DNA of 64,000 bases from Terriglobia bacterium. Lineage in GTDB: Bacteria; Acidobacteriota; Terriglobia; Acidiferrales; UBA7541. Location of the stretch: NCBI GenBank assembly GCA_020073485.1, contig JAIQFB010000019.1, positions 1-64,000 on the forward strand, given 5' to 3'. The notes under the pieces are model-generated. The model was not told the DNA's origin. It did not search any database and was given only the letters and a program-made list of their open reading frames with translations. The position numbers were made by a program, and so were the translations under genes. This document shows, one piece after another, positions 1 to 64,000 of this stretch. The number at the start of each line of letters is the position of its first letter. Positions within the stretch are counted from its first letter, which is position 1.

Positions 1-349
1 CCCAGTGCCCGATCAGGTTGCCGGCCTTGTCGAATTCCAGAACCGGCGGCGCGACCATGCAGCAATCCGCACCCGGAGGATTCCAATCGCCGTAGGATTC
101 CTTCGCTTCGAGCGAACCGCCGCGGTGAATGATCCAGACATTGTCCTGGGCATCCACCGACACGCCGATGGTCATGCCAATCACCCAGTGATTCGGCAGA
201 GGCTTCGGCCACATGGGGTCCACTTCAAACATGGGCGCCTGCACGCCGGCGGCCTGCACAGCGGCCTTTTTCTCCAGCACAACGGATCCAACGGCCAGCG
301 AGACAACCACGGCCAAGAGCACGCCACCAATCAAGAGCTTGCGCTTCAC
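1..349 (-). CDS. Secreted/anchored beta-propeller (NHL-like) protein, 3' part cut by window edge
   Basis: Only the N-terminal 116 residues are in the window. A GTG start at 347-349 follows a GGAGGT ribosome binding site. The protein opens with a positively charged tip and a hydrophobic segment (KRKLLIGGVLLAVVVSLAV), a signal peptide or membrane anchor. It then reads FEVDPMWPKPLPNHWVIG followed by VDAQDNVWIIHR, the start of a blade as seen in NHL/six-bladed beta-propeller proteins, which are abundant in Acidobacteriota. Two adjacent cysteines (ADCCMV) follow. Substrate and role cannot be told. The plus-strand reading of the same bases is antisense. Confidence 0.75.
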   Translation of the reverse strand, partial: MKRKLLIGGVLLAVVVSLAVGSVVLEKKAAVQAAGVQAPMFEVDPMWPKPLPNHWVIGMTIGVSVDAQDNVWIIHRGGSLEAKESYGDWNPPGADCCMVAPPVLEFDKAGNLIGHW

Positions 350-513
350 GATGAGACCTCCGCTTTTAAATAACGCACGATTCTAGCGGATCCGGCAGGG
401 CGACCCGTCTGAAATTCATCTGAAATCTTTCTGGGCAGCATACACCAGTTGCATTTTGCCGACCAATCCTTTTTGCTTGTCAGGCGCTTCGCAATGCGGT
501 TACTCTCGCGGTT

Positions 514-1896
514 ATGCCTTTCAAGCTCTCCAGGACCCTTGTCATCTGCTGTGCCGTTTTGGCGGCGTTCTTGCTCGTGTCCCAGGGCGCGGTGGCTCAT
601 GACATCCCGGTGGACGTGACCGCTCAAATTATCGCCAAACCGGCGGGCCAACACTTGAATTTGCTCGTCCGCGTGCCGCTGAAGGCCATGCGCGACGTCG
701 AATTTCCCGTCCGCGGCCCAGGCTATTTGGATCTGGACCATATCGATACACAACTCAGCGAGGCTGCCACGCTTTGGGTCGGCAACGTAATCGAAGTGTA
801 CGAGGGCGATGCCCGCCTTCCCGATCCGCAGGTGGTCCAAACCCACCTCTCGCTGGAATCGGACCGGTCATTCACCTCCTATGAAGACGCGATGACTCAC
901 ATCACGGGCCCCCGTCTTCCGAGCAGCACCGAGGTGTATTGGGACCAGGTGATGCTCGACATCCATTTCGACTACCCGATTCACTCGGACCAGGCGCGGT
1001 TTTCGATTCATCCGGGGCTCGGCCGGCTGGGCGAACGCGTGGTTATCGTTTTGCGGTTTCAGCCGCCGGGCGGCGCGGTGCGTGCCTTTGAATTCATTGG
1101 CGATCCCGGCCTGGTGCATCTGGATCCCAGCTGGCGCCAGGCGGCCCTGCGGTTCATTAATCTGGGATTTTTTCACATCCTGGACGGGACCGACCACCTG
1201 CTGTTCCTGTTCTGCCTGGTCATCCCATTCCGGAAGTTTCGCGCGCTCATTCCCGTCGTGACCGCGTTCACCGTGGCGCATTCGATTACGCTGATCGCGT
1301 CCGCCTATAACCTCGCGCCAAATATGTTGTGGTTTCCGCCGCTGATTGAAACGCTGATTGCGGTTTCCATCCTGTACATGGCGCTGGAAAATATTGTGGG
1401 CGTCACCAGCGTCCAGCGGAGATGGATGGTGGCGTTCGGATTCGGCCTGGTTCACGGATTCGGCTTCTCGTTCGCTTTGCGGCAGACGCTGCAGTTCGCC
1501 GGCTCGCACATGCTGGCGTCGCTGTTGTCGTTCAATATCGGCGTCGAGCTGGGACAGTTGCTGATGCTCGCGCTGTTCATCCCCGCGCTGGATCTTTTGT
1601 TCCGGTACGTGGTGGCCGAGCGCGTCGGCACGATCATCGTTTCGGCGCTGGTGGCGCACACGGCCTGGCACTGGATGGCCGACCGCGCCAGCGTCCTGAG
1701 CCAGTACCGGTTTGAATGGCCGGCGGTGAATATCATTCTGCTCGCCGGGGCCATGCGCTGGATGATGGCACTGGTGATCCTGGCAGGACTCATCTGGCTG
1801 TTATGGGGGCCGTTGCAGGAGCGGATGGACCGGGGCGCGGCGCGCAAACTCTGGTCGGCCCTGCGGCCGCGGCGTTCCCCGCCTTCGGTGCAATGA
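514..1896 (+). CDS. HupE/UreJ-type membrane protein
   Basis: The 460-residue protein begins with a signal peptide (cleavage near VAHDIPVD). A periplasmic domain of about 190 residues follows, then a C-terminal block of six to seven membrane helices from about residue 215. That block carries the HupE/UreJ-like signatures FHILDGTDHLLFLFCL, FTVAHSITLIAS and GLVHGFGFSFAL, whose histidines are typical of this family. HupE/UreJ proteins are linked to nickel or other metal handling, but this longer class is widespread without any hydrogenase or urease, and neither is seen here. Metal uptake is therefore only a guess. No clear ribosome binding site precedes the ATG. The next gene starts 43 bases downstream and may be cotranscribed. 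Confidence 0.8.
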   Translation: MPFKLSRTLVICCAVLAAFLLVSQGAVAHDIPVDVTAQIIAKPAGQHLNLLVRVPLKAMRDVEFPVRGPGYLDLDHIDTQLSEAATLWVGNVIEVYEGDARLPDPQVVQTHLSLESDRSFTSYEDAMTHITGPRLPSSTEVYWDQVMLDIHFDYPIHSDQARFSIHPGLGRLGERVVIVLRFQPPGGAVRAFEFIGDPGLVHLDPSWRQAALRFINLGFFHILDGTDHLLFLFCLVIPFRKFRALIPVVTAFTVAHSITLIASAYNLAPNMLWFPPLIETLIAVSILYMALENIVGVTSVQRRWMVAFGFGLVHGFGFSFALRQTLQFAGSHMLASLLSFNIGVELGQLLMLALFIPALDLLFRYVVAERVGTIIVSALVAHTAWHWMADRASVLSQYRFEWPAVNIILLAGAMRWMMALVILAGLIWLLWGPLQERMDRGAARKLWSALRPRRSPPSVQ

Positions 1897-1939
1897 ACCG
1901 CAAGGATCTCGGTAAACTTCAAAATAAGGGAGATTTGCT

Positions 1940-2464
1940 GTGACCAAAATTTTCACGCTCTTCTTGATGCTGTTTACAGCCGTTTCCTTCACCTCCGGCG
2001 GCCAGGAATCGGCCATGAAACCTGCCGCCCCGGCGGCGGGCGCCCAGAGCGCGAAAAATACGGACCTGGAGAAAGAGCTATGGGACGCCGACCAGCAGTG
2101 GCTCTGCAGCGCCGGCGCCACGCCCTACCATAAGGACTACAAAGAGTGCATCGAGTTCCGCAGCCACTACTGGACCGATCAATTCTTCGAGATCTCCAAC
2201 AAGGGTCAGGTCACGGTCAAAGCCGGAATGATCGCCGCACAACGCGCCGCGCATCCCGCCCCAGGCGTCGGACCTCATCCGGACGATTTCCACCTCATGG
2301 CCGTCTACGGAAACGTCGCGCTCGCGACCGATCACACCAACCTTATGAGCATGGGCCCCGATGGAAAACTTGTTGGCACCGACTGTCGCGTCCTCCGCAT
2401 ATTCGTGAAAGAAAATGGAAAATGGCGCCCGGCCGGAGGCGCGCTGGTACCCATCGTGCAGTAG
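1940..2464 (+). CDS. Secreted DUF4440/SnoaL-like (NTF2-fold) protein
   Basis: A GTG start is preceded by AAGGGAGA. The first 20 or so residues are a signal peptide. The rest fits an NTF2-fold of the DUF4440/SnoaL type: ELWDADQQWL near the start, a DQFFEISNKGQV strand, then VALATDHTNLM and RIFVKENGKWRPAGGALVP, the family's usual closing strand pattern. Such domains bind small ligands or act as dimerising scaffolds, and a reaction cannot be assigned. It follows the HupE-like gene closely on the same strand. Confidence 0.7.
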   Translation: MTKIFTLFLMLFTAVSFTSGGQESAMKPAAPAAGAQSAKNTDLEKELWDADQQWLCSAGATPYHKDYKECIEFRSHYWTDQFFEISNKGQVTVKAGMIAAQRAAHPAPGVGPHPDDFHLMAVYGNVALATDHTNLMSMGPDGKLVGTDCRVLRIFVKENGKWRPAGGALVPIVQ

Positions 2465-2489
2465 AGGGCACGCTTGGAATCACGTCAGG

Positions 2490-2701
2490 CTCGCGGTCTT
2501 GTGGGATAGCAACCAAATCCCGGCCTGGGAGACAAACATGGTTGTACGGACATCCACGCAGCGGCGCAAACCTTGCGCTCTCAGAAATACTCATAGGTTT
2601 CCAGCGGATTGGTGACTCTCCCCGACGCGACTTTGGGATTTCACAGTGGATTTCCCGTCCGGGATCCCGACGGCCATATCATCGAAATCGCAACGCAATA
2701 A
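2490..2701 (+). pseudogene. Remnant of a VOC/glyoxalase-fold protein, broken by frameshift and stop
   Basis: In the frame of 2543-2701 the DNA reads CTDIHAAAQTLRSQKYS, then a TAG at 2594-2596, then VSSGLVTLPDATLGFHSG and FPVRDPDGHIIEIATQ with a TAA at 2699-2701. This is the C-terminal half of a vicinal-oxygen-chelate protein (pattern ..DI.AAA..LR...FVS.GVVTLPD..LGF...F.VRDPDGH..E). Just upstream, WDSNQIPAWETNMVV in another frame looks like the preceding strand, which implies a frameshift near 2543. No start codon or intact N-terminal half is visible. The coordinates are approximate at the 5' end. Confidence 0.6.
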
Positions 2702-2757
2702 CCCTTATCGTTGTGGTTCTCCATATAAGGCCGGCCCGGTATCGGTGGAATGGATCG

Positions 2758-3372
2758 TCAAACTCCATGGAGGATCAGCGAAACTTCCTTCCGGGCCCTG
2801 CGCAACATATTGCCGAGGGCGCGCACAACCCAGCGCATTAAAATGACGACGGCTAGTACGAACGCCAGGGAGATGATCGCGGCCCAATAAGGATGCTTTG
2901 TGGCAAACCAGGTGAGAAACACGGCCAGCGCATCCTCGGCCAGACTCAGGGTCACGTTGGAGAGGGGTTCCGGAGAAGCAGTGACGGCCGCCCGGACAGC
3001 CGTCTTGCCGCCGTGCGCCGCCAGCGCAATCACTCCTCCCAGCAGCGTTGCCAAGAGTTGCCATCCAGGTGAAAGCTGGGCGGTGGCGCGATAGGCAAGC
3101 AGCGCCGCTACCGGAACTCGAACGAAGGTATGCAGGGCGTTCCAGATCAGATCAAAAACAGGAATTTTGTCGGCGAACAGCTCCACCAGAAATAGAATGC
3201 CCGAACACGCGATCACATACCAGCTCGAGAGCAATTGCAAATCCGGCGGCAATGGGAACATGCCGGCGTGAGCTAAAAGGCCGATTGCGGCCACCGTCGC
3301 GTACACATTCAGCCCGGCGGCGAAGCTGATGGCCGTCAGGATTGCGAATAGCTCATTGGACGGAATCCTCAC
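2758..3372 (-). CDS. DUF4126 family membrane protein
   Basis: The 204-residue protein starts at a GTG behind GAGGCG. It shows about five membrane segments, with the DUF4126 landmarks ISFAAGLNVYATVAAIGLLA at the N-terminus and GGVIALAAHGGKTAVRAAVT in the middle, and a basic C-terminal tail. The family has no known biochemical role. It ends convergently with the VOC remnant. The start is only about 60 bases downstream of the M48 protease gene, so the two may share a transcript. Confidence 0.8.
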   Translation of the reverse strand: MRIPSNELFAILTAISFAAGLNVYATVAAIGLLAHAGMFPLPPDLQLLSSWYVIACSGILFLVELFADKIPVFDLIWNALHTFVRVPVAALLAYRATAQLSPGWQLLATLLGGVIALAAHGGKTAVRAAVTASPEPLSNVTLSLAEDALAVFLTWFATKHPYWAAIISLAFVLAVVILMRWVVRALGNMLRRARKEVSLILHGV

Positions 3373-3429
3373 GGCATCGCCTCGGCGCGCGCCAACAAAT
3401 AGGAATCGAACGCCAATTGCGCGCTCGAT

Positions 3430-4938
3430 CTAGAATTGCGCGCTCCCCAGCATCTTCTCGAACGTCGGCCTCATCTGGTCAAAATACCTCTGCGTCGCCA
3501 CGAACACGATCATGATTACGCTTCCGTCTCGCCGCGGCACGGCCACCAGCCAGTCGCGCTCTCCCTGCGCCTTGCCCGCCGCATCAGGCATCATGGATAG
3601 CGTCTCCAGCTCCACCGATCCCGCGGCCGCGCCGTTCACACTAATGGACTGAATCTCACCGCTCTGCTTCATTTTACTGTCGCCGCTCTCGAGGTTTTTC
3701 ACGATCGCCGCCGTGATCTGCTGCACGCTCATGTTCGTACCCGGCCCCTGCATCGCCTGGATCACCACGCCGTATGCCACGGCATTTCCAGACACGCCCG
3801 GGCGCGGCGCGATCGTCACCGAGCCCTGCTGTTGCCCCTGCATGACTTCCCAATTCTCCGGGCGCACAATTTTCAAAATATTTAGATCAGTGAGCTGGAA
3901 GATCGAGCTCGGCTGCACGTCCGTGATCGGCGCCGCCGGCACGCTTACCACGGCCGGCTGGCTCGGCGTTGCCGTAGTTGCCGGGACGCTGCCGGCCGCT
4001 CCCGAAAACACGGCGCCATTCTTCTGGTTCTCCGCGACCCATTGTCCGCTCTTGGCCCCGTCCGCAATCTCCTGCGCGGTATAGGCATGGACGTTTAAGG
4101 CGTCCTTGCGCACGGCGGCAAACTCCGGGTTGTCGCGCGCGTACTTGCGCGCCGGCCAATTCGCAATTTCCTGCTGGATCGCGACCCGGCGATTCCCCGG
4201 ATTCGGGTGGTCGCTCAGGAACTGCGGCACCGAACTCCCCTGCTTCCCGATCTTCTCGAAGAAATCCGCAAGCGCCACGGGGTTGTAGTTCGCCTTCCAA
4301 AGGATGATAGCGCCTACCTCGTCCGCTTGCGTCTCGTCGCCTCGTGAGTATTTCAACATCAACGTGCCCGCGCCAAACTGGATTCCGCTTTGCGCCAGCG
4401 TTCCCCAAATTCCGCCCATGCTTCCCGCGAGCCCTCCGACGATTCCTGCGAGCCCTCCGAGCAGCGAGGACTTCTCCTGCTGTTTGGCCGAATGCTGCAT
4501 GTACACGTGGGACATCTCGTGCGCCATCACTCCCGCGAGCTCCGCTTCGTTGTCCGCCGCCTGAATGGTTCCGATGTTTACGAACATCGAGCCGCCCGGC
4601 AGCGCAAACGCGTTGATTTCCTTCTGCGCGATGACGTGAAATTGGAATGGCCACGTGTGTTCCTGAGGGATCGTTGCCACCAGCCGCTGGCCCAGCTTCC
4701 GGATGTACTGCGTCTCGCGGCTCGAGTCCGGCAGCACGGGCATTTGCTTGTACACCTCTTCCGTTGCCTGCAGCCCAAGCTGCGTCTGCTGGTCGCGAGT
4801 CATCTGAGGATTGCCCGGATCGGGGAACTCCGGCGCGGGCCCCACCGCCAGGCCTTGCGCCGCAACCAGACAGCAGGCCAGGCAAACCGCCAACCAACGC
4901 CTGTGTCTAGCTGGTTCGCAACTCGTTATGAGCCACAT
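3430..4938 (-). CDS. M48 family zinc metalloprotease
   Basis: The start chosen is the ATG at 4936-4938 (MWLITSCEP), because GGAGGATTT sits just upstream; an ATG 33 bases earlier lacks this. The 502-residue protein has a signal peptide, then an M48 peptidase domain (about residues 45-240). The zinc site is HEMSH, inside the stretch MAHEMSHVYMQHSAK, with a downstream glutamate in DETQADEVG. A flexible linker and a C-terminal domain of about 150 residues follow. The architecture resembles BepA-type periplasmic proteases involved in outer-membrane quality control, but it lacks visible TPR repeats, so that role is inferred. Confidence 0.88.
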   Translation of the reverse strand: MWLITSCEPARHRRWLAVCLACCLVAAQGLAVGPAPEFPDPGNPQMTRDQQTQLGLQATEEVYKQMPVLPDSSRETQYIRKLGQRLVATIPQEHTWPFQFHVIAQKEINAFALPGGSMFVNIGTIQAADNEAELAGVMAHEMSHVYMQHSAKQQEKSSLLGGLAGIVGGLAGSMGGIWGTLAQSGIQFGAGTLMLKYSRGDETQADEVGAIILWKANYNPVALADFFEKIGKQGSSVPQFLSDHPNPGNRRVAIQQEIANWPARKYARDNPEFAAVRKDALNVHAYTAQEIADGAKSGQWVAENQKNGAVFSGAAGSVPATTATPSQPAVVSVPAAPITDVQPSSIFQLTDLNILKIVRPENWEVMQGQQQGSVTIAPRPGVSGNAVAYGVVIQAMQGPGTNMSVQQITAAIVKNLESGDSKMKQSGEIQSISVNGAAAGSVELETLSMMPDAAGKAQGERDWLVAVPRRDGSVIMIVFVATQRYFDQMRPTFEKMLGSAQF

Positions 4939-5044
4939 AAATCCTCCCGTGAGCTGCTCCGACACAGCCACGCAAACCCGCCATCGGAATATTCGATCAT
5001 TAGCTGAACTTTACAGTATCAAAACGTTCTTGCGTCAGCACGCC

Positions 5045-5821
5045 CTATGGCGCAGCTTTCAGATCGACCGGCTGATCGAGTTGGAATTTCAAGACAGTTT
5101 CGGCAGGGACTTGAACCTCCTTGCCTTTGATCAATATCTGCGTACCTGCACCGCCGGCAGCGCCAACTGCCGCCCCAATTGCTGCGCCTTTTCCTTTTCC
5201 AACTACCGCGCCGATAATCGCGCCCAACGCGGCTCCCCCTCCCACTGCTTCAGCCGTGCGTTTGTTCGCGCCGATTCCGGTGTCGCTCTTCTTTTGCAAA
5301 TCCGTCGTACTGACAAGGTACCGTTGCCCGCCGATGGTAATTGCCTGAATGTCGAGCATCATCTCGGGACTGCCGGTCACACCACCCGACGAGACCTTTT
5401 GAATCACGAGTTCAACAGGAGAGCCTTTCGGCACGAGCACATTATTGGAACCTCCCATCACATCCTGGTCCACTTGCGCTTTGAAGGCTTGATTTTCCTT
5501 GGCGGACTGTGAATTTATCGCTTCATTAGTTCGCACCATGATCGCGGTTCCACTGGGAAGGGTTTCCAGCTTGCTGCTTGGCACCGCAGCTGCAGTGCTC
5601 TTCGCATCGGTTGCCGCAAATTCGAGCGTTTGGATCTTCGTTCTGTTGTAGCGATGCACGACGCCTTTCGTATCCTTAAAGGTGATCGTCTGCGTGGTTG
5701 CGGATACTAGAGTTCCGGATAACTGGGTTCCGTCGCGCAGGACCAATGTGTCGGCCCGAACGGCTTCTGCCAGGGACGACAGCGAAAGGCTGATTAATAC
5801 GAATGCCAGAATGCTTCTCAT
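5045..5821 (-). CDS. Secreted protein with glycine-zipper segment
   Basis: The start is the ATG at 5819-5821, which follows GAGGAG; a longer reading frame upstream lacks a ribosome binding site. The 258-residue product has a signal peptide ending near AVRADT. A short beta domain ([17 protein letters not shown]...[13 protein letters not shown]) common in acidobacterial surface proteins follows, then a second beta-rich region. Near residues 195-235 there is a glycine zipper ([19 protein letters not shown], then [14 protein letters not shown]), which normally inserts in or packs against membranes. The C-terminus ([12 protein letters not shown]) is a beta strand. An envelope role is likely but the function is unknown. 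Confidence 0.75.
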
Positions 5822-6130
5822 CGTCAATCTCCTCGTATTTCGCAATCTGCTGACTTTGATTGCTTCCAAAATCCACACCGTCATGCGCAGACTTGTATTC
5901 CACCCAAGCCATCGGGATACCTAGGCATTGTTGCCCCGGCTGGCTACTGCCCCTGCCGGGATCTTGCAATCAACACTTTCATGGGAATCATGAGGAAGGA
6001 GTGGACGGCAGCGGTGTTTTTCGGAAGGAAAGCAGCGCTCCCATGGCCCTCCGTAAAGTAACCCGCTGCCGTCGATCGCACAGCCCAGCGCGGAGAAATC
6101 AGGTTGATGTCCTCGATTCAATCCACCTCG

Positions 6131-6481
6131 CTATTTCTTTGGCTGCTTCGCAATCACCAATTTTGCGATCTTGTCGTAGGTCGCTTGGGGAATGATTTTT
6201 TTCTGAACCAGGTCTGTTTTTGCCCTGTACGGCCGGCCGTCAATGATCTTCTGCGAGTAGACGGTTCCGATGCCCGGCAAGGCCTGTAACTGGTCTTTGG
6301 TTGCCGTATTCAAGTCCAGCAAATCGCCGCTCGGAGTCGCCGATGCGGCTTGGCTCTGAGCGGACGCCGGCTTTGCGCTGGACTTACTGGGGGGATTCGA
6401 CTGCGCCATGCCCATCGTCGCAAAGAACAGCAAGGTTAGGGCGGCGAGCGCCGTCGCGCGAAAGATCTGTTTCCGGATCAT
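6131..6481 (-). CDS. Secreted ComEA-like helix-hairpin-helix protein
   Basis: The 116-residue protein has a signal peptide (cleavage near MGMAQS), a Ser/Ala/Pro linker, and one helix-hairpin-helix domain: [19 protein letters not shown] then [21 protein letters not shown]. This is the ComEA/HhH fold that binds DNA without sequence specificity. A GAGGAG ribosome binding site precedes the ATG. It could help DNA uptake, but no other competence gene is nearby, and short exported HhH proteins of unknown role are frequent. Confidence 0.8.
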
Positions 6482-6571
6482 AATTAAGCTCCTCTTATGT
6501 TGATTTTCTTTCCGATGTGCTGGATGCGGCCGATCTCCTTATCGTTGACCGGTTGGCTTTCCCGCAAAAAG

Positions 6572-6808
6572 CTATTTGTCCTTTGTTCCTAGCAGGCCGC
6601 CCAGTCCCGCCACCATGGACTTGGCCTTTTCTGCAACTCCCCCAGTGGTGGTGGCAACATCTCCTGTACTGAGGAATGAGTCGAGATGGCTGCTGACAGA
6701 ACCGGGAAGCTTCCCTTTGAGGTGAGTCACAACCATGTTCACAATCATCTGAGCCTTATCCTGCGATAGGCCCGTCTTTTGAACAATCATCTGAATAAGT
6801 TCGTTCAT
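6572..6808 (-). CDS. Small conserved hypothetical protein (78 aa)
   Basis: The protein is helical, opening MNELIQMIVQKTGLSQDKAQ, with a Gly-rich C-terminal tail (MVAGLGGLLGTKDK). It resembles short DUF937/DUF2780-like helical proteins, but the match is by general pattern only. The ribosome binding site GGAGAA stands before the ATG. A CRP-type palindrome lies about 160 bases upstream of its start (6967-6982). Confidence 0.6.
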   Translation of the reverse strand: MNELIQMIVQKTGLSQDKAQMIVNMVVTHLKGKLPGSVSSHLDSFLSTGDVATTTGGVAEKAKSMVAGLGGLLGTKDK

Positions 6809-6966
6809 GGTTCATTTCTCCTTTTCGCCGACCCTTCCATCCGAGTGAAATAAAGAGACTCGGGCATTCCACCTTTACACCAAGTTCTCAGTACTGATCT
6901 CGTTCGGCACTGTCTTCTTGGAAACGGCGATTTGTCTTGATTCAGAACTCAAACCCAAAGGAAAGA

Positions 6967-6982
6967 TGTGATCCAGGTCACT
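6967..6982. promoter_or_regulatory. CRP-type operator candidate TGTGA-N6-TCACT
   Basis: The sequence TGTGATCCAGGTCACT has the exact half-site and spacing of Crp-family operators (GTGA-N6-TCAC). It lies between two divergent genes. The Crp/Fnr protein at 30998-31693 carries a CRP-like recognition helix (RE..SR), which makes it one possible ligand; other Crp paralogues elsewhere in the genome are equally possible. Confidence 0.4.
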
Positions 6983-7164
6983 TCTCAGCAATCTATCTGT
7001 CACAGGATGCCACTCGATCGGCGGTGTATGAGCCGAACGCCGGAGCACAATCCGCCAAGCCTTCCATTGAGGCCTGCGGCTAGACCTATGCCCTGAGACG
7101 GCCCGGGATGGCCTTGCCGGTTAGTGACCTCTCTCCCTGGATGTCTGACGGGGACCACAAGGAC

Positions 7165-7180
7165 TGTGAGCCTGATCACT
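7165..7180. promoter_or_regulatory. CRP-type operator candidate TGTGA-N6-TCACT upstream of mscL
   Basis: The sequence TGTGAGCCTGATCACT has the same half-sites and spacing as the element 198 bases upstream. It sits 94 bases before the alternative mscL start and 184 before the preferred one, a reasonable position for promoter control of mscL. Confidence 0.4.
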
Positions 7181-7348
7181 GTGATAACCAGCTGAACTTT
7201 GTTACTAATCAGCACTAAGAGGAATAAAAATTCGCATGCAAAATCTGAGAGGTGTGTGATGGGGATAACTAAAGACCAGATTCTCGAAAGGGTTGGCATG
7301 GCCCACTTGGGGAGTCCAAAGGCGCTGTTGGGAAAAAAGGGCGGGCCG

Positions 7349-7786
7349 ATGCTTAACGAGTTTAGAGATTTTGCGCTCCGCGGCAACATGCTGGATATGG
7401 CGGTGGGCATTATTATTGGTGCCGCGTTCGGAAGAGTTGTCAGTTCTTTTGTAACGGACATCTTGATGCCGCCGATTGGCCTGTTGACTGGCAAATCGGA
7501 TTTTTCGAGCAAATTTATCAATTTGTCCGGGAAGGCTTACGCGACGCTTGCCGATGCAAAGGCCGCTGGTGCGGCCACAATTAACTATGGGGTTTTCCTG
7601 AATGCCGCGTTCGATTTTCTGATTGTAGCGTTTGCAGTGTTCATGCTTATTCGCCAAGTGAACCGGCTGAAGAGTGAAGAGAAGCCGCCTGCCGTAACCA
7701 CCAAAGACTGCCCCTCTTGCTTCTCAGCCATTCCGATCCGAGCGACCCGGTGTCCGCACTGCACTTCTATTCTGACAACAGTGTAG
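7349..7786 (+). CDS. mscL: Large-conductance mechanosensitive channel MscL with C-terminal zinc ribbon
   Basis: From [20 protein letters not shown] the protein matches the MscL N-terminal helix and first membrane helix (residues 1-40). A periplasmic loop and the second helix (about 80-105) follow. MscL opens under membrane tension and releases solutes. Instead of the usual short cytoplasmic helix, the tail contains a two-knuckle zinc ribbon, CPSC (121-124) and CPHC (135-138). The start at 7349 was chosen because it fits family N-termini. An in-frame ATG at 7259 has a better ribosome binding site (GAGAGGTG) and would add 30 residues. Confidence is high for identity, lower for the start. Confidence 0.9.
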
Positions 7787-7816
7787 ATTCGGATCGTCTG
7801 CGCATATCTCTGCTGG

Positions 7817-7834
7817 ACGTGTTTGGAAACACGT
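7817..7834. repeat. 18-bp perfect palindrome downstream of mscL
   Basis: ACGTGTTT, two bases, then AAACACGT form a perfect inverted repeat 30 bases after the mscL stop. No T-run follows, so it is not a standard intrinsic terminator; it could be an mRNA 3' stem or a protein site for the AsmA gene downstream. Confidence 0.4.
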
Positions 7835-7934
7835 CGAGACGTGATGCCAATCACTGTCCTTGCTCTAAGGTTCTTATAAAGGTAATTATAGATTCATAGG
7901 TCGTTGCCGGGGCGAATCGGCTTGGAGGTTCAAT

Positions 7935-10508
7935 ATGCGCCGCCTTTTCCTTGTAATTGGAATTGTCATTGTCATCGCCGTTGCGGGCGCCGTGGTGTTT
8001 GTGTTGACCTTCAACGTGAACCGGTACCACGACGCCATTCAATCGCAGCTGGAGCAAAGATTAGGCCGCAAAGTCACTCTCGGTGATATGCGCCTGAATC
8101 TATTCCCTCCGCGATTCAGCGTGCAGAATTTGAGCATTGCGGAGGATTCCAGTTTCGGCACGGAGAAGCCGTTCGTGCAGACACAACTGCTGGACGTGTC
8201 GGTAAAACTTCTCCCGCTCCTGAAAGGCGCGCTCGAAATTAATTCCCTGAACTTGCAGCGTCCGAGCGTTGAACTCATTAAGAACCAGCAAGGCGTGTGG
8301 AACTTCTCCACGCTGGGAGCGTCTTCGGTATCCAGTCCGGAAGGACAGCCGTCTGCGCCGGGCGGACCTTCGCAACCGGCAAGTCCGAGTGGACCTCAGC
8401 CTTCACCGGGAGGTCCTGCGGTGCCAAGCGACCAGGCCGGCCAACAGTTTTCGCTGGCCAATCTGGCCATTACGGATGGCCAGGTAGCCGTCACGGACCT
8501 GCAGAGTAAAACGCCCAGGGCGCTTTACGACCATATTGATTTGAACGTATTGAATTTTGCTCCCAACGCGCCTTTCTCCATTAATGTGGCGGCTCGTCTA
8601 CCGGGCCCCGGGACGCAGCAAGTCCGGCTGGAGGGACAAGCTGGGCCAATCGTGCAAGGTCAGCCCGCCTCGACGCCTTTCCACGGCACATTGGAAATCC
8701 AGCAGGTGGGAATCGCCGGTCTGCAGAAGTTTCTTGATTCTCCCGCGCTGGTCAACACGGATGGCGTGCTCTCCGGGCAAACAAAAATCGGGAGCGAATC
8801 CGGAAAGTTGACGGCCAACGGCCAGATGAATTTGCAAAACGCGAAGGTGCGCGGGCTCGACCTGGGTTATCCGATTTCGGCGGACTACGACGTCACGGAT
8901 GATCTGCAAGCCAGCTTGATCACCATCCGCAACACGACCATCAAGCTCGGAACCATGCCGATTCTCGTGAGCGGCACATTCAACGCGGCCCCGAGCCCTG
9001 CCCAAGTAGATCTTCGCATCAAGGCTGACAATGTTTCGATCGCGGAAGCCGGCAAGCTGGCTGCGGCCTCGGGCATGGCTCTCGCGCCGGGAACCACCAT
9101 CGTAGGAAACATGAACGCCGACGTACAGGCGCGAGGGCCGGCCGACAAACCGGCGCTGAGCGGAACCATTTCCGGGCGCGACCTCCAGATCACCGGGAAA
9201 AACATCGTTCAACCGGTCAACATAAAGTCCATCAACCTGGCCTTCAATCCGACTGAGATCCATTCCGATAGTTTCAATGTGACTTCCGGCCGCACCACCG
9301 TCGCCGCTCAATTCTCCCTGCGGCAATATCAATCGAAGTCGCCGCTAGTCGATGCCACGCTCAGTGCCCCCAACGCCGCGCTCCCCGAGGTGCTGTCGAT
9401 GGCCAAGGCGTATGGTGTCACCGGACTGGACAATATCACCGCCGCAGGAACGCTCAGCGCCAATCTGCACGCGACCGGCACAACCGACAAACCAACGATG
9501 AGCGGAACAGTCTCCGGTCACGACGTCCAAATCAGCGGGAAAAGCATCCCTCAGCCCGTTTCCATGAAGTCAATCAACCTGGCCTTCACGCCAACCGAGA
9601 TTCATTCCGACAATTTCAATGTGACGACTGGCGGCACCACCCTGGCTGCGCAATTCGCCTTGCGGCAATACCTTTCGAAGTCGCCGCTGCTGGATGCCAC
9701 GCTCCGCGCCCCGAGCGCAGCGCTTCCCGAAGTGCTGTCCCTGGCCAAGGCGTACGGCATCACCGGACTGGATAAGATCAGCGGAGCAGGCACGCTCAAA
9801 ATGGATCTGCATGCGGCAGGCCCCCTCCAGGCAATGACGTCCGCTGAAGTGGTGAAAGTCCTGAACGGCACGCTCAATCTAAACTTCAATACCATGCGCT
9901 ACGCGGGCAGCGACATCGGGTACCAACTGGCTTCGATTGGAGGGTTCCTCAAGCCGGGTGAAAAGGATCAGGGATTCACCAATATTTCGCGCATGACCGG
10001 CGATATCGCCGTGAAGAACGGCCTCGCTCAAACCAGCAATCTGCTGGCGGCGCTGGACATCGGAAACGTTGCCGTGGCTGGAACCACGAATCTGGTAAAC
10101 GAGGCGCTGGACCTGCGCGTTACCGCCGTGCTCTCCAAGGATTTCAGCACACGCGCCGGCGGAACGGGAATCGGCGGGTATATGAGTACCGCGCTAGCCA
10201 ACAATCAGGGAGAACTGGTGATTCCCGCGATCGTTACCGGAACTTTCGAGAGCCCGAAATTCACCCCCGACTTGCAAAAAGTCGCCCAGATGAAACTGAA
10301 AGGATTAGTGCCGAGTCTCAGCAACCCCTCGGGGGGTGTGGGTGGAATTCTGGGAGGCCTGCTGGGCCAAAAAGGCGGGAGTCAAACTCAGCAACAACAA
10401 CAGCAGCAGCCACAGACACAACCAGAGCAACAACAGCCAAATCCAGTCCAACAACTGATCGACATTTTTGGCAAAAAGAAGCAGCCGCAACAGACACCGC
10501 AGAAATAA
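7935..10508 (+). CDS. AsmA family protein with internal 114-residue duplication
   Basis: The 857-residue protein has an N-terminal membrane helix (residues 5-28), the AsmA opening (NRYHDAIQSQLEQRLGRKVTLGD, then LFPPRFSVQNLSI) and a long beta-rich body with the AsmA C-terminal region. AsmA-type proteins are inner-membrane anchored and thought to act in lipid transport or outer-membrane biogenesis. A 342-bp unit (9159-9500) is repeated in tandem at 9501 to about 9842, giving two copies of a block that opens SGT(I/V)SG.D(L/V)QI.GK. The C-terminus is glutamine-rich (10388-10440). GGAGG precedes the ATG. The DUF4197 gene follows 48 bases later. Confidence 0.85.
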   Translation: MRRLFLVIGIVIVIAVAGAVVFVLTFNVNRYHDAIQSQLEQRLGRKVTLGDMRLNLFPPRFSVQNLSIAEDSSFGTEKPFVQTQLLDVSVKLLPLLKGALEINSLNLQRPSVELIKNQQGVWNFSTLGASSVSSPEGQPSAPGGPSQPASPSGPQPSPGGPAVPSDQAGQQFSLANLAITDGQVAVTDLQSKTPRALYDHIDLNVLNFAPNAPFSINVAARLPGPGTQQVRLEGQAGPIVQGQPASTPFHGTLEIQQVGIAGLQKFLDSPALVNTDGVLSGQTKIGSESGKLTANGQMNLQNAKVRGLDLGYPISADYDVTDDLQASLITIRNTTIKLGTMPILVSGTFNAAPSPAQVDLRIKADNVSIAEAGKLAAASGMALAPGTTIVGNMNADVQARGPADKPALSGTISGRDLQITGKNIVQPVNIKSINLAFNPTEIHSDSFNVTSGRTTVAAQFSLRQYQSKSPLVDATLSAPNAALPEVLSMAKAYGVTGLDNITAAGTLSANLHATGTTDKPTMSGTVSGHDVQISGKSIPQPVSMKSINLAFTPTEIHSDNFNVTTGGTTLAAQFALRQYLSKSPLLDATLRAPSAALPEVLSLAKAYGITGLDKISGAGTLKMDLHAAGPLQAMTSAEVVKVLNGTLNLNFNTMRYAGSDIGYQLASIGGFLKPGEKDQGFTNISRMTGDIAVKNGLAQTSNLLAALDIGNVAVAGTTNLVNEALDLRVTAVLSKDFSTRAGGTGIGGYMSTALANNQGELVIPAIVTGTFESPKFTPDLQKVAQMKLKGLVPSLSNPSGGVGGILGGLLGQKGGSQTQQQQQQQPQTQPEQQQPNPVQQLIDIFGKKKQPQQTPQK

Positions 10509-10556
10509 CCAGCAAGAGAAAACCAATGTGGTTTGCTGCCGCGAAGAGAGGACGAA

Positions 10557-11351
10557 ATGAAAAAACTGACCTTAGCTATTGCGGCCACGGTTCTGCTAAG
10601 CCCCGGCGTTTTTGCGGACCGGTTCGCCCTGAAAAATGGAGACCGCCCGGTTGGAGACATCCTAACGTCAGACGACGAGGCACTGATCCTCACGTTTGCC
10701 CAGTCCGATGAAATTACCAAACGATTGGGATTGGGAACTCGCAGCGCGCTGAGCGATTCAAAAATCGCCTCGGGGCTGAAAGAAGCTCTCCAAGTCGGCG
10801 CGAACAACACCGTCAAACTCACCGGCAAGCGCGACGGATACTTCGGCAACGAGGCCATAAAGATCCTCATGCCGAATAATCTGCGTCCGGTTGAGAAGGG
10901 ACTCCGTGCCGTCGGTTATGGGCCGAAGGTGGACGATTTTATTCTCAGCATGAACCGAGCAGCCGAGGCCGCCGCACCAGCCGCAAAAAAGATCTTCGTG
11001 GACGCCATCCTGTCGATGAGTTTCGACGATGCCCGCAAAATCCTCTCCGGAGGAGACACCGCCGCAACGGACTACTTCAAAAACAAAACGAGCACTCAGC
11101 TGACAGCCGCATTTCGTCCCGTGGTGGAGAAAACCATGAATGAGAACAGCGTGACGCAGCAGTACAACGCTCTTCTCGGGCAAGCCCAGAGCATTCCATT
11201 CCTGAAAAGCCCAAGCCTCGACGTCACGCAATACGTGGTCTCCAAAGCCCTGGACGGACTGTTCTATACACTGGGCCAGGAAGAAAAAAAGATCAGGAAA
11301 GACCCCGTGGCGCGGACTACGAGTTTGCTGAAAGAGGTCTTCGGCAAGTAG
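10557..11351 (+). CDS. DUF4197 family secreted protein
   Basis: The start at 10557 ([20 protein letters not shown]) gives a clean signal peptide and follows GAGGACGAA; the frame is open 24 bases further upstream. The mature part shows the DUF4197 pattern: [19 protein letters not shown], a central [20 protein letters not shown], then [19 protein letters not shown]. Members are periplasmic or outer-membrane associated and of unknown function. It probably shares a transcript with the AsmA gene. Confidence 0.8.
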
Positions 11352-11459
11352 TGCTTCCCCTCAAATCGCAGCCATTTCCGATTAAATCAACCAGATTTTA
11401 AAACGGAGATTTGATCCGCTCGGCAAACGGCGCGTTCTGCCTTAGAATCCTGTGAACTT

Positions 11460-12089
11460 GTGAGTCGCCATCACCAAATCGCCGCATTTATTCTGGCCGG
11501 TGGCGTCAGTTCGCGCATGGGCCGGGAAAAAGGTTTGCTTGCGGTGGGAGGCGAGCCACTCATCGTCCGAACCGCTCGCGTGGTCGAGCCGCTCGTCAGC
11601 GAAGTTACCGTTGTCGGTCCGCCCGAGCGCTATGCCTCCCTGGGACTGCGCGCCATCGCGGATCAGGACATTGCAGGACTCGGCGGGAAAGAGGCGGTAC
11701 GAGCGCCGCTGGTCGGAATAGCGACGGCGCTCAGCGCAACGAAAGCGCCCTGGAATCTGATCCTGGCGTGCGACCTGCCGTATCTCACTGCCGAATGGCT
11801 GGGTTGGCTGCTCGCGCGCGCGATCGTGTCAGAGGCGCAAATTGTGGTGCCACGTTCTCCCGGGGGACTGGAACCACTGGCGGCCGTCTATCGCATGGAA
11901 TGCGCCGCGGGGATCGTTGCAGCACTCCAGCGCGGCATTCGGAAAGTAACCGACGCCATGATCGAATTTCGCATGGAGTGCTTGTCAGAAAGCGATTGGA
12001 CCGGGCACGATCCGGGAGGCCGAGTCCTGAGAAACATGAATGCCCCCTCGGACTATGAGGAGGCGAAAAAGTGGATCGAGACAAAATGA
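11460..12089 (+). CDS. mobA: Molybdenum cofactor guanylyltransferase MobA
   Basis: The 209-residue protein starts with a GTG and has the diagnostic LAGGVSSRMGREKG nucleotide-binding loop (residues 12-25), followed by RTARVVEPLVSEVTVVG and the acidic LILACDLPYLT motif. MobA transfers GMP to molybdopterin to make the bis-MGD cofactor used by nitrate reductases of the NasA/DMSO reductase family. It converges on the end of the nitrate assimilation cluster, which contains such an enzyme, so a supporting role there is likely. Confidence 0.88.
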   Translation: MSRHHQIAAFILAGGVSSRMGREKGLLAVGGEPLIVRTARVVEPLVSEVTVVGPPERYASLGLRAIADQDIAGLGGKEAVRAPLVGIATALSATKAPWNLILACDLPYLTAEWLGWLLARAIVSEAQIVVPRSPGGLEPLAAVYRMECAAGIVAALQRGIRKVTDAMIEFRMECLSESDWTGHDPGGRVLRNMNAPSDYEEAKKWIETK

Positions 12090-12139
12090 GGCTTGCGCAG
12101 CGGCTCGCACGCCATCAGGGGTAGATCCCGCAACGAGGT

Positions 12140-12922
12140 TCAAATCGACGGCGACAGACCGCTGGTTTCGACCGAAGCGCGATCAATTTCCTCAGGAGTT
12201 TCCGAATCCGAATACTGCCCCGCAACGCCTCCGACAATCAGCAGCGCGGGCGCAGGGAGATTCGAGGTGGCCGCTAACTTGTCCAGCGTGCTGGCATGAA
12301 TCTGTTGGCGTCCGGTGGTCGCGGAAGAGACCACCAGGCAACGGGTGCGAGGATCGAATCCGGCGGCACGGAACTTCGTTGCCAGGTCCCCGTAGCCCGC
12401 GCCTGGCATGTAAACGACCACCGTCGTGTCGGTGGAGATGGAGTTGCCCTCAATGGGCGCGTCCTCCCCGCTGCAAAGATGGTTGCTCAAGAACAATACC
12501 TTGGAGGCGAGTCTGCGATCGGTGAGCGGAATTCGCGCCGATGCGGCCGCGCCAAACGCCGCCGTGATTCCCGGCACGACCTCGAACTCGATTCCCGCGC
12601 GGCGCAACGCATCCATTTCCTCGCCCGCGCGTCCATAGAGCAATGGGTCGCCTCCTTTCAGGCGAACCACCGACAGCCCCTCTTCCGCGAACGTTACTAT
12701 GCGCGAATGGATTTCCTCCTGGCTGATGTGCGGCCGTCCGCAGCGCTTTCCCACATTTTGCACGCGGGCCGATGGCGCGGCGAGCTCGAGAATTTCCGGG
12801 TTGACCAGATCGTCGTGTAAAACGACGTGGGCTTCGCGCAAGATCCTGCAGGCTTTCATCGTGAGCAGTTCCGGATCTCCGGGACCCGCGCCAACAAGGT
12901 AGACTTTGCCCTTCATACGCAT
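12140..12922 (-). CDS. cobA: Uroporphyrinogen-III C-methyltransferase (SUMT)
   Basis: The product methylates uroporphyrinogen III at C2 and C7 to precorrin-2, the first step towards siroheme, the NirB cofactor. The motifs GKVYLVGAGPGDPELLTMKA, VVRLKGGDPLLYGRAGEE and VPGITAAFGAAA are the SAM-binding and substrate signatures. The start taken is the ATG at 12920-12922 (MRMKGK), preceded by GGAAGATC. An upstream GTG at 12970 overlaps the stop codon of the preceding gene and would add 16 residues. It lies last in the nitrate cluster. No CysG-type dehydrogenase/ferrochelatase domain is fused, so siroheme completion must be encoded elsewhere. Confidence 0.9.
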   Translation of the reverse strand: MRMKGKVYLVGAGPGDPELLTMKACRILREAHVVLHDDLVNPEILELAAPSARVQNVGKRCGRPHISQEEIHSRIVTFAEEGLSVVRLKGGDPLLYGRAGEEMDALRRAGIEFEVVPGITAAFGAAASARIPLTDRRLASKVLFLSNHLCSGEDAPIEGNSISTDTTVVVYMPGAGYGDLATKFRAAGFDPRTRCLVVSSATTGRQQIHASTLDKLAATSNLPAPALLIVGGVAGQYSDSETPEEIDRASVETSGLSPSI

Positions 12923-12966
12923 ATGATCTTCCCGCAAACTAACCATCGGCCGGCGTTCGATCCCCG

Positions 12967-14508
12967 TCACGCGAGTGAATGTTTTGGAATGCGCCCACCC
13001 TTTTCCCGGATAATGGCTTGCGCAACTTCTTTCATGGTTTTCCGCATCTTGCGGCTCTGCCTGCGCAGCGTGAGATAGGCTTCTTCCTCGCTCACTTGCA
13101 GTTCCCGTTGCAGAATTCCCTTGGCGCGTTCGACAATTTTGCGGGCCTCGAGTTCCTCGGAAAGTTGCGAGCTTTTTTCCTCCAGGCGCGCCATCTCGAT
13201 TTCGGCGCCCACGAAAAACCCGATCGTGGAAAGCAGCCGGATTTCGCGCCGCGTGTAGGAGTGCGGCTGGCGGTTCTGCAGATTAATCACGCCGACAACC
13301 TGGCCGCGGCAGAGGATCGGCACCGACAGGAAAGCTTCGTAGCGGTCTTCGGGAAGCTCATTGAAGAATTGGAAGCGCGAGTCCTGGAACGCATTGCACG
13401 CCACTGAGACGGGCTGCCTGTTTTTTGCCACCCATCCGGTGATTCCTTCTCCCAGGCCGAGCCGCAAATGGTCCACTTCCTCCGGATGGGGATTCTTGGA
13501 CGCCCGCAATACGAGTTCATTGTCTTCCAGGACGTACACGAAACAGGAATCGCACTTCACCAGGGATGCGGCGAAGTCCATGATCCGCCGCAGCACTCCG
13601 CGCAACGAATTGGAGCCCGACATCCGGCTTCCAATCTCATGCAGAAAATCCAGCCCAAGCTCCTTGTGTTTCTCGCGAAGAATTTCGGCGGAGCGGGCAG
13701 CCGATTCCTCGACCAGATAACCCATCCTGGGATGCGTTGCTTCCATGTCCGCTCGCAACCCGAGCGATCCCAAATGCTCGGAGGTGGTCGGCCCGACCGA
13801 AGCGATGACGATTCGTTCCATCCTGGCGCGCACCAAATCCTCGATGCCCATGGCGGCAGCCACCTGGAACAAATGCTCGGCTTGCGCGGCGGCCGTCAGC
13901 AGGACCACATCGATTTCACCTTTGGAGATCATCGTCGCCGCTTCCTGCAAGGGCACCACATCCTCAGGCAAAGACCAGCGGTACACGGGAACGCGGGTTA
14001 CGCGCGCGCCGCGTTCGCTCAATCCCGTCAGCAGCCCCGTGCAGGGGACGCCGTATTCCTGAACGGCGATGCGCAGTCCTTTCAATTTCCTGGATCCGCC
14101 GAAATCGTCGAGCGCGCGCAGCACTTCCCGCCAGGTGTTTGGCGCGGGCGCGACCAGGTTTGGTTTCACGCCGATTTCGCTCAGGACGGCGGCGGGCTTG
14201 GGGCCCCGCGCCATCACCTGCGCCCGCCCAAGCGCGGCCCGCAGTTCCGTCCGCGCGTGCACGTTTTCAATCGCCGCCATCAAGCCGCGGATCCCCGCTC
14301 CGGTAAGAAAAATCACCAGGTCGAATTGCCCGTCCATAAGTCCCGCGGCAAACGAGAGGGCCTGGGAGTCGGATTCCAGCTTCACTTCCCGCATGGCTGG
14401 AGCCACGACGGGTTTTCCGCCAAAGGAAACGATCAACTTCGATATTTCCTTGGCGTGCCGTGTCTCTAAGGACAGCACGCGTAGTCCGCTGAAGCTCGCA
14501 GTAGGCAT
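12967..14508 (-). CDS. hemD: Uroporphyrinogen-III synthase (HemD) fused to GAF and ANTAR domains
   Basis: The 513-residue protein has three parts. Residues 1-268 are a HemD fold (FSGLRVLSLETRHAKEISKL, LVIFLTGAGIRGL, IVIASVGPTTSEHLGSLGL), the enzyme that closes hydroxymethylbilane to uroporphyrinogen III. Residues about 300-440 are a GAF domain (GLGEGITGWVAKNRQPVSVA, VPILCRGQVVGVINLQN). Residues about 453-503 are an ANTAR domain (KIVERAKGILQRELQVSEEE, LRRQSRKMRKTMKEVAQAII). ANTAR domains bind paired RNA hairpins and prevent termination, as in NasR of Klebsiella. The gene lies inside the nitrate operon and immediately before SUMT, so it may supply siroheme precursor and also regulate the operon. 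Confidence 0.9.
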   Translation of the reverse strand: MPTASFSGLRVLSLETRHAKEISKLIVSFGGKPVVAPAMREVKLESDSQALSFAAGLMDGQFDLVIFLTGAGIRGLMAAIENVHARTELRAALGRAQVMARGPKPAAVLSEIGVKPNLVAPAPNTWREVLRALDDFGGSRKLKGLRIAVQEYGVPCTGLLTGLSERGARVTRVPVYRWSLPEDVVPLQEAATMISKGEIDVVLLTAAAQAEHLFQVAAAMGIEDLVRARMERIVIASVGPTTSEHLGSLGLRADMEATHPRMGYLVEESAARSAEILREKHKELGLDFLHEIGSRMSGSNSLRGVLRRIMDFAASLVKCDSCFVYVLEDNELVLRASKNPHPEEVDHLRLGLGEGITGWVAKNRQPVSVACNAFQDSRFQFFNELPEDRYEAFLSVPILCRGQVVGVINLQNRQPHSYTRREIRLLSTIGFFVGAEIEMARLEEKSSQLSEELEARKIVERAKGILQRELQVSEEEAYLTLRRQSRKMRKTMKEVAQAIIREKGGRIPKHSLA

Positions 14509-14526
14509 TGGCCCTGATCTTAAATT

Positions 14527-16008
14527 CTAAAAACGAAAATTTGTCTCCACGTAACCGAATTGCCCGTTTGGCCCGCCGGGGAAAATGTTGGCGATCACGG
14601 TCTTTCCCCAGGCATAGGCGTAATACGTTGTGATGCTGAATCCATGCCCCAAAGGCACATCCAGGCTGGCGTCCCAGACGTTCGCCAGGCTGCGCGCTCC
14701 GCCACTGGGCCGGCCGGTATAGCCGAATGTGTTCCCCTGAAACGCTCCCCCGCCCCCGTACCAGAGGTCCTTGGGACTGGCCAGGCGCAAGGCGTGAAGT
14801 TCGCTGCGCACCGCGAGGGCATGGGGCAGGCGGAACGCCGCCGATCCGTAGAAATCATCATTGTTCATCATATTGTAGAATGGGAAGCGATCATAGGGAC
14901 GCGGCGTGGGCATGATTTGAAAAAATGTGCCGTGGATGTTGTCGGTGGAATTGGAGTCGCCGCTGCCGTAGGAGTATCCCGCGCTGAACCATGGGTTGAT
15001 CCGATGCACGGGCGGCTGCCATCCAAGTTCGCCCACGAATGCTTCCGCCTTCTGCGTTTGCACTCCCCAACCGCCGTTTTGAAACGCTCCCCACCCGAGG
15101 AAGTCGAATTGACCTTCGCGATCGGTGTGCAGGACGTGGACGTAGTCGGCGCCGTACGTGCCGATACGGATTTGACCCGTATCGGCGGTGCGGACGGCCG
15201 CGGTGCGATTATCGGTTTTCAGAACGCCCGCCCGGTCGTCCATGTATCCGATGGCGAAAACCCGCAATTCACCCGCGTTGTTCTTTGTGGTGACCGGAAG
15301 CGTGAAGGAGCCGTAGAAAAGATTGATATTCAGCTCGTCCATTCCCTGGACCTGATATACGCCCTCGGCGGGGCGCGCGCCGAAGAGCGTAAAATTGGAA
15401 TTCCCCGCGTTCAGCCCCAGCTGCACCCCGTCAAAACTCCTCTGCACGGCGGAGAACGAAAAATCCCCGATCAACCGCTGAGCGATTCGCGTATTGACCA
15501 GTGTCGCCAGCGTCTTATCTTTCGGCTGGACCTCCGCGCCGTCGAGAAACGTGAAACGGCCCAGTTTTGCCTTGCCCTTCGCCGGAAGTTTGAATCCGAT
15601 GTAGGCTTGCTTCAGGAATCCGCTGGCAATATTGCGATCGCTGCCGTTGGCCGCGTAGTATGTCGCGCCCAGGCCGAGTTGCCCCAGCGGCGCGGGCTGC
15701 ACAGCGCTGGGCGGCAAATCAACGATGCCGTCCGCCGCGCCCTCCAGCAGCCACTCAAACGCTTCCGTCTTCTGGCCGATGCCAATTTTCAACAGGGAAT
15801 GTTCGAATCCATAGGCATTTTGTCCCTGGGGCGGCTGGAAAAAGTCCCACGCCTCGGTCCGAAATCGCCAGCTCATCGAAACGTTGAGCGGGCCCAGCTT
15901 GTGCGGGCTGTCCTTGGCCGGCGCCGCCTGCGGCTGCTGTTGCGCGAAGAGCGGAGCGCAAGCGAAAACAGAAGTCATTAGCAAGGTTACTTTCAGATTT
16001 CGCAGCAT
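14527..16008 (-). CDS. Outer-membrane porin of the alginate-export type in nitrate cluster
   Basis: The 493-residue protein has a signal peptide (cleavage after FAQQQ) and a long amphipathic beta-strand body ending in the typical outer-membrane C-terminal phenylalanine (FGYVETNFRF). Its layout (N-terminal LNVSMSWRFRTEAWDFF, internal LGRFTFLDGAEVQPKDKT, AVQRSFDGVQLGL) fits the alginate_exp beta-barrel family. Its place between narK and hemD, with short gaps on both sides, suggests a nitrate or other anion channel in the outer membrane; the substrate is inferred only from position. Confidence 0.75.
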   Translation of the reverse strand: MLRNLKVTLLMTSVFACAPLFAQQQPQAAPAKDSPHKLGPLNVSMSWRFRTEAWDFFQPPQGQNAYGFEHSLLKIGIGQKTEAFEWLLEGAADGIVDLPPSAVQPAPLGQLGLGATYYAANGSDRNIASGFLKQAYIGFKLPAKGKAKLGRFTFLDGAEVQPKDKTLATLVNTRIAQRLIGDFSFSAVQRSFDGVQLGLNAGNSNFTLFGARPAEGVYQVQGMDELNINLFYGSFTLPVTTKNNAGELRVFAIGYMDDRAGVLKTDNRTAAVRTADTGQIRIGTYGADYVHVLHTDREGQFDFLGWGAFQNGGWGVQTQKAEAFVGELGWQPPVHRINPWFSAGYSYGSGDSNSTDNIHGTFFQIMPTPRPYDRFPFYNMMNNDDFYGSAAFRLPHALAVRSELHALRLASPKDLWYGGGGAFQGNTFGYTGRPSGGARSLANVWDASLDVPLGHGFSITTYYAYAWGKTVIANIFPGGPNGQFGYVETNFRF

Positions 16009-16065
16009 TCATTCACCCCCTCGATTATCAATCGGTCACCCGGCGGCAAAACCTTAGGCGGCCAA

Positions 16066-17424
16066 TCAATCTCCGTTCTCCGCGATCAGTGCGGGAGCGC
16101 TTCGCGTTACCGCTTGCGGCGTTTCCGATTCCTGAAACCGCAGCGGGAAGGCGCAAAACGCCGCAATGGCTACCGCAATCCCCAGCAGAAACAGGGCTCG
16201 CGAACTGGAAATGCTCTCCGCCTTGAACAAGAACCCTGCGAGCACGGCACCCACGTTGCCGCCCGCTCCCACAATGCCGGACACCGAACCAATGGCGCGC
16301 GGCTGCACCAGCGGCACAACGGCATAGGTGACTCCGCAGGCCATGCAGACGAGCACGCCGAAAAACAGATACGCGGCGGTAGCTGAGCCCAGGCTGGTCA
16401 GGCGCGAGAAAATCGTCAGCGCCACCCCTTCGGCGAATACGACCAGTCCGAGAAGCAGCGAACGCCCACGCAGGCCCCAAATATTTCCGGCCCAATCGCC
16501 GGCGATTCCGCCCATGGCGCGGGCAAAAATATTCATCATTCCGGTGGCGCTGGCGAGCAATCCCGCCATCTTCAGGCCGAGATGAAACGAGTCCTTGAAA
16601 TAAAGCGCGGCCACATTGTCGATCGTGATTTCCACCCCGAAGCAGGCGGCATACAGCAGAAACAGGAGCCAAACGCGGTAATCGCCCGCCGCTTCCCAAA
16701 ACGCCTGCGACCCTTTTCTGGAGGCAAACGGACTTCCGTCCGGCGTGTCTTGCGTGAAGCGATAATAGAGAATGCCCGTAAGAAACATGCCGATTCCCGG
16801 GACAACCATGGCCAGGCGCCAGCCCAGGAAACGGTCCGCACCCAGGCCCACGATGGCCCCGGCAAGCAGCGGCATGCACCATTGAGCCACGCCTCCGCCG
16901 AGATTTCCCCAACCGGCGGAAAATGCGTTAGCCGTGCCCACCACGCGCGGCGCGAACATCACGGACGTGTGGTGCTGGGTGATGACGAAGGACGCTCCGA
17001 TCAGCCCGATCGCCAGGCGGAAAAGCAGAAACGATTGATAGCTGTGCGCGAGGCCAATGCCCATCACCGGAAATGCCCCGAGCAGCAGCAATGCGGAGTA
17101 CGTCCGCCGCGGCCCGAACCGGTCGCACAGCCAGCCGGTAAGCAGCCGCGCCAGCACGGTAATCGCCACCGATGCGATGACCGTATTGCCGATCTGCGCC
17201 TTGGTCAGCTTCAAGTCGTCGCGCACCACCGCCATCAGAGGCGCGATTCCAAACCAGGCGACAAAGCAAAGAAAAAAAGCGAACCAGGAAAGATGAAACG
17301 CGCGCATCGCGGGCGAGCGGAAGTCCAGCAGATTGACGCGCGTGGCTTTCCCCTCCGCGTCACACCCCAATCTGGTGTACCCGCCGGCTGTGTACGGAAT
17401 CTTCGTGTTCGGCGATCGGCCCAT
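16066..17424 (-). CDS. narK: Nitrate/nitrite MFS transporter
   Basis: The start at 17422-17424 follows GGAGGAACGTG. About 12 membrane helices are visible. The NNP-family nitrate signature GWGNLGGGVAQWCMP (matching GWGNxGGG) follows transmembrane helix 5, and the symmetric segment GIVGAGGNVGAVLAG follows helix 11. Arginines in RLLTGWLCDRFGPRRTY and FRLAIGLIGASF are family-typical. It brings nitrate into the cytoplasm for NasA. It lies between nirD and the porin gene in the operon. Confidence 0.92.
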   Translation of the reverse strand: MGRSPNTKIPYTAGGYTRLGCDAEGKATRVNLLDFRSPAMRAFHLSWFAFFLCFVAWFGIAPLMAVVRDDLKLTKAQIGNTVIASVAITVLARLLTGWLCDRFGPRRTYSALLLLGAFPVMGIGLAHSYQSFLLFRLAIGLIGASFVITQHHTSVMFAPRVVGTANAFSAGWGNLGGGVAQWCMPLLAGAIVGLGADRFLGWRLAMVVPGIGMFLTGILYYRFTQDTPDGSPFASRKGSQAFWEAAGDYRVWLLFLLYAACFGVEITIDNVAALYFKDSFHLGLKMAGLLASATGMMNIFARAMGGIAGDWAGNIWGLRGRSLLLGLVVFAEGVALTIFSRLTSLGSATAAYLFFGVLVCMACGVTYAVVPLVQPRAIGSVSGIVGAGGNVGAVLAGFLFKAESISSSRALFLLGIAVAIAAFCAFPLRFQESETPQAVTRSAPALIAENGD

Positions 17425-17458
17425 CACGTTCCTCCTGTGCTCCAAGATTCAGACATTG

Positions 17459-17902
17459 CTACGCACGAATGTTCCGGATATCTGAATCGTCGATTCCCAT
17501 GCGAGGCGGCTTGGGGACCACGGGCAGGCCGCCATGTTCGATACAAATGCCCGGTGCCTGCTTTTTTTCAGCGCCCTCCAGCGGCATTTCCACCAGGATG
17601 AAGCCGGCTTCGACGCGCACGCGAAACGTTTCCACGCAGGCCAAGGTGTCCGCGGGGCGCTCCACATCGCCCGTATCGAGCCCTACCTTCCAAGCATGAA
17701 GCGGGCAAACCACCGTGTTTCCGGAGACGATTCCCTCCGACAACGGCCCATCCCTGTGGGGGCATCGATTGGAAATGGCCACGAAGCGGTCACCGAGATT
17801 GAAGATCGCGATTTCCCGTTCGCCGAATCGAACCGATCGTCCCTCGCGAAGCGGGATGTCCTCGCAGCGCGCGGTCCGGATCCATTTTGGTTTGTCGTTC
17901 AT
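17459..17902 (-). CDS. nirD: Assimilatory nitrite reductase small subunit NirD (Rieske-type)
   Basis: The ATG at 17900-17902 overlaps the nirB TGA by four bases. The 147-residue protein contains the Rieske [2Fe-2S] ligands CPH and CPLH (RCPHRDGPLSEG, TVVCPLHAWKVGLDTG), with the usual 15-20 residue spacing between the pairs. NirD supports NirB in NADH-dependent nitrite reduction to ammonium. A C-terminal extension of about 30 residues (EKKQAPGICIEHGGLPVVPK) is longer than in E. coli NirD. Confidence 0.9.
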   Translation of the reverse strand: MNDKPKWIRTARCEDIPLREGRSVRFGEREIAIFNLGDRFVAISNRCPHRDGPLSEGIVSGNTVVCPLHAWKVGLDTGDVERPADTLACVETFRVRVEAGFILVEMPLEGAEKKQAPGICIEHGGLPVVPKPPRMGIDDSDIRNIRA

Positions 17903-20352
17903 AGGGGTATCCTCTCGATTGGTTCGATTTGAATGAATTGCGTGGGGTGCCGCGGCGTTTCGCCTTCGAGCCACGCGTCTTGCGCGAGCGCTTTCGATTT
18001 GTGCAGCCGGTCGAGCAATCCCTGCCGGACGGGCTCGGGAGCGTACACGGTTTCCTTGCGGACCTTTTCAATGCCCAGCCGCTCCAGAAAGCCGTAGGTG
18101 CGTTCCAGATAATTCGCGTTCTCCCGGTAATACTGGAAAAAAATCTCCGCGGCGCTGAGGGCTTCTTCGGTGCTGGCGACGGTGACGAGCAGGTCCGCCT
18201 TGCGAACCGATTTTCCGGCGGCCCCGCCGACCACCACCTGCCAGCTTCCCTCCTGCCCGATGATCCCGATATCCTTCACCGTCGCCTCGGCGCAATTGCG
18301 CGGACAACCCACCGCGCCCATCTTCACTTTGTGCGGCGTGAAAAGATTTTCCAGGCGGCGTTCCAGTTCGATGCCCGCGCTGGTGGAATCCTGGACGCCG
18401 AACCGGCAAAATTCCGTGCCTACGCAGGTTTTCACCATGCGCACGCCCTTGGTGTAGGCCTGGCCCGAAGGCATTCCCAGGTCCGCCCAAATTTTCGGCA
18501 AATCGGATTTGCGCACGCCCAGCAGATCGATTCTCTGGCTCCCAGTGATCTTCACCATGGGCACGTTGTACTTGTCGGCCACGTCGGCGATGCGCCGCAG
18601 CTCGGCGGGCGAGGTGACGCCGCCGCGAATGCGCGGCACCACGGAAAACGTTCCATCCTTTTGAATGTTGGCGTGCACGCGGTCGTTCACGAATCGCGCC
18701 GAGCGGTCCTCTTCGTGATCGCCGCACCAAATCATGTCCATCATGTAGGACAGAGCGGGCTTGCAGACTTCGCAGCCGGTTCCGTTCCCGTAAATATCCA
18801 GAACTTCCTGCACGGAGCGAAGTTTCTGGCTGCGCAGGATTTCCCGCAGGTTGTCTTCGGCAAACGGGACGCATTTGCACAAAGTTTTTCTGGTCTCTTC
18901 CTGGAATTCAGGGGCGACGGCCTTGAGCAGTTGCTGGCAGAGCTCGGTGCAACTGCCGCATCCGGTGGAAGCGCGCGTGCATTCCTTGAGTTGCGCCAGG
19001 GTGTTGACGCCCTTTTTGTGGATGGCCTGGATGATGGCGCCCTTGCTGACGCCCAGGCAGCCGCACACCGTCTCGTGATCCGGCATTTGCGCGGTGTCCA
19101 GCCCGGCGTCCGCAACGGGGCTCGGAAAAAGCAGTTGCTTGCGCATGGCGGTGAGGTCTGTCCCGGCCCGCAGCCAGTCCATGTAGCGGTGGCTGTCGGA
19201 GGTATCGCCGACCAGAATGACGCCCGCGAGTTTTCCGTCCCGGATCGTGATTTTTTTGTAGATGCCCAGCGCGGCGTCCTCGTAGCGCACGGCATCGGTT
19301 CCCGGAGCCTTGTCGTTAAAATCGCCCGCCGAAAATACGTCCACGCCCATGATTTTCAGTTTCGCGGCCAGCACCGTGCCTTCGTAGGTGGGCCCCTTGT
19401 TTCCGGTGATCGTGGCCGCCAGCACTTTTCCCTGCTCAAACAGCGGCGCAACCAGCCCGTAGCAAATGCCTTTGTGCTCGACACATTCGCCCACGGCAAA
19501 AATGTCCGGGTGCGAAGTCTCCATATGATCGTTCACCACGATGCCGCGATTAACCTGCAGGCTGGCTTTGCGCCCCAGCTCCGTGTTCGGACGAATGCCC
19601 GCGGCGACCACCACGAAATCGGCTTCGATGCTGGGCCCTTCCTTGAACGCCACGCCTTCGGCCTTGCCGTTGCCGAGAATCTCCGTGGTGCTTTTGTTCA
19701 GCAGAACTTTCACTCCCATGCATTCCATTTTGGCTTTCAGGTAGCCGCCGCCGGTAGGATCGAGTTGGCGCTCCATCAGCCGGTCCATCAGGTGCACGAC
19801 GGTGACGTCGCATCCCTGCACTTGCAATCCGCGCGCCGCTTCCAATCCCAGCAATCCGCCGCCGATGACCACCGCTTTGGTGCCGGGGCGCGCGCGTTCC
19901 AGCAGGGCGCGCGTGTCATCGATGCTGCGAAACACGTACACTCCTTCTTTTTGAACCCAGTCGAGCGATGGAATCAGGGGCGAGCTTCCCGTCGCCAGCA
20001 GCAGCTTGTCGAACGCGGTAACGCTGCCGTCGTCGACGGTCACGGTCTTTTGCGCCGGGTCAACGCCGGTGACGCGCACACCGAGCCGCAGACGAATGCC
20101 GTTTTGCTCGTACCATTCCAGGCTATTGAGAACGATGTCGTCGGCTGATTTCTCGCCGGCGAGCACCGAGGAAAGCAGGATGCGGTTGTAGTTGACGTGC
20201 GTTTCGTCGCCGAAGATGGTGATCTCGAATTTCTTCGAGTGCTTCAAAATCTGTTCGACGCAGGCGACGCCGGCCATGCCGTTTCCGACCACCACGAGCC
20301 GCTCCCTATTCGCGTTCCCGTTCCCGTTAGATTGTTCATTTGAGCCGTTCAT
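17899..20352 (-). CDS. nirB: NAD(P)H-dependent nitrite reductase large subunit NirB
   Basis: The 817-residue protein has FAD and NAD nucleotide folds (VVVGNGMAGVACVEQIL; VVIGGGLLGLEAARGLQV). Two BFD-like [2Fe-2S] motifs follow (CGCLGVSKGAI...TGCGSC and CKCVPF...GTGCEVC). The C-terminal sulfite/nitrite reductase half carries the siroheme-4Fe-4S ligands CVGTEFC and CPRNC. It reduces nitrite to ammonium in the cytoplasm with electrons from NADH. Gap to nasA is three bases and overlap with nirD is four, so translation is coupled. All key cysteines are present. Confidence 0.95.
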   Translation of the reverse strand: MNGSNEQSNGNGNANRERLVVVGNGMAGVACVEQILKHSKKFEITIFGDETHVNYNRILLSSVLAGEKSADDIVLNSLEWYEQNGIRLRLGVRVTGVDPAQKTVTVDDGSVTAFDKLLLATGSSPLIPSLDWVQKEGVYVFRSIDDTRALLERARPGTKAVVIGGGLLGLEAARGLQVQGCDVTVVHLMDRLMERQLDPTGGGYLKAKMECMGVKVLLNKSTTEILGNGKAEGVAFKEGPSIEADFVVVAAGIRPNTELGRKASLQVNRGIVVNDHMETSHPDIFAVGECVEHKGICYGLVAPLFEQGKVLAATITGNKGPTYEGTVLAAKLKIMGVDVFSAGDFNDKAPGTDAVRYEDAALGIYKKITIRDGKLAGVILVGDTSDSHRYMDWLRAGTDLTAMRKQLLFPSPVADAGLDTAQMPDHETVCGCLGVSKGAIIQAIHKKGVNTLAQLKECTRASTGCGSCTELCQQLLKAVAPEFQEETRKTLCKCVPFAEDNLREILRSQKLRSVQEVLDIYGNGTGCEVCKPALSYMMDMIWCGDHEEDRSARFVNDRVHANIQKDGTFSVVPRIRGGVTSPAELRRIADVADKYNVPMVKITGSQRIDLLGVRKSDLPKIWADLGMPSGQAYTKGVRMVKTCVGTEFCRFGVQDSTSAGIELERRLENLFTPHKVKMGAVGCPRNCAEATVKDIGIIGQEGSWQVVVGGAAGKSVRKADLLVTVASTEEALSAAEIFFQYYRENANYLERTYGFLERLGIEKVRKETVYAPEPVRQGLLDRLHKSKALAQDAWLEGETPRHPTQFIQIEPIERIPL

Positions 20353-20355
20353 GCT

Positions 20356-22557
20356 TCACCGTCCTCCGCGAGATTGAGGGGAACTCGCCGTCTTCAGCAC
20401 GCGTACCGCGCACTGCTTGTAATTGGGTTCGCGCGAAATCGGATCGAACGCGCTTTGCGTCACCTGGTTGACATTGGTCTCCGCGAAATGAAAGGGCATG
20501 AACACCTGTCCGGGCGCGATGATCTCCGTGATGCGCAACTCGATGCCGCTCACCGTGCCGCGCTTGGACTCCACGTTGACGCGATCATGCGGCTTGAGGT
20601 GGAGCGCGGCGGCGTCGCGCGGATTCATTTCCAGCCAGGCATTCGGAGACATGCGCTCGAGGATGGGCACTTGCCCGGTCTTCGTGCGCGTGTGCCAGTG
20701 CTCGACGGTGCGTCCGGTATTCAGGATCAGGGGAAATTCCGCGTTTGGCTGCTCGGGGAAGGCTTTCCACTCGACGCAAATTAGTTTTGCCTTCCCGTCT
20801 TCGGTCGGAAAAATGCCGTCCGAATACAGGCGCGTGGTCTTTACCTCGGTGCTGCCCGCCGGGAACGGCCATTGGATGCCGCCGCTCTTTTCGATCCAGT
20901 CGTAATCCATGCCGGAGTAATCGCAGAGCCGCCCGGACGAAACTTTTTTCCATTCCTCGAACGCGTCCTTCGGCTGCGTCCAGCCGGGAAACAGTTCTTC
21001 GCGGCAGCCCAGCTTTTCGGCCAGTGTGAGAAAAATCTCAAAATCGCTGCGTGCTTCGCCCGGAGGGTCGACGGCGCGGTTCACCTTGCTGACTCGCCGC
21101 TCCGAATTCGTGTATGTGCCTTCCTTCTCGCCCCAGATCGCGGCAGGGAGAACCAGGTCGGCCAATTCGGATGTGGGCGTGGGATGAAAACCGTCCTGCA
21201 CCGCGAAAAATTCCAGGTTTTCCAGGCTCTGCGTGAGGATGTCCAAATTGGGATAAGAAACGATCGGGTTCGTGGCGATGACCCAGAGCGCGCGGATTTT
21301 TTTCGCCAGGATCGCTTCGATGATGTCCGGATAAGCCAATCCGCGCGATGCCGGTATGCGGTCGGCCGCGATGCCCCATAACGCGGCCAGTTCCTCGCGA
21401 TCCCCAGCGCTCTCAAATTTCCGGTAGCCGGGCAAGCTGGAGGTGAAACCTGCCTCCCGCGTTCCCATGGCGTTGCACTGTCCGGTAATCGAAAACGGCG
21501 AGGCGCCGGGACGTCCGACGTGTCCGGTGATCAACGCGAGATTGTTGATGGTGTTGACCGTGTCGGTCCCTTTGGTGCTGTGATTCACGCCCATCGTCCA
21601 ACCGATGAAGGGAGCCTTGGCGTTGCCGTAGATCCAGGCCGCCTTGAAAATCTGCTCCGTCGTGAGGCCGGTGATTTGGGAAACGTACTCCGGCGTGTAC
21701 GCGCGAACGGATTGCTCGAGCGCTTCAAATCCGGTGGTGTGTTGCGCGATATATTCGCGGTCCACTAAATTGTTTTCGATGAGCAGGTGGATCATGCCGT
21801 TGATGAGCGCGATGTCGGAGCGCGGCTTGAGCGGCAGAAAAAAATCGGCCATCATGGCGGTCTTGGTCACGCGCGGATCCGCGACGATGAGCGTCTTGTT
21901 CGGATTGACGTCGAGCCACTGGCACAAGATCGGATGATTGTCGGCAATGTTCGCGCCGATCAGAAAAATCACGTCGGCGACGGCCAGGTCCTCATACGAT
22001 CCCGGCGGCCCGTCGCTGCCGAATGAGCGCTTGTAGCCGGAAACCGCGCTGGACATGCATAGCGTGGTGTTTCCATCGAAGTTGCTGGTTCCCATTCCCA
22101 GCTGCACCAGTTTGCCGAGCGTGTAAAACTCCTCGGTGACGAGCTGGCCCGTGCTCAGCACGCCCACCGCCTCGGGCCCGTATTTCCGCTGGACGCCGGT
22201 GAATTTTTCCGCCATCGTCGCCAGCGCTTTGTCCCAATCCACACGGACCAGCGCGCCGTTTTTGCGCAGCAGCGGATAGCGCGCCCGGTTGGAAGCTTCC
22301 AGCGAGTAATGTTCGGAGAGCCCTTTGGGACACAGGGTTCCGAAGTTGGCGGCGTGATCGGGATTGCCGCGCACGCTCACCGCGCGGCCGTCCTTCACAC
22401 CGACCAGCATTCCGCAGCCCACCGAGCAATATCCGCAGGTGGTGCTTACCCAACGATCGGGAATTTTTTGCGCCGACGTATATCCCATCAACGCATCGGT
22501 GGCGTACTCGTATTTGTCGTTGAGGATGTCGAGGCCCAGCGCGCGCTTCAGATTCAT
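20356..22557 (-). CDS. nasA: Assimilatory-type nitrate reductase catalytic subunit (molybdopterin oxidoreductase)
   Basis: The 733-residue protein has the N-terminal [4Fe-4S] motif CGYCSVGC with the fourth cysteine in TLCPKG, then molybdopterin domains (TLCMSSAVSGYKRSFGSDG; GANIADNHPILCQW) and the C-terminal molydopterin-dinucleotide domain (EHWHTRTKTGQVPILERMSP). This is the Nas/NarB pattern: no signal peptide, hence cytoplasmic, reducing nitrate to nitrite. It does not carry the extra C-terminal BFD-type [2Fe-2S] domain seen in some NasA enzymes. The ATG overlaps the stop of the upstream iron-sulfur/anchor gene (ATGA), pointing to that protein as its redox partner. Confidence 0.9.
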   Translation of the reverse strand: MNLKRALGLDILNDKYEYATDALMGYTSAQKIPDRWVSTTCGYCSVGCGMLVGVKDGRAVSVRGNPDHAANFGTLCPKGLSEHYSLEASNRARYPLLRKNGALVRVDWDKALATMAEKFTGVQRKYGPEAVGVLSTGQLVTEEFYTLGKLVQLGMGTSNFDGNTTLCMSSAVSGYKRSFGSDGPPGSYEDLAVADVIFLIGANIADNHPILCQWLDVNPNKTLIVADPRVTKTAMMADFFLPLKPRSDIALINGMIHLLIENNLVDREYIAQHTTGFEALEQSVRAYTPEYVSQITGLTTEQIFKAAWIYGNAKAPFIGWTMGVNHSTKGTDTVNTINNLALITGHVGRPGASPFSITGQCNAMGTREAGFTSSLPGYRKFESAGDREELAALWGIAADRIPASRGLAYPDIIEAILAKKIRALWVIATNPIVSYPNLDILTQSLENLEFFAVQDGFHPTPTSELADLVLPAAIWGEKEGTYTNSERRVSKVNRAVDPPGEARSDFEIFLTLAEKLGCREELFPGWTQPKDAFEEWKKVSSGRLCDYSGMDYDWIEKSGGIQWPFPAGSTEVKTTRLYSDGIFPTEDGKAKLICVEWKAFPEQPNAEFPLILNTGRTVEHWHTRTKTGQVPILERMSPNAWLEMNPRDAAALHLKPHDRVNVESKRGTVSGIELRITEIIAPGQVFMPFHFAETNVNQVTQSAFDPISREPNYKQCAVRVLKTASSPQSRGGR

Positions 22558-24122
22558 GCGGCCGCCTTTCCCTGGTACAGATACGAAGCGGCCATGTTCT
22601 TGGGAACCACGCTCACGAAAAACAAGTAGCGGCCGAGAATTTCACCGGCCAGCGCCAGCGCAAGGGACATGTACGCGCCATAGACGTTGGGCATGGACAG
22701 CGGCACAACGATGCCGCCGAGAAAAAGCAGCGCGCCGCGGGCGAAAAGTCTGGAAGCAAAAATCGTGGAGAGCAATTGCGCCGATGCGCGCAACTCGAAC
22801 GAATCGGACGACGTCAGCAACAGGAAGCGCGCGGCCTGGTTGAGGATTTGTCCGCCCGCCGCTGCCAACGCCACCAGCAGCAACCCCCTCCGGTCCCCGA
22901 TGCCCACGCCGGCGGCCAGCAGCGAGCCCAGCAATGCACCGGTCAGAAAAAATTCGGCGACGGTATATTTGGTGTTCCATGCGGGACGCGCCTGCACAAG
23001 ATAGATGCACGCGCTCGCGGCAACTCCCGCGATGCCGAACAGGGAAGTCAGCGCGCCAAGGCCCACGCTGCCGGGAATGCGGAACCAAAGCCACAAGGAA
23101 TAAACCGCGGCGACTCCGGAGAACAGGGAGAACAGCAGCACTTCCCGGCTCAGCCACGAACGTTTCCACATCTTCAGCGCGCGATAGGCAAACGCCGGCC
23201 GCCCAAGATGCATGGTGGAAGCGCCCAGCGCCAGGCTCCCGGCAAGCAGTGACACCAGAGCGGCGGCGCCCAGGTGCGTCGCTTTCCCGGTCAATTGCAG
23301 CAGCCAGATCGCGGAGAACGTTCCGACCGAGAGTTGCGTCAACACCGTCATGAATACCAGCGGCCAGTGCGGATCCTCCGGGCGCACGCGCCCCAGGTCC
23401 ACTTTGCGCGTATCCGGCGGCAAGGGAGCCGCGGGCAGCGTGATGCGCGTGGTGGAGATACTGTCGTCGGCGGAGGGAAGTCCCGGCGCGTTGGCGCTGG
23501 CCGCGTAGTTCTGCTTCCACTCCAAGATATTCACGATTTCAATTTCGATGGCGCTTTCGGGACACGCGCTCACGCATGCCGGTTCGCGCCCTTCCTCCAG
23601 GCGGTTGTGGCACATGTCGCACTTGCCCACCACGCCGCGCTCGGGGTTGTACTGAGGCACTCCGTAGGAACAATTCCACGTGCAGTACTGGCAACCGATA
23701 CACGCGTCCGCGCTATGGATGACCACGCCCGTGACGGGGTTTTTGGAATAGGCGTCGACCGGACAACCCTTCAGGCAGGTAGGTTCCACGCAATGATTGC
23801 ATCCCATCGACAAATGCAGGCGCTGTGTGTTCGGATACCAGCCGCCTTCGATTTCGCCCACGCGCCGCCAGTTGATGTCCGCCGGATTACCGTTTTGTTC
23901 GTTGCAGGCCACCACGCAGCACTTGCAGCCGATGCACTTGCCCATGTCGAAATGAAAGCGATATTGCTCGCCGGCGAGCAAAGCACGCTGCGGAATCTTC
24001 GCGGTATCGGGAGCAAACGACGCGCCGCACGCAGGCGACTCCCGGCCAACCCCGCGGCTCTTCGGAGTCACCAGGAAATGAGGACTCGGTTCTTTCACTC
24101 TCTCGAGCAATGGCAATGACAT
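22554..24122 (-). CDS. DmsB-DmsC-like fusion: four-cluster ferredoxin plus membrane anchor
   Basis: Residues about 50-205 form a DmsB/NrfC-type electron-transfer unit with four cysteine groups (CIGCKCCVVAC; CNHCVEPTCLKGC; CIGCQYCTWNC; CDMCHNRLEEG...CVSAC), enough for four [4Fe-4S] clusters. From about residue 255 to the end there are roughly eight membrane helices matching DmsC quinol-oxidising anchors, including MHLGRPAFAYRALKMWKRSW and LSREVLL. DmsB and DmsC are normally separate; here they are one 522-residue chain. It is the first gene of the nitrate operon and overlaps nasA, so quinol-to-NasA electron transfer is the likely job. The ribosome binding site is weak (AAGGG). Confidence 0.85.
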   Translation of the reverse strand: MSLPLLERVKEPSPHFLVTPKSRGVGRESPACGASFAPDTAKIPQRALLAGEQYRFHFDMGKCIGCKCCVVACNEQNGNPADINWRRVGEIEGGWYPNTQRLHLSMGCNHCVEPTCLKGCPVDAYSKNPVTGVVIHSADACIGCQYCTWNCSYGVPQYNPERGVVGKCDMCHNRLEEGREPACVSACPESAIEIEIVNILEWKQNYAASANAPGLPSADDSISTTRITLPAAPLPPDTRKVDLGRVRPEDPHWPLVFMTVLTQLSVGTFSAIWLLQLTGKATHLGAAALVSLLAGSLALGASTMHLGRPAFAYRALKMWKRSWLSREVLLFSLFSGVAAVYSLWLWFRIPGSVGLGALTSLFGIAGVAASACIYLVQARPAWNTKYTVAEFFLTGALLGSLLAAGVGIGDRRGLLLVALAAAGGQILNQAARFLLLTSSDSFELRASAQLLSTIFASRLFARGALLFLGGIVVPLSMPNVYGAYMSLALALAGEILGRYLFFVSVVPKNMAASYLYQGKAAA

Positions 24123-24258
24123 CAGTTGGGCCCTTAGCTTCCTGTTCGCCTGTACCGGCTGCCGCGCGTCGCCAGCTGCAAATCGACGGGCCGAAAGTCG
24201 CCCGCAAATAGACGGGTTCCTAGCGTGCCGCGCAAAATGCCGCGCACAATGCGACTGC

Positions 24259-24277
24259 GGAGTTCCGAAAGAACTCC
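24259..24277 (-). promoter_or_regulatory. Perfect 7-bp hairpin in the nitrate operon leader
   Basis: GGAGTTC and GAACTCC flank a five-base loop about 140 bases before the first start codon of the operon. It is not followed by a T-run. It may be part of a regulatory leader structure, but the loop is not the A1-G4 hexaloop expected for ANTAR targets. Confidence 0.4.
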
Positions 24278-24360
24278 CTAATTTATCTGGCGGAGACCAC
24301 TTGGTGTCCGGGCGGATCGAAGATGCTAAACGGCCTGCACTCTCACTTCCGACATGGAAG

Positions 24361-24404
24361 GGACTGACGGCTCTGTGGGAAAAACCTTGCCAGCCGTGCG
24401 GTCC
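24361..24404 (-). promoter_or_regulatory. Imperfect long inverted repeat upstream of the nitrate operon
   Basis: GGAC/GTCC (4 bp) and ACGGCT/AGCCGT (6 bp) pair around a small internal loop, closing a 19-base loop. The element begins about 240 bases upstream of the first operon start codon. It could fold in RNA or be a protein-binding site; no T-run follows on either strand. Confidence 0.4.
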
Positions 24405-24761
24405 TCGAGAGGCCTGCCACTATCGAGTTGTCCACGCCATACTGGGGCAGCGCTGCCAAAGAAGCAAATACAAAATTTTGATTGAGCGAATCAGAAAAAT
24501 TACAAAAGGGCCGTCATTGCTCTGGTCGTCAAATGAGCAATACCGTGTCCTCGCGCGGTTTGCAGGCAGCTACTTCCAAATGAGCGCCGGATATTTGACC
24601 CGCGAAAAATTCGGCAAGATTCGAACTCGCAGCCATTCGGTTGACGGCTTCGAGATCGGACTAATCACAATTGTAGATTTACTCTCGTCTCGAAACGCAA
24701 AGCGGCCAGCGCCTTGGCAAATGCATATCCCGCGCAATTGCCATCATCCTGGCGCGTTCGT

Positions 24762-27326
24762 CTATTTTCGCAAGGCAGGGGAAAACCTCGGGCGCCACAC
24801 AATTTTTAAAGCTTCGAACCAGACAATGCTGAACAACCCCGCCGCAAGGCACAGCGCAACATCGGATGCCTGCAGTCTTGAAAACCGGAACAACGCTTGA
24901 ATCGGGGGGACAAAGAGAACCACGCTGAGGAACACCGCGGCACTCAGCACTACCCACCACATGGCAGGATTCGGGGAGCGCCACATGTCCAATATAGTCC
25001 GCGTCCAGGAACGGTTCGTGAGGATCAAAGCCAAATTTGCGATGATCAGCGTTGTAAAGGTGAGGGCGCGGACGCTGGTCTCGGTTTCAGCGCGAAACAT
25101 GGCGGCCGCAAAGACGCCGAGGACTACCAGCAGCACACTCGCGCCTTGCAGAAGGCTCACCGTCAATGTTCTCCGATCAAAAAGGGGTTGCTTCGGGTTG
25201 CGGGGCGGCCGCTCCATCACGTCTGCTTCCTCCGGCTCCGCTTCAAAGGCGACGGAACAGGCCGGATCAATGACTAATTCCAGGAAAACCACGTGGAGCG
25301 GCAACATAACCAGCGGCCACTTAAGAATAACCGGAACTAAAGCGAGGCCGGCAATTGGCACGTGGACCGCCATGACGTACGCCATGGCCTTCTTGAGATT
25401 ATCGAATATCCTGCGGCCGAGACGGACCGCTTGCACGATGGACGTGAAAGAATCGTCAAGCAGTACAAGGTCGGCCGCTTCGCGCGCCACGTCCGTGCCC
25501 CGGCCCCCCATGGCGATTCCGATGTGCGCAGCCTTGAGTGCCGGGGCGTCGTTTACCCCGTCACCCGTCATTGCGACAATATCGCCATTGGTTTTAAGTG
25601 CCTCAACCAATCGCAATTTCTGCTCCGGCACAACGCGTGCGAAAATGTTCACCAGGCTGGCTTCGCGGCGCAATGTTGTGTCGTCCATACCATCGAGATC
25701 CGGACCGGTAAGGGCACGTTCGTTTCCCCGCAATCCAATTTGGCGAGCGATACTCTGTGCTGTTCCAGCGAAGTCGCCTGTGATCATCACAATTCGAATT
25801 CCTGCTGCGTAGCACTCTCGCACCGCGTCGGCGATTTCGGGACGTACGGGATCGGCCAGCGCAACCATTCCCAGGAAATGGAACCCGAATTCGTGGGGAT
25901 CTTCAGGTAGCACACCGTCTCGAAATCCAGCCTTAGCCACCCCCAGAATTCGATATCCTTCCGCCGCCATCGCCTCCGCGTGGTTTTTGATCTCCTCGAA
26001 TTGCGATGGCGAAAGGCGACACAATTCGGCCACGGCGCCGGGGGCTCCTTTCACCGCTACAATCCGGCCATCCTGCGCAGGTGAATCCCAAACGCGGGTG
26101 ACGGCCAAAAGCTTAGGGGAGAGAGGGTATTCGCGCACCAATTTCCATGCCTCATGCAGCTGGATGGTTGTACTTAGGTGCTGTTTGCCGGCTTGCTGCA
26201 AAGCAAAGTCCATGGGATCAAAGCCTTCTCGCTGGCTGGCGAGAACGCCAAATTCGAGAACTTCGGAGAAGTCGCCGCCAAGGCGGCTCTCAACGGAAGC
26301 ATCGAGTTCCTGAAACTGACCGTTGGCCAGAAGTTTCTTAACCGACATCTGGTTCTGTGTGAGCGTACCGGTTTTGTCCACGCACAACACAGTGGCGGAT
26401 CCGAGCGTTTCGATTGCGCTCGCACGCCGGGTCAATACATTCCTCCGTGAAATGCGCCAAGCTCCCAGAGCAAGAAACACTGTCAATACGACGGCAAATT
26501 CTTCCGGGAGCAATGACATGGCGACGGTGATCCCCACGAGGATTCCGCTTAGCCAACTACCACTGGATAGACCATGGATAAGCGCCACCAAGGCACAAAT
26601 GGAAAGGCCGAGGACTCCCATGATGCCCACGATGCGCTTGGTTTCTTTCTTGAGGTGACTCACCTCCGGTTCGATCGTCTGAAGGGCTTTACCTACGCGA
26701 CCCAACTCAGTTTGCAATCCTGTCAGTCTGACTTCGGCTATGCCGTTACCTTGCACAATCAGGCTACCGGAATAAACGAACGGGAGGCCATCACCGCCGG
26801 GCCGGCCCAAGCGGAGGCTTACGTTTCCGGCAGACTTCCGAACTGGCAGCGATTCCCCGGTCAGCAGCGACTCGTCGACGGATAAACTGACACAGGAAAA
26901 AACAACGCCATCAGCCGGCACGCGATCGCCTTCGGTGAGAATGATGATATCGCCCCGGACTACGTCCCGCCCCGCGATTCGTTTTTGGAGCCCATCTCGA
27001 ATCACCAGGGCCCGCGGACTGGAAAGGTCGCGCAGCGCTTCCAGTGCGCGTTCCGTCTTTGTTTGCTGGTAAAGGTCGATTCCAAGAACTGCAATGATCG
27101 AAATCAGCAGGACGAGCGAATCGCGTGGTTCGCCCAGGATGAGATAGATCACCCCAGCTGCGACCAGCAGCAAGATCATTGGTTCACTCAGGACTTCCCA
27201 TGCGATCGCCAGAAAACTGCGGGGCTTCGCTGAAGGCAACTCGTTGGGTCCCTCTGCCTTAAGCCGAGCCGCTGCTTGCTCCTGAGTGAGACCGAAAATT
27301 GCCGTGTTATGAGGTTCCTTTGTCAT
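24762..27326 (-). CDS. P-type cation-transporting ATPase (P2 type)
   Basis: The 854-residue protein has all P-type ATPase signatures: actuator loop LLTGESLPV, phosphorylation site CVDKTGTLTQNQMSV, and hinge MTGDGVNDAPALKAAHIGIA. The membrane motif LLPEEFAVVL replaces the PEGLP of classical calcium pumps, while the N-terminal cation_ATPase_N segment (FGLTQEQAAARLKAEGPNEL) and C-terminal six-helix block fit the P2 group. No N-terminal heavy-metal domain is present. Calcium or another cation is transported, and the ion cannot be fixed from sequence. Its start overlaps the AI-2E gene end by 20 bases, suggesting coexpression. Confidence 0.9.
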   Translation of the reverse strand: MTKEPHNTAIFGLTQEQAAARLKAEGPNELPSAKPRSFLAIAWEVLSEPMILLLVAAGVIYLILGEPRDSLVLLISIIAVLGIDLYQQTKTERALEALRDLSSPRALVIRDGLQKRIAGRDVVRGDIIILTEGDRVPADGVVFSCVSLSVDESLLTGESLPVRKSAGNVSLRLGRPGGDGLPFVYSGSLIVQGNGIAEVRLTGLQTELGRVGKALQTIEPEVSHLKKETKRIVGIMGVLGLSICALVALIHGLSSGSWLSGILVGITVAMSLLPEEFAVVLTVFLALGAWRISRRNVLTRRASAIETLGSATVLCVDKTGTLTQNQMSVKKLLANGQFQELDASVESRLGGDFSEVLEFGVLASQREGFDPMDFALQQAGKQHLSTTIQLHEAWKLVREYPLSPKLLAVTRVWDSPAQDGRIVAVKGAPGAVAELCRLSPSQFEEIKNHAEAMAAEGYRILGVAKAGFRDGVLPEDPHEFGFHFLGMVALADPVRPEIADAVRECYAAGIRIVMITGDFAGTAQSIARQIGLRGNERALTGPDLDGMDDTTLRREASLVNIFARVVPEQKLRLVEALKTNGDIVAMTGDGVNDAPALKAAHIGIAMGGRGTDVAREAADLVLLDDSFTSIVQAVRLGRRIFDNLKKAMAYVMAVHVPIAGLALVPVILKWPLVMLPLHVVFLELVIDPACSVAFEAEPEEADVMERPPRNPKQPLFDRRTLTVSLLQGASVLLVVLGVFAAAMFRAETETSVRALTFTTLIIANLALILTNRSWTRTILDMWRSPNPAMWWVVLSAAVFLSVVLFVPPIQALFRFSRLQASDVALCLAAGLFSIVWFEALKIVWRPRFSPALRK

Positions 27327-28431
27327 TGGCAGAGTCGCGTTGCCCGCTTTCGGCAGTCAACTGCCATGAAAAATCCGTTCCCTTCAGCATATCCAGCACC
27401 GCCAGTGTGACCGAAAGGACGACGGGTCCGACAATGATACCTATGATCCCAAACGCCTCGACTCCGCCGAGCAAGGCGAAGAACACGAGCAGAGTATGCA
27501 CTTTGACGTGCGCGCTCACCACATACGGCCTAACCACCACATCGACTTGTCCCACCACGGCAGTCCCCCAGGCCAGAAGAATAATCGCCTTTACCCAATG
27601 ACCACTGAGAATGAGGAGAATCGAAGCGGGTACCCACACCAGAGCGGATCCCACAACAGGGACCAGCGACGCCAGGGCGGTTACGAGAGCCCACAAAATT
27701 GGAGCGGACATCCCCAAGACCCAAAAGGAAAGGCCCGTAAGAAGACCCTGCGCCGCGCCCACGGCAAGGCCGCCATAAAGATTGGCAATCATCGTTTCGC
27801 TGATTCCGGTAAAGAGTCTTTCGGTTTGATCCGTACTTAACGGGAGCATTGCCGAGAGCCCCTGCCGGATACTTCTCCCTTCCCGAAAGAAAAAGAAGAG
27901 GCAAACGAAAACCACAACTGTATCGAGGGCAAAGGACAGCAGGTTGGTTACCGCCGAGGCTCCGATCGAAAGCAGGTAACTGCTGGCCTGCTCCGCCGAT
28001 CGCAGGAAGGCCGCATGCAGATCGACATTTGGAAGAAGATTCGCATAATTACGGAGACGTATCAGCAGGGTCTCTCCCAACTGTGCGAGATACGGAATCA
28101 AGCCTCCTTGCGGCCCGCTTTGTTCGCGCAGCGATTGGATGACCGCATGAAGTTCTTGACTGACTGATATTCCCAGCACCACGATGGGTATGGTCACGAT
28201 TACCATTACGAAGACCGTCGAAAGCGTGGCAGCGACGCTGGGGAGCCGAAAGATGGGCTGCATTCTCGCGTGAAGTGGGTAAAAAACAATCGCCAGCATA
28301 ACCGCGATCATGACGGGCCCCAGGAACGGCTTGGCAATCAGGTAACAGAGGTAAAGCATGACCGCCGCCAGTCCCAGCAAACAGACGACGGCAGCCCGCT
28401 TCCTTGCAGTCTCACCCACTTCGTTTATCAT
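27307..28431 (-). CDS. AI-2E family transporter (PerM/YdiK-like)
   Basis: The 374-residue protein has about eight membrane helices and the family's landmarks: N-terminal FLGPVMIAVMLAIVFYPLHA, the soluble amphipathic middle, LFFFFREGRSIRQGLSAMLPL, and the C-terminal FALLGGVEAFGIIGIIVGPV. Members export small molecules, ions or peptides (TqsA, sodium/proton antiporters). The substrate is unknown. It precedes and overlaps the P-type ATPase gene on the same strand. Confidence 0.88.
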   Translation of the reverse strand: MINEVGETARKRAAVVCLLGLAAVMLYLCYLIAKPFLGPVMIAVMLAIVFYPLHARMQPIFRLPSVAATLSTVFVMVIVTIPIVVLGISVSQELHAVIQSLREQSGPQGGLIPYLAQLGETLLIRLRNYANLLPNVDLHAAFLRSAEQASSYLLSIGASAVTNLLSFALDTVVVFVCLFFFFREGRSIRQGLSAMLPLSTDQTERLFTGISETMIANLYGGLAVGAAQGLLTGLSFWVLGMSAPILWALVTALASLVPVVGSALVWVPASILLILSGHWVKAIILLAWGTAVVGQVDVVVRPYVVSAHVKVHTLLVFFALLGGVEAFGIIGIIVGPVVLSVTLAVLDMLKGTDFSWQLTAESGQRDSANDKGTS

Positions 28432-28627
28432 TTGAAGTCGCTGCTTCCCGTCCGTGCCGTTCGCTCCGGCACTTCTCAGCGCCTGCGCTCTACCGTATCA
28501 CCAGCGGGCCGCAAGCGATAGCAGAGAGCAGGTAACTTCGCTCTGGCTCACGCCCTTATATGACACGATGATTTTCAGGAAGCAAAACGTGAGACTGTAA
28601 TTTCAGAAACGCTTGAGTGCAAAAGTT

Positions 28628-28702
28628 TGGCTCCCCGGGCAAGATTCGAACTTGCAACCCTTCGGTTAACAGCCGAATGCTCTACCGTTGAGCTACCGGG
28701 GA
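28628..28702 (-). tRNA. tRNA-Asn (anticodon GUU), CCA encoded
   Basis: Read on the minus strand the gene starts TCCCCGG and ends CCGGGGA-G-CCA, giving a perfect 7-bp acceptor stem. The D arm reads GCTCAACGGTAGAGC. The anticodon arm is TTCGGCTGTTAACCGAA with GTT in the centre. The T arm carries GTTCGAATC. The length of 75 includes the encoded CCA. There is no tRNA gene beside it. Confidence 0.97.
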
Positions 28703-28799
28703 ACGGACGGCGCCACATGACGATTCGAGTTAAGGGAAGTTTACGCCAGCTCCCTCATTCGAGCAAATGACGGAACCCGGAATTCAAGGGCCGGCAGGA

Positions 28800-30167
28800 C
28801 TACCGGATTTCCACGACGATCGCCTGTTTTTGAGCGTGGCTCGGCTCGAGAAGGAACGTACCCAGAAGATTGGTGGCGAAGGCTGTGATCCCCGCCAGTT
28901 CGAGCATTGCCGAGAATGGCAATATGGACCATGCCCAACCGGCAATTCCCTGATACGCGAGGATTTCGCTGGAGACCCGGAGAGTGCATCCAATTGTTAG
29001 CAGCACGAGGCCAGCAAACATCAACTCGCTGCTCCACAACTGCCGCATCCCGGCGAACGCGGGCAGAATGCGCTGGCCAACGCAAAAAACCATCACGGCG
29101 ATGAATCCCACCGTCAGCGCGTGCCGGGAGGCGCCCCAGATTCCGCCCGATGAATCCCAGAGCCCCGCGGCCACACCAAGCAATGCTCCGGCCAATAACC
29201 AGCCGTAGGCCAGGCGAACGAAGAACGGAAAACTCCGGTGCACGCCTCGTGTTTTCGCTTCCTGCTGCGCCGGCTCAAACACGCGTATCCCCGCGATCGC
29301 CAGAGCCGCCGCCACGACAAATAATACTGTCGCTTCAGCGCCCCAGCCCGCCAGTGTCAGCACAACGCCCGCAACATTCACCAGAACGGCGCCCAACAGC
29401 AACCGGGCACGGCCCGGCTTGAGCCCGAGAAATACGGGCATCCATCGGGTACTGAATCCCCATACAAAAGGCACCAGGAATCCCCAGGTGGCCAATGTGA
29501 GAAACCTCTGGTCCAGAACATGCGATAGGGCCGGGGTTGCGCCGTCCAACGCAAGGTATACGCACGCCGCCAAGTTTGCGATCAGCAGCAGCAGGAATCC
29601 CAGCGCCGCGCTCACCACCACGTAAATCCACGGATCTAATCGCGTCTTGCCCGGGCCTTCAGGCCGGTGCTGGGAGACCGCCCGGAAGAAAATCAGAAAC
29701 GCCAAGAGTTCGAGGACGCCCGAGACTGGAAGCATGACGCGCCATTGCCACCGGTAGACGTTCGCGGCCCAGCGCGCCGTCACTCCGACAGTCCACATGG
29801 CCCAGCATAGCCATGCGGGACCGAAGGCAGGTTTCGCCGCGCCCCGCAATTTGGGAATCGAGTAGAAGCCAATGCCCAAAATAAAACTGCCGATCCACCC
29901 GAACACCTGAGCGTGGCCGTGAGCTTGCAACCACGCGGGCGAAACCGATCCAGCGCTCTCGCTTCCGCTGATCCGCAGCAGATTCCATACTCCCAGAAAA
30001 GTGCCCGGAAGCAGCATGAACAGGAGTCCGGAGCTGATAAAGGCCATCAGCAATCGCGAAACCGAAGCCTCGCGCTCGCGGGCAAGTTGCATGGTCCGCG
30101 CGGGAGAAAGCGGGGAATGACCTTCGCTGCTGGCGGCTACTCCTTGCGCATCGATCGTAATGGACAT
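28800..30167 (-). CDS. nnrS: NnrS-family membrane protein
   Basis: The start at 30165-30167 has a G-rich ribosome binding site (AGGGGGGAC) nine bases upstream. About 12 membrane helices are predicted. The NnrS landmarks are present: WLQAHGHAQVFGWIGSFILG near residues 76-95, GFYSIPKLRG, and a second histidine-containing segment SRHALTVGFIAVMVFC. NnrS proteins bind haem and copper and protect against nitric oxide or related iron-nitrosyl stress. It lies 13 bases downstream of ric, and both are probably driven by the palindrome upstream of ric. Confidence 0.85.
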   Translation of the reverse strand: MSITIDAQGVAASSEGHSPLSPARTMQLAREREASVSRLLMAFISSGLLFMLLPGTFLGVWNLLRISGSESAGSVSPAWLQAHGHAQVFGWIGSFILGIGFYSIPKLRGAAKPAFGPAWLCWAMWTVGVTARWAANVYRWQWRVMLPVSGVLELLAFLIFFRAVSQHRPEGPGKTRLDPWIYVVVSAALGFLLLLIANLAACVYLALDGATPALSHVLDQRFLTLATWGFLVPFVWGFSTRWMPVFLGLKPGRARLLLGAVLVNVAGVVLTLAGWGAEATVLFVVAAALAIAGIRVFEPAQQEAKTRGVHRSFPFFVRLAYGWLLAGALLGVAAGLWDSSGGIWGASRHALTVGFIAVMVFCVGQRILPAFAGMRQLWSSELMFAGLVLLTIGCTLRVSSEILAYQGIAGWAWSILPFSAMLELAGITAFATNLLGTFLLEPSHAQKQAIVVEIR

Positions 30168-30180
30168 GGCGTCCCCCCCT

Positions 30181-30903
30181 TTAGACCACCGAGGCTTCCA
30201 GTTCCACCGCACGCGGAAACAGAATGTTATTTTCCAGGTGCACGTGCTGGTGGAGATCCGCTTCGAAGTCCCGCAACTCCTGGTACAGCGTTTTGTAACT
30301 TGTGCAAGCTTCGGGGGGAGCGGAGTAATCCGAACTGGCTTCGCGAATCTGCCGGACCAATTCTCCCGCGGCGTCGTGCTCTTTCATCATGGCCTGGATC
30401 GGATTTCGCACGGTTTGGAAAAAGGGCGGCTCGACAGCGGCATTTCGGCCGGCCGCATCCTCGACCGCGTCGATGTACGGAAACAGAACCTGTTCTTCCT
30501 TCCGCATGTGCATGGTCATCTCCCGGCTAACTTCGCCGAAAAGAATCTGAATCTTTGCAAGTTCGGGGTGATTCTCCCCATGCTTTGTCTTCACTTTGTC
30601 GAGCAGCGGTTGCACGCCGTCAATGGCCCCGCGAACGTAACGGTGGTGTTTTTCCCGGATGTGCCGGGTCAAATCGCACAGTGGCGCCGACGCCCAGTTT
30701 TCCTCGCCGGCTTGCACCTGCTTGCTGTTTTCCCGAAGCCGCTTCAGGATTTCTTCAGCTGGCACGTCCGCATGCAGGCAAGCTTCCTGCAGTGACTTTC
30801 CACCGCCGCAACAATAGTCCACTCCGGCGTCTTCGAGCACATGCCTGGCTGCCGGATGGGAAAGCGCGATATCTTTAACCTTGGTTTCGTTGTTGAAACT
30901 CAT
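30181..30903 (-). CDS. ric: Iron-sulfur cluster repair di-iron protein Ric/ScdA/YtfE
   Basis: Start at 30901-30903 behind GGGAGG. The 240-residue protein has the ScdA_N domain with its conserved DYCCGGGKSLQEAC (residues about 29-42) and a hemerythrin-like four-helix domain with iron ligands: LCDLTRHIREKHHRYV, ELAKIQILF, MHMRKEEQVLFPYI, MMKEHDAAGELV and LHQHVHLENNILFPRA. Ric repairs iron-sulfur clusters damaged by nitric oxide or peroxide and is a standard NO-stress gene. It is first in a ric-nnrS unit. Confidence 0.95.
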   Translation of the reverse strand: MSFNNETKVKDIALSHPAARHVLEDAGVDYCCGGGKSLQEACLHADVPAEEILKRLRENSKQVQAGEENWASAPLCDLTRHIREKHHRYVRGAIDGVQPLLDKVKTKHGENHPELAKIQILFGEVSREMTMHMRKEEQVLFPYIDAVEDAAGRNAAVEPPFFQTVRNPIQAMMKEHDAAGELVRQIREASSDYSAPPEACTSYKTLYQELRDFEADLHQHVHLENNILFPRAVELEASVV

Positions 30904-30952
30904 GTAGCCTCCCGTCACGATTCGCATTGTGAAGGGCAGGGCGCCGGCGGGC

Positions 30953-30968
30953 AGTGACTAAAGTCACT
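30953..30968. promoter_or_regulatory. Perfect CRP-geometry palindrome upstream of ric
   Basis: AGTGACT-AA-AGTCACT is a perfect inverted repeat, 50 bases before the ric start codon, in the gap between ric and the Crp/Fnr gene (ric lies downstream of it on the same strand). It contains GTGA-N6-TCAC, the operator spacing of CRP, rather than TTGAT-N4-ATCAA of Fnr. The neighbouring regulator has a CRP-like RE..SR recognition helix, so it is the natural candidate to bind here. Confidence 0.65.
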
Positions 30969-30997
30969 CCGCCCGGAGGTCTTTGAAAGAAAATGAA

Positions 30998-31693
30998 TTA
31001 CTCGGAGGAGGCCTGCTCGCGCTGCAGGCCGGAAAGGTCTTTCACGGTAATGCTGCGGCCGTCCACTTCCAGAAATCCTTCGGCTTGCAGCCGGCTCAGG
31101 TTACGGGAAACGATTTCCCTCACGGTACCCAATTCCGCAGCCAGGTCCTGATGGGTTTTGGTGAGCTCCACGCGGATGCCTACTTTCGAAGGCGTGCCGC
31201 CAGCCCATGCCAGCCGCAGAATCAGCGCGATCAACCGGTGCCTCACGGTGGTAAAGGACAAATCCTCGATGATTCCGACCAGGCGGCGCAATCGAGAGCC
31301 CACGACTGCAAGCACCTTCAGCGCCACCTCGGGATGCTCGCGGCAGAAATTCTGGAAATCCACGCGCGAGATGAAAAGCACCTGCGCATCCTCCAGCGCG
31401 GACGCCGAAGCGGGATAATTTCCTCCATCAAATACCGGAAGCTCCGCGAAGGAACTCCCCGGTCCTTCCACAGCCAGAATCTGTTCGCGGCCCGCCGGTG
31501 ATAGTTTAAATATACGAACGCGCCCCGAGGCCACCAGAAACAGCCCCGTGCACGAATCGCCTTCACCGAACAGTAACTCGCCCTGTTGAAAGTGTTTCCG
31601 GGTCACTCGCGCGGCCAGGGCGCGCATCTCCTGCTCGGTGAGGTTCGCGAAAAGTTGCGCTTTTCGCAGCACTAGTTCCACGCGTTCGGTCAT
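30998..31693 (-). CDS. Crp/Fnr family transcriptional regulator of the NO-stress cluster
   Basis: The start is the ATG at 31691-31693 (MTERVEL), with GGAGCGAG upstream. The 231-residue protein has an N-terminal cyclic-nucleotide-type beta-barrel (GELLFGEGDSCTGLFLVASG; FAELPVFDGGNYPASASAL), a dimerisation helix, and a C-terminal winged helix with LAAELGTVREIVSRNLSRLQ. No N-terminal cysteines for an Fnr [4Fe-4S] cluster are seen, and the phosphate-binding residues of true cAMP-CRP are incomplete, so this looks like the DNR/NnrR side of the family. Position before ric and nnrS suggests it responds to NO or redox state, perhaps with haem. Confidence 0.85.
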   Translation of the reverse strand: MTERVELVLRKAQLFANLTEQEMRALAARVTRKHFQQGELLFGEGDSCTGLFLVASGRVRIFKLSPAGREQILAVEGPGSSFAELPVFDGGNYPASASALEDAQVLFISRVDFQNFCREHPEVALKVLAVVGSRLRRLVGIIEDLSFTTVRHRLIALILRLAWAGGTPSKVGIRVELTKTHQDLAAELGTVREIVSRNLSRLQAEGFLEVDGRSITVKDLSGLQREQASSE

Positions 31694-31856
31694 CGGCTCG
31701 CTCCGTAGACCCCTGCTCTTACCATACACGGATGACCAAATGGGATGAATTCCGCAGGAAGCCGAATGCAGTTCAGAGTTGAGTATTTTTTCTGTATCCT
31801 GTAAACGATTGCAGTCCTGCTGGAACCTGAAAAGTGGATGCCTCAAGGAGGGTCTC

Positions 31857-32257
31857 GTGCGCGATCGCGGTAGAGTGAATTCCCGAACGGTTATTCTGTG
31901 GTTCTTGCTGTTTACATCTGTCTCTATTTCGATCGGCGCCGCCGGTTGCAGCGCCCCGAAGCCTGCTGCGGAACAGCCGGCACAGGGGCCGAAGCGCTAT
32001 GTGCTCACCGGCCGAGTTGTTTCCATCGACAAGGCCAAGCTGCAGGTGACCGTGGACGGCGCCGATATTCCCGATTTCATGTCGGCCATGACCATGGGAT
32101 ATGACGCGATCCTCTTTCACCGGAAGATCAGATCAAGGCGGACATCGTGGTGAACGGGAATGACGTCCACCTTGAAAACATTGTGGTGACCAAGAAGGCG
32201 GAGCCGGCGAAAACTCCCGCCGCCAGCCCGGCAACCCCGAAATCCGGCAAACAATAA
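31857..32257 (+). pseudogene. CusF-like copper-binding lipoprotein gene with a frameshift
   Basis: A GTG start at 31857 follows a strong AAGGAGG. The product has a lipoprotein signal (SIGAAGCSAPKP) and a CusF-type beta-barrel: RYVLTGRVVSIDKAKLQVTV then FMSAMTMGY with metal-binding methionines. Near 32105-32125 the frame is lost. The first frame ends at a TGA near 32153 after a basic nonsense tail (FHRKIRSRRTSW), whereas the adjacent frame continues the family sequence DQIKADIVVNGNDVHLENIV and a Pro/Ala/Lys tail to TAA at 32257. One base has been lost or gained. It could be a real pseudogene or an assembly error. Confidence 0.8.
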
Positions 32258-32324
32258 GAAGGCGCGCCGCTCCGTCCGCGGAATGCGGACGGAGCGGCGA
32301 GTCCGAATTTCCTGCAAGCGAAGG

Positions 32325-34502
32325 TTAGCGCTGCTTTCGTTCCTGATCGTTTCCGCCGGACTTTTTGGAGTCCTGCCCGCGCTGCTGTCCTTCATCTCTT
32401 CCCTTGGGCTGCTCGGTTTGTGGCTTCTGGGGGGCGGCATTCTGCGGCTTCTCAAATTGGTGCGGATGATAGGTGTCCTGATTGACGCGCGCCGGTGGCG
32501 CGTAGATCACGGGGGGCTGCTGCTGCACCTGCTGCCCGCGCGATCGATCCGTCTGCTGCTGCGTTGGAACGCGGCCTGACTGCGGTTGATTTACGTTCGG
32601 CTGGCTTGGCGGAGTGGAGCTCGCGGGAGGCTGCTGCTGCACCTGCTGCCCGCGTGATCGATCCGTCTGCTGTTGCGTGGGGACGCGGCCCGACTGCGGT
32701 TGATTTACGTTCGGCTGGCTTGGCGGAGTGGAACTCGCGGGGGGCTGCTGTTGCCCCTGTTGTGCTTGCGGTCCGCGCCTTTGATCGTTTTGCGGCTGCG
32801 TCGGGATGCGGCCGACCGGGGGCTGGTTTACATTCGGCTGTGTTGGCTGAGCGGATATCGCGGGGGGCTGCTGCTGCCCTTGTTGCCCTTGCTGTCCGCG
32901 TCTTTGATCGTTCTGTTGCTGCGTGGGGAAACGCCCCGCCGGCGGCTGGTTCGCGTTTGGCTGGCTGGGTGGAGCAACTTTCACAGCGGGTTCTGGCTGC
33001 ACCTGTTGCGCGCGTATCCGGTCCAACTGTTGCTGCGTCGGGGCGCTCCCGGGTTGCGCCGCCAGGACCTGCTGCCTTTTTTGGAAGGATACGGGCGGAG
33101 GAGCCGGGGCCTGCTTGACGACCACTTGCCGGTTCATCACCGCTTGTGGCGGCCTGACCGTGGCTATCACTCCGGATCCGACCACGCTCTGGCGCACCGG
33201 CGCCACCGAGACGCCGCGCTGGACTTCGGCGTCGTGGAGCTGCCGCGGATCCACGCGCACAGCAGCCCCGCCCACGGGCCGCGCGTTCACGAACGTGTCG
33301 CGCGAAACGACCGTAACCGCGCCGGCGTTCTCGCGGTGCATGTACGTGATTCTCGAGGCGTCCCTGTTATTGTAAATGTTGGTGACGTTTACGACGTTCA
33401 CCGTGGTGTTCGTTATGTTGACGTTCTGCACGTAGCGCACGCTCGTCCGGTACGGCGGAACGTACACTTCGCGCGGGCCCAGCGGAAACCATCCCACTCC
33501 GCCTCCCCCGCCGATGGAAAGAGAAATACCGAACCTCGGTCCGCCGACAAATACCACCAACGCCGGAGAATAAACCGGCCGCACCACGACAGGGCCGGGA
33601 ACCCAGCACCAGCCTCCTCCGTAAACAGCCCAGCGTCCATAATGAAACGGCGCGAAACCCCAGGGTTCGTCCTCCACCCAGGTCCAGCCCCACGGCTCGA
33701 TCCAGACCCAGTGTCCGAAGCGGTACGGAGCCCAGCCGGGCGCCATGCGTGCTGGAAACCAGACGTAGCCGTAATCGGGCACGTTCCTCCAATCGCCATA
33801 ATCGTCGAGGTCTTCATAACCGATGACGTCCCGCGAAACATAGCGCGCCGACTCGGCGCGCTCTTCGCGGTCGTCGCGCGAGCGGACCCACTGGTCGAAA
33901 TCGTCCATGCGTCCGGCGCTACCACCGTCGTAGGTCAGCGAATCGGTGCCGGAAAAAACGTCGCGATCGCCGGAATCCAGATCGTATTCGCTGCCCCCTC
34001 CGGTGACGTTGCCTTCGCCCTGGCGCACGGTCACGACCGTTGTATTGCCGTTGGGATCGACATCCACGCGATACTCGCCCGGGCGCTGCACGGTGAACGC
34101 AAGATTCGGCGTGTCGATCTCGAACGCGTCGCCGCCGTCGAGCCTGCGCACATGCACGCTGAGCGATCCTTCGGCCAGTTGAATTTGCACGGTGCGGTCA
34201 TCGAGATTCAGGAATGTGATGCCGGTTTCGCTCCAAAGACGGATGACCGTGCTACCGATGTGCAGTTCGCCGCGGGAATTCCTGTCGGTCCATAGATTGT
34301 CGCCCGTGGTCAGCGGACGATTGGGATTTGCCTGGACCCAGTCGCTCTCGCCGCCCGGCTGGAAGGACACCGAACCCTGGATGTAGTTAAGCCGCGCCAC
34401 TCTTCCGGGCGGATCGTCATCGGCCATTGCGGGCGTCGATAACGTCAGAAAAAATCCGGCGGAAAAAATCAGAAAAAGAAAAGTGGAAATGGACTTTCGC
34501 AT
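32325..34502 (-). CDS. FecR-domain/DUF6600 secreted protein with Gln/Pro-rich repeat tail
   Basis: The 725-residue protein begins with a signal peptide (residues 1-27) and a FecR-like beta domain (RVARLNYIQGSVSFQPGG to about residue 180). A tryptophan-rich DUF6600 block follows (YGDWRNVPDYGYVWFPARMA; GWAPYRFGHWVW; EPWGFAPFHYGRWAVYGGGW). A Gly-rich linker and about 330 residues of Pro/Gln/Asn low complexity end the protein. The tail contains four tandem repeats (QSGRVPTQQQTDRSRGQQVQ type). It is probably an envelope or extracellular protein; the role is unknown. It is a paralogue of the next gene upstream on the same strand. Confidence 0.85.
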   Translation of the reverse strand: MRKSISTFLFLIFSAGFFLTLSTPAMADDDPPGRVARLNYIQGSVSFQPGGESDWVQANPNRPLTTGDNLWTDRNSRGELHIGSTVIRLWSETGITFLNLDDRTVQIQLAEGSLSVHVRRLDGGDAFEIDTPNLAFTVQRPGEYRVDVDPNGNTTVVTVRQGEGNVTGGGSEYDLDSGDRDVFSGTDSLTYDGGSAGRMDDFDQWVRSRDDREERAESARYVSRDVIGYEDLDDYGDWRNVPDYGYVWFPARMAPGWAPYRFGHWVWIEPWGWTWVEDEPWGFAPFHYGRWAVYGGGWCWVPGPVVVRPVYSPALVVFVGGPRFGISLSIGGGGGVGWFPLGPREVYVPPYRTSVRYVQNVNITNTTVNVVNVTNIYNNRDASRITYMHRENAGAVTVVSRDTFVNARPVGGAAVRVDPRQLHDAEVQRGVSVAPVRQSVVGSGVIATVRPPQAVMNRQVVVKQAPAPPPVSFQKRQQVLAAQPGSAPTQQQLDRIRAQQVQPEPAVKVAPPSQPNANQPPAGRFPTQQQNDQRRGQQGQQGQQQPPAISAQPTQPNVNQPPVGRIPTQPQNDQRRGPQAQQGQQQPPASSTPPSQPNVNQPQSGRVPTQQQTDRSRGQQVQQQPPASSTPPSQPNVNQPQSGRVPTQQQTDRSRGQQVQQQPPVIYAPPARVNQDTYHPHQFEKPQNAAPQKPQTEQPKGRDEGQQRGQDSKKSGGNDQERKQR
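32513..32960 (-). repeat. Tandem repeat array inside the FecR/DUF6600 gene (period 114-123 bp)
   Basis: Four direct repeats encode a 38-41 residue unit. The two copies nearest the 3' end are 114 bp apart (GCGGCC at 32571 and 32685) and nearly identical; the next two are offset by about 123 bp and more diverged. All periods are multiples of three, so copy number can change without breaking the frame. Confidence 0.8.
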
Positions 34503-34745
34503 TGTGGGTTGTCCCTTCTGCGTGCGTGTTCTCCAGAGCTGGGGGGTTCTTTTAGATCATACTCCTACTTTGGGATCGTGCATTATGTCCGGCGGCGCGC
34601 CGTCCAATTGTTGCGTGCCACAAATGAAATCGTGCGCCCGTCATGTTCACTCCCGTATTTCATCCCTGGTCGGAGGGAGGACAGGAGACTCCTCGCGGAG
34701 TCTCCTGACGGTGAGTGAGGTGAGCCATGAACAGACTGAAGACCG

Positions 34746-37070
34746 TTAACGGCGGTTGTGTCCGGACGATGAATTGCCGCCACCGGACGACGAAGACCTC
34801 CCGCCTGATCCGCCACCCGGGTTCCCTCCGCGTGAGCCGCCAGATGGTCCGCCGCGATATCCGCCTCCATAGCCGCCACCAGACGGTCCGCCGCGGTAGC
34901 CACCGCCTCCGTAGCCGCCGCTCGGGGCGCTACGCATCGATGGGGCGGGGGAATACGTTCCGCCTCGCGGCCTAACCACGGGCTGCTGCATATTGAGCGC
35001 GGGCCTGTTGTACCCATAAGTGCCGGAACTTTGCCGCGAGTTATTTTGATACTGCTGCGGCGGCTGCGCCGGCTGCGAGTATCCCTGACGCGATGGCCCC
35101 GCGCCTTGCCCTTCATAGGTTCTGCCGCCGCCGCTCGGTTGCGATTGGTTCGATGGCGGAGTGAATGGACGCCAACCCGGCCGCGAAGATTGCTGTTGCG
35201 GCGCCGGTGGCGTGAAACCGCGCGGCTGGCTCTGCATATTTTGCTGCGGTTGTCTGCTTGTCTCTCCGGGAGCCGGGCCGCGGTTCACGTTGCCGGAATT
35301 GTTGGACCCGAAATTATGGAAGCTTTGCCCGGATTGGTTCGAGCCGGGCCGCGCCATGTTCTGCTGAGGTTGATTCCCTCGGGAATCGAATCCGCCCTGG
35401 CGATTTCCCGAATTCACTTGGCCTGAATTGCTCGGGCCAAAGCTGCGGAACCCGGGGCGAGAAGAATTCTGCGGTGCTTGTGCGTTATTGGTAGCGCCTC
35501 CCCGATTGAAGCCGCCCTGCGAACGGTCCGCCTGGGCCGAGGCGCCCTGCCGTGCGTTGCTGCTGTAAAAACGCTGGTTGCTGTTTGCGCGATTCGGGAT
35601 TGCATTGGAATTTACTTGCCGGTCCGTGGACCGGAAACTCTCGCGTGACGGCGACACTGGATTCCCGCCGGTGATCACGCTGGCCTGACGCAAAGAGTTT
35701 GAATCAAACCTCGACTGCTGCCGGGGCACCGCGCCGCGCCCGAATTGATCGCCGCGCATCGAGCTGATTCCATCGCGCACACGCGCATCGCTGAAGGCGC
35801 GATCGACGTTCGAGTACCCGTGCGGCCCTCCGCGCAGCGGCTCGAATCCGCCGCGATCGTTGTGAATGTTATAGATGTTGACCACATTCACGCGGTTAAT
35901 GCCGCGGCCGTACCAAGGATAGAACCGGTCGCCCGGCCCGCAAGGCAGCCAGCCCACATTGCCGAAACCGCCGCCGAATCCGAATCCAAAGCTCCAGCCT
36001 CCTCCGCCGAATCCGAAGAAGGAAACATACGCCGGCGCCCAGATCGGCTGGTATCCGCCGTAAACAGGTCCCGGCCACCAGCCCCAGTTGCCGCCGTAAA
36101 CGAACCAGCGGCCATAGTGGTAAGGCGCCCATCCCCAAGGCTCGTAGGAAACCCAGGTCCATCCATAATAAGGTTCATAAACCCAGCGGCCGTCGCGGTA
36201 CGGCGCCCAGCCCGCATCCGCGGACGGAAACCATACATCGCCGTAATCGGGCACGTTGCTCCAGTGGCCGTAAGCGTCCAGGTCCTGGCTGCCGGTGTAA
36301 TAAGGATTGGTGTGCTGCCAGCTTTGCGCGTTTTCGATCGTGCGGTCGCGGTCGGCGTTCCACTTGTCCCATTCGTCCCGGCCGGGCGCTCCGGAAACCT
36401 GGTATTGCGCGTTGTCCGCATTGCCCTCGATGGTGATGCGCTGGTCGCGCTCCACGCGCGTGCTGCCCTGCGGCGTGGAAATTTCCGCCGAGCCTTTGCG
36501 CACGTCGACAATCGTTTCGCCGTCGGAATTGACCAGGATGCGGTAGCTGCCTTCGCCCGCCTGCGGACGCACGGCTACGTTGGGCGTGTCGATCTCGATG
36601 TTCGCATCGCTGTTTCTCAGGACGTCATAATTCACCAGGCCTTGTCCCACCTGGACCTGAATCTGCGAGCGGGAGAGATTCACGACGTTGGCCGTGGATT
36701 CTTCCGACATACGAAGCGTATTGGCGTGATCGAGCTGAATTTCAGCCCGTGAATTTTTCCCCGTGGAAAGACGGTCTCCGTTCACAACGGGCGTGTTCAG
36801 CGTGGCGGCCGCCCAGTCGCTCGAACCATCGTGCTGCGTGGAAAAATCGCCGTGAATAAAACTCACGCGTCCGGTGGCGCCGTCGTTCTGAGCGGACTGC
36901 GGGGCGCCTTGTTGAGGCCCGCCTTGTTGCGATGGATACTGCTGCGGGGGAATTTCCATGGGCTGCTGCGAATCCGGCGGTCCCTGCTGCGCGCCCAGCG
37001 TCGCGCCCATTCCCAGGAACAAGGTTCCCGCCAGAAGAATCGTTGTCAGGTTTCCGCGATAGCCTTTCAT
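34746..37070 (-). CDS. FecR-domain/DUF6600 secreted protein with Gln/Asn/Ser then Gly-rich tail
   Basis: The start is the ATG at 37068-37070, behind AGGAGGAAGG. The 774-residue protein has a signal peptide ending near LGAQQG, a Gln/Pro-rich spacer, a FecR-like domain (GRVSFIHGDFSTQHDGSSDW, then SRAEIQLDHANTLRMS), and a DUF6600 block (YGHWSNVPDYGDVWFPSADA; GWAPYRDGRWVYEPYYGWTW; EPWGWAPYHYGRWFVYGGNW). A Gly-rich linker and about 330 residues of Ser/Asn/Gln/Arg low complexity follow, ending in Gly-Tyr-Arg-Gly repeats. It shares ordered domains with the neighbouring gene but has a different tail. A 243-base gap separates them. Confidence 0.85.
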   Translation of the reverse strand: MKGYRGNLTTILLAGTLFLGMGATLGAQQGPPDSQQPMEIPPQQYPSQQGGPQQGAPQSAQNDGATGRVSFIHGDFSTQHDGSSDWAAATLNTPVVNGDRLSTGKNSRAEIQLDHANTLRMSEESTANVVNLSRSQIQVQVGQGLVNYDVLRNSDANIEIDTPNVAVRPQAGEGSYRILVNSDGETIVDVRKGSAEISTPQGSTRVERDQRITIEGNADNAQYQVSGAPGRDEWDKWNADRDRTIENAQSWQHTNPYYTGSQDLDAYGHWSNVPDYGDVWFPSADAGWAPYRDGRWVYEPYYGWTWVSYEPWGWAPYHYGRWFVYGGNWGWWPGPVYGGYQPIWAPAYVSFFGFGGGGWSFGFGFGGGFGNVGWLPCGPGDRFYPWYGRGINRVNVVNIYNIHNDRGGFEPLRGGPHGYSNVDRAFSDARVRDGISSMRGDQFGRGAVPRQQSRFDSNSLRQASVITGGNPVSPSRESFRSTDRQVNSNAIPNRANSNQRFYSSNARQGASAQADRSQGGFNRGGATNNAQAPQNSSRPGFRSFGPSNSGQVNSGNRQGGFDSRGNQPQQNMARPGSNQSGQSFHNFGSNNSGNVNRGPAPGETSRQPQQNMQSQPRGFTPPAPQQQSSRPGWRPFTPPSNQSQPSGGGRTYEGQGAGPSRQGYSQPAQPPQQYQNNSRQSSGTYGYNRPALNMQQPVVRPRGGTYSPAPSMRSAPSGGYGGGGYRGGPSGGGYGGGYRGGPSGGSRGGNPGGGSGGRSSSSGGGNSSSGHNRR

Positions 37071-37300
37071 GGCCTTCCTCCTGCAACTGCAAGAGCCTGC
37101 ATTCCTTCTCACTCGTGCTAGATGATTGCAGGAGGGGTGCCAAACTGGGGCGCATTTCGATTTTCATGTAAAAGATTTAGTTTCAGTTAACTACAGAAAT
37201 CTTGCTGGTGAGCGCCTGCATTCTTTCGCTCAATTTCCGGTGGTTCTCACGCAGTGGATGGTGGATTTCAACCACCCGTCCAAGGTTGCAAAATCACACC

Positions 37301-38686
37301 TTATTGTTCTTCGGCAGGATCTGGCACACCCAATTTGGAGAGGCGGTAGCGTAGGGCGTTGCGCGAAAGACCTAGGGCGCGGGCGGCCTGGCTTTTGTTG
37401 CCGTTGGCGCGGCGCAGGGCTTCGCGGATGGTTTCGTCTTCCCACTGCTCGAGGGTCATGCCGGGGGGCAGGACGTGCGGCGTGCTGGCACTTGCGCGCT
37501 TGGCGGGATCGTCGAGATAAATGTCGGCGGCGTCGAGCGTTGTGCCAGTGGAAAGAGTGACGCCGCGCTCGATGATGTTTTGCAGTTCGCGGACATTGCC
37601 GGGCCAGTGATATTCCATCAGCTTGCTCATGGCCTGGGGCGTGATGCCCGCGACGGGTTTCAAGGATTCCTTCGCGTAGCGCTCCAGAAAAAAGTTCGCC
37701 AGCCCGGGAATGTCCTCCTTGTGATCGCGCAGCGGAGGAATGTCGATGGCCACGACGTTGAGGCGGTAGTAGAGGTCCTCGCGGAATGTGCCTTCCTCGA
37801 GCGCGGCGCGCAGGTCTCGGTTGGTGGCGGCGACCAGGCGCACGTCTACCTTGTGTGTTTTCGTGCCGCCCAGGCGCTCGAATTCGCGGTCCTGCAGCAC
37901 GCGCAGCAGTTTTACCTGGATCGCCGCCGGGACGTCGCCGATTTCATCAAGAAATAGCGTGCCTTTGTCGGCCAGCTCGAATTTTCCGGGTTTTGTGCCG
38001 GCGGCACCCGAAAATGCGCCCTTCTCGTATCCGAAAAGTTCGCTTTCCAGCAAATTTTCCGGAATGGCCGTGCTGTTGATCTTGATGAAGGGGCCGGAGG
38101 CGCGCTGCGAATGTTCGTGAATGGCGCGCGCGATCAGATCTTTTCCCACTCCGCTTTCGCCGCCGATCAGCACGGTGGAATTGGTCGGCGCGACGCGCTC
38201 GACCAGCGCGAGCACGGCCTGCATTTTATCGCTGTGCGCGATGATGTTGGCGTAGGCGTAGCGGTGTCCCAATTGCTCGCGCAGCGAGCGATTTTCTTCG
38301 CGCAGGCGGTGCGAATCCAGCTCCTTGCGGATAATCAGCACAAGTTCGTCGAGCGAAAACGGCTTGGTGACGAAATCGCTCGCGCCGATCTTCATTGCCT
38401 CGACAGCGGCCTCGACCGTGCCGTGCGCCGTCATCATCACCACTGGCAGCGCGGCGTTCACGCGCTTCACCGCCTGCAGGAATTCCAGGCCGCTCATTCC
38501 CGGCAGGCGCAAATCGGTCACCACCAGGTCCGGCTTCTCGCGCACCAGGAGTTGCAGTCCGGCCTCCGCGTCGGCCGCCGAGTGCACGAGAAATCCTTCT
38601 TCGCCCAGCTGCAGCTCAAGCAGCCGCCGCATCTTGGCTTCGTCTTCGACAACGAGAATCGCCGCTTTTTGCTGGCGCGAGGTCAT
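37301..38686 (-). CDS. NtrC-family sigma-54-dependent response regulator (GAFSGA variant)
   Basis: From MTSRQQK (ATG at 38684-38686; an in-frame GTG 24 bases upstream is an alternative) the protein has a receiver domain with phospho-acceptor D58 in LVVTDLRLPGMSG, and a sigma-54 AAA+ domain with Walker A GESGVGKD and Walker B LFLDEIGD. A Fis-type helix-turn-helix ends it (NKSQAARALGLSRNALRYRL). The sigma-54 contact loop reads GAFSGA instead of the usual GAFTGA. No histidine kinase gene adjoins it; the nearest is at 56088-57356. Targets are unknown. Confidence 0.9.
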   Translation of the reverse strand: MTSRQQKAAILVVEDEAKMRRLLELQLGEEGFLVHSAADAEAGLQLLVREKPDLVVTDLRLPGMSGLEFLQAVKRVNAALPVVMMTAHGTVEAAVEAMKIGASDFVTKPFSLDELVLIIRKELDSHRLREENRSLREQLGHRYAYANIIAHSDKMQAVLALVERVAPTNSTVLIGGESGVGKDLIARAIHEHSQRASGPFIKINSTAIPENLLESELFGYEKGAFSGAAGTKPGKFELADKGTLFLDEIGDVPAAIQVKLLRVLQDREFERLGGTKTHKVDVRLVAATNRDLRAALEEGTFREDLYYRLNVVAIDIPPLRDHKEDIPGLANFFLERYAKESLKPVAGITPQAMSKLMEYHWPGNVRELQNIIERGVTLSTGTTLDAADIYLDDPAKRASASTPHVLPPGMTLEQWEDETIREALRRANGNKSQAARALGLSRNALRYRLSKLGVPDPAEEQ

Positions 38687-38696
38687 GTGGGGTGTT

Positions 38697-38802
38697 TGTA
38701 GCACAGCCACTCCTGGCTGTGCGGTTTTGTGGACAACAGATACGTTACCAATTTAACCGCGATTGCGAAAACCGCACAGGCAAGAGTGCCTGCGCTACTC
38801 AA
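38697..38802. repeat. Compound interspersed palindrome upstream of the response regulator gene
   Basis: Two short hairpins stand about 70 bases apart: GCACAGCCA-CTCC-TGGCTGTGC (38701-38722) and GCACAGGCA-AGAG-TGCCTGCGC (near 38774-38795). Their flanks GCGGTTTT and AAAACCGC also pair, so the whole forms a larger cruciform-capable element. It resembles REP-like elements scattered in acidobacterial genomes. Confidence 0.6.
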
Positions 38803-38950
38803 AACGGTCGGGCGCCCACCATTGTGCCAGCCCTTGCGCACCGAAGTGAAGCCGCAAATGCGCGGCAATAGACACCCAATGCAAATTGTGTGAGGATACT
38901 CGGCAAAATCGGAAGGGCAGCGGATCATTCGCTCGCGCGGGAGGAATTTC

Positions 38951-39760
38951 ATGAAACGACGAGAATTTTTGGCGTCATCGCTGGCGGCATCGGCGCTCGC
39001 GGTCACTGCTTCGGGCGGCGCTCTGGAAGCCGCGCAAGGAACCATGGCCGGAAAAGGCCGCGAGTTCTACCAGCTTCGCAGGTATCACATCAACAGCGGG
39101 CCGCAGAGAAAGCTGTGCGACGATTTTTTCCGCGACGCCCTGATTCCGGCGCTGACTCGCTTGGGCATCGGTCCCGTGGGAGTCTTCGATCTTACGATCG
39201 GGCCGGACACGCCATCCATATATGTATTGATGCCGGGCATGTCGGCGGAAGCGCTGGCCACGGTGGAAACGCGGCTGGGGCAGGACGCCGACTACGTGAA
39301 GGCCGGCGCGGCGTTCCTGAATGCTCCGGCCAAGGAGCCCGCGTTTGACCGCATGTCGAGCACGTTCCTGCAGGCGTTCGAGAAGTGGCCGAAACTCATT
39401 GTGCCGGCCGCCACGGCCACGCACGGCCCGCGCGTGTTCGAGTTGCGCATTTATGAAGGGGCCACCGACCAGGATCACCGCCGCAAAGTGGAGATGATGC
39501 AGTCGGGCGAAGCGGACATTTTCGCCAAGAATGGTTTCGAGCAGGTTTTTTACAGCGAGACACTGATCGGCCCGCGCCTGCCGAGCCTCACCTACATGCT
39601 ATGTTTTGACAGCCTGGCCACGCGCGACAAACAATGGGCCGCGTTCCGCGCTTCCGACGACTGGAAGGCGTATTCGACGCAGCCCAAATACGCGTTCGAG
39701 CCCATTGTTTCCAACATCACGAACCTGATCCTGACGCCGACGGCGTACTCGCAGGTTTAG
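38951..39760 (+). CDS. NIPSNAP family protein with Tat signal
   Basis: GGGAGGAATTTC precedes the ATG. The N-terminus MKRREFLASSLAASALA is a Tat-type signal (twin Arg followed by EFL). Two NIPSNAP-like ferredoxin folds follow: FYQLRRYHINSGPQRKLCDD and, after residue 155, VFELRIYEGATDQDHRRKVE with FYSETLIGPRLPSLTYML. NIPSNAP proteins have no settled bacterial function. Export by Tat suggests it folds before translocation. No obvious operon partner. Confidence 0.88.
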   Translation: MKRREFLASSLAASALAVTASGGALEAAQGTMAGKGREFYQLRRYHINSGPQRKLCDDFFRDALIPALTRLGIGPVGVFDLTIGPDTPSIYVLMPGMSAEALATVETRLGQDADYVKAGAAFLNAPAKEPAFDRMSSTFLQAFEKWPKLIVPAATATHGPRVFELRIYEGATDQDHRRKVEMMQSGEADIFAKNGFEQVFYSETLIGPRLPSLTYMLCFDSLATRDKQWAAFRASDDWKAYSTQPKYAFEPIVSNITNLILTPTAYSQV

Positions 39761-39838
39761 GAAATCGCGCAGCCCGGGCATTCCGCCCGCCCTCATACTG
39801 GCCGTACAAAACGCCCTGGCTGCGGAAAAACTAAAAGC

Positions 39839-39924
39839 GCCGTCATTCCGAGCGAAGCGAGGAATCCCTCTTTCTCCTGAGTCTAAACCGAGGAGGGATT
39901 CCTCGCTTCGCTCGGAATGACGGC
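39839..39924. repeat. 32-bp perfect inverted repeat between convergent genes
   Basis: The arms 39839-39870 and 39893-39924 are exact reverse complements (GCCGTCATTCCGAGCGAAGC and onward), separated by 22 bases. The core GTCATTCCGAGCGAAGCGAGG belongs to a palindromic family seen in many soil bacterial genomes. Lying between two convergent genes it could serve as a two-way terminator, although no T-run follows. Confidence 0.75.
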
Positions 39925-39984
39925 GTCGGGGAGTGCGCGAACCTGGGTGCCTCCGCCACCTATCCCCGAAACCACAACACAAAC

Positions 39985-40632
39985 TTACTTCGGCAGGTTG
40001 GCTGGATTGCGAACGACGCCGATGAGGGCTTGAATCTCTTCGCGGTAAGGCGCCAGGAACTTTGCATTCGCCGCATTTACGTCGCTCAACCGTTTTTCGA
40101 GGGGAGTCGGCGGATGGTCCGACGCTGATGAGCCTTTGCCTTCGGACAACTTCCCCACGGCTGGATTCGGGAAAACCGATTCGACGGCCTCGGTGATGCC
40201 GCGATACGTCCGTCCATCCACCTTCATGTCCTCGGCGATAATTTGATCCATGGAAATCGCCACCAGGTTCGCCCGTTCCAGTGTTTTCACGCCGTCCGGA
40301 GTGGGCACGCGGCCTGCGGCGCCGCCGTCAACGATCTTCTTCGCTTCCTCCAAAGCCGCCCGGTCCGCCGGAGCGGGATTTTTCACACGTTCGGCGGCCG
40401 CGCGCATGATCTTCAGGTAGAGATCGACGTCATCCCGGGTCAACGGATCGAGTTTTTGCTCGATTTGCTGGTCGAGGGGAAGTTCCGCGGGTTTTGCCGC
40501 CGCGGAAGCGGGAGAATTTTCGCCGCCTTCGGAGAGCGGCGCGGACTGATTGCGCCCGCAGCCGGAAAAGCACGCCGCGGCGGAAAGAATCATCGCCAGC
40601 GGTAATTTTCCAAGAAAATTTGTTTTATGCAC
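39985..40632 (-). CDS. Putative lipoprotein of unknown function
   Basis: The 215-residue protein has a lipoprotein signal with the lipobox ACFSGC (cysteine near residue 25), then a disordered Ser/Ala/Pro linker and a mostly helical body (LDQQIEQKLDPLTRDDVDLY; YLKIMRAAAERVKNPAPADR). No family was recognised. It is divergent from argR, 185 bases away. Confidence 0.65.
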   Translation of the reverse strand: MHKTNFLGKLPLAMILSAAACFSGCGRNQSAPLSEGGENSPASAAAKPAELPLDQQIEQKLDPLTRDDVDLYLKIMRAAAERVKNPAPADRAALEEAKKIVDGGAAGRVPTPDGVKTLERANLVAISMDQIIAEDMKVDGRTYRGITEAVESVFPNPAVGKLSEGKGSSASDHPPTPLEKRLSDVNAANAKFLAPYREEIQALIGVVRNPANLPK

Positions 40633-40756
40633 CGTGTTCTCCAGGCGGCGAAATCTTACGGCGCGAGCCGCCGCACGTCAAATCGCCTCGGCTCGAGCGA
40701 AGTTGCCGCGCGAAGAAATGCTTCGAAGGAAATCGCGAAAAAATTCAAAAAATGGA

Positions 40757-40791
40757 TTGACAGACACCCGATATCGTACGCATAATTATGC
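40757..40791 (+). promoter_or_regulatory. argR operon promoter with overlapping ARG-box-like palindrome
   Basis: A consensus -35 TTGACA (40757-40762) and a -10 CATAAT (40781-40786) are spaced by 18 bases. The -10 lies inside the perfect palindrome GCATAATTATGC (40780-40791), similar in base content and symmetry to ArgR half-sites (TGAATAATTATTCA type). An AT-rich partner segment follows (TGTATATTCTTAAA). ArgR bound here would block RNA polymerase, giving autoregulated feedback by arginine. The predicted transcript start leaves only about 25 bases before the argR ATG, with no ribosome binding site. Confidence 0.65.
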
Positions 40792-40817
40792 AGTTGCCTG
40801 TATATTCTTAAACGCAT

Positions 40818-41273
40818 ATGGCATTGAACGCACATAAACGGTTCCGGCAAGGGCAGATCCTGAAGCTCGTCTCGAGCGAACCGATCTCTAGTCAGGATGA
40901 GCTCAGGAAACGGCTGTCCCACGTGAAGGTCCGCGTGACCCAGGCCACGCTTTCGCGGGACATGAACGAGCTCAAGCTGGTGAAGACTTCGGCGGGATAC
41001 AAACCTCTGACCAACGGCGAGGAAGCTGCGGCGCCTCTGCCGCCGCTCGGCCGCGCCTTGCGGGAGTTTCTCGTCGACCTGCGCCCGGCGTTCAACCTGC
41101 TGGTGCTGAAGACACCGCCCTCGGGCGCGCAGCCGCTGGCCGCGGCGCTCGACGCCGAAAAATTCAAGGAAGTGGCCGGCACCATCGCCGGGGACGATAC
41201 CGTTCTGGTGATCACGCCCTCGAAACAGGCGCGCATCGCCGTCCAGAAGCGTATGGAGGATCTGCTCCGATGA
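40818..41273 (+). CDS. argR: Arginine repressor ArgR
   Basis: The 151-residue protein has the N-terminal winged helix (RFRQGQILKLVSSEPISSQD; VRVTQATLSRDMNELKLVK, the family's SR-containing recognition helix) and the C-terminal oligomerisation/arginine-binding domain (NLLVLKTPPSGAQPLAAALD; GTIAGDDTVLVITPS, with the GDD arginine contact). ArgR hexamers repress arginine synthesis when arginine is bound. It is first in an arginine operon and its stop overlaps the argC start. Confidence 0.93.
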   Translation: MALNAHKRFRQGQILKLVSSEPISSQDELRKRLSHVKVRVTQATLSRDMNELKLVKTSAGYKPLTNGEEAAAPLPPLGRALREFLVDLRPAFNLLVLKTPPSGAQPLAAALDAEKFKEVAGTIAGDDTVLVITPSKQARIAVQKRMEDLLR

Positions 41274-42310
41274 GCGACCCGCAACGGGTTGCCGTGGTCG
41301 GAGCAACGGGCTATGCAGGCTTTGAGCTGGCCCAGCTCCTTCTTCGGCACCCGAAAATTCAAAAACCAACTTTCTATATGCGCGAGAGTTCCTCGTCCGC
41401 GCACGTGAAGTGCCTGACGGACATCTTTCCGCGGCTGCGCGGCTGGGGCGAAGCGCCCTGCAAGACGTTTTCGGTGGATGCCGTGGCGTCGAGCGGCGCG
41501 GGCACCGTGTTTCTGGCGACGCCGCACGAAGCCTCGCTGGAAATGGTCCCACAGCTTCTGAACGCGGGCCTGCGCGTGGTGGATTTGAGCGGCGCGTTCC
41601 GCTTCCACAATCCGGAAACGTTTGCGCAGTGGTACAAGCTGCCGGCGCCGCCGAAAAATTTGGCCGAGGAAGCCGTCTATGGCTTGCCGGAGCTTTATGC
41701 CGATCAGCTTCCGGGAGCGCGCCTGGTCGCCAATCCCGGCTGCTACCCGACCAGCGTGATTCTAGGTTTGCGGCCGTTGGTGGAGTCAGGCTGGATCGCG
41801 CGGGAGCGCGGAATCGTCTGCGATTGCAAATCGGGCGCCACCGGAGCGGGCAAGGAACCCAAGCGCGAGCTGCATTTTGTCGAGGTGGATGAAAATTTGC
41901 GCGCTTACGGATTGTTCTCGCACCGGCACACGCCGGAAGTGACCGATCACACCGGCATCTGCGGCGAAGACATCGTCTTCACAACGCACCTGCTGCCCGT
42001 GGCGCGCGGGATTCTATCCACTCTCTATGTGTGGTTCGCCGAATCGCACACGGCGGCCGAGGTCGAGGCGCTGTACCGCAAGTTCTACGCGGACCGCCCG
42101 ATGATGCGCATCTGGCCGGCCGGGACGCTGCCCGAGCTGCAGCACGTGGCGCACACGAATTTTTGCGATATCGGATTTGCACTCGATCCCGCGGGGCGGC
42201 GCCTCGCGGTGGTGAGTTGTCTTGACAATCTGGGCAAGGGCGCCGCGGGCCAGGCTGTGCAGAACATGAATGCGATGCTGGGCATTCCGGAGGCTACGGG
42301 ACTCAGATGA
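41270..42310 (+). CDS. argC: N-acetyl-gamma-glutamyl-phosphate reductase ArgC
   Basis: The 346-residue enzyme makes N-acetylglutamate semialdehyde with NADPH, the third step of arginine synthesis. It has the nucleotide-binding start VAVVGATGYAGFELAQLL, the catalytic cysteine in ANPGCYPTSVILGL (about residue 156), and the basic motif SHRHTPEV containing the conserved histidines. Its ATG overlaps the argR TGA, and its end overlaps the argB ATG. Confidence 0.96.
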   Translation: MSDPQRVAVVGATGYAGFELAQLLLRHPKIQKPTFYMRESSSSAHVKCLTDIFPRLRGWGEAPCKTFSVDAVASSGAGTVFLATPHEASLEMVPQLLNAGLRVVDLSGAFRFHNPETFAQWYKLPAPPKNLAEEAVYGLPELYADQLPGARLVANPGCYPTSVILGLRPLVESGWIARERGIVCDCKSGATGAGKEPKRELHFVEVDENLRAYGLFSHRHTPEVTDHTGICGEDIVFTTHLLPVARGILSTLYVWFAESHTAAEVEALYRKFYADRPMMRIWPAGTLPELQHVAHTNFCDIGFALDPAGRRLAVVSCLDNLGKGAAGQAVQNMNAMLGIPEATGLR

Positions 42311-43125
42311 GAATGGTCGTTAAAGTTGCGGGGGCATTACTCGATGACGCGGCGGCGATGGAAACGCTGGCGCGGCAGGTGGCGCAGCTCGCTCACCAGG
42401 GCCACGAAATCCTGGTGGTGCATGGCGGAGGGAAAATTTTCACCGCCACGCTGAAGCGCATGGGCATCGAAAGCAAATTTATCAACGGGCTGCGCGTGAC
42501 AGACCGCGACACCCGTGACGTTGCCGTCATGGTTCTCGGCGGCCTGCTCAACAAGCGCCTGGCCGGAGCGATTTCCGCCGCAGGGCAGCCCGCCGTGGGA
42601 ATCTGCGCCTCCGACTCCAGCTGTTTCCTGGCCGAGCCCATGATGCACGACGAAGTGATTGGCGGCTTGGGCTTTGTCGGCTACCTGACGGGCGCGAATC
42701 TGGAATTTCTGGAATCGTTCTGGAAGGCGGGCATCGTGCCGGTGGCGTCCTGCCTGGGCCTGGGCGCCGATGGGGAGCTTTACAATATCAACGCCGATCA
42801 CATGGCCGCCGCCTGCGCCGAATACATTCATGCTGACCGGCTGATTTATCTCACCGACGTGGCCGGAGTGCTGGACGGGACGAAGGTGATCAAGGTGGTT
42901 TCGACCGGCGATGCCGAGGATTTGATCCGCCAGAACAAAGTGTCCGGCGGAATGATCCTGAAGCTGGAAGCGTGCAAGCGCGCGCTGTCTGCCGGCGTTT
43001 CCCAGGTGCGCATCGTCGGCGGCTCGGTGCCCAAAGGATTGCTGGCCGCGGCCAACGGCTCGCGGTTTCCGGGCACGCGCGTCACGCCGGAGTTTCCCGC
43101 CAGCGCCGCCGGGGTTTCACGGTGA
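42307..43125 (+). CDS. argB: Acetylglutamate kinase ArgB
   Basis: The 272-residue enzyme phosphorylates N-acetylglutamate. It shows the amino-acid-kinase elements VKVAGALLDD, LVVHGGGKIFTATLKRMGIE, FVGYLTGANLEFLES, YNINADHMAAACAEYI and LIYLTDVAGVLDG, and the substrate loop VSGGMILKLEACKRAL. The N-terminal arginine-sensing helix of arginine-inhibited kinases is not obvious, so feedback may rest on ArgR. Translationally coupled to argC (ATGA) and argD (TGATG). Confidence 0.95.
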   Translation: MRMVVKVAGALLDDAAAMETLARQVAQLAHQGHEILVVHGGGKIFTATLKRMGIESKFINGLRVTDRDTRDVAVMVLGGLLNKRLAGAISAAGQPAVGICASDSSCFLAEPMMHDEVIGGLGFVGYLTGANLEFLESFWKAGIVPVASCLGLGADGELYNINADHMAAACAEYIHADRLIYLTDVAGVLDGTKVIKVVSTGDAEDLIRQNKVSGGMILKLEACKRALSAGVSQVRIVGGSVPKGLLAAANGSRFPGTRVTPEFPASAAGVSR

Positions 43126-44462
43126 TGAGCAGCCCGGTGAAAAGCGCCGCCATGAAATCGAAAACCACAAAATCGAAAAAGAAAGCCGCTTCCGCCGGAG
43201 CCGCGCAGAAGTCCGTCTTGCGCGATGTTTCGCAGCATTTGATGAACACCTACAAGCGCTCGGACATGATTTTCACGCACGGGCGCGGTTGCTACGTGTT
43301 CGATCAAAACGGCAAAAAATATCTCGATTTCCTGGGTGGCATCGCCGTCAACGCGCTCGGATATTCTTATCCGGAACTGGTGAAAACGATCCGGCGGGAG
43401 GCGGGGCGCGCGGTGCACGTCTCCAACCTGTTCCACAACCCGTTTCAGGGGCCGCTCGCGGCAAAGCTGGCGAAATGGTCGCACATGGACCGCGTATTTT
43501 TCACCAACAGCGGTTCGGAGGCGGTCGAAGGCGCCATGAAACTCGCGCGTATCGCCGCAAAACAAAAGGCCGGTGGCGGGACGAAGACGCGTTTTCTGGC
43601 GCTGGAGCATTCCTTTCACGGGCGCACGTTTGGCGCCCTCTCGCTCACGCATCCGGTGAAATACCGGGAGCCGTTTGAGCCGCTGGTGCCGGGAGTGGAT
43701 TTTATCCGCCTCAATGATGTCGCGGATCTGGAGGCAAAGTTCACGGCGGATATCTGCGCAATCTTCATCGAGCCGATCCAAGGCGAGGGCGGAATTTATC
43801 CCGTCAGCGACACGTTCTGGAAGCGCGCACGGGAGCTTGCAACAATGCACGGCGCCGCGTTGGTTGCCGACGAAATTCAGTGCGGCCTGGGCCGCACGGG
43901 GCGCGAATTTGCCTACCAGCGTCTGAGCGGGCTGCCCGACATCGTCGTGGTGGCGAAGCCGCTGGCGGGCGGGTTGCCGCTGGGAGCTTTCCTGGCGCGC
44001 GAGGAATTTGCAGCGTCGTTTTCGCCCGGCCTGCATGGCTCCACATTTGGCGGCGGGCCACTGACGTGCGCCACGGGCCTGACATTTCTGGATACGGTCG
44101 AGAAGAAGCACCTGCTCGCCAACGTGCGCGCGCGTGGCGCGGAACTGAAAGCGGGCCTCGTAAAACTTGCCGCGAAATTCGATTTCATCCAGGAAGTCCG
44201 CGGCGAAGGGCTCATGCTCGGCCTGGACTTGACCGTGGACGGCGCTCCGTACGTTGCCGAAGCGCTCAAGCAAGGTCTACTCATCAACTGCACGCACGAA
44301 CACATCCTGCGCTTGCTGCCGCCGTTTATTTTGACCGCCCAGCAGGTGAAGGAAGGACTTTCCAAGATCGAATCGGTGCTCGCAAAGACCGAACGGCCCG
44401 CCAAGTCGCCGGCCGCACCTTCCGCCACCGCCGCTGCGTTGACGCTTGCGGCCGCGAGGTAA
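43125..44462 (+). CDS. argD: Acetylornithine aminotransferase ArgD
   Basis: The start is the ATG at 43125-43127, overlapping the argB stop; an open frame extends further upstream but lies inside argB. The 445-residue PLP enzyme has the motifs DFLGGIAVNALGYSYPELV, NSGSEAVEGAMKLAR, LEHSFHGRTFGALSLT, FIEPIQGEGG, ADEIQCGLGRTG and the Schiff-base lysine in VVVAKPLAGGLPLGAF. A lysine-rich N-terminal extension of about 25 residues (KSKTTKSKKKAASAG) is unusual. It converts acetylglutamate semialdehyde to acetylornithine. Confidence 0.94.
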   Translation: MSSPVKSAAMKSKTTKSKKKAASAGAAQKSVLRDVSQHLMNTYKRSDMIFTHGRGCYVFDQNGKKYLDFLGGIAVNALGYSYPELVKTIRREAGRAVHVSNLFHNPFQGPLAAKLAKWSHMDRVFFTNSGSEAVEGAMKLARIAAKQKAGGGTKTRFLALEHSFHGRTFGALSLTHPVKYREPFEPLVPGVDFIRLNDVADLEAKFTADICAIFIEPIQGEGGIYPVSDTFWKRARELATMHGAALVADEIQCGLGRTGREFAYQRLSGLPDIVVVAKPLAGGLPLGAFLAREEFAASFSPGLHGSTFGGGPLTCATGLTFLDTVEKKHLLANVRARGAELKAGLVKLAAKFDFIQEVRGEGLMLGLDLTVDGAPYVAEALKQGLLINCTHEHILRLLPPFILTAQQVKEGLSKIESVLAKTERPAKSPAAPSATAAALTLAAAR

Positions 44463-45409
44463 TGATGAATGCGCAGGCCCAAGCCGTGAACTTATCTTCC
44501 GATGACTTGCTGACTGGCACGGAATGGAATGCCGCGCAGGTGCGGGAACTATTCCGCCTAGCCACGGAGGTCAAGGCGCATCCGGACCGCTACAAGACCG
44601 CTCTTTCCGGCCGCATTCTGGCCATGATTTTTGAAAAACCGTCGCTGCGCACTCGGGTCACGTTTGAAGTCGGGATCACCAGCCTGGGCGGCTCGGCGAT
44701 TTACCTCGATCACGCCGATACGCATCTGGGCGACCGCGAATCGATTCCCGACGTGGCCCGGTGCCTTTCGCGCTGGGTGCATGGGATTGTCGCGCGCGTA
44801 TTTTCGCAGCAGGGGCTGGAAACGCTCGCGGCGCACGCTACGGTTCCGGTGATCAACGCGCTCTCGGACGTCTACCACCCGTGCCAGACGCTGTGCGACT
44901 TTTTCACGCTCGAGGAAAAATTCGGATCCGCGCGCGGATTGAAATTCGCGTACGTCGGCGACGGCAACAACGTTTGCCACTCGCTGATGGTGGCGGGAGC
45001 GCGCGTGGGAGCCCACGTGCGCATTGCGACTCCCGCGGGCTACGAGCCGGATGCGGAAATCGTCGCGGCCGCGCGGCGCGATGCCGCGGCGACCGAAGGC
45101 TCGATCGAATTATTTCGCGCTCCGGAAGAAGCGGTTTCCGGCGTGCAAGCTGTCTACACGGACGTCTGGGCCAGCATGGGCCAGGAAAGCGAAACCGAAG
45201 CGCGCGCCAAGATTTTCGCGCCCTATCAGGTTAACGCTAAATTAATGTCCCAGGCCGCGCCGGACGCCCTGTTCCTCCATTGCCTTCCCGCGCATCGCGG
45301 TTCGGAAGTGACCGATGAGGTCATGGAATCGCCGCGATCCATCGTGTTCGATGAAGCGGAAAACCGCCTGCACGTGCAGAAAGCCATCCTGTTAACGCTT
45401 CTAAGCTGA
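44462..45409 (+). CDS. argF: Ornithine carbamoyltransferase ArgF
   Basis: The start (ATGATG at 44462) overlaps the argD TAA. The 315-residue protein carries the carbamoyl-phosphate loop [15 protein letters not shown], the HPCQ motif in [11 protein letters not shown], the ornithine loop [11 protein letters not shown], and [15 protein letters not shown]. These are the features of a true ornithine (not acetylornithine) transcarbamylase. It makes citrulline for ArgG, eleven bases downstream. Confidence 0.95.
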
Positions 45410-45420
45410 AAGGACAAACG

Positions 45421-46610
<1,190 letters not shown>

Positions 46611-46614
<4 letters not shown>

Positions 46615-48038
46615 GCGCCGCGCCAAAAGAAAAAGAAAAGACCTCGGACAAATTGTGGGGCGGGCGGTTTGACCGCGCGCCCGACGAGGTCTTTTACCAG
46701 TTTCAACGGTCGTTTTCCTTCGATCGCCGCCTGCTGCCGTTTGAGCTGGCCGTCGACCGGGTGTGGGCGGGCGCGCTGGTTTCGGCGGGGATTGTTTCCA
46801 TCGAGGAAATGCGCGAAACGCTCACGGCGCTCGACAAAATCGCGGAGCGCGCGGCCAGCGATCCCGCATGGCTTGACGCTTCGCCGGCCGAGGACGTGCA
46901 TCATTTTGTCGAAACTGCGCTGGTCGAATATCTCGGGCCGCTCGGCTTCAAGCTGCACACCGGCCGCAGCCGCAACGAACTGGTCGCCACCGACTTCCGC
47001 ATGTTCGTGAAAGAAGCCGTGCGCGAAACGCGCGCGGCCGTCACGCGCCTGATCGGCGCGCTGGTGACGCAAGCCGAACGGGTGCTCGGAATACCGATGC
47101 CCGGCATGACGCACATGCAGCACGCGCAGCCGATCCTATTCTCCCATTTTCTGCTGGCGCATGCCGAAGCGTTTTTCCGCGACATCGAGCGCCTTGCAGC
47201 GGCTGCCGCCACGGCGGACGCCTGCCCCATGGGCTCGGGCGCCTTGGCGGGCTGCGCGCTGGACGTCGATCGCGGGGCCATCGCGCGCGAGCTGGGTTTT
47301 GCGCGCCCCACGGCCAACAGCCTGGATGCGGCCAGCGACCGCGACTTCGCGCTCGATTATCTGTACGCGCTGTCCGTGATTGCCACGCACCTTTCGCGCC
47401 TGGCCGAGGATTTTGTGCTGTTCGCGTCACAGGAGTTCGGCTTCATCGTGCTGCCCGATGAATTTTCTACGGGCAGCAGCCTGATGCCGCAGAAAAAAAA
47501 TCCCGACGCGTGGGAACTATTGCGCGGGAAAACGGGCCGCGTCACCGCGTCCCTGAATACTCTGCTGACCACGCTCAAGGGGCTGCCCTCGAGCTACCAG
47601 CGCGACCTGCAGGAGGACAAGGAACCCGTTTTCGCCGCGCACGATCAGGCCGTGGCCATGCTCACCATCGCCGCCGGTGCGGTGGCCGCGACGCGCCCGA
47701 ACGAAGCGCGCATGCGCGCGGCGGCCTCCGATCCCGCGCTGCTCGCGACCGAAGCCGCGCATTATCTGGTGCGGCGCGGCGCGCCCTTCCGCCAGGCGCA
47801 CGAAATTACCGGCCAGATTGTGCGCGAGGCCGAGCGGACCGTAACATCGTTTGCGGCGCTGCCGCTTGAGACGCTGCAAAAGTTTTCGCCGCTCTTCGCG
47901 GCCGATTTTTACGACGCGCTGAAGCTCGATTCCGCGCTGGCGGGTCCCGACGTGCTGGGCGGCACCGCGCCCGCGCGCGTCCGCGAAGCCGTGGCCGCCG
48001 CGAATCTGCGCCTGGCCGCGCTGGAGGAAAAATCATGA
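46611..48038 (+). CDS. argH: Argininosuccinate lyase ArgH
   Basis: The GTG at 46611 overlaps the argG TGA. The 475-residue enzyme has the lyase signatures [27 protein letters not shown] and [17 protein letters not shown], and the fumarase-superfamily signature [12 protein letters not shown] (catalytic serine loop). It splits argininosuccinate into arginine and fumarate. Its end overlaps the following GNAT gene by four bases (ATGA). Confidence 0.97.
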
Positions 48039-48565
48039 GGGCGCGCACAGCCCGGATGAGCGATGCGGCCGCGGTCCACCGCGTGATCGCGCACTATGCG
48101 GGAGAAGGTTTGCTGCTCCCCCGCACCGAGGCGGAAATCCGCGAACACATCGCGCGCTTTCTGGTGCTGGTGGAAAAGCGCAGCGGAGAAGAAAGAATCC
48201 TGGGCTGCGTCGCGCTCGAACCCTACGGTCCGGACCTGGCGGAAATCCGCTCGCTCGCGGTCGCTCCCGACGCGCGCGGGCAGGGTCGCAACGTCGGCGA
48301 CCGGTTGATGAAGGCGGCCATGGACACGGCGCGCCGCAGAAAAATCGCGCGCCTGTTCGCGGTCACGCACCGTCCCGAATTTTTCTCGCGCTACGGATTC
48401 GTTTCCGGCCCTCGGCAGACGGTGCCTGAAAAAATCGAACGCGACTGCATCACCTGCCCCAAGGAGGGCCGCTGCGATCTGGTGGCCACAGTCGCGGTCG
48501 TCTGCCCTGAGCGCGATGTGTTGCCCGTTTTGAACGGCGCGGGGAAAGCGCTTTCGATTTTGTAA
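48035..48565 (+). CDS. GNAT acetyltransferase, short N-acetylglutamate synthase (NAGS)-like
   Basis: The 176-residue protein has a GNAT fold with the acetyl-CoA loop SLAVAPDARGQGRNVGDRLM, the NAGS-like opening ARMSDAAAVHRVIAHYAGEG, and the FFSRYGF segment typical of ArgA-type enzymes. A cysteine-containing insert (CITCPKEGRC) follows; similar cysteines occur in short NAGS proteins of other bacteria. It overlaps argH and precedes argJ, so production of N-acetylglutamate is the likely role. A general acetyltransferase cannot be excluded. Confidence 0.75.
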   Translation: MRARTARMSDAAAVHRVIAHYAGEGLLLPRTEAEIREHIARFLVLVEKRSGEERILGCVALEPYGPDLAEIRSLAVAPDARGQGRNVGDRLMKAAMDTARRRKIARLFAVTHRPEFFSRYGFVSGPRQTVPEKIERDCITCPKEGRCDLVATVAVVCPERDVLPVLNGAGKALSIL

Positions 48566-48721
48566 TTTGCAGCCCGCATCTCTTGCCCTTGGCGAATGCG
48601 AAGGGGCAGAGTTGAGATTTTTCGCGTGTGAAAGAACACCTTCGAGTCTGATCCTTCATAGGTTCAGGACAAGAGACCCGAAGTACGGCAGACGCGAAAA
48701 GTTTTATTAAGGACAGAAAAA

Positions 48722-49966
48722 ATGAGTGATCTTCCATCCTCCCGCGCCTTGCCGCGCGGGTTTCGTTTTGCCTCCGCGTCGTGTGGCTTGAAGAAGCGCG
48801 GCCATACCGGCTCGCTGGACGTTGCACTGATCGTTTCGGACACGCCGGCTTCCGCTGCGGCCGTATTCACGCAAAACCTGGTGCAGGCGCCGCCCGTGGT
48901 TCTCTCGCGCAGACATGTTCGCGAGTCGGCGGATTCGATGCGCGCCGTCATCGTCAATTCCGGAAACGCAAACTGCTCGGTGGGTCCCGGCGGGATGCTC
49001 GCGTCCCGCTCTACCGCCGACCGCGTCGCCGAATCGATGGGTTGCCGCGAAAACCAGGTCGTCGTCTGCTCGACCGGAGTCATCGGCGTGCCGCTGCCCG
49101 TCGAACGCATCCTCGGCGCCGTGCCGGAGCTCACCAGCACGCTTGAATTTTCGCCGAAAGCATTCGATGGGCTCACGCGCGCGATCATGACCACGGATAC
49201 ACGGCCGAAACAGGCGACGGCCATGTACAGCGCCGGTGGAAAAACGATTCGCGTCGCCGGGTGCGCCAAAGGCGCGGGAATGATTCATCCCAACATGGCC
49301 ACGATGCTCGCATTTGTCGTCACCGACGCGGCCGTCGCGCCCCGTGTGCTCGATAACGCATTGCGGGAAGTTGTGGCGCGCACGTTCAACAGCATCACCG
49401 TGGATGGCGACTCTTCGACCAACGACACGCTGCTCGTTCTGGCCAACGGCGCTAGCGGAGCGAAACCAATCACGCAGGCGAAGGGCGCGGAATACGCAAA
49501 ATTTGTAACCGCGCTGGAACAGGTTTGCAAGACGCTGGCGCTCGGCATCGTGGAAGATGGCGAAGGCGCGACGCACGTAGTCGAAATCGAAGTGCGCGGC
49601 GCGCCCAGCGATGCCGCCGCCAAACAAGTCGCGCAAACCATCGCGCTATCGTCGCTGGTCAAGACCGCCATTGCCGGAGCCGATCCGAACTGGGGACGCA
49701 TTCTTGCCGCGGCGGGCCGCTCGGGCGTCAGCTTCAATCCGGATCATGCGGAAATCTGGCTGGGCGGAATCAAAATGTACGGCCCGCCAAAAGGGAAGTC
49801 CTGGTCCGTTGCGTTGCCCTTGGATGAGGGCGCGGCGCACGCGCGGCTGCTCGAGAAAAACATTCCGATAGTTGTTGACCTGCATCAGGGACGCGGCACG
49901 GCGCGCATGTGGACTTGCGATTTCACCGCGGAATACGTGCACATCAACGCCAGCTACCGCACATAG
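48722..49966 (+). CDS. argJ: Bifunctional glutamate N-acetyltransferase/ornithine acetyltransferase ArgJ
   Basis: The 414-residue protein has the ArgJ self-cleavage and catalytic site in KGAGMIHPNMATML (nucleophile threonine after Ala), plus ALIVSDTPASAAAVFTQN, NSGNANCSVGPGG and GDSSTNDTLLVLANG. It recycles the acetyl group from acetylornithine to glutamate. AAGGACAG precedes the ATG. A 156-base gap separates it from the GNAT gene; I see no clear terminator there, so it may still belong to the operon. Confidence 0.95.
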   Translation: MSDLPSSRALPRGFRFASASCGLKKRGHTGSLDVALIVSDTPASAAAVFTQNLVQAPPVVLSRRHVRESADSMRAVIVNSGNANCSVGPGGMLASRSTADRVAESMGCRENQVVVCSTGVIGVPLPVERILGAVPELTSTLEFSPKAFDGLTRAIMTTDTRPKQATAMYSAGGKTIRVAGCAKGAGMIHPNMATMLAFVVTDAAVAPRVLDNALREVVARTFNSITVDGDSSTNDTLLVLANGASGAKPITQAKGAEYAKFVTALEQVCKTLALGIVEDGEGATHVVEIEVRGAPSDAAAKQVAQTIALSSLVKTAIAGADPNWGRILAAAGRSGVSFNPDHAEIWLGGIKMYGPPKGKSWSVALPLDEGAAHARLLEKNIPIVVDLHQGRGTARMWTCDFTAEYVHINASYRT

Positions 49967-49995
49967 CCCGTCGCCGCAAAGATGTTCCGGGACTT

Positions 49996-50023
49996 GGTGG
50001 CACAGGCTTCAGCCTGTGCCACC
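49996..50023. repeat. Interspersed palindrome after argJ
   Basis: GGTGGCACAGGCT and AGCCTGTGCCACC, separated by two bases, form a perfect 13-bp inverted repeat between convergent genes argJ and the acyl-CoA ligase. The core CAGGCT-N2-AGCCTG recurs at 57357-57374. No T-run follows. Confidence 0.7.
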
Positions 50024-50065
50024 TGACGCCTGCTCTTCGTAAAGACTTTTCCTGAAAATCCCGGA

Positions 50066-51685
50066 TCAAGCCTCCCACTTCCAATCCACAAACTGCTCGC
50101 GCAACGCCATCTTCCGGAATTTTCCCACCGAAGTGCGCGGAATTTCCCTGGCGTACACAAATCCGTCGGGCAACTGCCACTTCGCGAATTTCGCGGCCAG
50201 GAATTCGCGCAATTCCGCGGGCTCCGCTTTCGCTCCCTCGTTCAGGACGATCACCGCGAGCGGGCGCTCTTGCCATTTCGGGTGCGGCACGCCGATCACT
50301 GCGGCTTCCTTCACCGCGGGATGCCCCATCAGCGCGTTTTCGAGATCTACCGAACTGATCCACTCGCCGCCGGATTTGATCAAGTCCTTGCTGCGGTCCA
50401 CCAGTTTCATGTAGCCGTGCTCGTCGATGTGGCCCATGTCGCCGGTGCGCAGCCAGCCGTCGGGCGACCATTTCTGCGTCTCCTCCGGCATGCGGTAGTA
50501 GGCGGCGGCCACCCACGGCCCGCGGACTTCGATTTCACCGATGCTCGCGCCGTCGTGCGGCGCCTCTGTGCCGTCGGGCTGCATGATGCGCGCTTCCACG
50601 AATGCCGCCGGGATGCCAGGTTTCAGTCGCTGGGCATATTTTTCTTCGTCGCTCCAGCCGTTCATGTAGGGCCGCAGGTGGGCGGTGGTCGCCACCGGCG
50701 TGGTTTCCGTCATGCCCCAGGAGCAATTGACTGTAATGCCGTGCCTATCGAATCCGCGCATCAGCGCTTCCGAGGTCGGCGCGCCTCCCAATACCATTCG
50801 CACCGGCCAGTCAAATTTCCATCTCCCGGGAAATTTGTCGAGTGCTTCCAATGCGCCGAACCAGACCGTGGGCACGCCGGTCGTGAGGGTCACGCGTTCC
50901 TGCACCATCAGGTCGAGCAGGCCCTCGGCATCGGCGAACGGTCCGGGCAGCACGACCTTGGCTCCGGCCATGGCCGCGCTGAAGGGAATGCCCCAGCCGT
51001 TGGCGTGAAATAGGGACGTGACCGGCATGATTGTATCGCTCATCGAAAGCCCAAACGAATCGACGCCGCAGCAATGCATGGAATGCAGAGCCAGGGCGCG
51101 ATGCGAATAGACAACGCCCTTCGAGCGGCCCGTGGTGCCGGAGGTGTAGCACATCGCGGCGGCTTCATTTTCGTCGAGTTGAGGATAGGTGAAATCGTCG
51201 CCGGCCCTCGACAGCAGTTCATCGTAGCCTAAAAGACCCTCAGGTGTCGCGCCGCCGCCGAACGGCACGACGATCACACGCTCGAACTTTACACGGTCGC
51301 GAAATTTCTCGTACACGGGCAACAGCACGTCGTCGACGATCAGGAACCTGTCTTCCGCGTGGTTGGCAATGAAGGTGATTTCATCGGGATGCAGCCGCAG
51401 ATTGAGCGTATGCAGAACGCCCCCGGCGACAGGAACTCCGAAGTACGCTTCCACGTGCTCGGATTGATTCCACAGCAGAGTGGCCACACGGTCTCCGCGG
51501 CCCAGTCCCAATCCGGTGAGGGCGCTCGCCAGGCTCCGCGAGCGCCGGTACACATCGCCCCAAGTGGTCCGGGATAGCGAGCGGTCCGGGCGCCGCGTGA
51601 CGATTTCAACCTTGCCGAAAATCTGGCCTGCGCGTTCCAGCATCGCCGGCACCGTCAGTGGAAAATCCATCATCAAGCCGCGCAT
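50066..51685 (-). CDS. Acyl-CoA synthetase (AMP-forming fatty-acid CoA ligase)
   Basis: The 539-residue enzyme carries the ANL superfamily motifs: P-loop YTSGTTGRSKGVVYSH, NCSWGMTETTPV, WLRTGDMGHIDEHGYMKLVD, RSKDLIKSGGEWIS and the C-terminal lysine motif RTSVGKFRKMALR. It activates a carboxylic acid as acyl-AMP and then acyl-CoA. The closest resemblance is to medium/long-chain fatty-acid ligases (FadD/AlkK type); chain length is not determined. AGGAGC lies 12 bases before the ATG; two in-frame ATGs four and five codons downstream are alternatives. It stands alone. Confidence 0.88.
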   Translation of the reverse strand: MRGLMMDFPLTVPAMLERAGQIFGKVEIVTRRPDRSLSRTTWGDVYRRSRSLASALTGLGLGRGDRVATLLWNQSEHVEAYFGVPVAGGVLHTLNLRLHPDEITFIANHAEDRFLIVDDVLLPVYEKFRDRVKFERVIVVPFGGGATPEGLLGYDELLSRAGDDFTYPQLDENEAAAMCYTSGTTGRSKGVVYSHRALALHSMHCCGVDSFGLSMSDTIMPVTSLFHANGWGIPFSAAMAGAKVVLPGPFADAEGLLDLMVQERVTLTTGVPTVWFGALEALDKFPGRWKFDWPVRMVLGGAPTSEALMRGFDRHGITVNCSWGMTETTPVATTAHLRPYMNGWSDEEKYAQRLKPGIPAAFVEARIMQPDGTEAPHDGASIGEIEVRGPWVAAAYYRMPEETQKWSPDGWLRTGDMGHIDEHGYMKLVDRSKDLIKSGGEWISSVDLENALMGHPAVKEAAVIGVPHPKWQERPLAVIVLNEGAKAEPAELREFLAAKFAKWQLPDGFVYAREIPRTSVGKFRKMALREQFVDWKWEA

Positions 51686-51974
51686 CAGTCGGTATCGCTC
51701 CTAAATGGTGTGCTGCATCCTACCATCAAAAATCCTTGATTTCGCGGGGTCCCGGCGGTCTTGCGCTGCGGTGGCGCATTCGTATTGCACAATTAGTTAA
51801 ACATCTTTCTTTTTGTTGACGCACGTGCAAATTTAGAGGAAGATTCGCCCGGAGCTGAAGCGCGTCTCTTGTCGGACTGACCCGGGCTGCGACCCGGAGC
51901 TCCCGATCTTGACCTGCCCTATTCAGTCCCCGGTTCCGTGGTTCCGTACCGCCGCGGCCAAAAGGAGTACCTCG

Positions 51975-52412
51975 TTGAAGAAACTTTACGTCGGCAATCT
52001 TCCGTTCCAGGCCACGGAAGAGCAGGTCAGTGCTTTATTCACGCAGACGGGAGTCACCGCGGCAAATGTCACGCTGGTGCGCGACCGTTTCTCGGGTCAA
52101 CCGCGCGGGTTCGGGTTTGTCGAGATTAACAACGACGAAGAAGCCGACCGCGCCGTGCAGGGACTCAATGGCCACGATTTCATGGGCCGCAATATTGTCG
52201 TTAACGAAGCTCGCCCGCCCCGGGAAGGTGGCGGCGGTGGTGGCCGGCCGGGCGGCGGTGGAGGCGGGCGCGGAGGCTACGGCGGAGGCGGTGGCGGACG
52301 ACCTGGTGGAGGCGGCGGTGGCCGGCCGGGTGGTGGAGGCGGGCGTGGCGGCGGAGGCGGCCGGGACCGCGGTGATCGCGGAGATCGCGGTGGAGGCGGC
52401 GGGCGCTGGTAG
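51975..52412 (+). CDS. Glycine-rich RRM RNA-binding protein
   Basis: The start is a TTG at 51975, seven bases after AAAGGAG, giving LKKLYVGNLPF at the N-terminus; an ATG upstream would add 22 unrelated residues. The single RRM (residues 1-80) has RNP2 LYVGNL and RNP1 RGFGFVEI. The tail of about 55 residues is almost all Gly and Arg (RPGGGGGGRGGYGGG type). Bacterial RRM proteins of this kind are often cold-induced RNA chaperones. An intrinsic terminator follows at 52441. The 289 bases upstream contain no gene. Confidence 0.9.
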   Translation: MKKLYVGNLPFQATEEQVSALFTQTGVTAANVTLVRDRFSGQPRGFGFVEINNDEEADRAVQGLNGHDFMGRNIVVNEARPPREGGGGGGRPGGGGGGRGGYGGGGGGRPGGGGGGRPGGGGGRGGGGGRDRGDRGDRGGGGGRW

Positions 52413-52440
52413 GAGCCTTCTACAATCCTGACTGGAAACG

Positions 52441-52477
52441 AAACCGGGGAGCATCGATGCTCCCCGGTTTTATTTTT
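52441..52477 (+). terminator. Intrinsic terminator of the RRM gene
   Basis: AAACCGGGGAGCATC and GATGCTCCCCGGTTT form a perfect 15-bp palindrome followed by TATTTTT, 28 bases after the stop codon. This is a classical Rho-independent terminator on the plus strand. Confidence 0.92.
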
Positions 52478-52526
52478 GGAATGCCTGAGATCCTATGGTA
52501 GTCTATGCTTTCCCTAGGAGAGCCCT

Positions 52527-52778
52527 ATGGCTACGCTATACGTTGAGAACATCCCCGACGATCTCTATGAAGCGCTTCGCAACCAAGCGAAGGCCCGCCG
52601 CCGCTCGATTGCGGCCGAGGTACTGGCCCTGCTCGAGGAAAACATCCCCACGGAGAAGGAGCTGAAAGCACGGCATGAGTGGGTGCGCAAGCTCGGACGT
52701 CTGCGCAAGCAGCAAACAGCGTCGGGCCGCGCATTTCCCTCCGCCGAGGAAATGATTCGCGAGGACCGCGAGAGGTGA
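52527..52778 (+). CDS. FitA/VapB-type antitoxin
   Basis: The 83-residue protein opens MATLYVENIPDDLYEALRNQ followed by AKARRRSIAAEVLALLEENI, the ribbon-helix-helix pattern of FitA-like antitoxins that bind DNA and neutralise a PIN toxin. TAGGAGAG precedes the ATG. Its TGA overlaps the GTG of the toxin gene by two bases of the start codon, so the pair is cotranslated. Confidence 0.88.
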   Translation: MATLYVENIPDDLYEALRNQAKARRRSIAAEVLALLEENIPTEKELKARHEWVRKLGRLRKQQTASGRAFPSAEEMIREDRER

Positions 52779-53221
52779 GCCTTGTCGTCGTGGACGCGAG
52801 CGTCGCGGCAAAATGGTTCCTGCCTGAGAGTGGGGAAGGACTGGTGGAGCAGGCCCTCGCGTTGCTCAACAAATACGATAAGAACGAAGTTCGATTCGTG
52901 GTTCCCGACTTGTTCTATGTGGAAATTGCCAGCGCAATTTGGAAGGCAGTTCGTGTTGGCCGTGTCCCACGAGCGTTTGGGGACCAGGCCCTCGTCTTGC
53001 TAACCCAGCGTGAGTTCGTTACCGTTCCCTCGCTGAAATTGTTGGACCAAGCGTTCCAAATCGGAACGGGTCATGGGCGAAGCGTATACGATAGCCTGTA
53101 CGTCGCCCTTGCCGTGCAAACCAATTCACAGCTGATAACTGCGGACGAACGCCTGGCCAATTCTCTCGCCGCCCGTTTTCCGGTTAAGTGGTTGGGCGCA
53201 ATTCAGAAATCGGAGAGTTAA
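52775..53221 (+). CDS. vapC: VapC/FitB-type PIN-domain toxin RNase
   Basis: The GTG start overlaps the antitoxin stop. The 148-residue protein has the PIN acidic residues: VVVDASVAAKW (Asp), YVEIASAIW (Glu), SVYDSLYVALA (Asp) and LITADERL (Asp). VapC toxins cleave tRNA or rRNA when released from the antitoxin. It forms a complete toxin-antitoxin pair with the preceding gene. Its 3' end overlaps a small convergent reading frame. Confidence 0.9.
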   Translation: MSLVVVDASVAAKWFLPESGEGLVEQALALLNKYDKNEVRFVVPDLFYVEIASAIWKAVRVGRVPRAFGDQALVLLTQREFVTVPSLKLLDQAFQIGTGHGRSVYDSLYVALAVQTNSQLITADERLANSLAARFPVKWLGAIQKSES

Positions 53222-53397
53222 TTGGATCTTTTGTGCCGGCGCCATTCGTAGTAGGTGACGAAAATGCCCGCAAGCAGAGTGCCAACTGCAAGCGGTCCTA
53301 GGAAACCTTCCAGTCTTTCCGAACGAATCTGAAAAACGTGAAGGGCTAAGAAAGCACTCATGACTGCCCACCACAGCGCGGATAGTGATACGGACAT
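53218..53397 (-). CDS. Small membrane protein of 59 residues (putative)
   Basis: The frame reads MSVSLSALWWAVMSAFLALH, then a short polar stretch (QIRSERLEGFLG), a second hydrophobic segment (PLAVGTLLAGIFVTYYEW) and a basic C-terminus (RRHKRSN). Two membrane segments with a positive cytoplasmic tail are plausible for a real small protein. The ribosome binding site is poor (AGGGGG about 17 bases away). Its last four bases overlap the end of vapC on the other strand. No family recognised. Confidence 0.45.
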   Translation of the reverse strand: MSVSLSALWWAVMSAFLALHVFQIRSERLEGFLGPLAVGTLLAGIFVTYYEWRRHKRSN

Positions 53398-53421
53398 GAC
53401 TGTAATTCTGATTCCCCCTTC

Positions 53422-53556
53422 CTAATATCGCGGGTCTCGCAGGAATCTGTACCTGAAACCGGGGTCTCCATTGGCCTGAATGCTCGCAATAAAAGCGATG
53501 AGAGAAAAACCCAGGAACAACTTGATTAGTAAGGGAGATAAACTCGAATGGTGCAT
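53422..53556 (-). CDS. Small single-span membrane protein of 44 residues (putative)
   Basis: The frame MHHSSLSPLLIKLFLGFSLI continues AFIASIQANGDPGFRYRFLR. One hydrophobic segment is followed by a polar tail. It lies 19 bases downstream of thiI and 24 bases upstream of the next small frame on the same strand, so the three could be cotranscribed. The start is uncertain because no ribosome binding site is seen; the frame stays open upstream into thiI. Confidence 0.3.
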   Translation of the reverse strand: MHHSSLSPLLIKLFLGFSLIAFIASIQANGDPGFRYRFLRDPRY

Positions 53557-53575
53557 GGGCAATACCCCGTCCTCG

Positions 53576-54826
53576 TCACGCCGTAGCCGACTTAAACGAC
53601 TCCACTTTTTCGACTTGGCCCCCACCATAGCGGTATCGCTCGATGACCATCGTGTCGATCGCCTGGCGGATCAAGGCTTCGACGTCCAGCGTCTTTTCGG
53701 CTTCGTCGAGTTCCTCGATGGAGGCGTGCAGCGCGGGGTTGCGCGGCAGGAAGATCGGGCAGCAGTCATGAAACGGTTCGGCGGAGATGTCGTGGGTGCC
53801 GATTTTTTGCGCGGCGTCCATGATTTCGATTTTGTCGTCGCCAACCAGCGGGCGGTAGAGAGGCATGCGCGTAGCCGCGCCCACGGCGGCCATGTTGTGC
53901 AGGGTTTGCGAGGCGACCTGCGCCAGGCTGTCTCCGGTGATTAGGCCGAGCGAACGATTCGAGCGCGCGATGCGCTCGGCGATGCGCAGCATCATGCGGC
54001 GATACAGCAGAATGCGGAATTTCTCCGGCGCGCGGGCCACTATCTCGCGCTGCGCCGGCTCAAACGGCACCAGGTAGAGCTTCGCGGAAAATTGCCACGG
54101 CACCAGGCGCCGCACCAGTTCCCGCGCCACGTGCACGGAAGATTCGCCCGGCCGCGCGCCGCCTCCCCAGAAGTGCACGAAGCTCAAGTGCGCGCCACGC
54201 TTCATCATTTTGTGCGCGGCGACGGCCGAATCGAAGCCGCCGGAAAGAAGGCACGTCATGCGCCCGGCCGTATTGGGGGGCAATCCTCCCGCCCCCGGAA
54301 TTTTACGCGCGTAAACCAGCAGCGAAGGACCCGGCGGAATTTCGATGCGGCAAGTGAGTTCGGGATCGTTCAGCTTGACGCGAACGTCGCGGCCCTCGGC
54401 GCGCAACTGGTCGGCCAGGTATTTTCCCACCGAGACTTCGATGTCCAGCGAGCGGTGCGGAAACGATTTGTCGCTGCGCTTGGCCCGCACGGCGAACGAC
54501 GAGAATTTTTCGCCGCGAACTTCCTCCCATGCTGCGCGGCCCAGGGACGCAAGATCCTCCGAGCCGTCGCGAGGCACCACGCGCGCTACCGCATAAAACG
54601 CCACGCCGAATACGCGCTCGATCCGCGCCACGGCTTCCTTGGCCGATGCGCCTTCGCCGAATTCAATCAGCAACCGGTCGCCCGGCCGCAGAATGCGCTC
54701 CACCGGCAGGCCTTCCAGCGCGCGCTTCAGCGCCATGTGAAGCTTGCTCAGGAAGAAACGGCGATTTCCGCCCTTCAGCCAGATCTCATGATAGTGAACG
54801 ACGATAACGAGTTTCGAAGTTTGCAC
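53576..54826 (-). CDS. thiI: tRNA 4-thiouridine synthetase ThiI without rhodanese domain
   Basis: The 416-residue protein has an N-terminal ferredoxin-like plus THUMP region (YHEIWLKGGNRRFFLSKL; IEVSVGKYLADQLRAEGRDV), the PP-loop ATP pyrophosphatase motif CLLSGGFDSAVAAHKMMKRG, and LITGDSLAQVASQTLHNM. It adenylates tRNA U8 for thiolation. The C-terminal rhodanese domain of E. coli ThiI is missing; a CC pair (HDCCPIFLPRNP) remains where the first catalytic cysteine lies. Sulfur must come from another protein. Confidence 0.92.
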   Translation of the reverse strand: MQTSKLVIVVHYHEIWLKGGNRRFFLSKLHMALKRALEGLPVERILRPGDRLLIEFGEGASAKEAVARIERVFGVAFYAVARVVPRDGSEDLASLGRAAWEEVRGEKFSSFAVRAKRSDKSFPHRSLDIEVSVGKYLADQLRAEGRDVRVKLNDPELTCRIEIPPGPSLLVYARKIPGAGGLPPNTAGRMTCLLSGGFDSAVAAHKMMKRGAHLSFVHFWGGGARPGESSVHVARELVRRLVPWQFSAKLYLVPFEPAQREIVARAPEKFRILLYRRMMLRIAERIARSNRSLGLITGDSLAQVASQTLHNMAAVGAATRMPLYRPLVGDDKIEIMDAAQKIGTHDISAEPFHDCCPIFLPRNPALHASIEELDEAEKTLDVEALIRQAIDTMVIERYRYGGGQVEKVESFKSATA

Positions 54827-55160
54827 AGATTCCCCAGGGGGCGGTCGAATCCTTTAATTATAGCAGCCGTCCGAAGCCATTGCCCAGACTGGATCGATTC
54901 GCTCGCCATGGCGGGCGGAGAGGCTTCCCAGTACCCGGCGCGATCCTACGCAATAATTCCTTTTTCGTCACGCGCCAGAAACAATCGCGAGTCTATGCTG
55001 GACGCCGCCCGGGATGTGACGTATACCCAACATCTGGCCACTGTGGGTCTTAACTGCTGGAGCACGGCGGATTGAGGCGCGCGCCGGGAAGCGACCACAA
55101 GGGTAGTTGGCGCATCTCATGCCTAGAGCGTCCTAAGTCCCGAAGACGCGGGAGCGAGCG
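54827..55160. other. Intergenic region with no recognised feature
   Basis: The 334 bases between thiI and the 95-residue protein gene contain only short open frames without protein-like pattern, and I see no strong hairpin or promoter motif. The divergent promoters of both genes must lie here. Confidence 0.4.
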
Positions 55161-55448
55161 ATGTGGGACAAGAACGATTGGCACCAGTTCTTCGCAATCG
55201 CAAATCGGCCCTGGCAGCGGCACCGTCCTCCTCGCCCTGTCTATCCGAGCGGGACCAAGCGTGTGCTTCCAGCCATTGGGTTTAGCCTCTCGGAACTCGA
55301 TGACGCAGGCATTAACGTGGAAGCCGCCGAACGGCTTGGTTTGCCCGTCGATGCCGCCAGAATCGGGGCCTACGGACCCAACGTCTCCGCGTTGCGTGAA
55401 TTTGTCCGCACGGCGCGCCAACCCGGAAGACCCGGACAGCTCGGCTAA
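55161..55448 (+). CDS. Short protein with a ribosomal L13e-like motif
   Basis: The 95-residue frame follows GGGAGCGAG. The centre reads GFSLSELDDAGINVEAAERL then GLPVDAARIGAYGPNVSALR, which resembles the helical motif of eukaryotic/archaeal ribosomal protein L13e (GF.L.EL..AGI....A...GI.VD.RR......N...L). Small bacterial proteins with this motif are known as hypothetical proteins. The N-terminus is basic and rich in Trp, Pro and Arg. Function unknown; a nucleic-acid or ribosome contact is a guess. Confidence 0.6.
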   Translation: MWDKNDWHQFFAIANRPWQRHRPPRPVYPSGTKRVLPAIGFSLSELDDAGINVEAAERLGLPVDAARIGAYGPNVSALREFVRTARQPGRPGQLG

Positions 55449-55695
55449 CCCCAAAAGAATCATCGTTCCTCAAAGACGCCGAATCGGCAGGTGTGTGTAG
55501 CAGTCGTGAGTGGATTCCGATTTGAAACATGAGCGAAGAATCCTCCGTCGCGGTTTCCGCATCTATCGGTTTCTGGAACGCTCCCGGTTACGCCGGTGGT
55601 GAGGTTGGGATTGGCGGAGTGGATGTCCTGACCCGCCGTACTACTTGACGCCAGGGAATCTTCCGGTAAACTGCCTTTTCTGTCTTGAGACGCAG

Positions 55696-56004
55696 ATGCA
55701 GACTGAGACCGACATCACGATCGCACCCGCGGCCAGCCCGGCCGAAGACACGCAGCACGATTTCGACTACCCGCAGCGGGAAGCGGCTTTCTTTTATGGA
55801 TTGTTCCTCCGCGGACATTCGGCGGCCGAGCTTCGCCGCGACATCGAGGTGCCGCCAGCGGTTCTGCTCAAATGGCATCGCGAGGCCGAGCGCGAGCCTA
55901 CCATGCGCGACGTCTTCACCCGCATGGTCGAATACCGGCGCCACGTGCTCGCGATTTTCGAGGCCTTGGTCGACACCGAATCGCGCCCCCAGCGCGTGCA
56001 GTAA
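55696..56004 (+). CDS. Conserved hypothetical protein, helix-rich with HTH-like segment
   Basis: From the ATG at 55696 the 102-residue product has an acidic, disordered start and then a helical part: DYPQREAAFFYGLFLRGHSA, AELRRDIEVPPAVLLKWHRE. The LRGHSAAELRRDIEVPPAVLLKWH stretch looks like a helix-turn-helix (split here as LRGHSAAELRRDI plus EVPPAVLLKWH). It may bind DNA. An in-frame ATG at 55645 would add 17 residues. The histidine kinase gene follows 83 bases downstream. Confidence 0.55.
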   Translation: MQTETDITIAPAASPAEDTQHDFDYPQREAAFFYGLFLRGHSAAELRRDIEVPPAVLLKWHREAEREPTMRDVFTRMVEYRRHVLAIFEALVDTESRPQRVQ

Positions 56005-56087
56005 GACTTCCCCGCACTCCTATCTGGCTTGTGGCGCTGTAAGACGCGCCCTCGCACTCGTGTTAGACTTCCCCAGAGCCCTGCAGA

Positions 56088-57356
56088 ATGCTGGACGGCG
56101 AACGATCGGCAATTCGTGACCTCCGGTTGAATTGGATAGACGTGATCTGGCTGGTCTTTCTGGGCGGCCTGGCGCTTCTCCCTCCTGTCAACGAAATCCA
56201 CAAACAAGTCATTCTCCTGGCGATTGTCGTCTACCAGCTTTTCGAGGGCTGGGTGATTGCGCGTCTGCCTAAACGAGGTCCCGCGTACAGCGTACTCGTC
56301 AAGATTCTGCTGGCCACGCTGCTGCTCGATCACACCGGAGAAATTGGGATCAACAGTAACTACTACCCCATCTACTTTTTGCCGGTGTTGAGCGCGGCCA
56401 TTTACTTTGGTCCCATCGCTGCGCTGGCCTGGACCACAGCCACATCACTGGCCTATTTGTCGCTGCTGTGGCCGGCGTTGCAGGAATCGGACATCACACC
56501 CGAGGGCTACAGCATCCTTACCATCCGCGTGCTTTTCTTTTACGTCGCGGCCATTCTGGTGAACCGCTTTGCCGTGGAAAATCGACGGCAGGTGCAGCGG
56601 CTGGAAGATCTTTCGGAAAAATTGGAGGAAACCAACAAGCAACTGCGCCGCGCCGAAGCCGAAGCGCGCCGCGCGGAGCGCCTCGCCGCGCTCGGGCAGC
56701 TTTCCGCGGGCCTCGCCCACGAAATCCGCAATCCCCTGGCCGTCATCAAGGGCTCGGCAGAAATGCTGAGCCGGAAAGTCGCTGAGTCCGAGCCTCTCGC
56801 CGCCGAACTCGCCGGCTACATTTCTGCCGAGGTGAACCGGCTGAACGCGCTGGTCGTGCGGTTTCTCGATTTCGCGCGACCCTCGAAGCTGGAATTGCAT
56901 CCCGAACGCGCTTCCGAGATCGTCGATCGCGCGCTGGAATCTTCGGCGGCATCGTTCCCGAATACGAAAGTGAAAGTCGAACGCGCCTATGCGCCCGGCG
57001 TGCCGGAAATTCAAGCCGACCGCCAACTATGCGAACAGGTGTTCGTCAACCTGATCACCAACGCCTTTCAAGCCATGGACGGTCAGGAAGGCATGTTGCG
57101 CTTGTCGATTGCGCCGGAAACTGAAAACGGCGAGCGGGGCGCCGGCGTGATCGTTGAGGATTCTGGTCCCGGCGTTCCGCCGGAGTTGCGCGAACAGATT
57201 TTTAATCCGTTTTTTACGTCAAAGAAGGAAGGGGTAGGGCTGGGGCTTTCGATTGTCGCCAAGATCGTCGACGACCATCACGGCACCATTCGCCTGGAAG
57301 AAGGCGCCTACAACGGCGCGCGCTTTCATGTGTTTTTCCCTGCGGGGGTCCAGTAG
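56088..57356 (+). CDS. Membrane-bound sensor histidine kinase
   Basis: The 422-residue protein has four to six N-terminal membrane helices (residues about 15-160), a short coiled coil (RLEDLSEKLEETNKQLRRAE), then a HisKA domain with phospho-acceptor H211 in GLAHEIRNPLAVIKGSAEML. The HATPase domain shows N-box NLITNAFQAMDG, G1 VEDSGPGVPPE and G2 EGVGLGLSIVAKIVDDHHG. It resembles NtrB/AtoS/ZraS-type kinases, which pair with sigma-54 response regulators. No receiver protein is adjacent; the next gene is a sigma-54 activator without receiver, and the only NtrC-type regulator in the window is at 37301-38686. Confidence 0.9.
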   Translation: MLDGERSAIRDLRLNWIDVIWLVFLGGLALLPPVNEIHKQVILLAIVVYQLFEGWVIARLPKRGPAYSVLVKILLATLLLDHTGEIGINSNYYPIYFLPVLSAAIYFGPIAALAWTTATSLAYLSLLWPALQESDITPEGYSILTIRVLFFYVAAILVNRFAVENRRQVQRLEDLSEKLEETNKQLRRAEAEARRAERLAALGQLSAGLAHEIRNPLAVIKGSAEMLSRKVAESEPLAAELAGYISAEVNRLNALVVRFLDFARPSKLELHPERASEIVDRALESSAASFPNTKVKVERAYAPGVPEIQADRQLCEQVFVNLITNAFQAMDGQEGMLRLSIAPETENGERGAGVIVEDSGPGVPPELREQIFNPFFTSKKEGVGLGLSIVAKIVDDHHGTIRLEEGAYNGARFHVFFPAGVQ

Positions 57357-57424
57357 GACAGGCTTGAGCCTGTCGGGTTTGATCTTGCGGGCCCGAAGCA
57401 AAAGGCGACAGGCTGAAGCCTGCC
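57357..57424. repeat. Paired interspersed palindromes
   Basis: GACAGGCT-TG-AGCCTGTC (57357-57374) starts at the base after the kinase stop codon, and a second imperfect copy, CAGGCTGAAGCCTG, lies near 57409-57422. The core is the same as the palindrome after argJ (49996-50023). These look like members of one dispersed palindromic family. Confidence 0.65.
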
Positions 57425-57476
57425 CTACTTTTCCCCGAGTTGAGCCCCGGCGAACCGGGGTGTTATTCTCCGTATT

Positions 57477-59552
57477 ATGAATGGCGCCCCGATCCGCCCG
57501 TTGTCCGGAGCCTCGCCGGAGGCGCAGCACCAGGCGCTGCTGGAAGTCGCGGAAGCGATCGCCCAGCATCGCGATCTGGGCGAACTGTTTCACGAACTCG
57601 CGGCCCGGCTGCATCGTGTGGTGGAATTCGATTACCTGAATCTGACCCTGCATGATCCAGCGCGCAACGTCATGAGGCTGCACATCCTCGAGGCCGAAGG
57701 ACCCAGGCATATTCGCCCGGGCGCCGAATTTCCTGTTGGCGAGACGCCCTCCGGATTGGTCTGGGAAACCCAGCAACCATTCATCCTGGACGATATCGCG
57801 CAGGAAACGCGCTTCCCGGCGCTGCTGCAGATTCTGCGTAACAACGGCGTGAAGTCGGCGTGCTCGGTTCCCCTGACCACCGCCCAGCGGCGCCTGGGCG
57901 TGCTGAGCTTTGGCCGCCTCACGCCCCACCACCACTCCGAAAATGAAATTGCGTTCGTGCAACAAGTGGCCCGGCAGGTCGCCGTGGCCGTGGATAACGC
58001 GCTCAACTTCGAGCGCGCACAGGCGTACCAACGGCAACTGGCGCACGAACGCGACCGCCTGCGCGTTCTGCTCGAAGTAAACAACGCCGTGGTTTCCAAG
58101 CTCGATCTGCACGCCCTGCTGAACGCGATTTCCGCATCCCTGCGCCGCGTGATTCACCACGAATACACCAGCCTCGCGCTGTTCGAGCCGGCTGCCAATC
58201 AAATGCGCATGCTGGCGCTGGATTTTCCCCAGGGCAAAGGATTGATCCGCGAAGAAATGCTGGTGCCGCTGGAAGGTTCCATGTCCGGAAAAGCGTTCCG
58301 CAACCGCCAGTCGTTGGTGCTGGATCGCGCGGCAATGGATGAATTCATTTCCCCAACGTCGCGCCTGCTGCGCGATGAAGGCGTGCGTTCCGTGGTCTGC
58401 ACCCCGCTGATCACACGCGACCGCGTCCTCGGCACCATCAGCCTGGCCAGCCTGCGCGACGCCGCTTTCCAGCAGGGCGACGTCGATCTCCTCGTCCAGG
58501 TAGCCGGGCAAGTCGCCATTGCCGTCGAAAACGCCCTCGCGTTCCAGGAAATCGGCGAACTTAAGAACAAGCTGGCCCAGGAAAAGCTTTACCTCGAGGA
58601 CGAAATCCGCTCGGAAATGAATTTTGACGAAATTGTCGGCGAAAGCCCCGCGCTACGTTCCGTCCTCAAGCATGTGGAAACCGTGGCCCCGACCGACTCG
58701 ACCGTCCTCATCCAGGGCGAGACCGGGACGGGCAAGGAATTGATCGCGCGCGCCATCCACAATTTGAGCCCGCGGCGCGAGCACACCTTCGTGAAGGTGA
58801 ATTGCGCCGCGATTCCTACCGGGCTGCTCGAATCGGAATTGTTCGGGCACGAACGCGGCGCGTTTACCGGAGCGATCGCGCAGCGCCTGGGCCGGTTCGA
58901 GCTCGCCAATGGCGGCACGATTTTCCTCGACGAAGTCGGAGACATTCCGCTGGAGCTGCAGCCCAAGCTCCTTCGCGTGCTCCAGGAACAGGAATTTGAG
59001 CGATTGGGAAGCACGCAGACGGTGCGAGTGGATATTCGCCTCGTCGCCGCCACAAACCGCGATCTCAGCGAGATGGTCGCCGCACGCACGTTCCGCAGCG
59101 ATCTCTACTATCGCTTGCGCGTGTTCCCGATTCTGGTCCCGCCTTTGCGCGAACGTCAGGAGGATATTCCCGCGCTGGTGCGCTATTTTGTCCAGAAATA
59201 CGCGAGGCGCATGAATCGTACAGTCGAGACAATTCCAGCGGGGACGCTCGATGTGCTGGTGCACTACGCCTGGCCCGGGAATATACGCGAACTGGAAAAT
59301 CTCATCGAACGCGCCGTGATTGTCTCGCCGGGTCCGGTCCTCCGCGTCCCCTTGGGTGAATTCAAGGCTCCCACGGAACTCACCGCAGACATCGTTACCC
59401 TGCATGCGGCAGAGCGCGAGCATATCGTCCGGGCACTCGAGGCGACCAACTGGGTCCTGGCCGGCCCGCGAGGCGCAGCAGCCAGGCTGGGAATGAAGCG
59501 GACCACTCTACAGTCCAAGATGCTCAAGTTGGGAGTCATCCGCTCGAAATAG
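57477..59552 (+). CDS. Double-GAF sigma-54-dependent activator (FhlA/NorR-like)
   Basis: The 691-residue protein has two GAF domains (residues about 15-175 and 205-360), then a sigma-54 AAA+ domain: Walker A GETGTGKELIARAIH, the contact loop GAFTGA in GHERGAFTGAIAQRLG, Walker B FLDEVGDIPLE and the WPGNIRELENLIERAV segment. The C-terminal Fis-type helix-turn-helix is GAAARLGMKRTTLQSKMLKL. There is no receiver domain, so activation is by ligand binding to the GAF domains, as in FhlA (formate) or NorR (nitric oxide). Palindromes and a -24/-12 promoter lie directly downstream, in front of a small gene. Confidence 0.92.
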   Translation: MNGAPIRPLSGASPEAQHQALLEVAEAIAQHRDLGELFHELAARLHRVVEFDYLNLTLHDPARNVMRLHILEAEGPRHIRPGAEFPVGETPSGLVWETQQPFILDDIAQETRFPALLQILRNNGVKSACSVPLTTAQRRLGVLSFGRLTPHHHSENEIAFVQQVARQVAVAVDNALNFERAQAYQRQLAHERDRLRVLLEVNNAVVSKLDLHALLNAISASLRRVIHHEYTSLALFEPAANQMRMLALDFPQGKGLIREEMLVPLEGSMSGKAFRNRQSLVLDRAAMDEFISPTSRLLRDEGVRSVVCTPLITRDRVLGTISLASLRDAAFQQGDVDLLVQVAGQVAIAVENALAFQEIGELKNKLAQEKLYLEDEIRSEMNFDEIVGESPALRSVLKHVETVAPTDSTVLIQGETGTGKELIARAIHNLSPRREHTFVKVNCAAIPTGLLESELFGHERGAFTGAIAQRLGRFELANGGTIFLDEVGDIPLELQPKLLRVLQEQEFERLGSTQTVRVDIRLVAATNRDLSEMVAARTFRSDLYYRLRVFPILVPPLRERQEDIPALVRYFVQKYARRMNRTVETIPAGTLDVLVHYAWPGNIRELENLIERAVIVSPGPVLRVPLGEFKAPTELTADIVTLHAAEREHIVRALEATNWVLAGPRGAAARLGMKRTTLQSKMLKLGVIRSK

Positions 59553-59565
59553 AATTCTCGAAAAA

Positions 59566-59581
59566 TGCCGACATTTCGGCA
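59566..59581. promoter_or_regulatory. Upstream activator site 1
   Basis: TGCCGA-CATT-TCGGCA is a perfect 6-bp inverted repeat with a four-base spacer, 14 bases after the stop of the sigma-54 activator gene and about 125 bases before the -24 element. It has the size and symmetry of an enhancer site for a Fis-type helix-turn-helix dimer. Confidence 0.7.
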
Positions 59582-59583
59582 AG

Positions 59584-59599
59584 TGCCCATATTTCGGCA
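59584..59599. promoter_or_regulatory. Upstream activator site 2
   Basis: TGCCCA-TATT-TCGGCA repeats the same 16-base element with one arm mismatch, 18 bases centre to centre from site 1. Adjacent paired sites would allow oligomerisation of the activator. Confidence 0.7.
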
Positions 59600-59685
59600 G
59601 TAAATCCTTTTCAAGTTTGCTTCTTCCAATCCAAATAATAGTCAAAGTCCATATAATATGTTATAAATAAAGAGTTTAAATTAAG

Positions 59686-59701
59686 TGTCTATATTTCGGC
59701 A
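59686..59701. promoter_or_regulatory. Third copy of the activator element, adjoining the promoter
   Basis: TGTCTA-TATT-TCGGCA keeps the right arm intact and a weaker left arm. It ends three bases before the -24 region of the sigma-54 promoter, so binding here may hinder rather than help RNA polymerase. Confidence 0.6.
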
Positions 59702-59704
59702 CAA

Positions 59705-59720
59705 TGGCCACTAATCTGCA
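59705..59720 (+). promoter_or_regulatory. Sigma-54 (-24/-12) promoter
   Basis: TGGCCACTAATCTGCA contains GG and GC dinucleotides separated by exactly ten bases, as in the TGGCAC-N5-TTGCA consensus. The predicted start of transcription is near 59731, about 40 bases before the small STAS-like gene. Confidence 0.75.
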
Positions 59721-59769
59721 ACAATTGTCCACGATATATTTTCTGACGGCCTGATAGTGAAGCGAGACG

Positions 59770-60051
59770 ATGCTCAGGGTCACGGTCAAAAAAGAGGACT
59801 TGATCGAAACGTGGGAGCTGGAAGGAAAGCTCTCGGGGGATTGGGTCAAGGAGCTTGAGCGCTGCTGGAAAGAGTATGCTCCGCAGCCCGGAATTTCCAT
59901 CCAAGTTCACTTAAAGGCCGTAAGTTACATTGATGCAGCCGGAAAGCAATTGCTTGCCGAGATGCACGGGCACGGGGTGGAAATCAAGGGTTGCGGGTGC
60001 ATGACCCGGGCCGTGGTGGAAGAAATTGTACGAGATACGGCCGAACGCTGA
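59770..60051 (+). CDS. STAS-like single-domain protein
   Basis: The 93-residue protein reads LRVTVKKEDLIETWELEGKL, then SIQVHLKAVSYIDAAGKQLL and MHGHGVEIKGCGCMTRAVVE. The order strand, loop D-x-A/S-G near residue 57 and helix matches STAS/anti-sigma-factor-antagonist domains, with YIDAAGKQLL in the place of the phosphorylated D-S-x-G site but with alanine instead of serine. It probably binds a partner rather than being phosphorylated. It is the first gene after the sigma-54 promoter and is likely its target. Confidence 0.7.
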   Translation: MLRVTVKKEDLIETWELEGKLSGDWVKELERCWKEYAPQPGISIQVHLKAVSYIDAAGKQLLAEMHGHGVEIKGCGCMTRAVVEEIVRDTAER

Positions 60052-60218
60052 CATACCTGGGATGGCCATGCGGACGGTTGGGCGCCTTCATGGATCAACT
60101 GAATTCAGATTGGATGATCGCGAAGGTCAAAGTACGGGGATGAGGTTCTCCCAGGGGGAGGATTCTATCCGAGAAATCATTAGAGCCGTCCAACGTTTTC
60201 CGGCAACGATCGTGCCCA

Positions 60219-60374
60219 ATGGAGGCTTACGCGGAAGTAATTTCGCGGGGGCTGTATTTACCCATCTTCGGTTTCAATTCGGAAGCCAGTTTCACTCCGG
60301 CTATCCGGGCGCAAGTTTTTCTGGCAGCGGGTCTTGCTTTCCTATTTGTGCCGATCAAAGTAATGGCGTGCTAG
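60219..60374 (+). CDS. Putative 51-residue membrane peptide
   Basis: The frame MEAYAEVISRGLYLPIFGFN continues with SEASFTPAIRAQ and a hydrophobic C-terminal segment VFLAAGLAFLFVPIKVMAC. It lies 167 bases downstream of the STAS-like gene in the same direction and could be on the sigma-54 transcript. The ribosome binding site is not evident and no family was recognised. The remaining 60052-60218 and 60375-60556 show no gene. Confidence 0.35.
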   Translation: MEAYAEVISRGLYLPIFGFNSEASFTPAIRAQVFLAAGLAFLFVPIKVMAC

Positions 60375-60556
60375 CTCGCGGAGTTTGATGAAGAAGGCGG
60401 GCCGCAGAGGCCGGAGCTAGTCGAACACTAAACGCGGGCGCCGGCGTCTAACGAGCTGTAAAGGACATTATCGTAGTGGGTTGGGATCTTTACTCATAAA
60501 GTCAGAAGCAGCGGTCATTCATACAGTGGTTTATTCATCAGGAGGGGGAAACGACT

Positions 60557-61204
60557 ATGAATCAGGGGCGCCATCATCAGCCGGAAAAATTCGTTATGGA
60601 TCTGAATCTGCACGAACAGACCGAAGATCAATTGATCGAGCGCGGCTTGGGCGGGGACGCGCGGGCTCTGGACGTGCTTTTCAGCCGTAATACCCGCACA
60701 CTTTACCAGACCGCGCTTCGCGTGCTGGGCAATCCGGAGGACGCGGAAGAGGCGCTGCAGGAAGGTCTGCTTTCCGCATACCGCAATCTGCCGAGATTCG
60801 AGCGCCGCTCGCAATTTTCTACCTGGCTCACGCGAATCGTCATCAACGCCGCTTTGATGCGGCGGCGCAGCAAGCGCTCGCGCCCCGCGGTTTCGCTCGA
60901 CGATTTTGCGTCCGAAGGAGAGCTGCCGCTGGCCGAGCGCTTCGCGGATGAAAGCCCGAATCCGGAACAGATTTATGCCGGCACGGAATTGGGCGACCGC
61001 GTGAAGAAAAAACTTGCCGAGATTTCTCCCTTGCTGCGCACGGCATTCTGGCTGCGGGAAATCGAGGGGCTTTCCGCCGAAGAAGCGGCGCATGTGCTGG
61101 GGGTCTAGCGCAATACACTGAAAGCGCGGCTGTGGCGTGCGCGCCAGGAATTGGCCGCCCGCCTGGGTCTGGCTCTCGACGGAAACCTTGCGCCTGCAAC
61201 GTAA
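60557..61204 (+). pseudogene. ECF-type RNA polymerase sigma factor gene interrupted by an amber codon
   Basis: AGGAGGGG precedes the ATG. Region 2 is intact (LYQTALRVLGNPEDAEEALQ, RFERRSQFSTWLTRIVINAA) and region 4 begins LLRTAFWLREIEGLSAEEAA. At 61106-61108 a TAG stops translation after HVLGV, where the recognition helix normally continues with serine or a similar residue. The same frame then reads RNTLKARLWRARQELAARLG and ends at TAA 61202-61204, exactly the missing part. The truncated 183-residue product would lack the -35 reading helix. It may be a nonsense mutation or a sequencing error; recoding is less likely. Confidence 0.8.
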
Positions 61205-61258
61205 TAGAGGCATTATAGCGGCGTGGTAAAAGCAGCGAGAGGCAGGGCACGTCCCCCA

Positions 61259-62245
61259 ATGCCGATTCGCCGCCTGGGCCGCAGCGAACTGATGGTTTCC
61301 TCGCTCGGCCTCGGGTGCATGGGCATGTCCGAATTCTACGGCCCGGCAGACGACAACGAGTCCATTGCCACCATTCACCGCGCCCTTGACCGCGGCATCA
61401 ATTTCCTCGACACCGCCGACGCATACGGGATAGGCCGAAACGAAGAACTGGTGGGCCGCGCTGTTCGCGGACGCCGCCACCAGGCCGTGCTGTCCACCAA
61501 ATTCGGGAATGTTCGTGCCCCCGATGGCAAGTTTCTGGGTGTCAACGGACGCCCCGAGTATGTGCGGCAGGCCTGCGAAGCCAGTTTGCGCAGGCTCGGC
61601 GTTGAGACCATCGATCTTTATATCCAACATCGCGTCGATGCCACCGTGCCCATCGAGGAGACTGTCGGCGCCATGGCGGAACTCGTCCGCCAGGGCAAAG
61701 TGCGATTCCTCGGATTATCCGAAGCGGCTGCGTCCACATTCCGGCGCGCCTCGAAAGTGCATCTCATCACCGCTCTGCAATCAGAATACTCGCTATGGAC
61801 ACGCGATCCCGAAGGGGAGATTCTCGCGACCTGTCGTGAATTGGGAATTGGGTTTGTGGCTTACAGCCCGTTGGGACGCGGATTTCTGACCGGAAAATAC
61901 CGCAGTGCCAGCGACTTTGGGGAAGGCGATTTTCGGGCTGCCACCCCTCGATTCCAGGGCGAAAACCTCCAGCGGAATCTGGCGCTGGTTGAGCGCATCG
62001 AAAAAATCGCCGCCGAAAAAAATTGCACGGCGGCGCAACTTTCCCTCGCGTGGGTGCTGGCGCAAGGCGATGACATCGTTCCGATTGCCGGCACCAAGCA
62101 CCGGAATTACCTCGACGAGAATATCGAAGCCATTTGTATAAAGCTTACACCGCAGGACCTGGCCCTTATCAATCGGGAGCTGCCGCCCGGCATCGCCGCC
62201 GGGGACCGCTACCGAACCGCTGCAATGGCGTCCCTGAACAAGTAA
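61259..62245 (+). CDS. Aldo/keto reductase
   Basis: From [20 protein letters not shown] the protein of 328 residues matches the AKR barrel, with the catalytic aspartate/tyrosine region [20 protein letters not shown], lysine in VLSTKFGN, and histidine in [20 protein letters not shown]. The NADP site includes [17 protein letters not shown]. It resembles AKR13/YakC-like reductases; the substrate is unknown. A GTG at 61223 gives an alternative start adding 12 residues. Neither start has a strong ribosome binding site. Confidence 0.92.
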
Positions 62246-62303
62246 TCCAACCGAAGTTTTCTACTATTTTCCCGCGCGCACAGCGGAACTTGGCGGCACT
62301 TGT

Positions 62304-62356
62304 GTCCCGCCGGCGATTTTCTGCTGCGACCAAATGCCAAAAACCGCCGGCGGGAC
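62304..62356. repeat. 12-bp perfect inverted repeat (GTCCCGCCGGCG)
   Basis: The arms 62304-62315 and 62345-62356 are exact reverse complements, separated by 29 bases. A second palindrome-like stretch rich in CTGCGTC/GACGCAG follows to about 62440. The 266-base gap after the aldo/keto reductase contains no gene; these repeats explain most of it. Confidence 0.6.
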
Positions 62357-62511
62357 GCCAGCGCCACCAAGACGCACATTCCCAAAATGTTTGGGCGAGA
62401 CTAAAGTTCCACCTGCGTCCCATCTGAAAGACGCAGGAATGCAGGAGGGCGCGAGCGTGCACGCCCCTGCCTTGAGATGAATTTGGACTGGGATGATAGA
62501 ACGATTGCGAA

Positions 62512-62757
62512 CTAACTGTTGCTGCCTGCTGCGACGCGAGCGGCGGCCGTGGCGCCTGCCTTCTTGCTGCGGCGGCGGGGTTTCGTGGGTCGTTCGGGAG
62601 CTTCGCCGACCAACTCCATGCTCATGAGGCTGGTGACGAACTTCTTCAGGCCAACGCTATCGAAATCGATGGTGGTACGCTCGTTGTCGGATTCCGCCAC
62701 GATCCCGAACCCGTACTGCTCATGCTTGATGCACTGTCCTTCGGAGAGAACCTGCAC
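62512..62757 (-). CDS. Small KOW/DUF3553-like protein with basic tail
   Basis: A GTG start follows AAGGAGG. The 81-residue protein reads QVLSEGQCIKHEQYGFGIVA then TTIDFDSVGLKKFVTSLMSM, the V.H..YG.G.V....I.F...G.KKF pattern of the small Tudor/KOW-like domain found at the end of PcrA/UvrD helicases and as the free DUF3553 domain. The tail (RPTKPRRRSKKAGATAAARV) is basic and disordered. It may bind nucleic acid or RNA polymerase; this is inferred. Confidence 0.7.
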   Translation of the reverse strand: MQVLSEGQCIKHEQYGFGIVAESDNERTTIDFDSVGLKKFVTSLMSMELVGEAPERPTKPRRRSKKAGATAAARVAAGSNS

Positions 62758-62855
62758 AACTGCCTCCTTGTTTGGTACTGGGAATTACGGAGCGATTCCT
62801 GTGAGGAAGCGGGGTTCGTCCCGGCACTGCCGGGACGGACCCACGTTTGTTCAGA

Positions 62856-63059
62856 CTAGAGGCCGGTAACGTTCTCCGCCTGCAAGCCCTTGGGGCCCTT
62901 GCGGACCTCGAATTCAACCGCTTGGCCTTCGTTAAGCGATTTATATCCGTCCATCTGGATCGCCGAAAAATGGACGAAAACGTCTTCGCCGGACTGGCGC
63001 TGGATGAATCCGTAGCCTTTGCTGGCGTTGAACCACTTTACTGTTCCTTGTTCTTTCAC
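62856..63059 (-). CDS. Cold shock domain protein
   Basis: The 67-residue protein is a complete CspA-type cold shock domain: [18 protein letters not shown] with RNP1 KGYGFI, then DVFVHFSAI with RNP2. It starts with a GTG behind GAGGT. Cold shock proteins bind single-stranded RNA/DNA and melt mRNA structure. The promoter found at 63235-63264 implies a leader of about 170 bases, a common feature of cold-regulated csp genes. Confidence 0.96.
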
Positions 63060-63234
63060 TGCAACTACCTCACATTAAGCTATTTGTGCTTCTCGTACTG
63101 ACCGGCGCGCCTCGCAGGGCGGGGTGCGGAGGCCTTGAATGCCTCTAGCCCGCTGAAACAAACGGCTGCAAGATTGGCCCCACAGCCCCGTTAAACGAGT
63201 CAAAAGGAATTACAAGAGCAACAAACGCAAAGCT

Positions 63235-63264
63235 ATTTTATCAAAAAGACATATTCATTGTCCA
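63235..63264 (-). promoter_or_regulatory. Sigma-70 type promoter of the cold shock gene
   Basis: On the minus strand, TGGACA (63264-63259) and TAAAAT (63240-63235) are spaced by 18 bases, giving a likely start near 63228. The rest of the 494-base gap up to the AMP-binding gene at 63554 shows AT-rich sequence but no gene. Confidence 0.6.
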
Positions 63265-63553
63265 GATGGTTTGCATTAACGAAGGGACCGCCTTAACCAC
63301 CCTTTAGGGAACAACAACATTCTTTATTTTCAGTGTGTTACAAGAAAATAAGCGCCTATTAATCATCACTTCCCAGTCCAGGGTTTATGGTGCTTGTTGG
63401 CACATTTGCATGATGGAACACGGGGCGGGCTTCCCCTCCTGGCGGCAATGGGCGTACTCTTCTGCGTGTGCGGGTCTTTTCCTGGTCCGCCTGAAATTCA
63501 TGCCAGCCGGAAAGATCGAGGCTCCGCCCATAAGGAGTAGACATACCCCAGCC

Positions 63554-64000
63554 ATGCCTCGCCCGTCCCTTATCGAGTACATCGGTGAATTTGCGAGGCA
63601 TGGGACTGGCATTGCGTACGCTCACTGGTCGGGGTACCGCACGGTTCGGTGGTCCTTTCGCGATGTGGCAAAGGTAGCGGCGCAATTCGCGCGGGAGCTG
63701 GAAGCGCGCGAAATCGAGCCTGGCGATCGCGTGTTGCTCTGGGGACGAAACTCTCCGGAATGGGTAGCGGCATTATTCGGATGTCTCCTGAGGGGCGCCG
63801 TCGCCGTGCCGATGGATCAGGGCGCGGCCCTTGATTTTGTAGCGCGCGTGGCCGGGCAGGTCGACGCCAAACTCCTGATCGTTTCCCGGGAGAACGAGCA
63901 CGGGGCCAAATTCGGGCCCGCAGTTCTGCTCGATTCCCTCCGGGAAAGTGTCGCTCATCACTCCTCTGAACCTTACGCGTCTCCTCCGCTGGACCGCAAT
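63554..64000 (+). CDS. AMP-binding enzyme (acyl-CoA synthetase-like), 5' part only
   Basis: The frame runs from ATG at 63554 to the window end (149 residues) and reads MPRPSLIEYIGEFARHGTGI, TVRWSFRDVAKVAAQFAREL, LLWGRNSPEWVAALFGCLLR and GAVAVPMDQGAALDFVARVA. This is the N-terminal part of ANL-superfamily adenylating enzymes (the WSFRDV and GDRVLLWGRNSPEWV...GAVAVPMD signatures). The catalytic motifs lie beyond the window. No clear ribosome binding site precedes it (CCCCAGCC). Confidence 0.85.
   Translation, partial: MPRPSLIEYIGEFARHGTGIAYAHWSGYRTVRWSFRDVAKVAAQFARELEAREIEPGDRVLLWGRNSPEWVAALFGCLLRGAVAVPMDQGAALDFVARVAGQVDAKLLIVSRENEHGAKFGPAVLLDSLRESVAHHSSEPYASPPLDRN

Follow-up and report, generated by a model that had tools for sequence, protein, structure and literature searches.

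A HemD-GAF-ANTAR fusion protein in an acidobacterial nitrate operon and a two-hairpin leader RNA beside its relatives

Why does one gene of a nitrate operon join uroporphyrinogen-III synthase (HemD) to a GAF domain and an RNA-binding ANTAR domain, and what would such a protein control? Acidobacteriota are abundant soil bacteria in which few regulators have been studied. The gene lies in the window, the whole stretch of 64,000 nucleotides analysed here from a Terriglobia bacterium (contig JAIQFB010000019.1), and a preliminary description made from the letters alone had placed it at 12967–14508 and left its strand unstated. These coordinates are correct, and the strand is minus.

The reading frame runs unbroken for 513 codons from an ATG at 14508 to a stop at 12967 and, by Pfam and by its relatives, encodes HemD, GAF, and ANTAR domains in one chain, as had been claimed. 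All three score well above their Pfam cut-offs: HEM4 (uroporphyrinogen-III synthase) at residues 21–266 (13711–14448, minus; E 1.2e-37), GAF (GAF_2) at residues 300–435 (13204–13611, minus; E 6.7e-19), and ANTAR at residues 448–500 (13009–13167, minus; E 4.9e-17), the last with 61.9 bits against a curated cut-off of 27.3 and also seen in the own-genome search. The structure prediction proposed in the preliminary description, made from 18 aligned sequences (mean pLDDT 80.9), recovered a HemD fold and a PtsP-type GAF fold. Predicted residues 8–278 match T. thermophilus HemD (1wcx, Z 26.0, 27% identity), in line with the sequence match, and residues 280–445 match PtsP GAF domains (3ci6_A, Z 20.9, 32% identity; 3trc, Z 20.2); the NCBIfam PtsP model also matches the GAF domain, under that model's cut-off. 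A long helix (262–298) is predicted to run from HemD toward GAF and another (420–470) from GAF into the ANTAR part, with pLDDT below 50 over residues 283–299. The fold matches listed include no ANTAR structure, that comparison having barely probed the ANTAR part. Neither a NIT nitrate-sensing domain nor an OmpR-type DNA-binding C-terminus is among the Pfam matches of the fusion; its C-terminal half is occupied by GAF and ANTAR instead.

The surrounding operon reads nasBC-nasA-nirB-nirD-narK-porin-fusion-SUMT, all on the minus strand. In its first gene (22554–24122; Pfam), the iron-sulfur (DmsB-like) and membrane-anchor (DmsC-like) subunits of the nitrate reductase form a single nasBC-like chain. 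Then come a nasA-type molybdopterin nitrate reductase gene (20356–22557), which is over the Pfam cut-off and gives sub-threshold matches to the NCBIfam models of formate dehydrogenase and assimilatory nitrate reductase; nirB, for the large subunit of the siroheme nitrite reductase (17899–20352; TIGR02374, 916 bits, over cut-off); nirD, for the small subunit (listed frame 17459–17974, with an in-frame ATG near 17902), named from its position after nirB and from cysteine/histidine motifs spotted by eye; a narK-family nitrate/nitrite transporter gene (16066–17445; TIGR00886, 282.6 bits, below the cut-off of 311.7); and an Alginate_exp-type outer-membrane porin gene (14527–16008; Pfam). Downstream of the fusion lies SUMT, for uroporphyrinogen-III C-methyltransferase (12140–12970; TIGR01469, 249.5 bits, over cut-off). 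Relatives of nirD follow nirB in loci L038, L041, and L042. The neighbourhood given earlier (porin, SUMT, and nasA-nirBD-narK) is therefore borne out by Pfam and NCBIfam, with nirD assigned by place and motifs. Only 18 bases separate the porin gene from the fusion, and a 4-base overlap joins the fusion's stop to the listed SUMT frame; a single transcript is therefore likely.

The fusion recurs in other genomes. A contig scan with the fusion protein returned 29 loci, all in records titled Acidobacteriota or subgroups thereof; five copies on other contigs, 75–80% identical, extend from residue 1 to residue 512 or beyond, a sixth (66%) covers 1–506, and a seventh is truncated by its contig end at residue 143. 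In a class-wide search, 214 of 299 genomes gave any match (E 1e-20), and near full-length matches in one frame came from four of them besides the window's own genome, each a member of genus g63 (family f6); G348, from outside the 299-genome draw, holds another such match at 80% identity. In family f11, 18 fused loci were fetched from 15 genomes, and the three domains share one frame in 17 of them; in L084, the ANTAR domain sits in a second, overlapping frame. A sequence error joining two separate genes, which the preliminary description had named as a way in which it could be wrong, is contradicted by the full-length relatives on other contigs and by these f11 loci.

How often the fusion arose was addressed with trees. 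In the HemD tree (L068 and L141 dropped beforehand), a window-type clade (7 rows, 100/100) stands apart from an f11 clade (18 rows, 97/99); in the GAF-ANTAR tree the two fused clades are again apart, with stand-alone GAF-ANTAR proteins between them and the f11 row L075 outside the other 16. Each best tree needs two label changes for the fused state. In the AU test, a single fused clade was not rejected, with p values of 0.097 for GAF-ANTAR (the contig-end-cut L059 dropped) and 0.228 for HemD (L136, L137, L138, L140, and L052 dropped). Two independent fusion events are thus suggested by the best trees, and one clade is still compatible with the AU test.

The count of architectures and neighbourhoods that the preliminary description had called for places both fused clades largely among nitrate genes. 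Nitrate or nitrite genes lie upstream in 7/7 window-type fusions having upstream sequence (the window and L037–L042), those of L037 being narK and the porin gene only, and nirA-like or nas genes lie within the fetched stretch at 13 of the 18 f11 loci, where the reductase is of the siroheme nitrite/sulfite reductase kind (Pfam, L081). SUMT is immediately downstream on the same strand in the window and L041, and is the next gene on the opposite strand in L042, L043, and L059 (the last contig-cut and not known to be fused). Five f11 fusions (L070, L071, L074, L076, and L078) are without nitrate genes nearby, and G230, G159, and G239 each hold one nitrate-linked and one non-linked f11 fusion. GAF-ANTAR proteins without HemD, with 60–67% identity over the matched stretch, are encoded less than 2 kb from an ammonium-transporter gene in L047, L048, L054, and L061. 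The window's own genome holds two HEM4 genes besides the fusion and three ANTAR genes in total; its HEM4 on contig C22 was not retrieved by the window's HemD at E 1e-6. On contig C17 (L066:9761–11511), the fusion has a split counterpart, a stand-alone HemD gene directly 5′ of a GAF-ANTAR gene that likewise stands alone; genes for transporters and a DAHP synthase lie beside the pair, and none of the four neighbours scanned is a nitrate gene.

If the ANTAR domain acts on RNA, a target should be found in the leaders of these operons. Published ANTAR targets are described as two hexaloop hairpins with a terminal C:G pair, A at loop position 1 (A1), and G at position 4 (G4) (PMC3369931, PMC7496416, PMC8164766), and in the EutV-RNA structure G4 is reported to make the sole base-specific ANTAR contact (PMC8934654). 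Canonical A1/G4 dual hairpins were absent from 13 nirA leaders (stem of at least 4, gap of at most 40 nt) and from the window's leader. A C1/G4 form was first picked out by eye, after the A1/G4 scan: the f11 nirA leaders share two hairpins, H1, with 5–7 pairs, and H2, of the form GCTC[6]GAGC. Eight nirA leaders and three ANTAR/amt loci were aligned, leaving out L072, L073, and L075 (8-nt H1 loop) and L082 and L083 (no clean H1); 94.5% of cells in these 11 sequences are paired. For H1, both sides changed in four of six pairs, giving 10 such cells versus 4.0 in shuffles, with 0 of 500 shuffles as high. The H2 stem is invariant in this alignment and hence gives no covariation support either way.

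A covariance model, R1, was built from the alignment. Over 70 loci it gave 42 matches at E≤10, including strong ones outside the training set and others in the window's own genome; among 299 genomes, 23 matches, spread over 19 of them, reached E≤1e-4, and ANTAR genes are present in 160 of the 299. For 22 of the 23 matches, and for 12 of the 13 from outside the training set, the contig also holds an ANTAR gene less than 9 kb away; a rough chance bound of 1e-22 assumes 3 ANTAR genes per 5 Mb and treats the matches as independent, though the genomes concerned are related and fall into two families. The lone exception is on a 9.4-kb contig (G226:C175) of a genome with its ANTAR genes on other contigs, and the gene after the RNA there belongs to the same protein family as at the amt loci. 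Fourteen of the 23 matches precede nirA, and all 14 adjoin a HemD-GAF-ANTAR gene (its frame broken in G284), whose ANTAR is the sole one at E≤0.001 in 10 of the 14 genomes, a second being present in four. The other nine lie at loci with an uncharacterised protein family, an ammonium transporter, or a DUF4118-ANTAR gene. The presence of the RNA at both nirA and amt-type loci ties this RNA family to nitrogen uptake and reduction in general. The RNA target in the relatives is, on these grounds, well supported, as is a regulatory role of the fusion in nitrate/nitrite assimilation.

Two arrangements of the RNA away from nirA are of separate interest. In L067:7264–12095 (contig C34 of the own genome, minus), an ammonium transporter gene, a DUF4118-ANTAR gene, an R1 RNA (9653–9712), a gene for a 181-aa protein with no Pfam family, and a second transporter gene occur together; the RNA is the genome's strongest R1 match (E 9e-7), and parts of the gene set recur in other genomes. 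L042:6110–11406 holds what reads as a two-component version, with a DUF4118 histidine kinase, a receiver-GAF-ANTAR protein, and, behind an R1 RNA (8813–8872), a gene for a 194-aa protein and an ammonium-transporter gene. In addition, an extra hairpin with a six-base loop lies 5′ of H1 in L069, L058, L061, L117, L122, and L123, so that some leaders may hold three.

The loops were compared with the published code in 27 of the 30 listed RNAs. G4 is constant in both loops of all 27, and a C:G pair closes the loop in 26 (H1) and 27 (H2); loop position 1 is C in 15 (H1) and 18 (H2), and the published A is mostly absent, occurring in 1 and 2, respectively. The H2 counts are biased because the pattern first used to collect H2 fixed G4 and admitted just C or T at position 1; H1 was not selected by loop letters, though R1 was learned from it. 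The three RNAs dropped (L072, L073, and L083) also read as G4 in their second loops; the loop of H1 is 8 nt long in L072 and L073. The linkers between H1 and H2 measure 17–52 nt in the 27 RNAs. An actinobacterial ANTAR survey accepted linkers of 2–25 nt (PMC8164766), and adding 20 nt to the linker is reported to have abolished EutV antitermination (PMC8934654).

At the window itself the signal is of a different kind. Rfam at gathering thresholds over 10000–30000 detected only a tRNA; R1 with filters off reached at best 8.8 bits over the window's operon, on the other strand, and 2.2 bits at its leader, compared with 14.9 bits in L041. Two candidate ANTAR hairpins, aligned in L041 and L038, are nevertheless present upstream of nasBC on the minus strand: alpha, CTTC[CATGTCG]GAAG (24346–24360), C:G closed with a 7-nt loop, and beta, CGGACAC[CAAGTG]GTCTCCG (24291–24310), with hexaloop CAAGTG and one stem mismatch. 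A pair of this kind arises in 16, 5, and 18 of 1000 shuffles of three leaders, under a rule written after the pair had been seen. A looser pattern occurs in four of 399 genomes (G000, G348, G192, and G176; reversed control, 0), each time ahead of nasBC or nirB. The full-length fusion is encoded in each of the four genomes, and in G348 and G192 it shares a contig with the hairpin pair; the G348 leader is that of L041 and the G192 leader that of L038. Positions 1, 2, 4, and 5 of the eight loops are C, A, G, and T, letters that the pattern itself demanded, and no covariation was seen across the four leaders. The alpha/beta pair is a plausible candidate for the ANTAR target of the window's operon. 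The earlier proposal that ANTAR controls nitrate assimilation therefore stands for the protein family, through synteny and the dual-hexaloop RNA at the relatives' nirA, and more weakly at the window's leader, where a related hairpin pair takes the place of that RNA.

Our explanation of the locus, which we consider probable as a whole, is that the fusion regulates nitrate/nitrite assimilation as a one-component RNA-binding protein with a HemD module. Its ANTAR end would bind the C:G-closed, G4-bearing hairpin pair in the 5′ leader of the adjacent nitrate/nitrite operon, and binding would raise expression of the operon, including the siroheme enzyme NirB (NirA in the relatives). The PtsP-like GAF domain may read nitrogen status, and the HemD module may either make uroporphyrinogen III for the adjacent SUMT or read its own substrate or product; operon expression would thereby be kept in step with siroheme supply. 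Of these steps, control of the nitrate-to-ammonia genes via RNA is itself probable. For the GAF signal, the closest structures are those of PtsP, whose GAF domain is reported to bind glutamine (PMC4848567), and GAF-ANTAR proteins without HemD lie near ammonium-transporter genes; nitrogen status is therefore a first guess and nitrate a second, the former seeming at least as likely as the latter.

How the protein would act on its leader is a further question. The preliminary description had favoured antitermination, and an intrinsic terminator overlapping the second hairpin is given for about 30% of published matches in ANTAR-bearing organisms, being common and not universal (PMC3369931). Terminator-like hairpins follow H2 in 6/30 RNAs versus 4.5 in shuffles, and the 3′ arm of H2 can pair downstream in 24/27 versus 21.4 expected, neither a clear excess, so antitermination at an intrinsic terminator that overlaps H2 gains no clear support. 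The same lack of a clear excess favours action through translation or Rho, or repression in place of activation, and we regard such alternatives as a serious possibility that falls short of being probable; H2 ends about 60–160 nt before the listed nirA start in 10 of 13 f11 leaders and not over the start, which speaks against them (in L073, L080, and L084, the longest listed nirA frame begins at or before H2 and the true start is unsure). It is also conceivable that the hairpins serve another RNA-binding protein and that the fusion is near them incidentally, given the same RNA at amt loci with DUF4118-ANTAR proteins. With every nirA-type RNA adjoining a fusion gene, and the fusion the only ANTAR protein found in most of those genomes, this is very improbable.

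A second choice concerns the HemD half, which could be enzyme or sensor. Another, higher-scoring HEM4 is present in each of 20 f11 fusion genomes checked and in G192 (27 genomes searched), and the fusion's HemD activity is thus not needed for haem in the f11 genomes; in G168 (84% complete), HEM4 occurs only in the fusion and in a chain of HemD with uroporphyrinogen decarboxylase (HemE). Chains of this type, about 700 aa long with a HemD of the same subfamily, were seen in L100:1609–3717 and L101:9852–11903, with L099 and L102 alike in length and HemD part. On a Deinococcus plasmid (L136:3003–6828), a nirB-nirD-hemD set encodes a HemD 40% like the window's, linked to nitrite genes and without a regulator. 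The tyrosine of the Q-x-Y-G motif, which we take to be important for catalysis, is conserved in every fusion aligned, 7 of the window type and 18 of f11, and in T. thermophilus HemD, whereas two plasmid proteins (L138 and L140), taken as being of the NnaR type from length and place, have histidine (QLHG versus QEYG in the fusion); the inactivity of NnaR can therefore not simply be transferred to the fusion. A working, siroheme-dedicated synthase, with GAF-ANTAR regulating other targets or riding along, would suit the kept tyrosine, SUMT as the next gene, the HemE-fused and nirBD-linked members of the subfamily, and the gene content of G168. Having a separate higher-scoring HEM4 in 20/20 f11 genomes to contend with, and leaving the RNA at the adjacent operon unexplained, it is possible and rather doubtful. 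A dead enzyme retained as a sensor of hydroxymethylbilane or uroporphyrinogen III has a precedent in NnaR, whose HemD domain is reported to be inactive in S. coelicolor and is proposed to sense these ligands (PMC11162112, PMC6277429), its role being stated as unclear in print (PMC11162112). The second HEM4 in the same genomes agrees with this and the histidine-for-tyrosine difference does not, and we hold a dead sensor to be quite possible, if not yet likely.

A broader reading of the whole is put forward tentatively, as one that we would not yet call likely: the fusion may be a trigger enzyme acting on RNA, with HemD sensing or making the siroheme precursor and gating ANTAR; HemD regulators may have arisen separately in Acidobacteriota (RNA) and Actinomycetes (DNA); and a wider C1/G4 ANTAR-RNA nitrogen regulon at nirA and amt may exist in Acidobacteriota. 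If this were true, the supply of the cofactor would directly set how strongly the operon encoding the cofactor-dependent enzyme is expressed. Under our preferred explanation, a HemD-bearing regulator of the adjacent operon, NnaR is joined by another HemD-regulator fusion of different build that would act on RNA and has a candidate target already mapped, so that the role of the HemD domain becomes testable in vitro; a nitrogen regulon of ANTAR target RNAs in Acidobacteriota is also indicated, and a relaxed C1/G4 loop code would escape search models that demand A1.

A literature search found no paper joining ANTAR with HemD, and its matches for ANTAR with uroporphyrinogen-III synthase or with Acidobacteria were, by title, on other subjects. 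The closest precedent of the fusion, absent from the preliminary description, is actinobacterial NnaR (SCO2958, MSMEG_0432, and Rv0260c), which is required for nitrate/nitrite use and, like the fusion, combines an N-terminal HemD domain with a regulatory output and occurs in nirBD-narK-siroheme clusters; the fusion shares the feature of a HemD in a nir operon (PMC6277429, PMC11162112). NnaR differs in its OmpR-type DNA-binding output, in place of GAF-ANTAR, and is described as limited to Actinomycetes (PMC11162112). T. thermophilus HemD has the same fold as the HemD part and is, unlike the fusion, a stand-alone enzyme. NasR of Klebsiella oxytoca is likewise an ANTAR regulator of nitrate assimilation acting via a two-hairpin leader RNA, but it has a NIT sensor domain, loops preferring A1/G4, and no HemD (PMC7496416). 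On the RNA side, the R1-type RNAs resemble the targets of EutV and other ANTAR proteins in their dual hexaloop hairpins and G4 (PMC3369931, PMC8934654) and share the terminal C:G pair with NasR selection (PMC7496416); in contrast to EutV-type targets, they mostly have C in place of A1, linkers of the greater range given above, and, within the R1 training set, a constant GCUC/GAGC second stem. Overall, the fusion would work like NasR in acting on RNA and like NnaR in coupling HemD to an output, and is a member of neither family.
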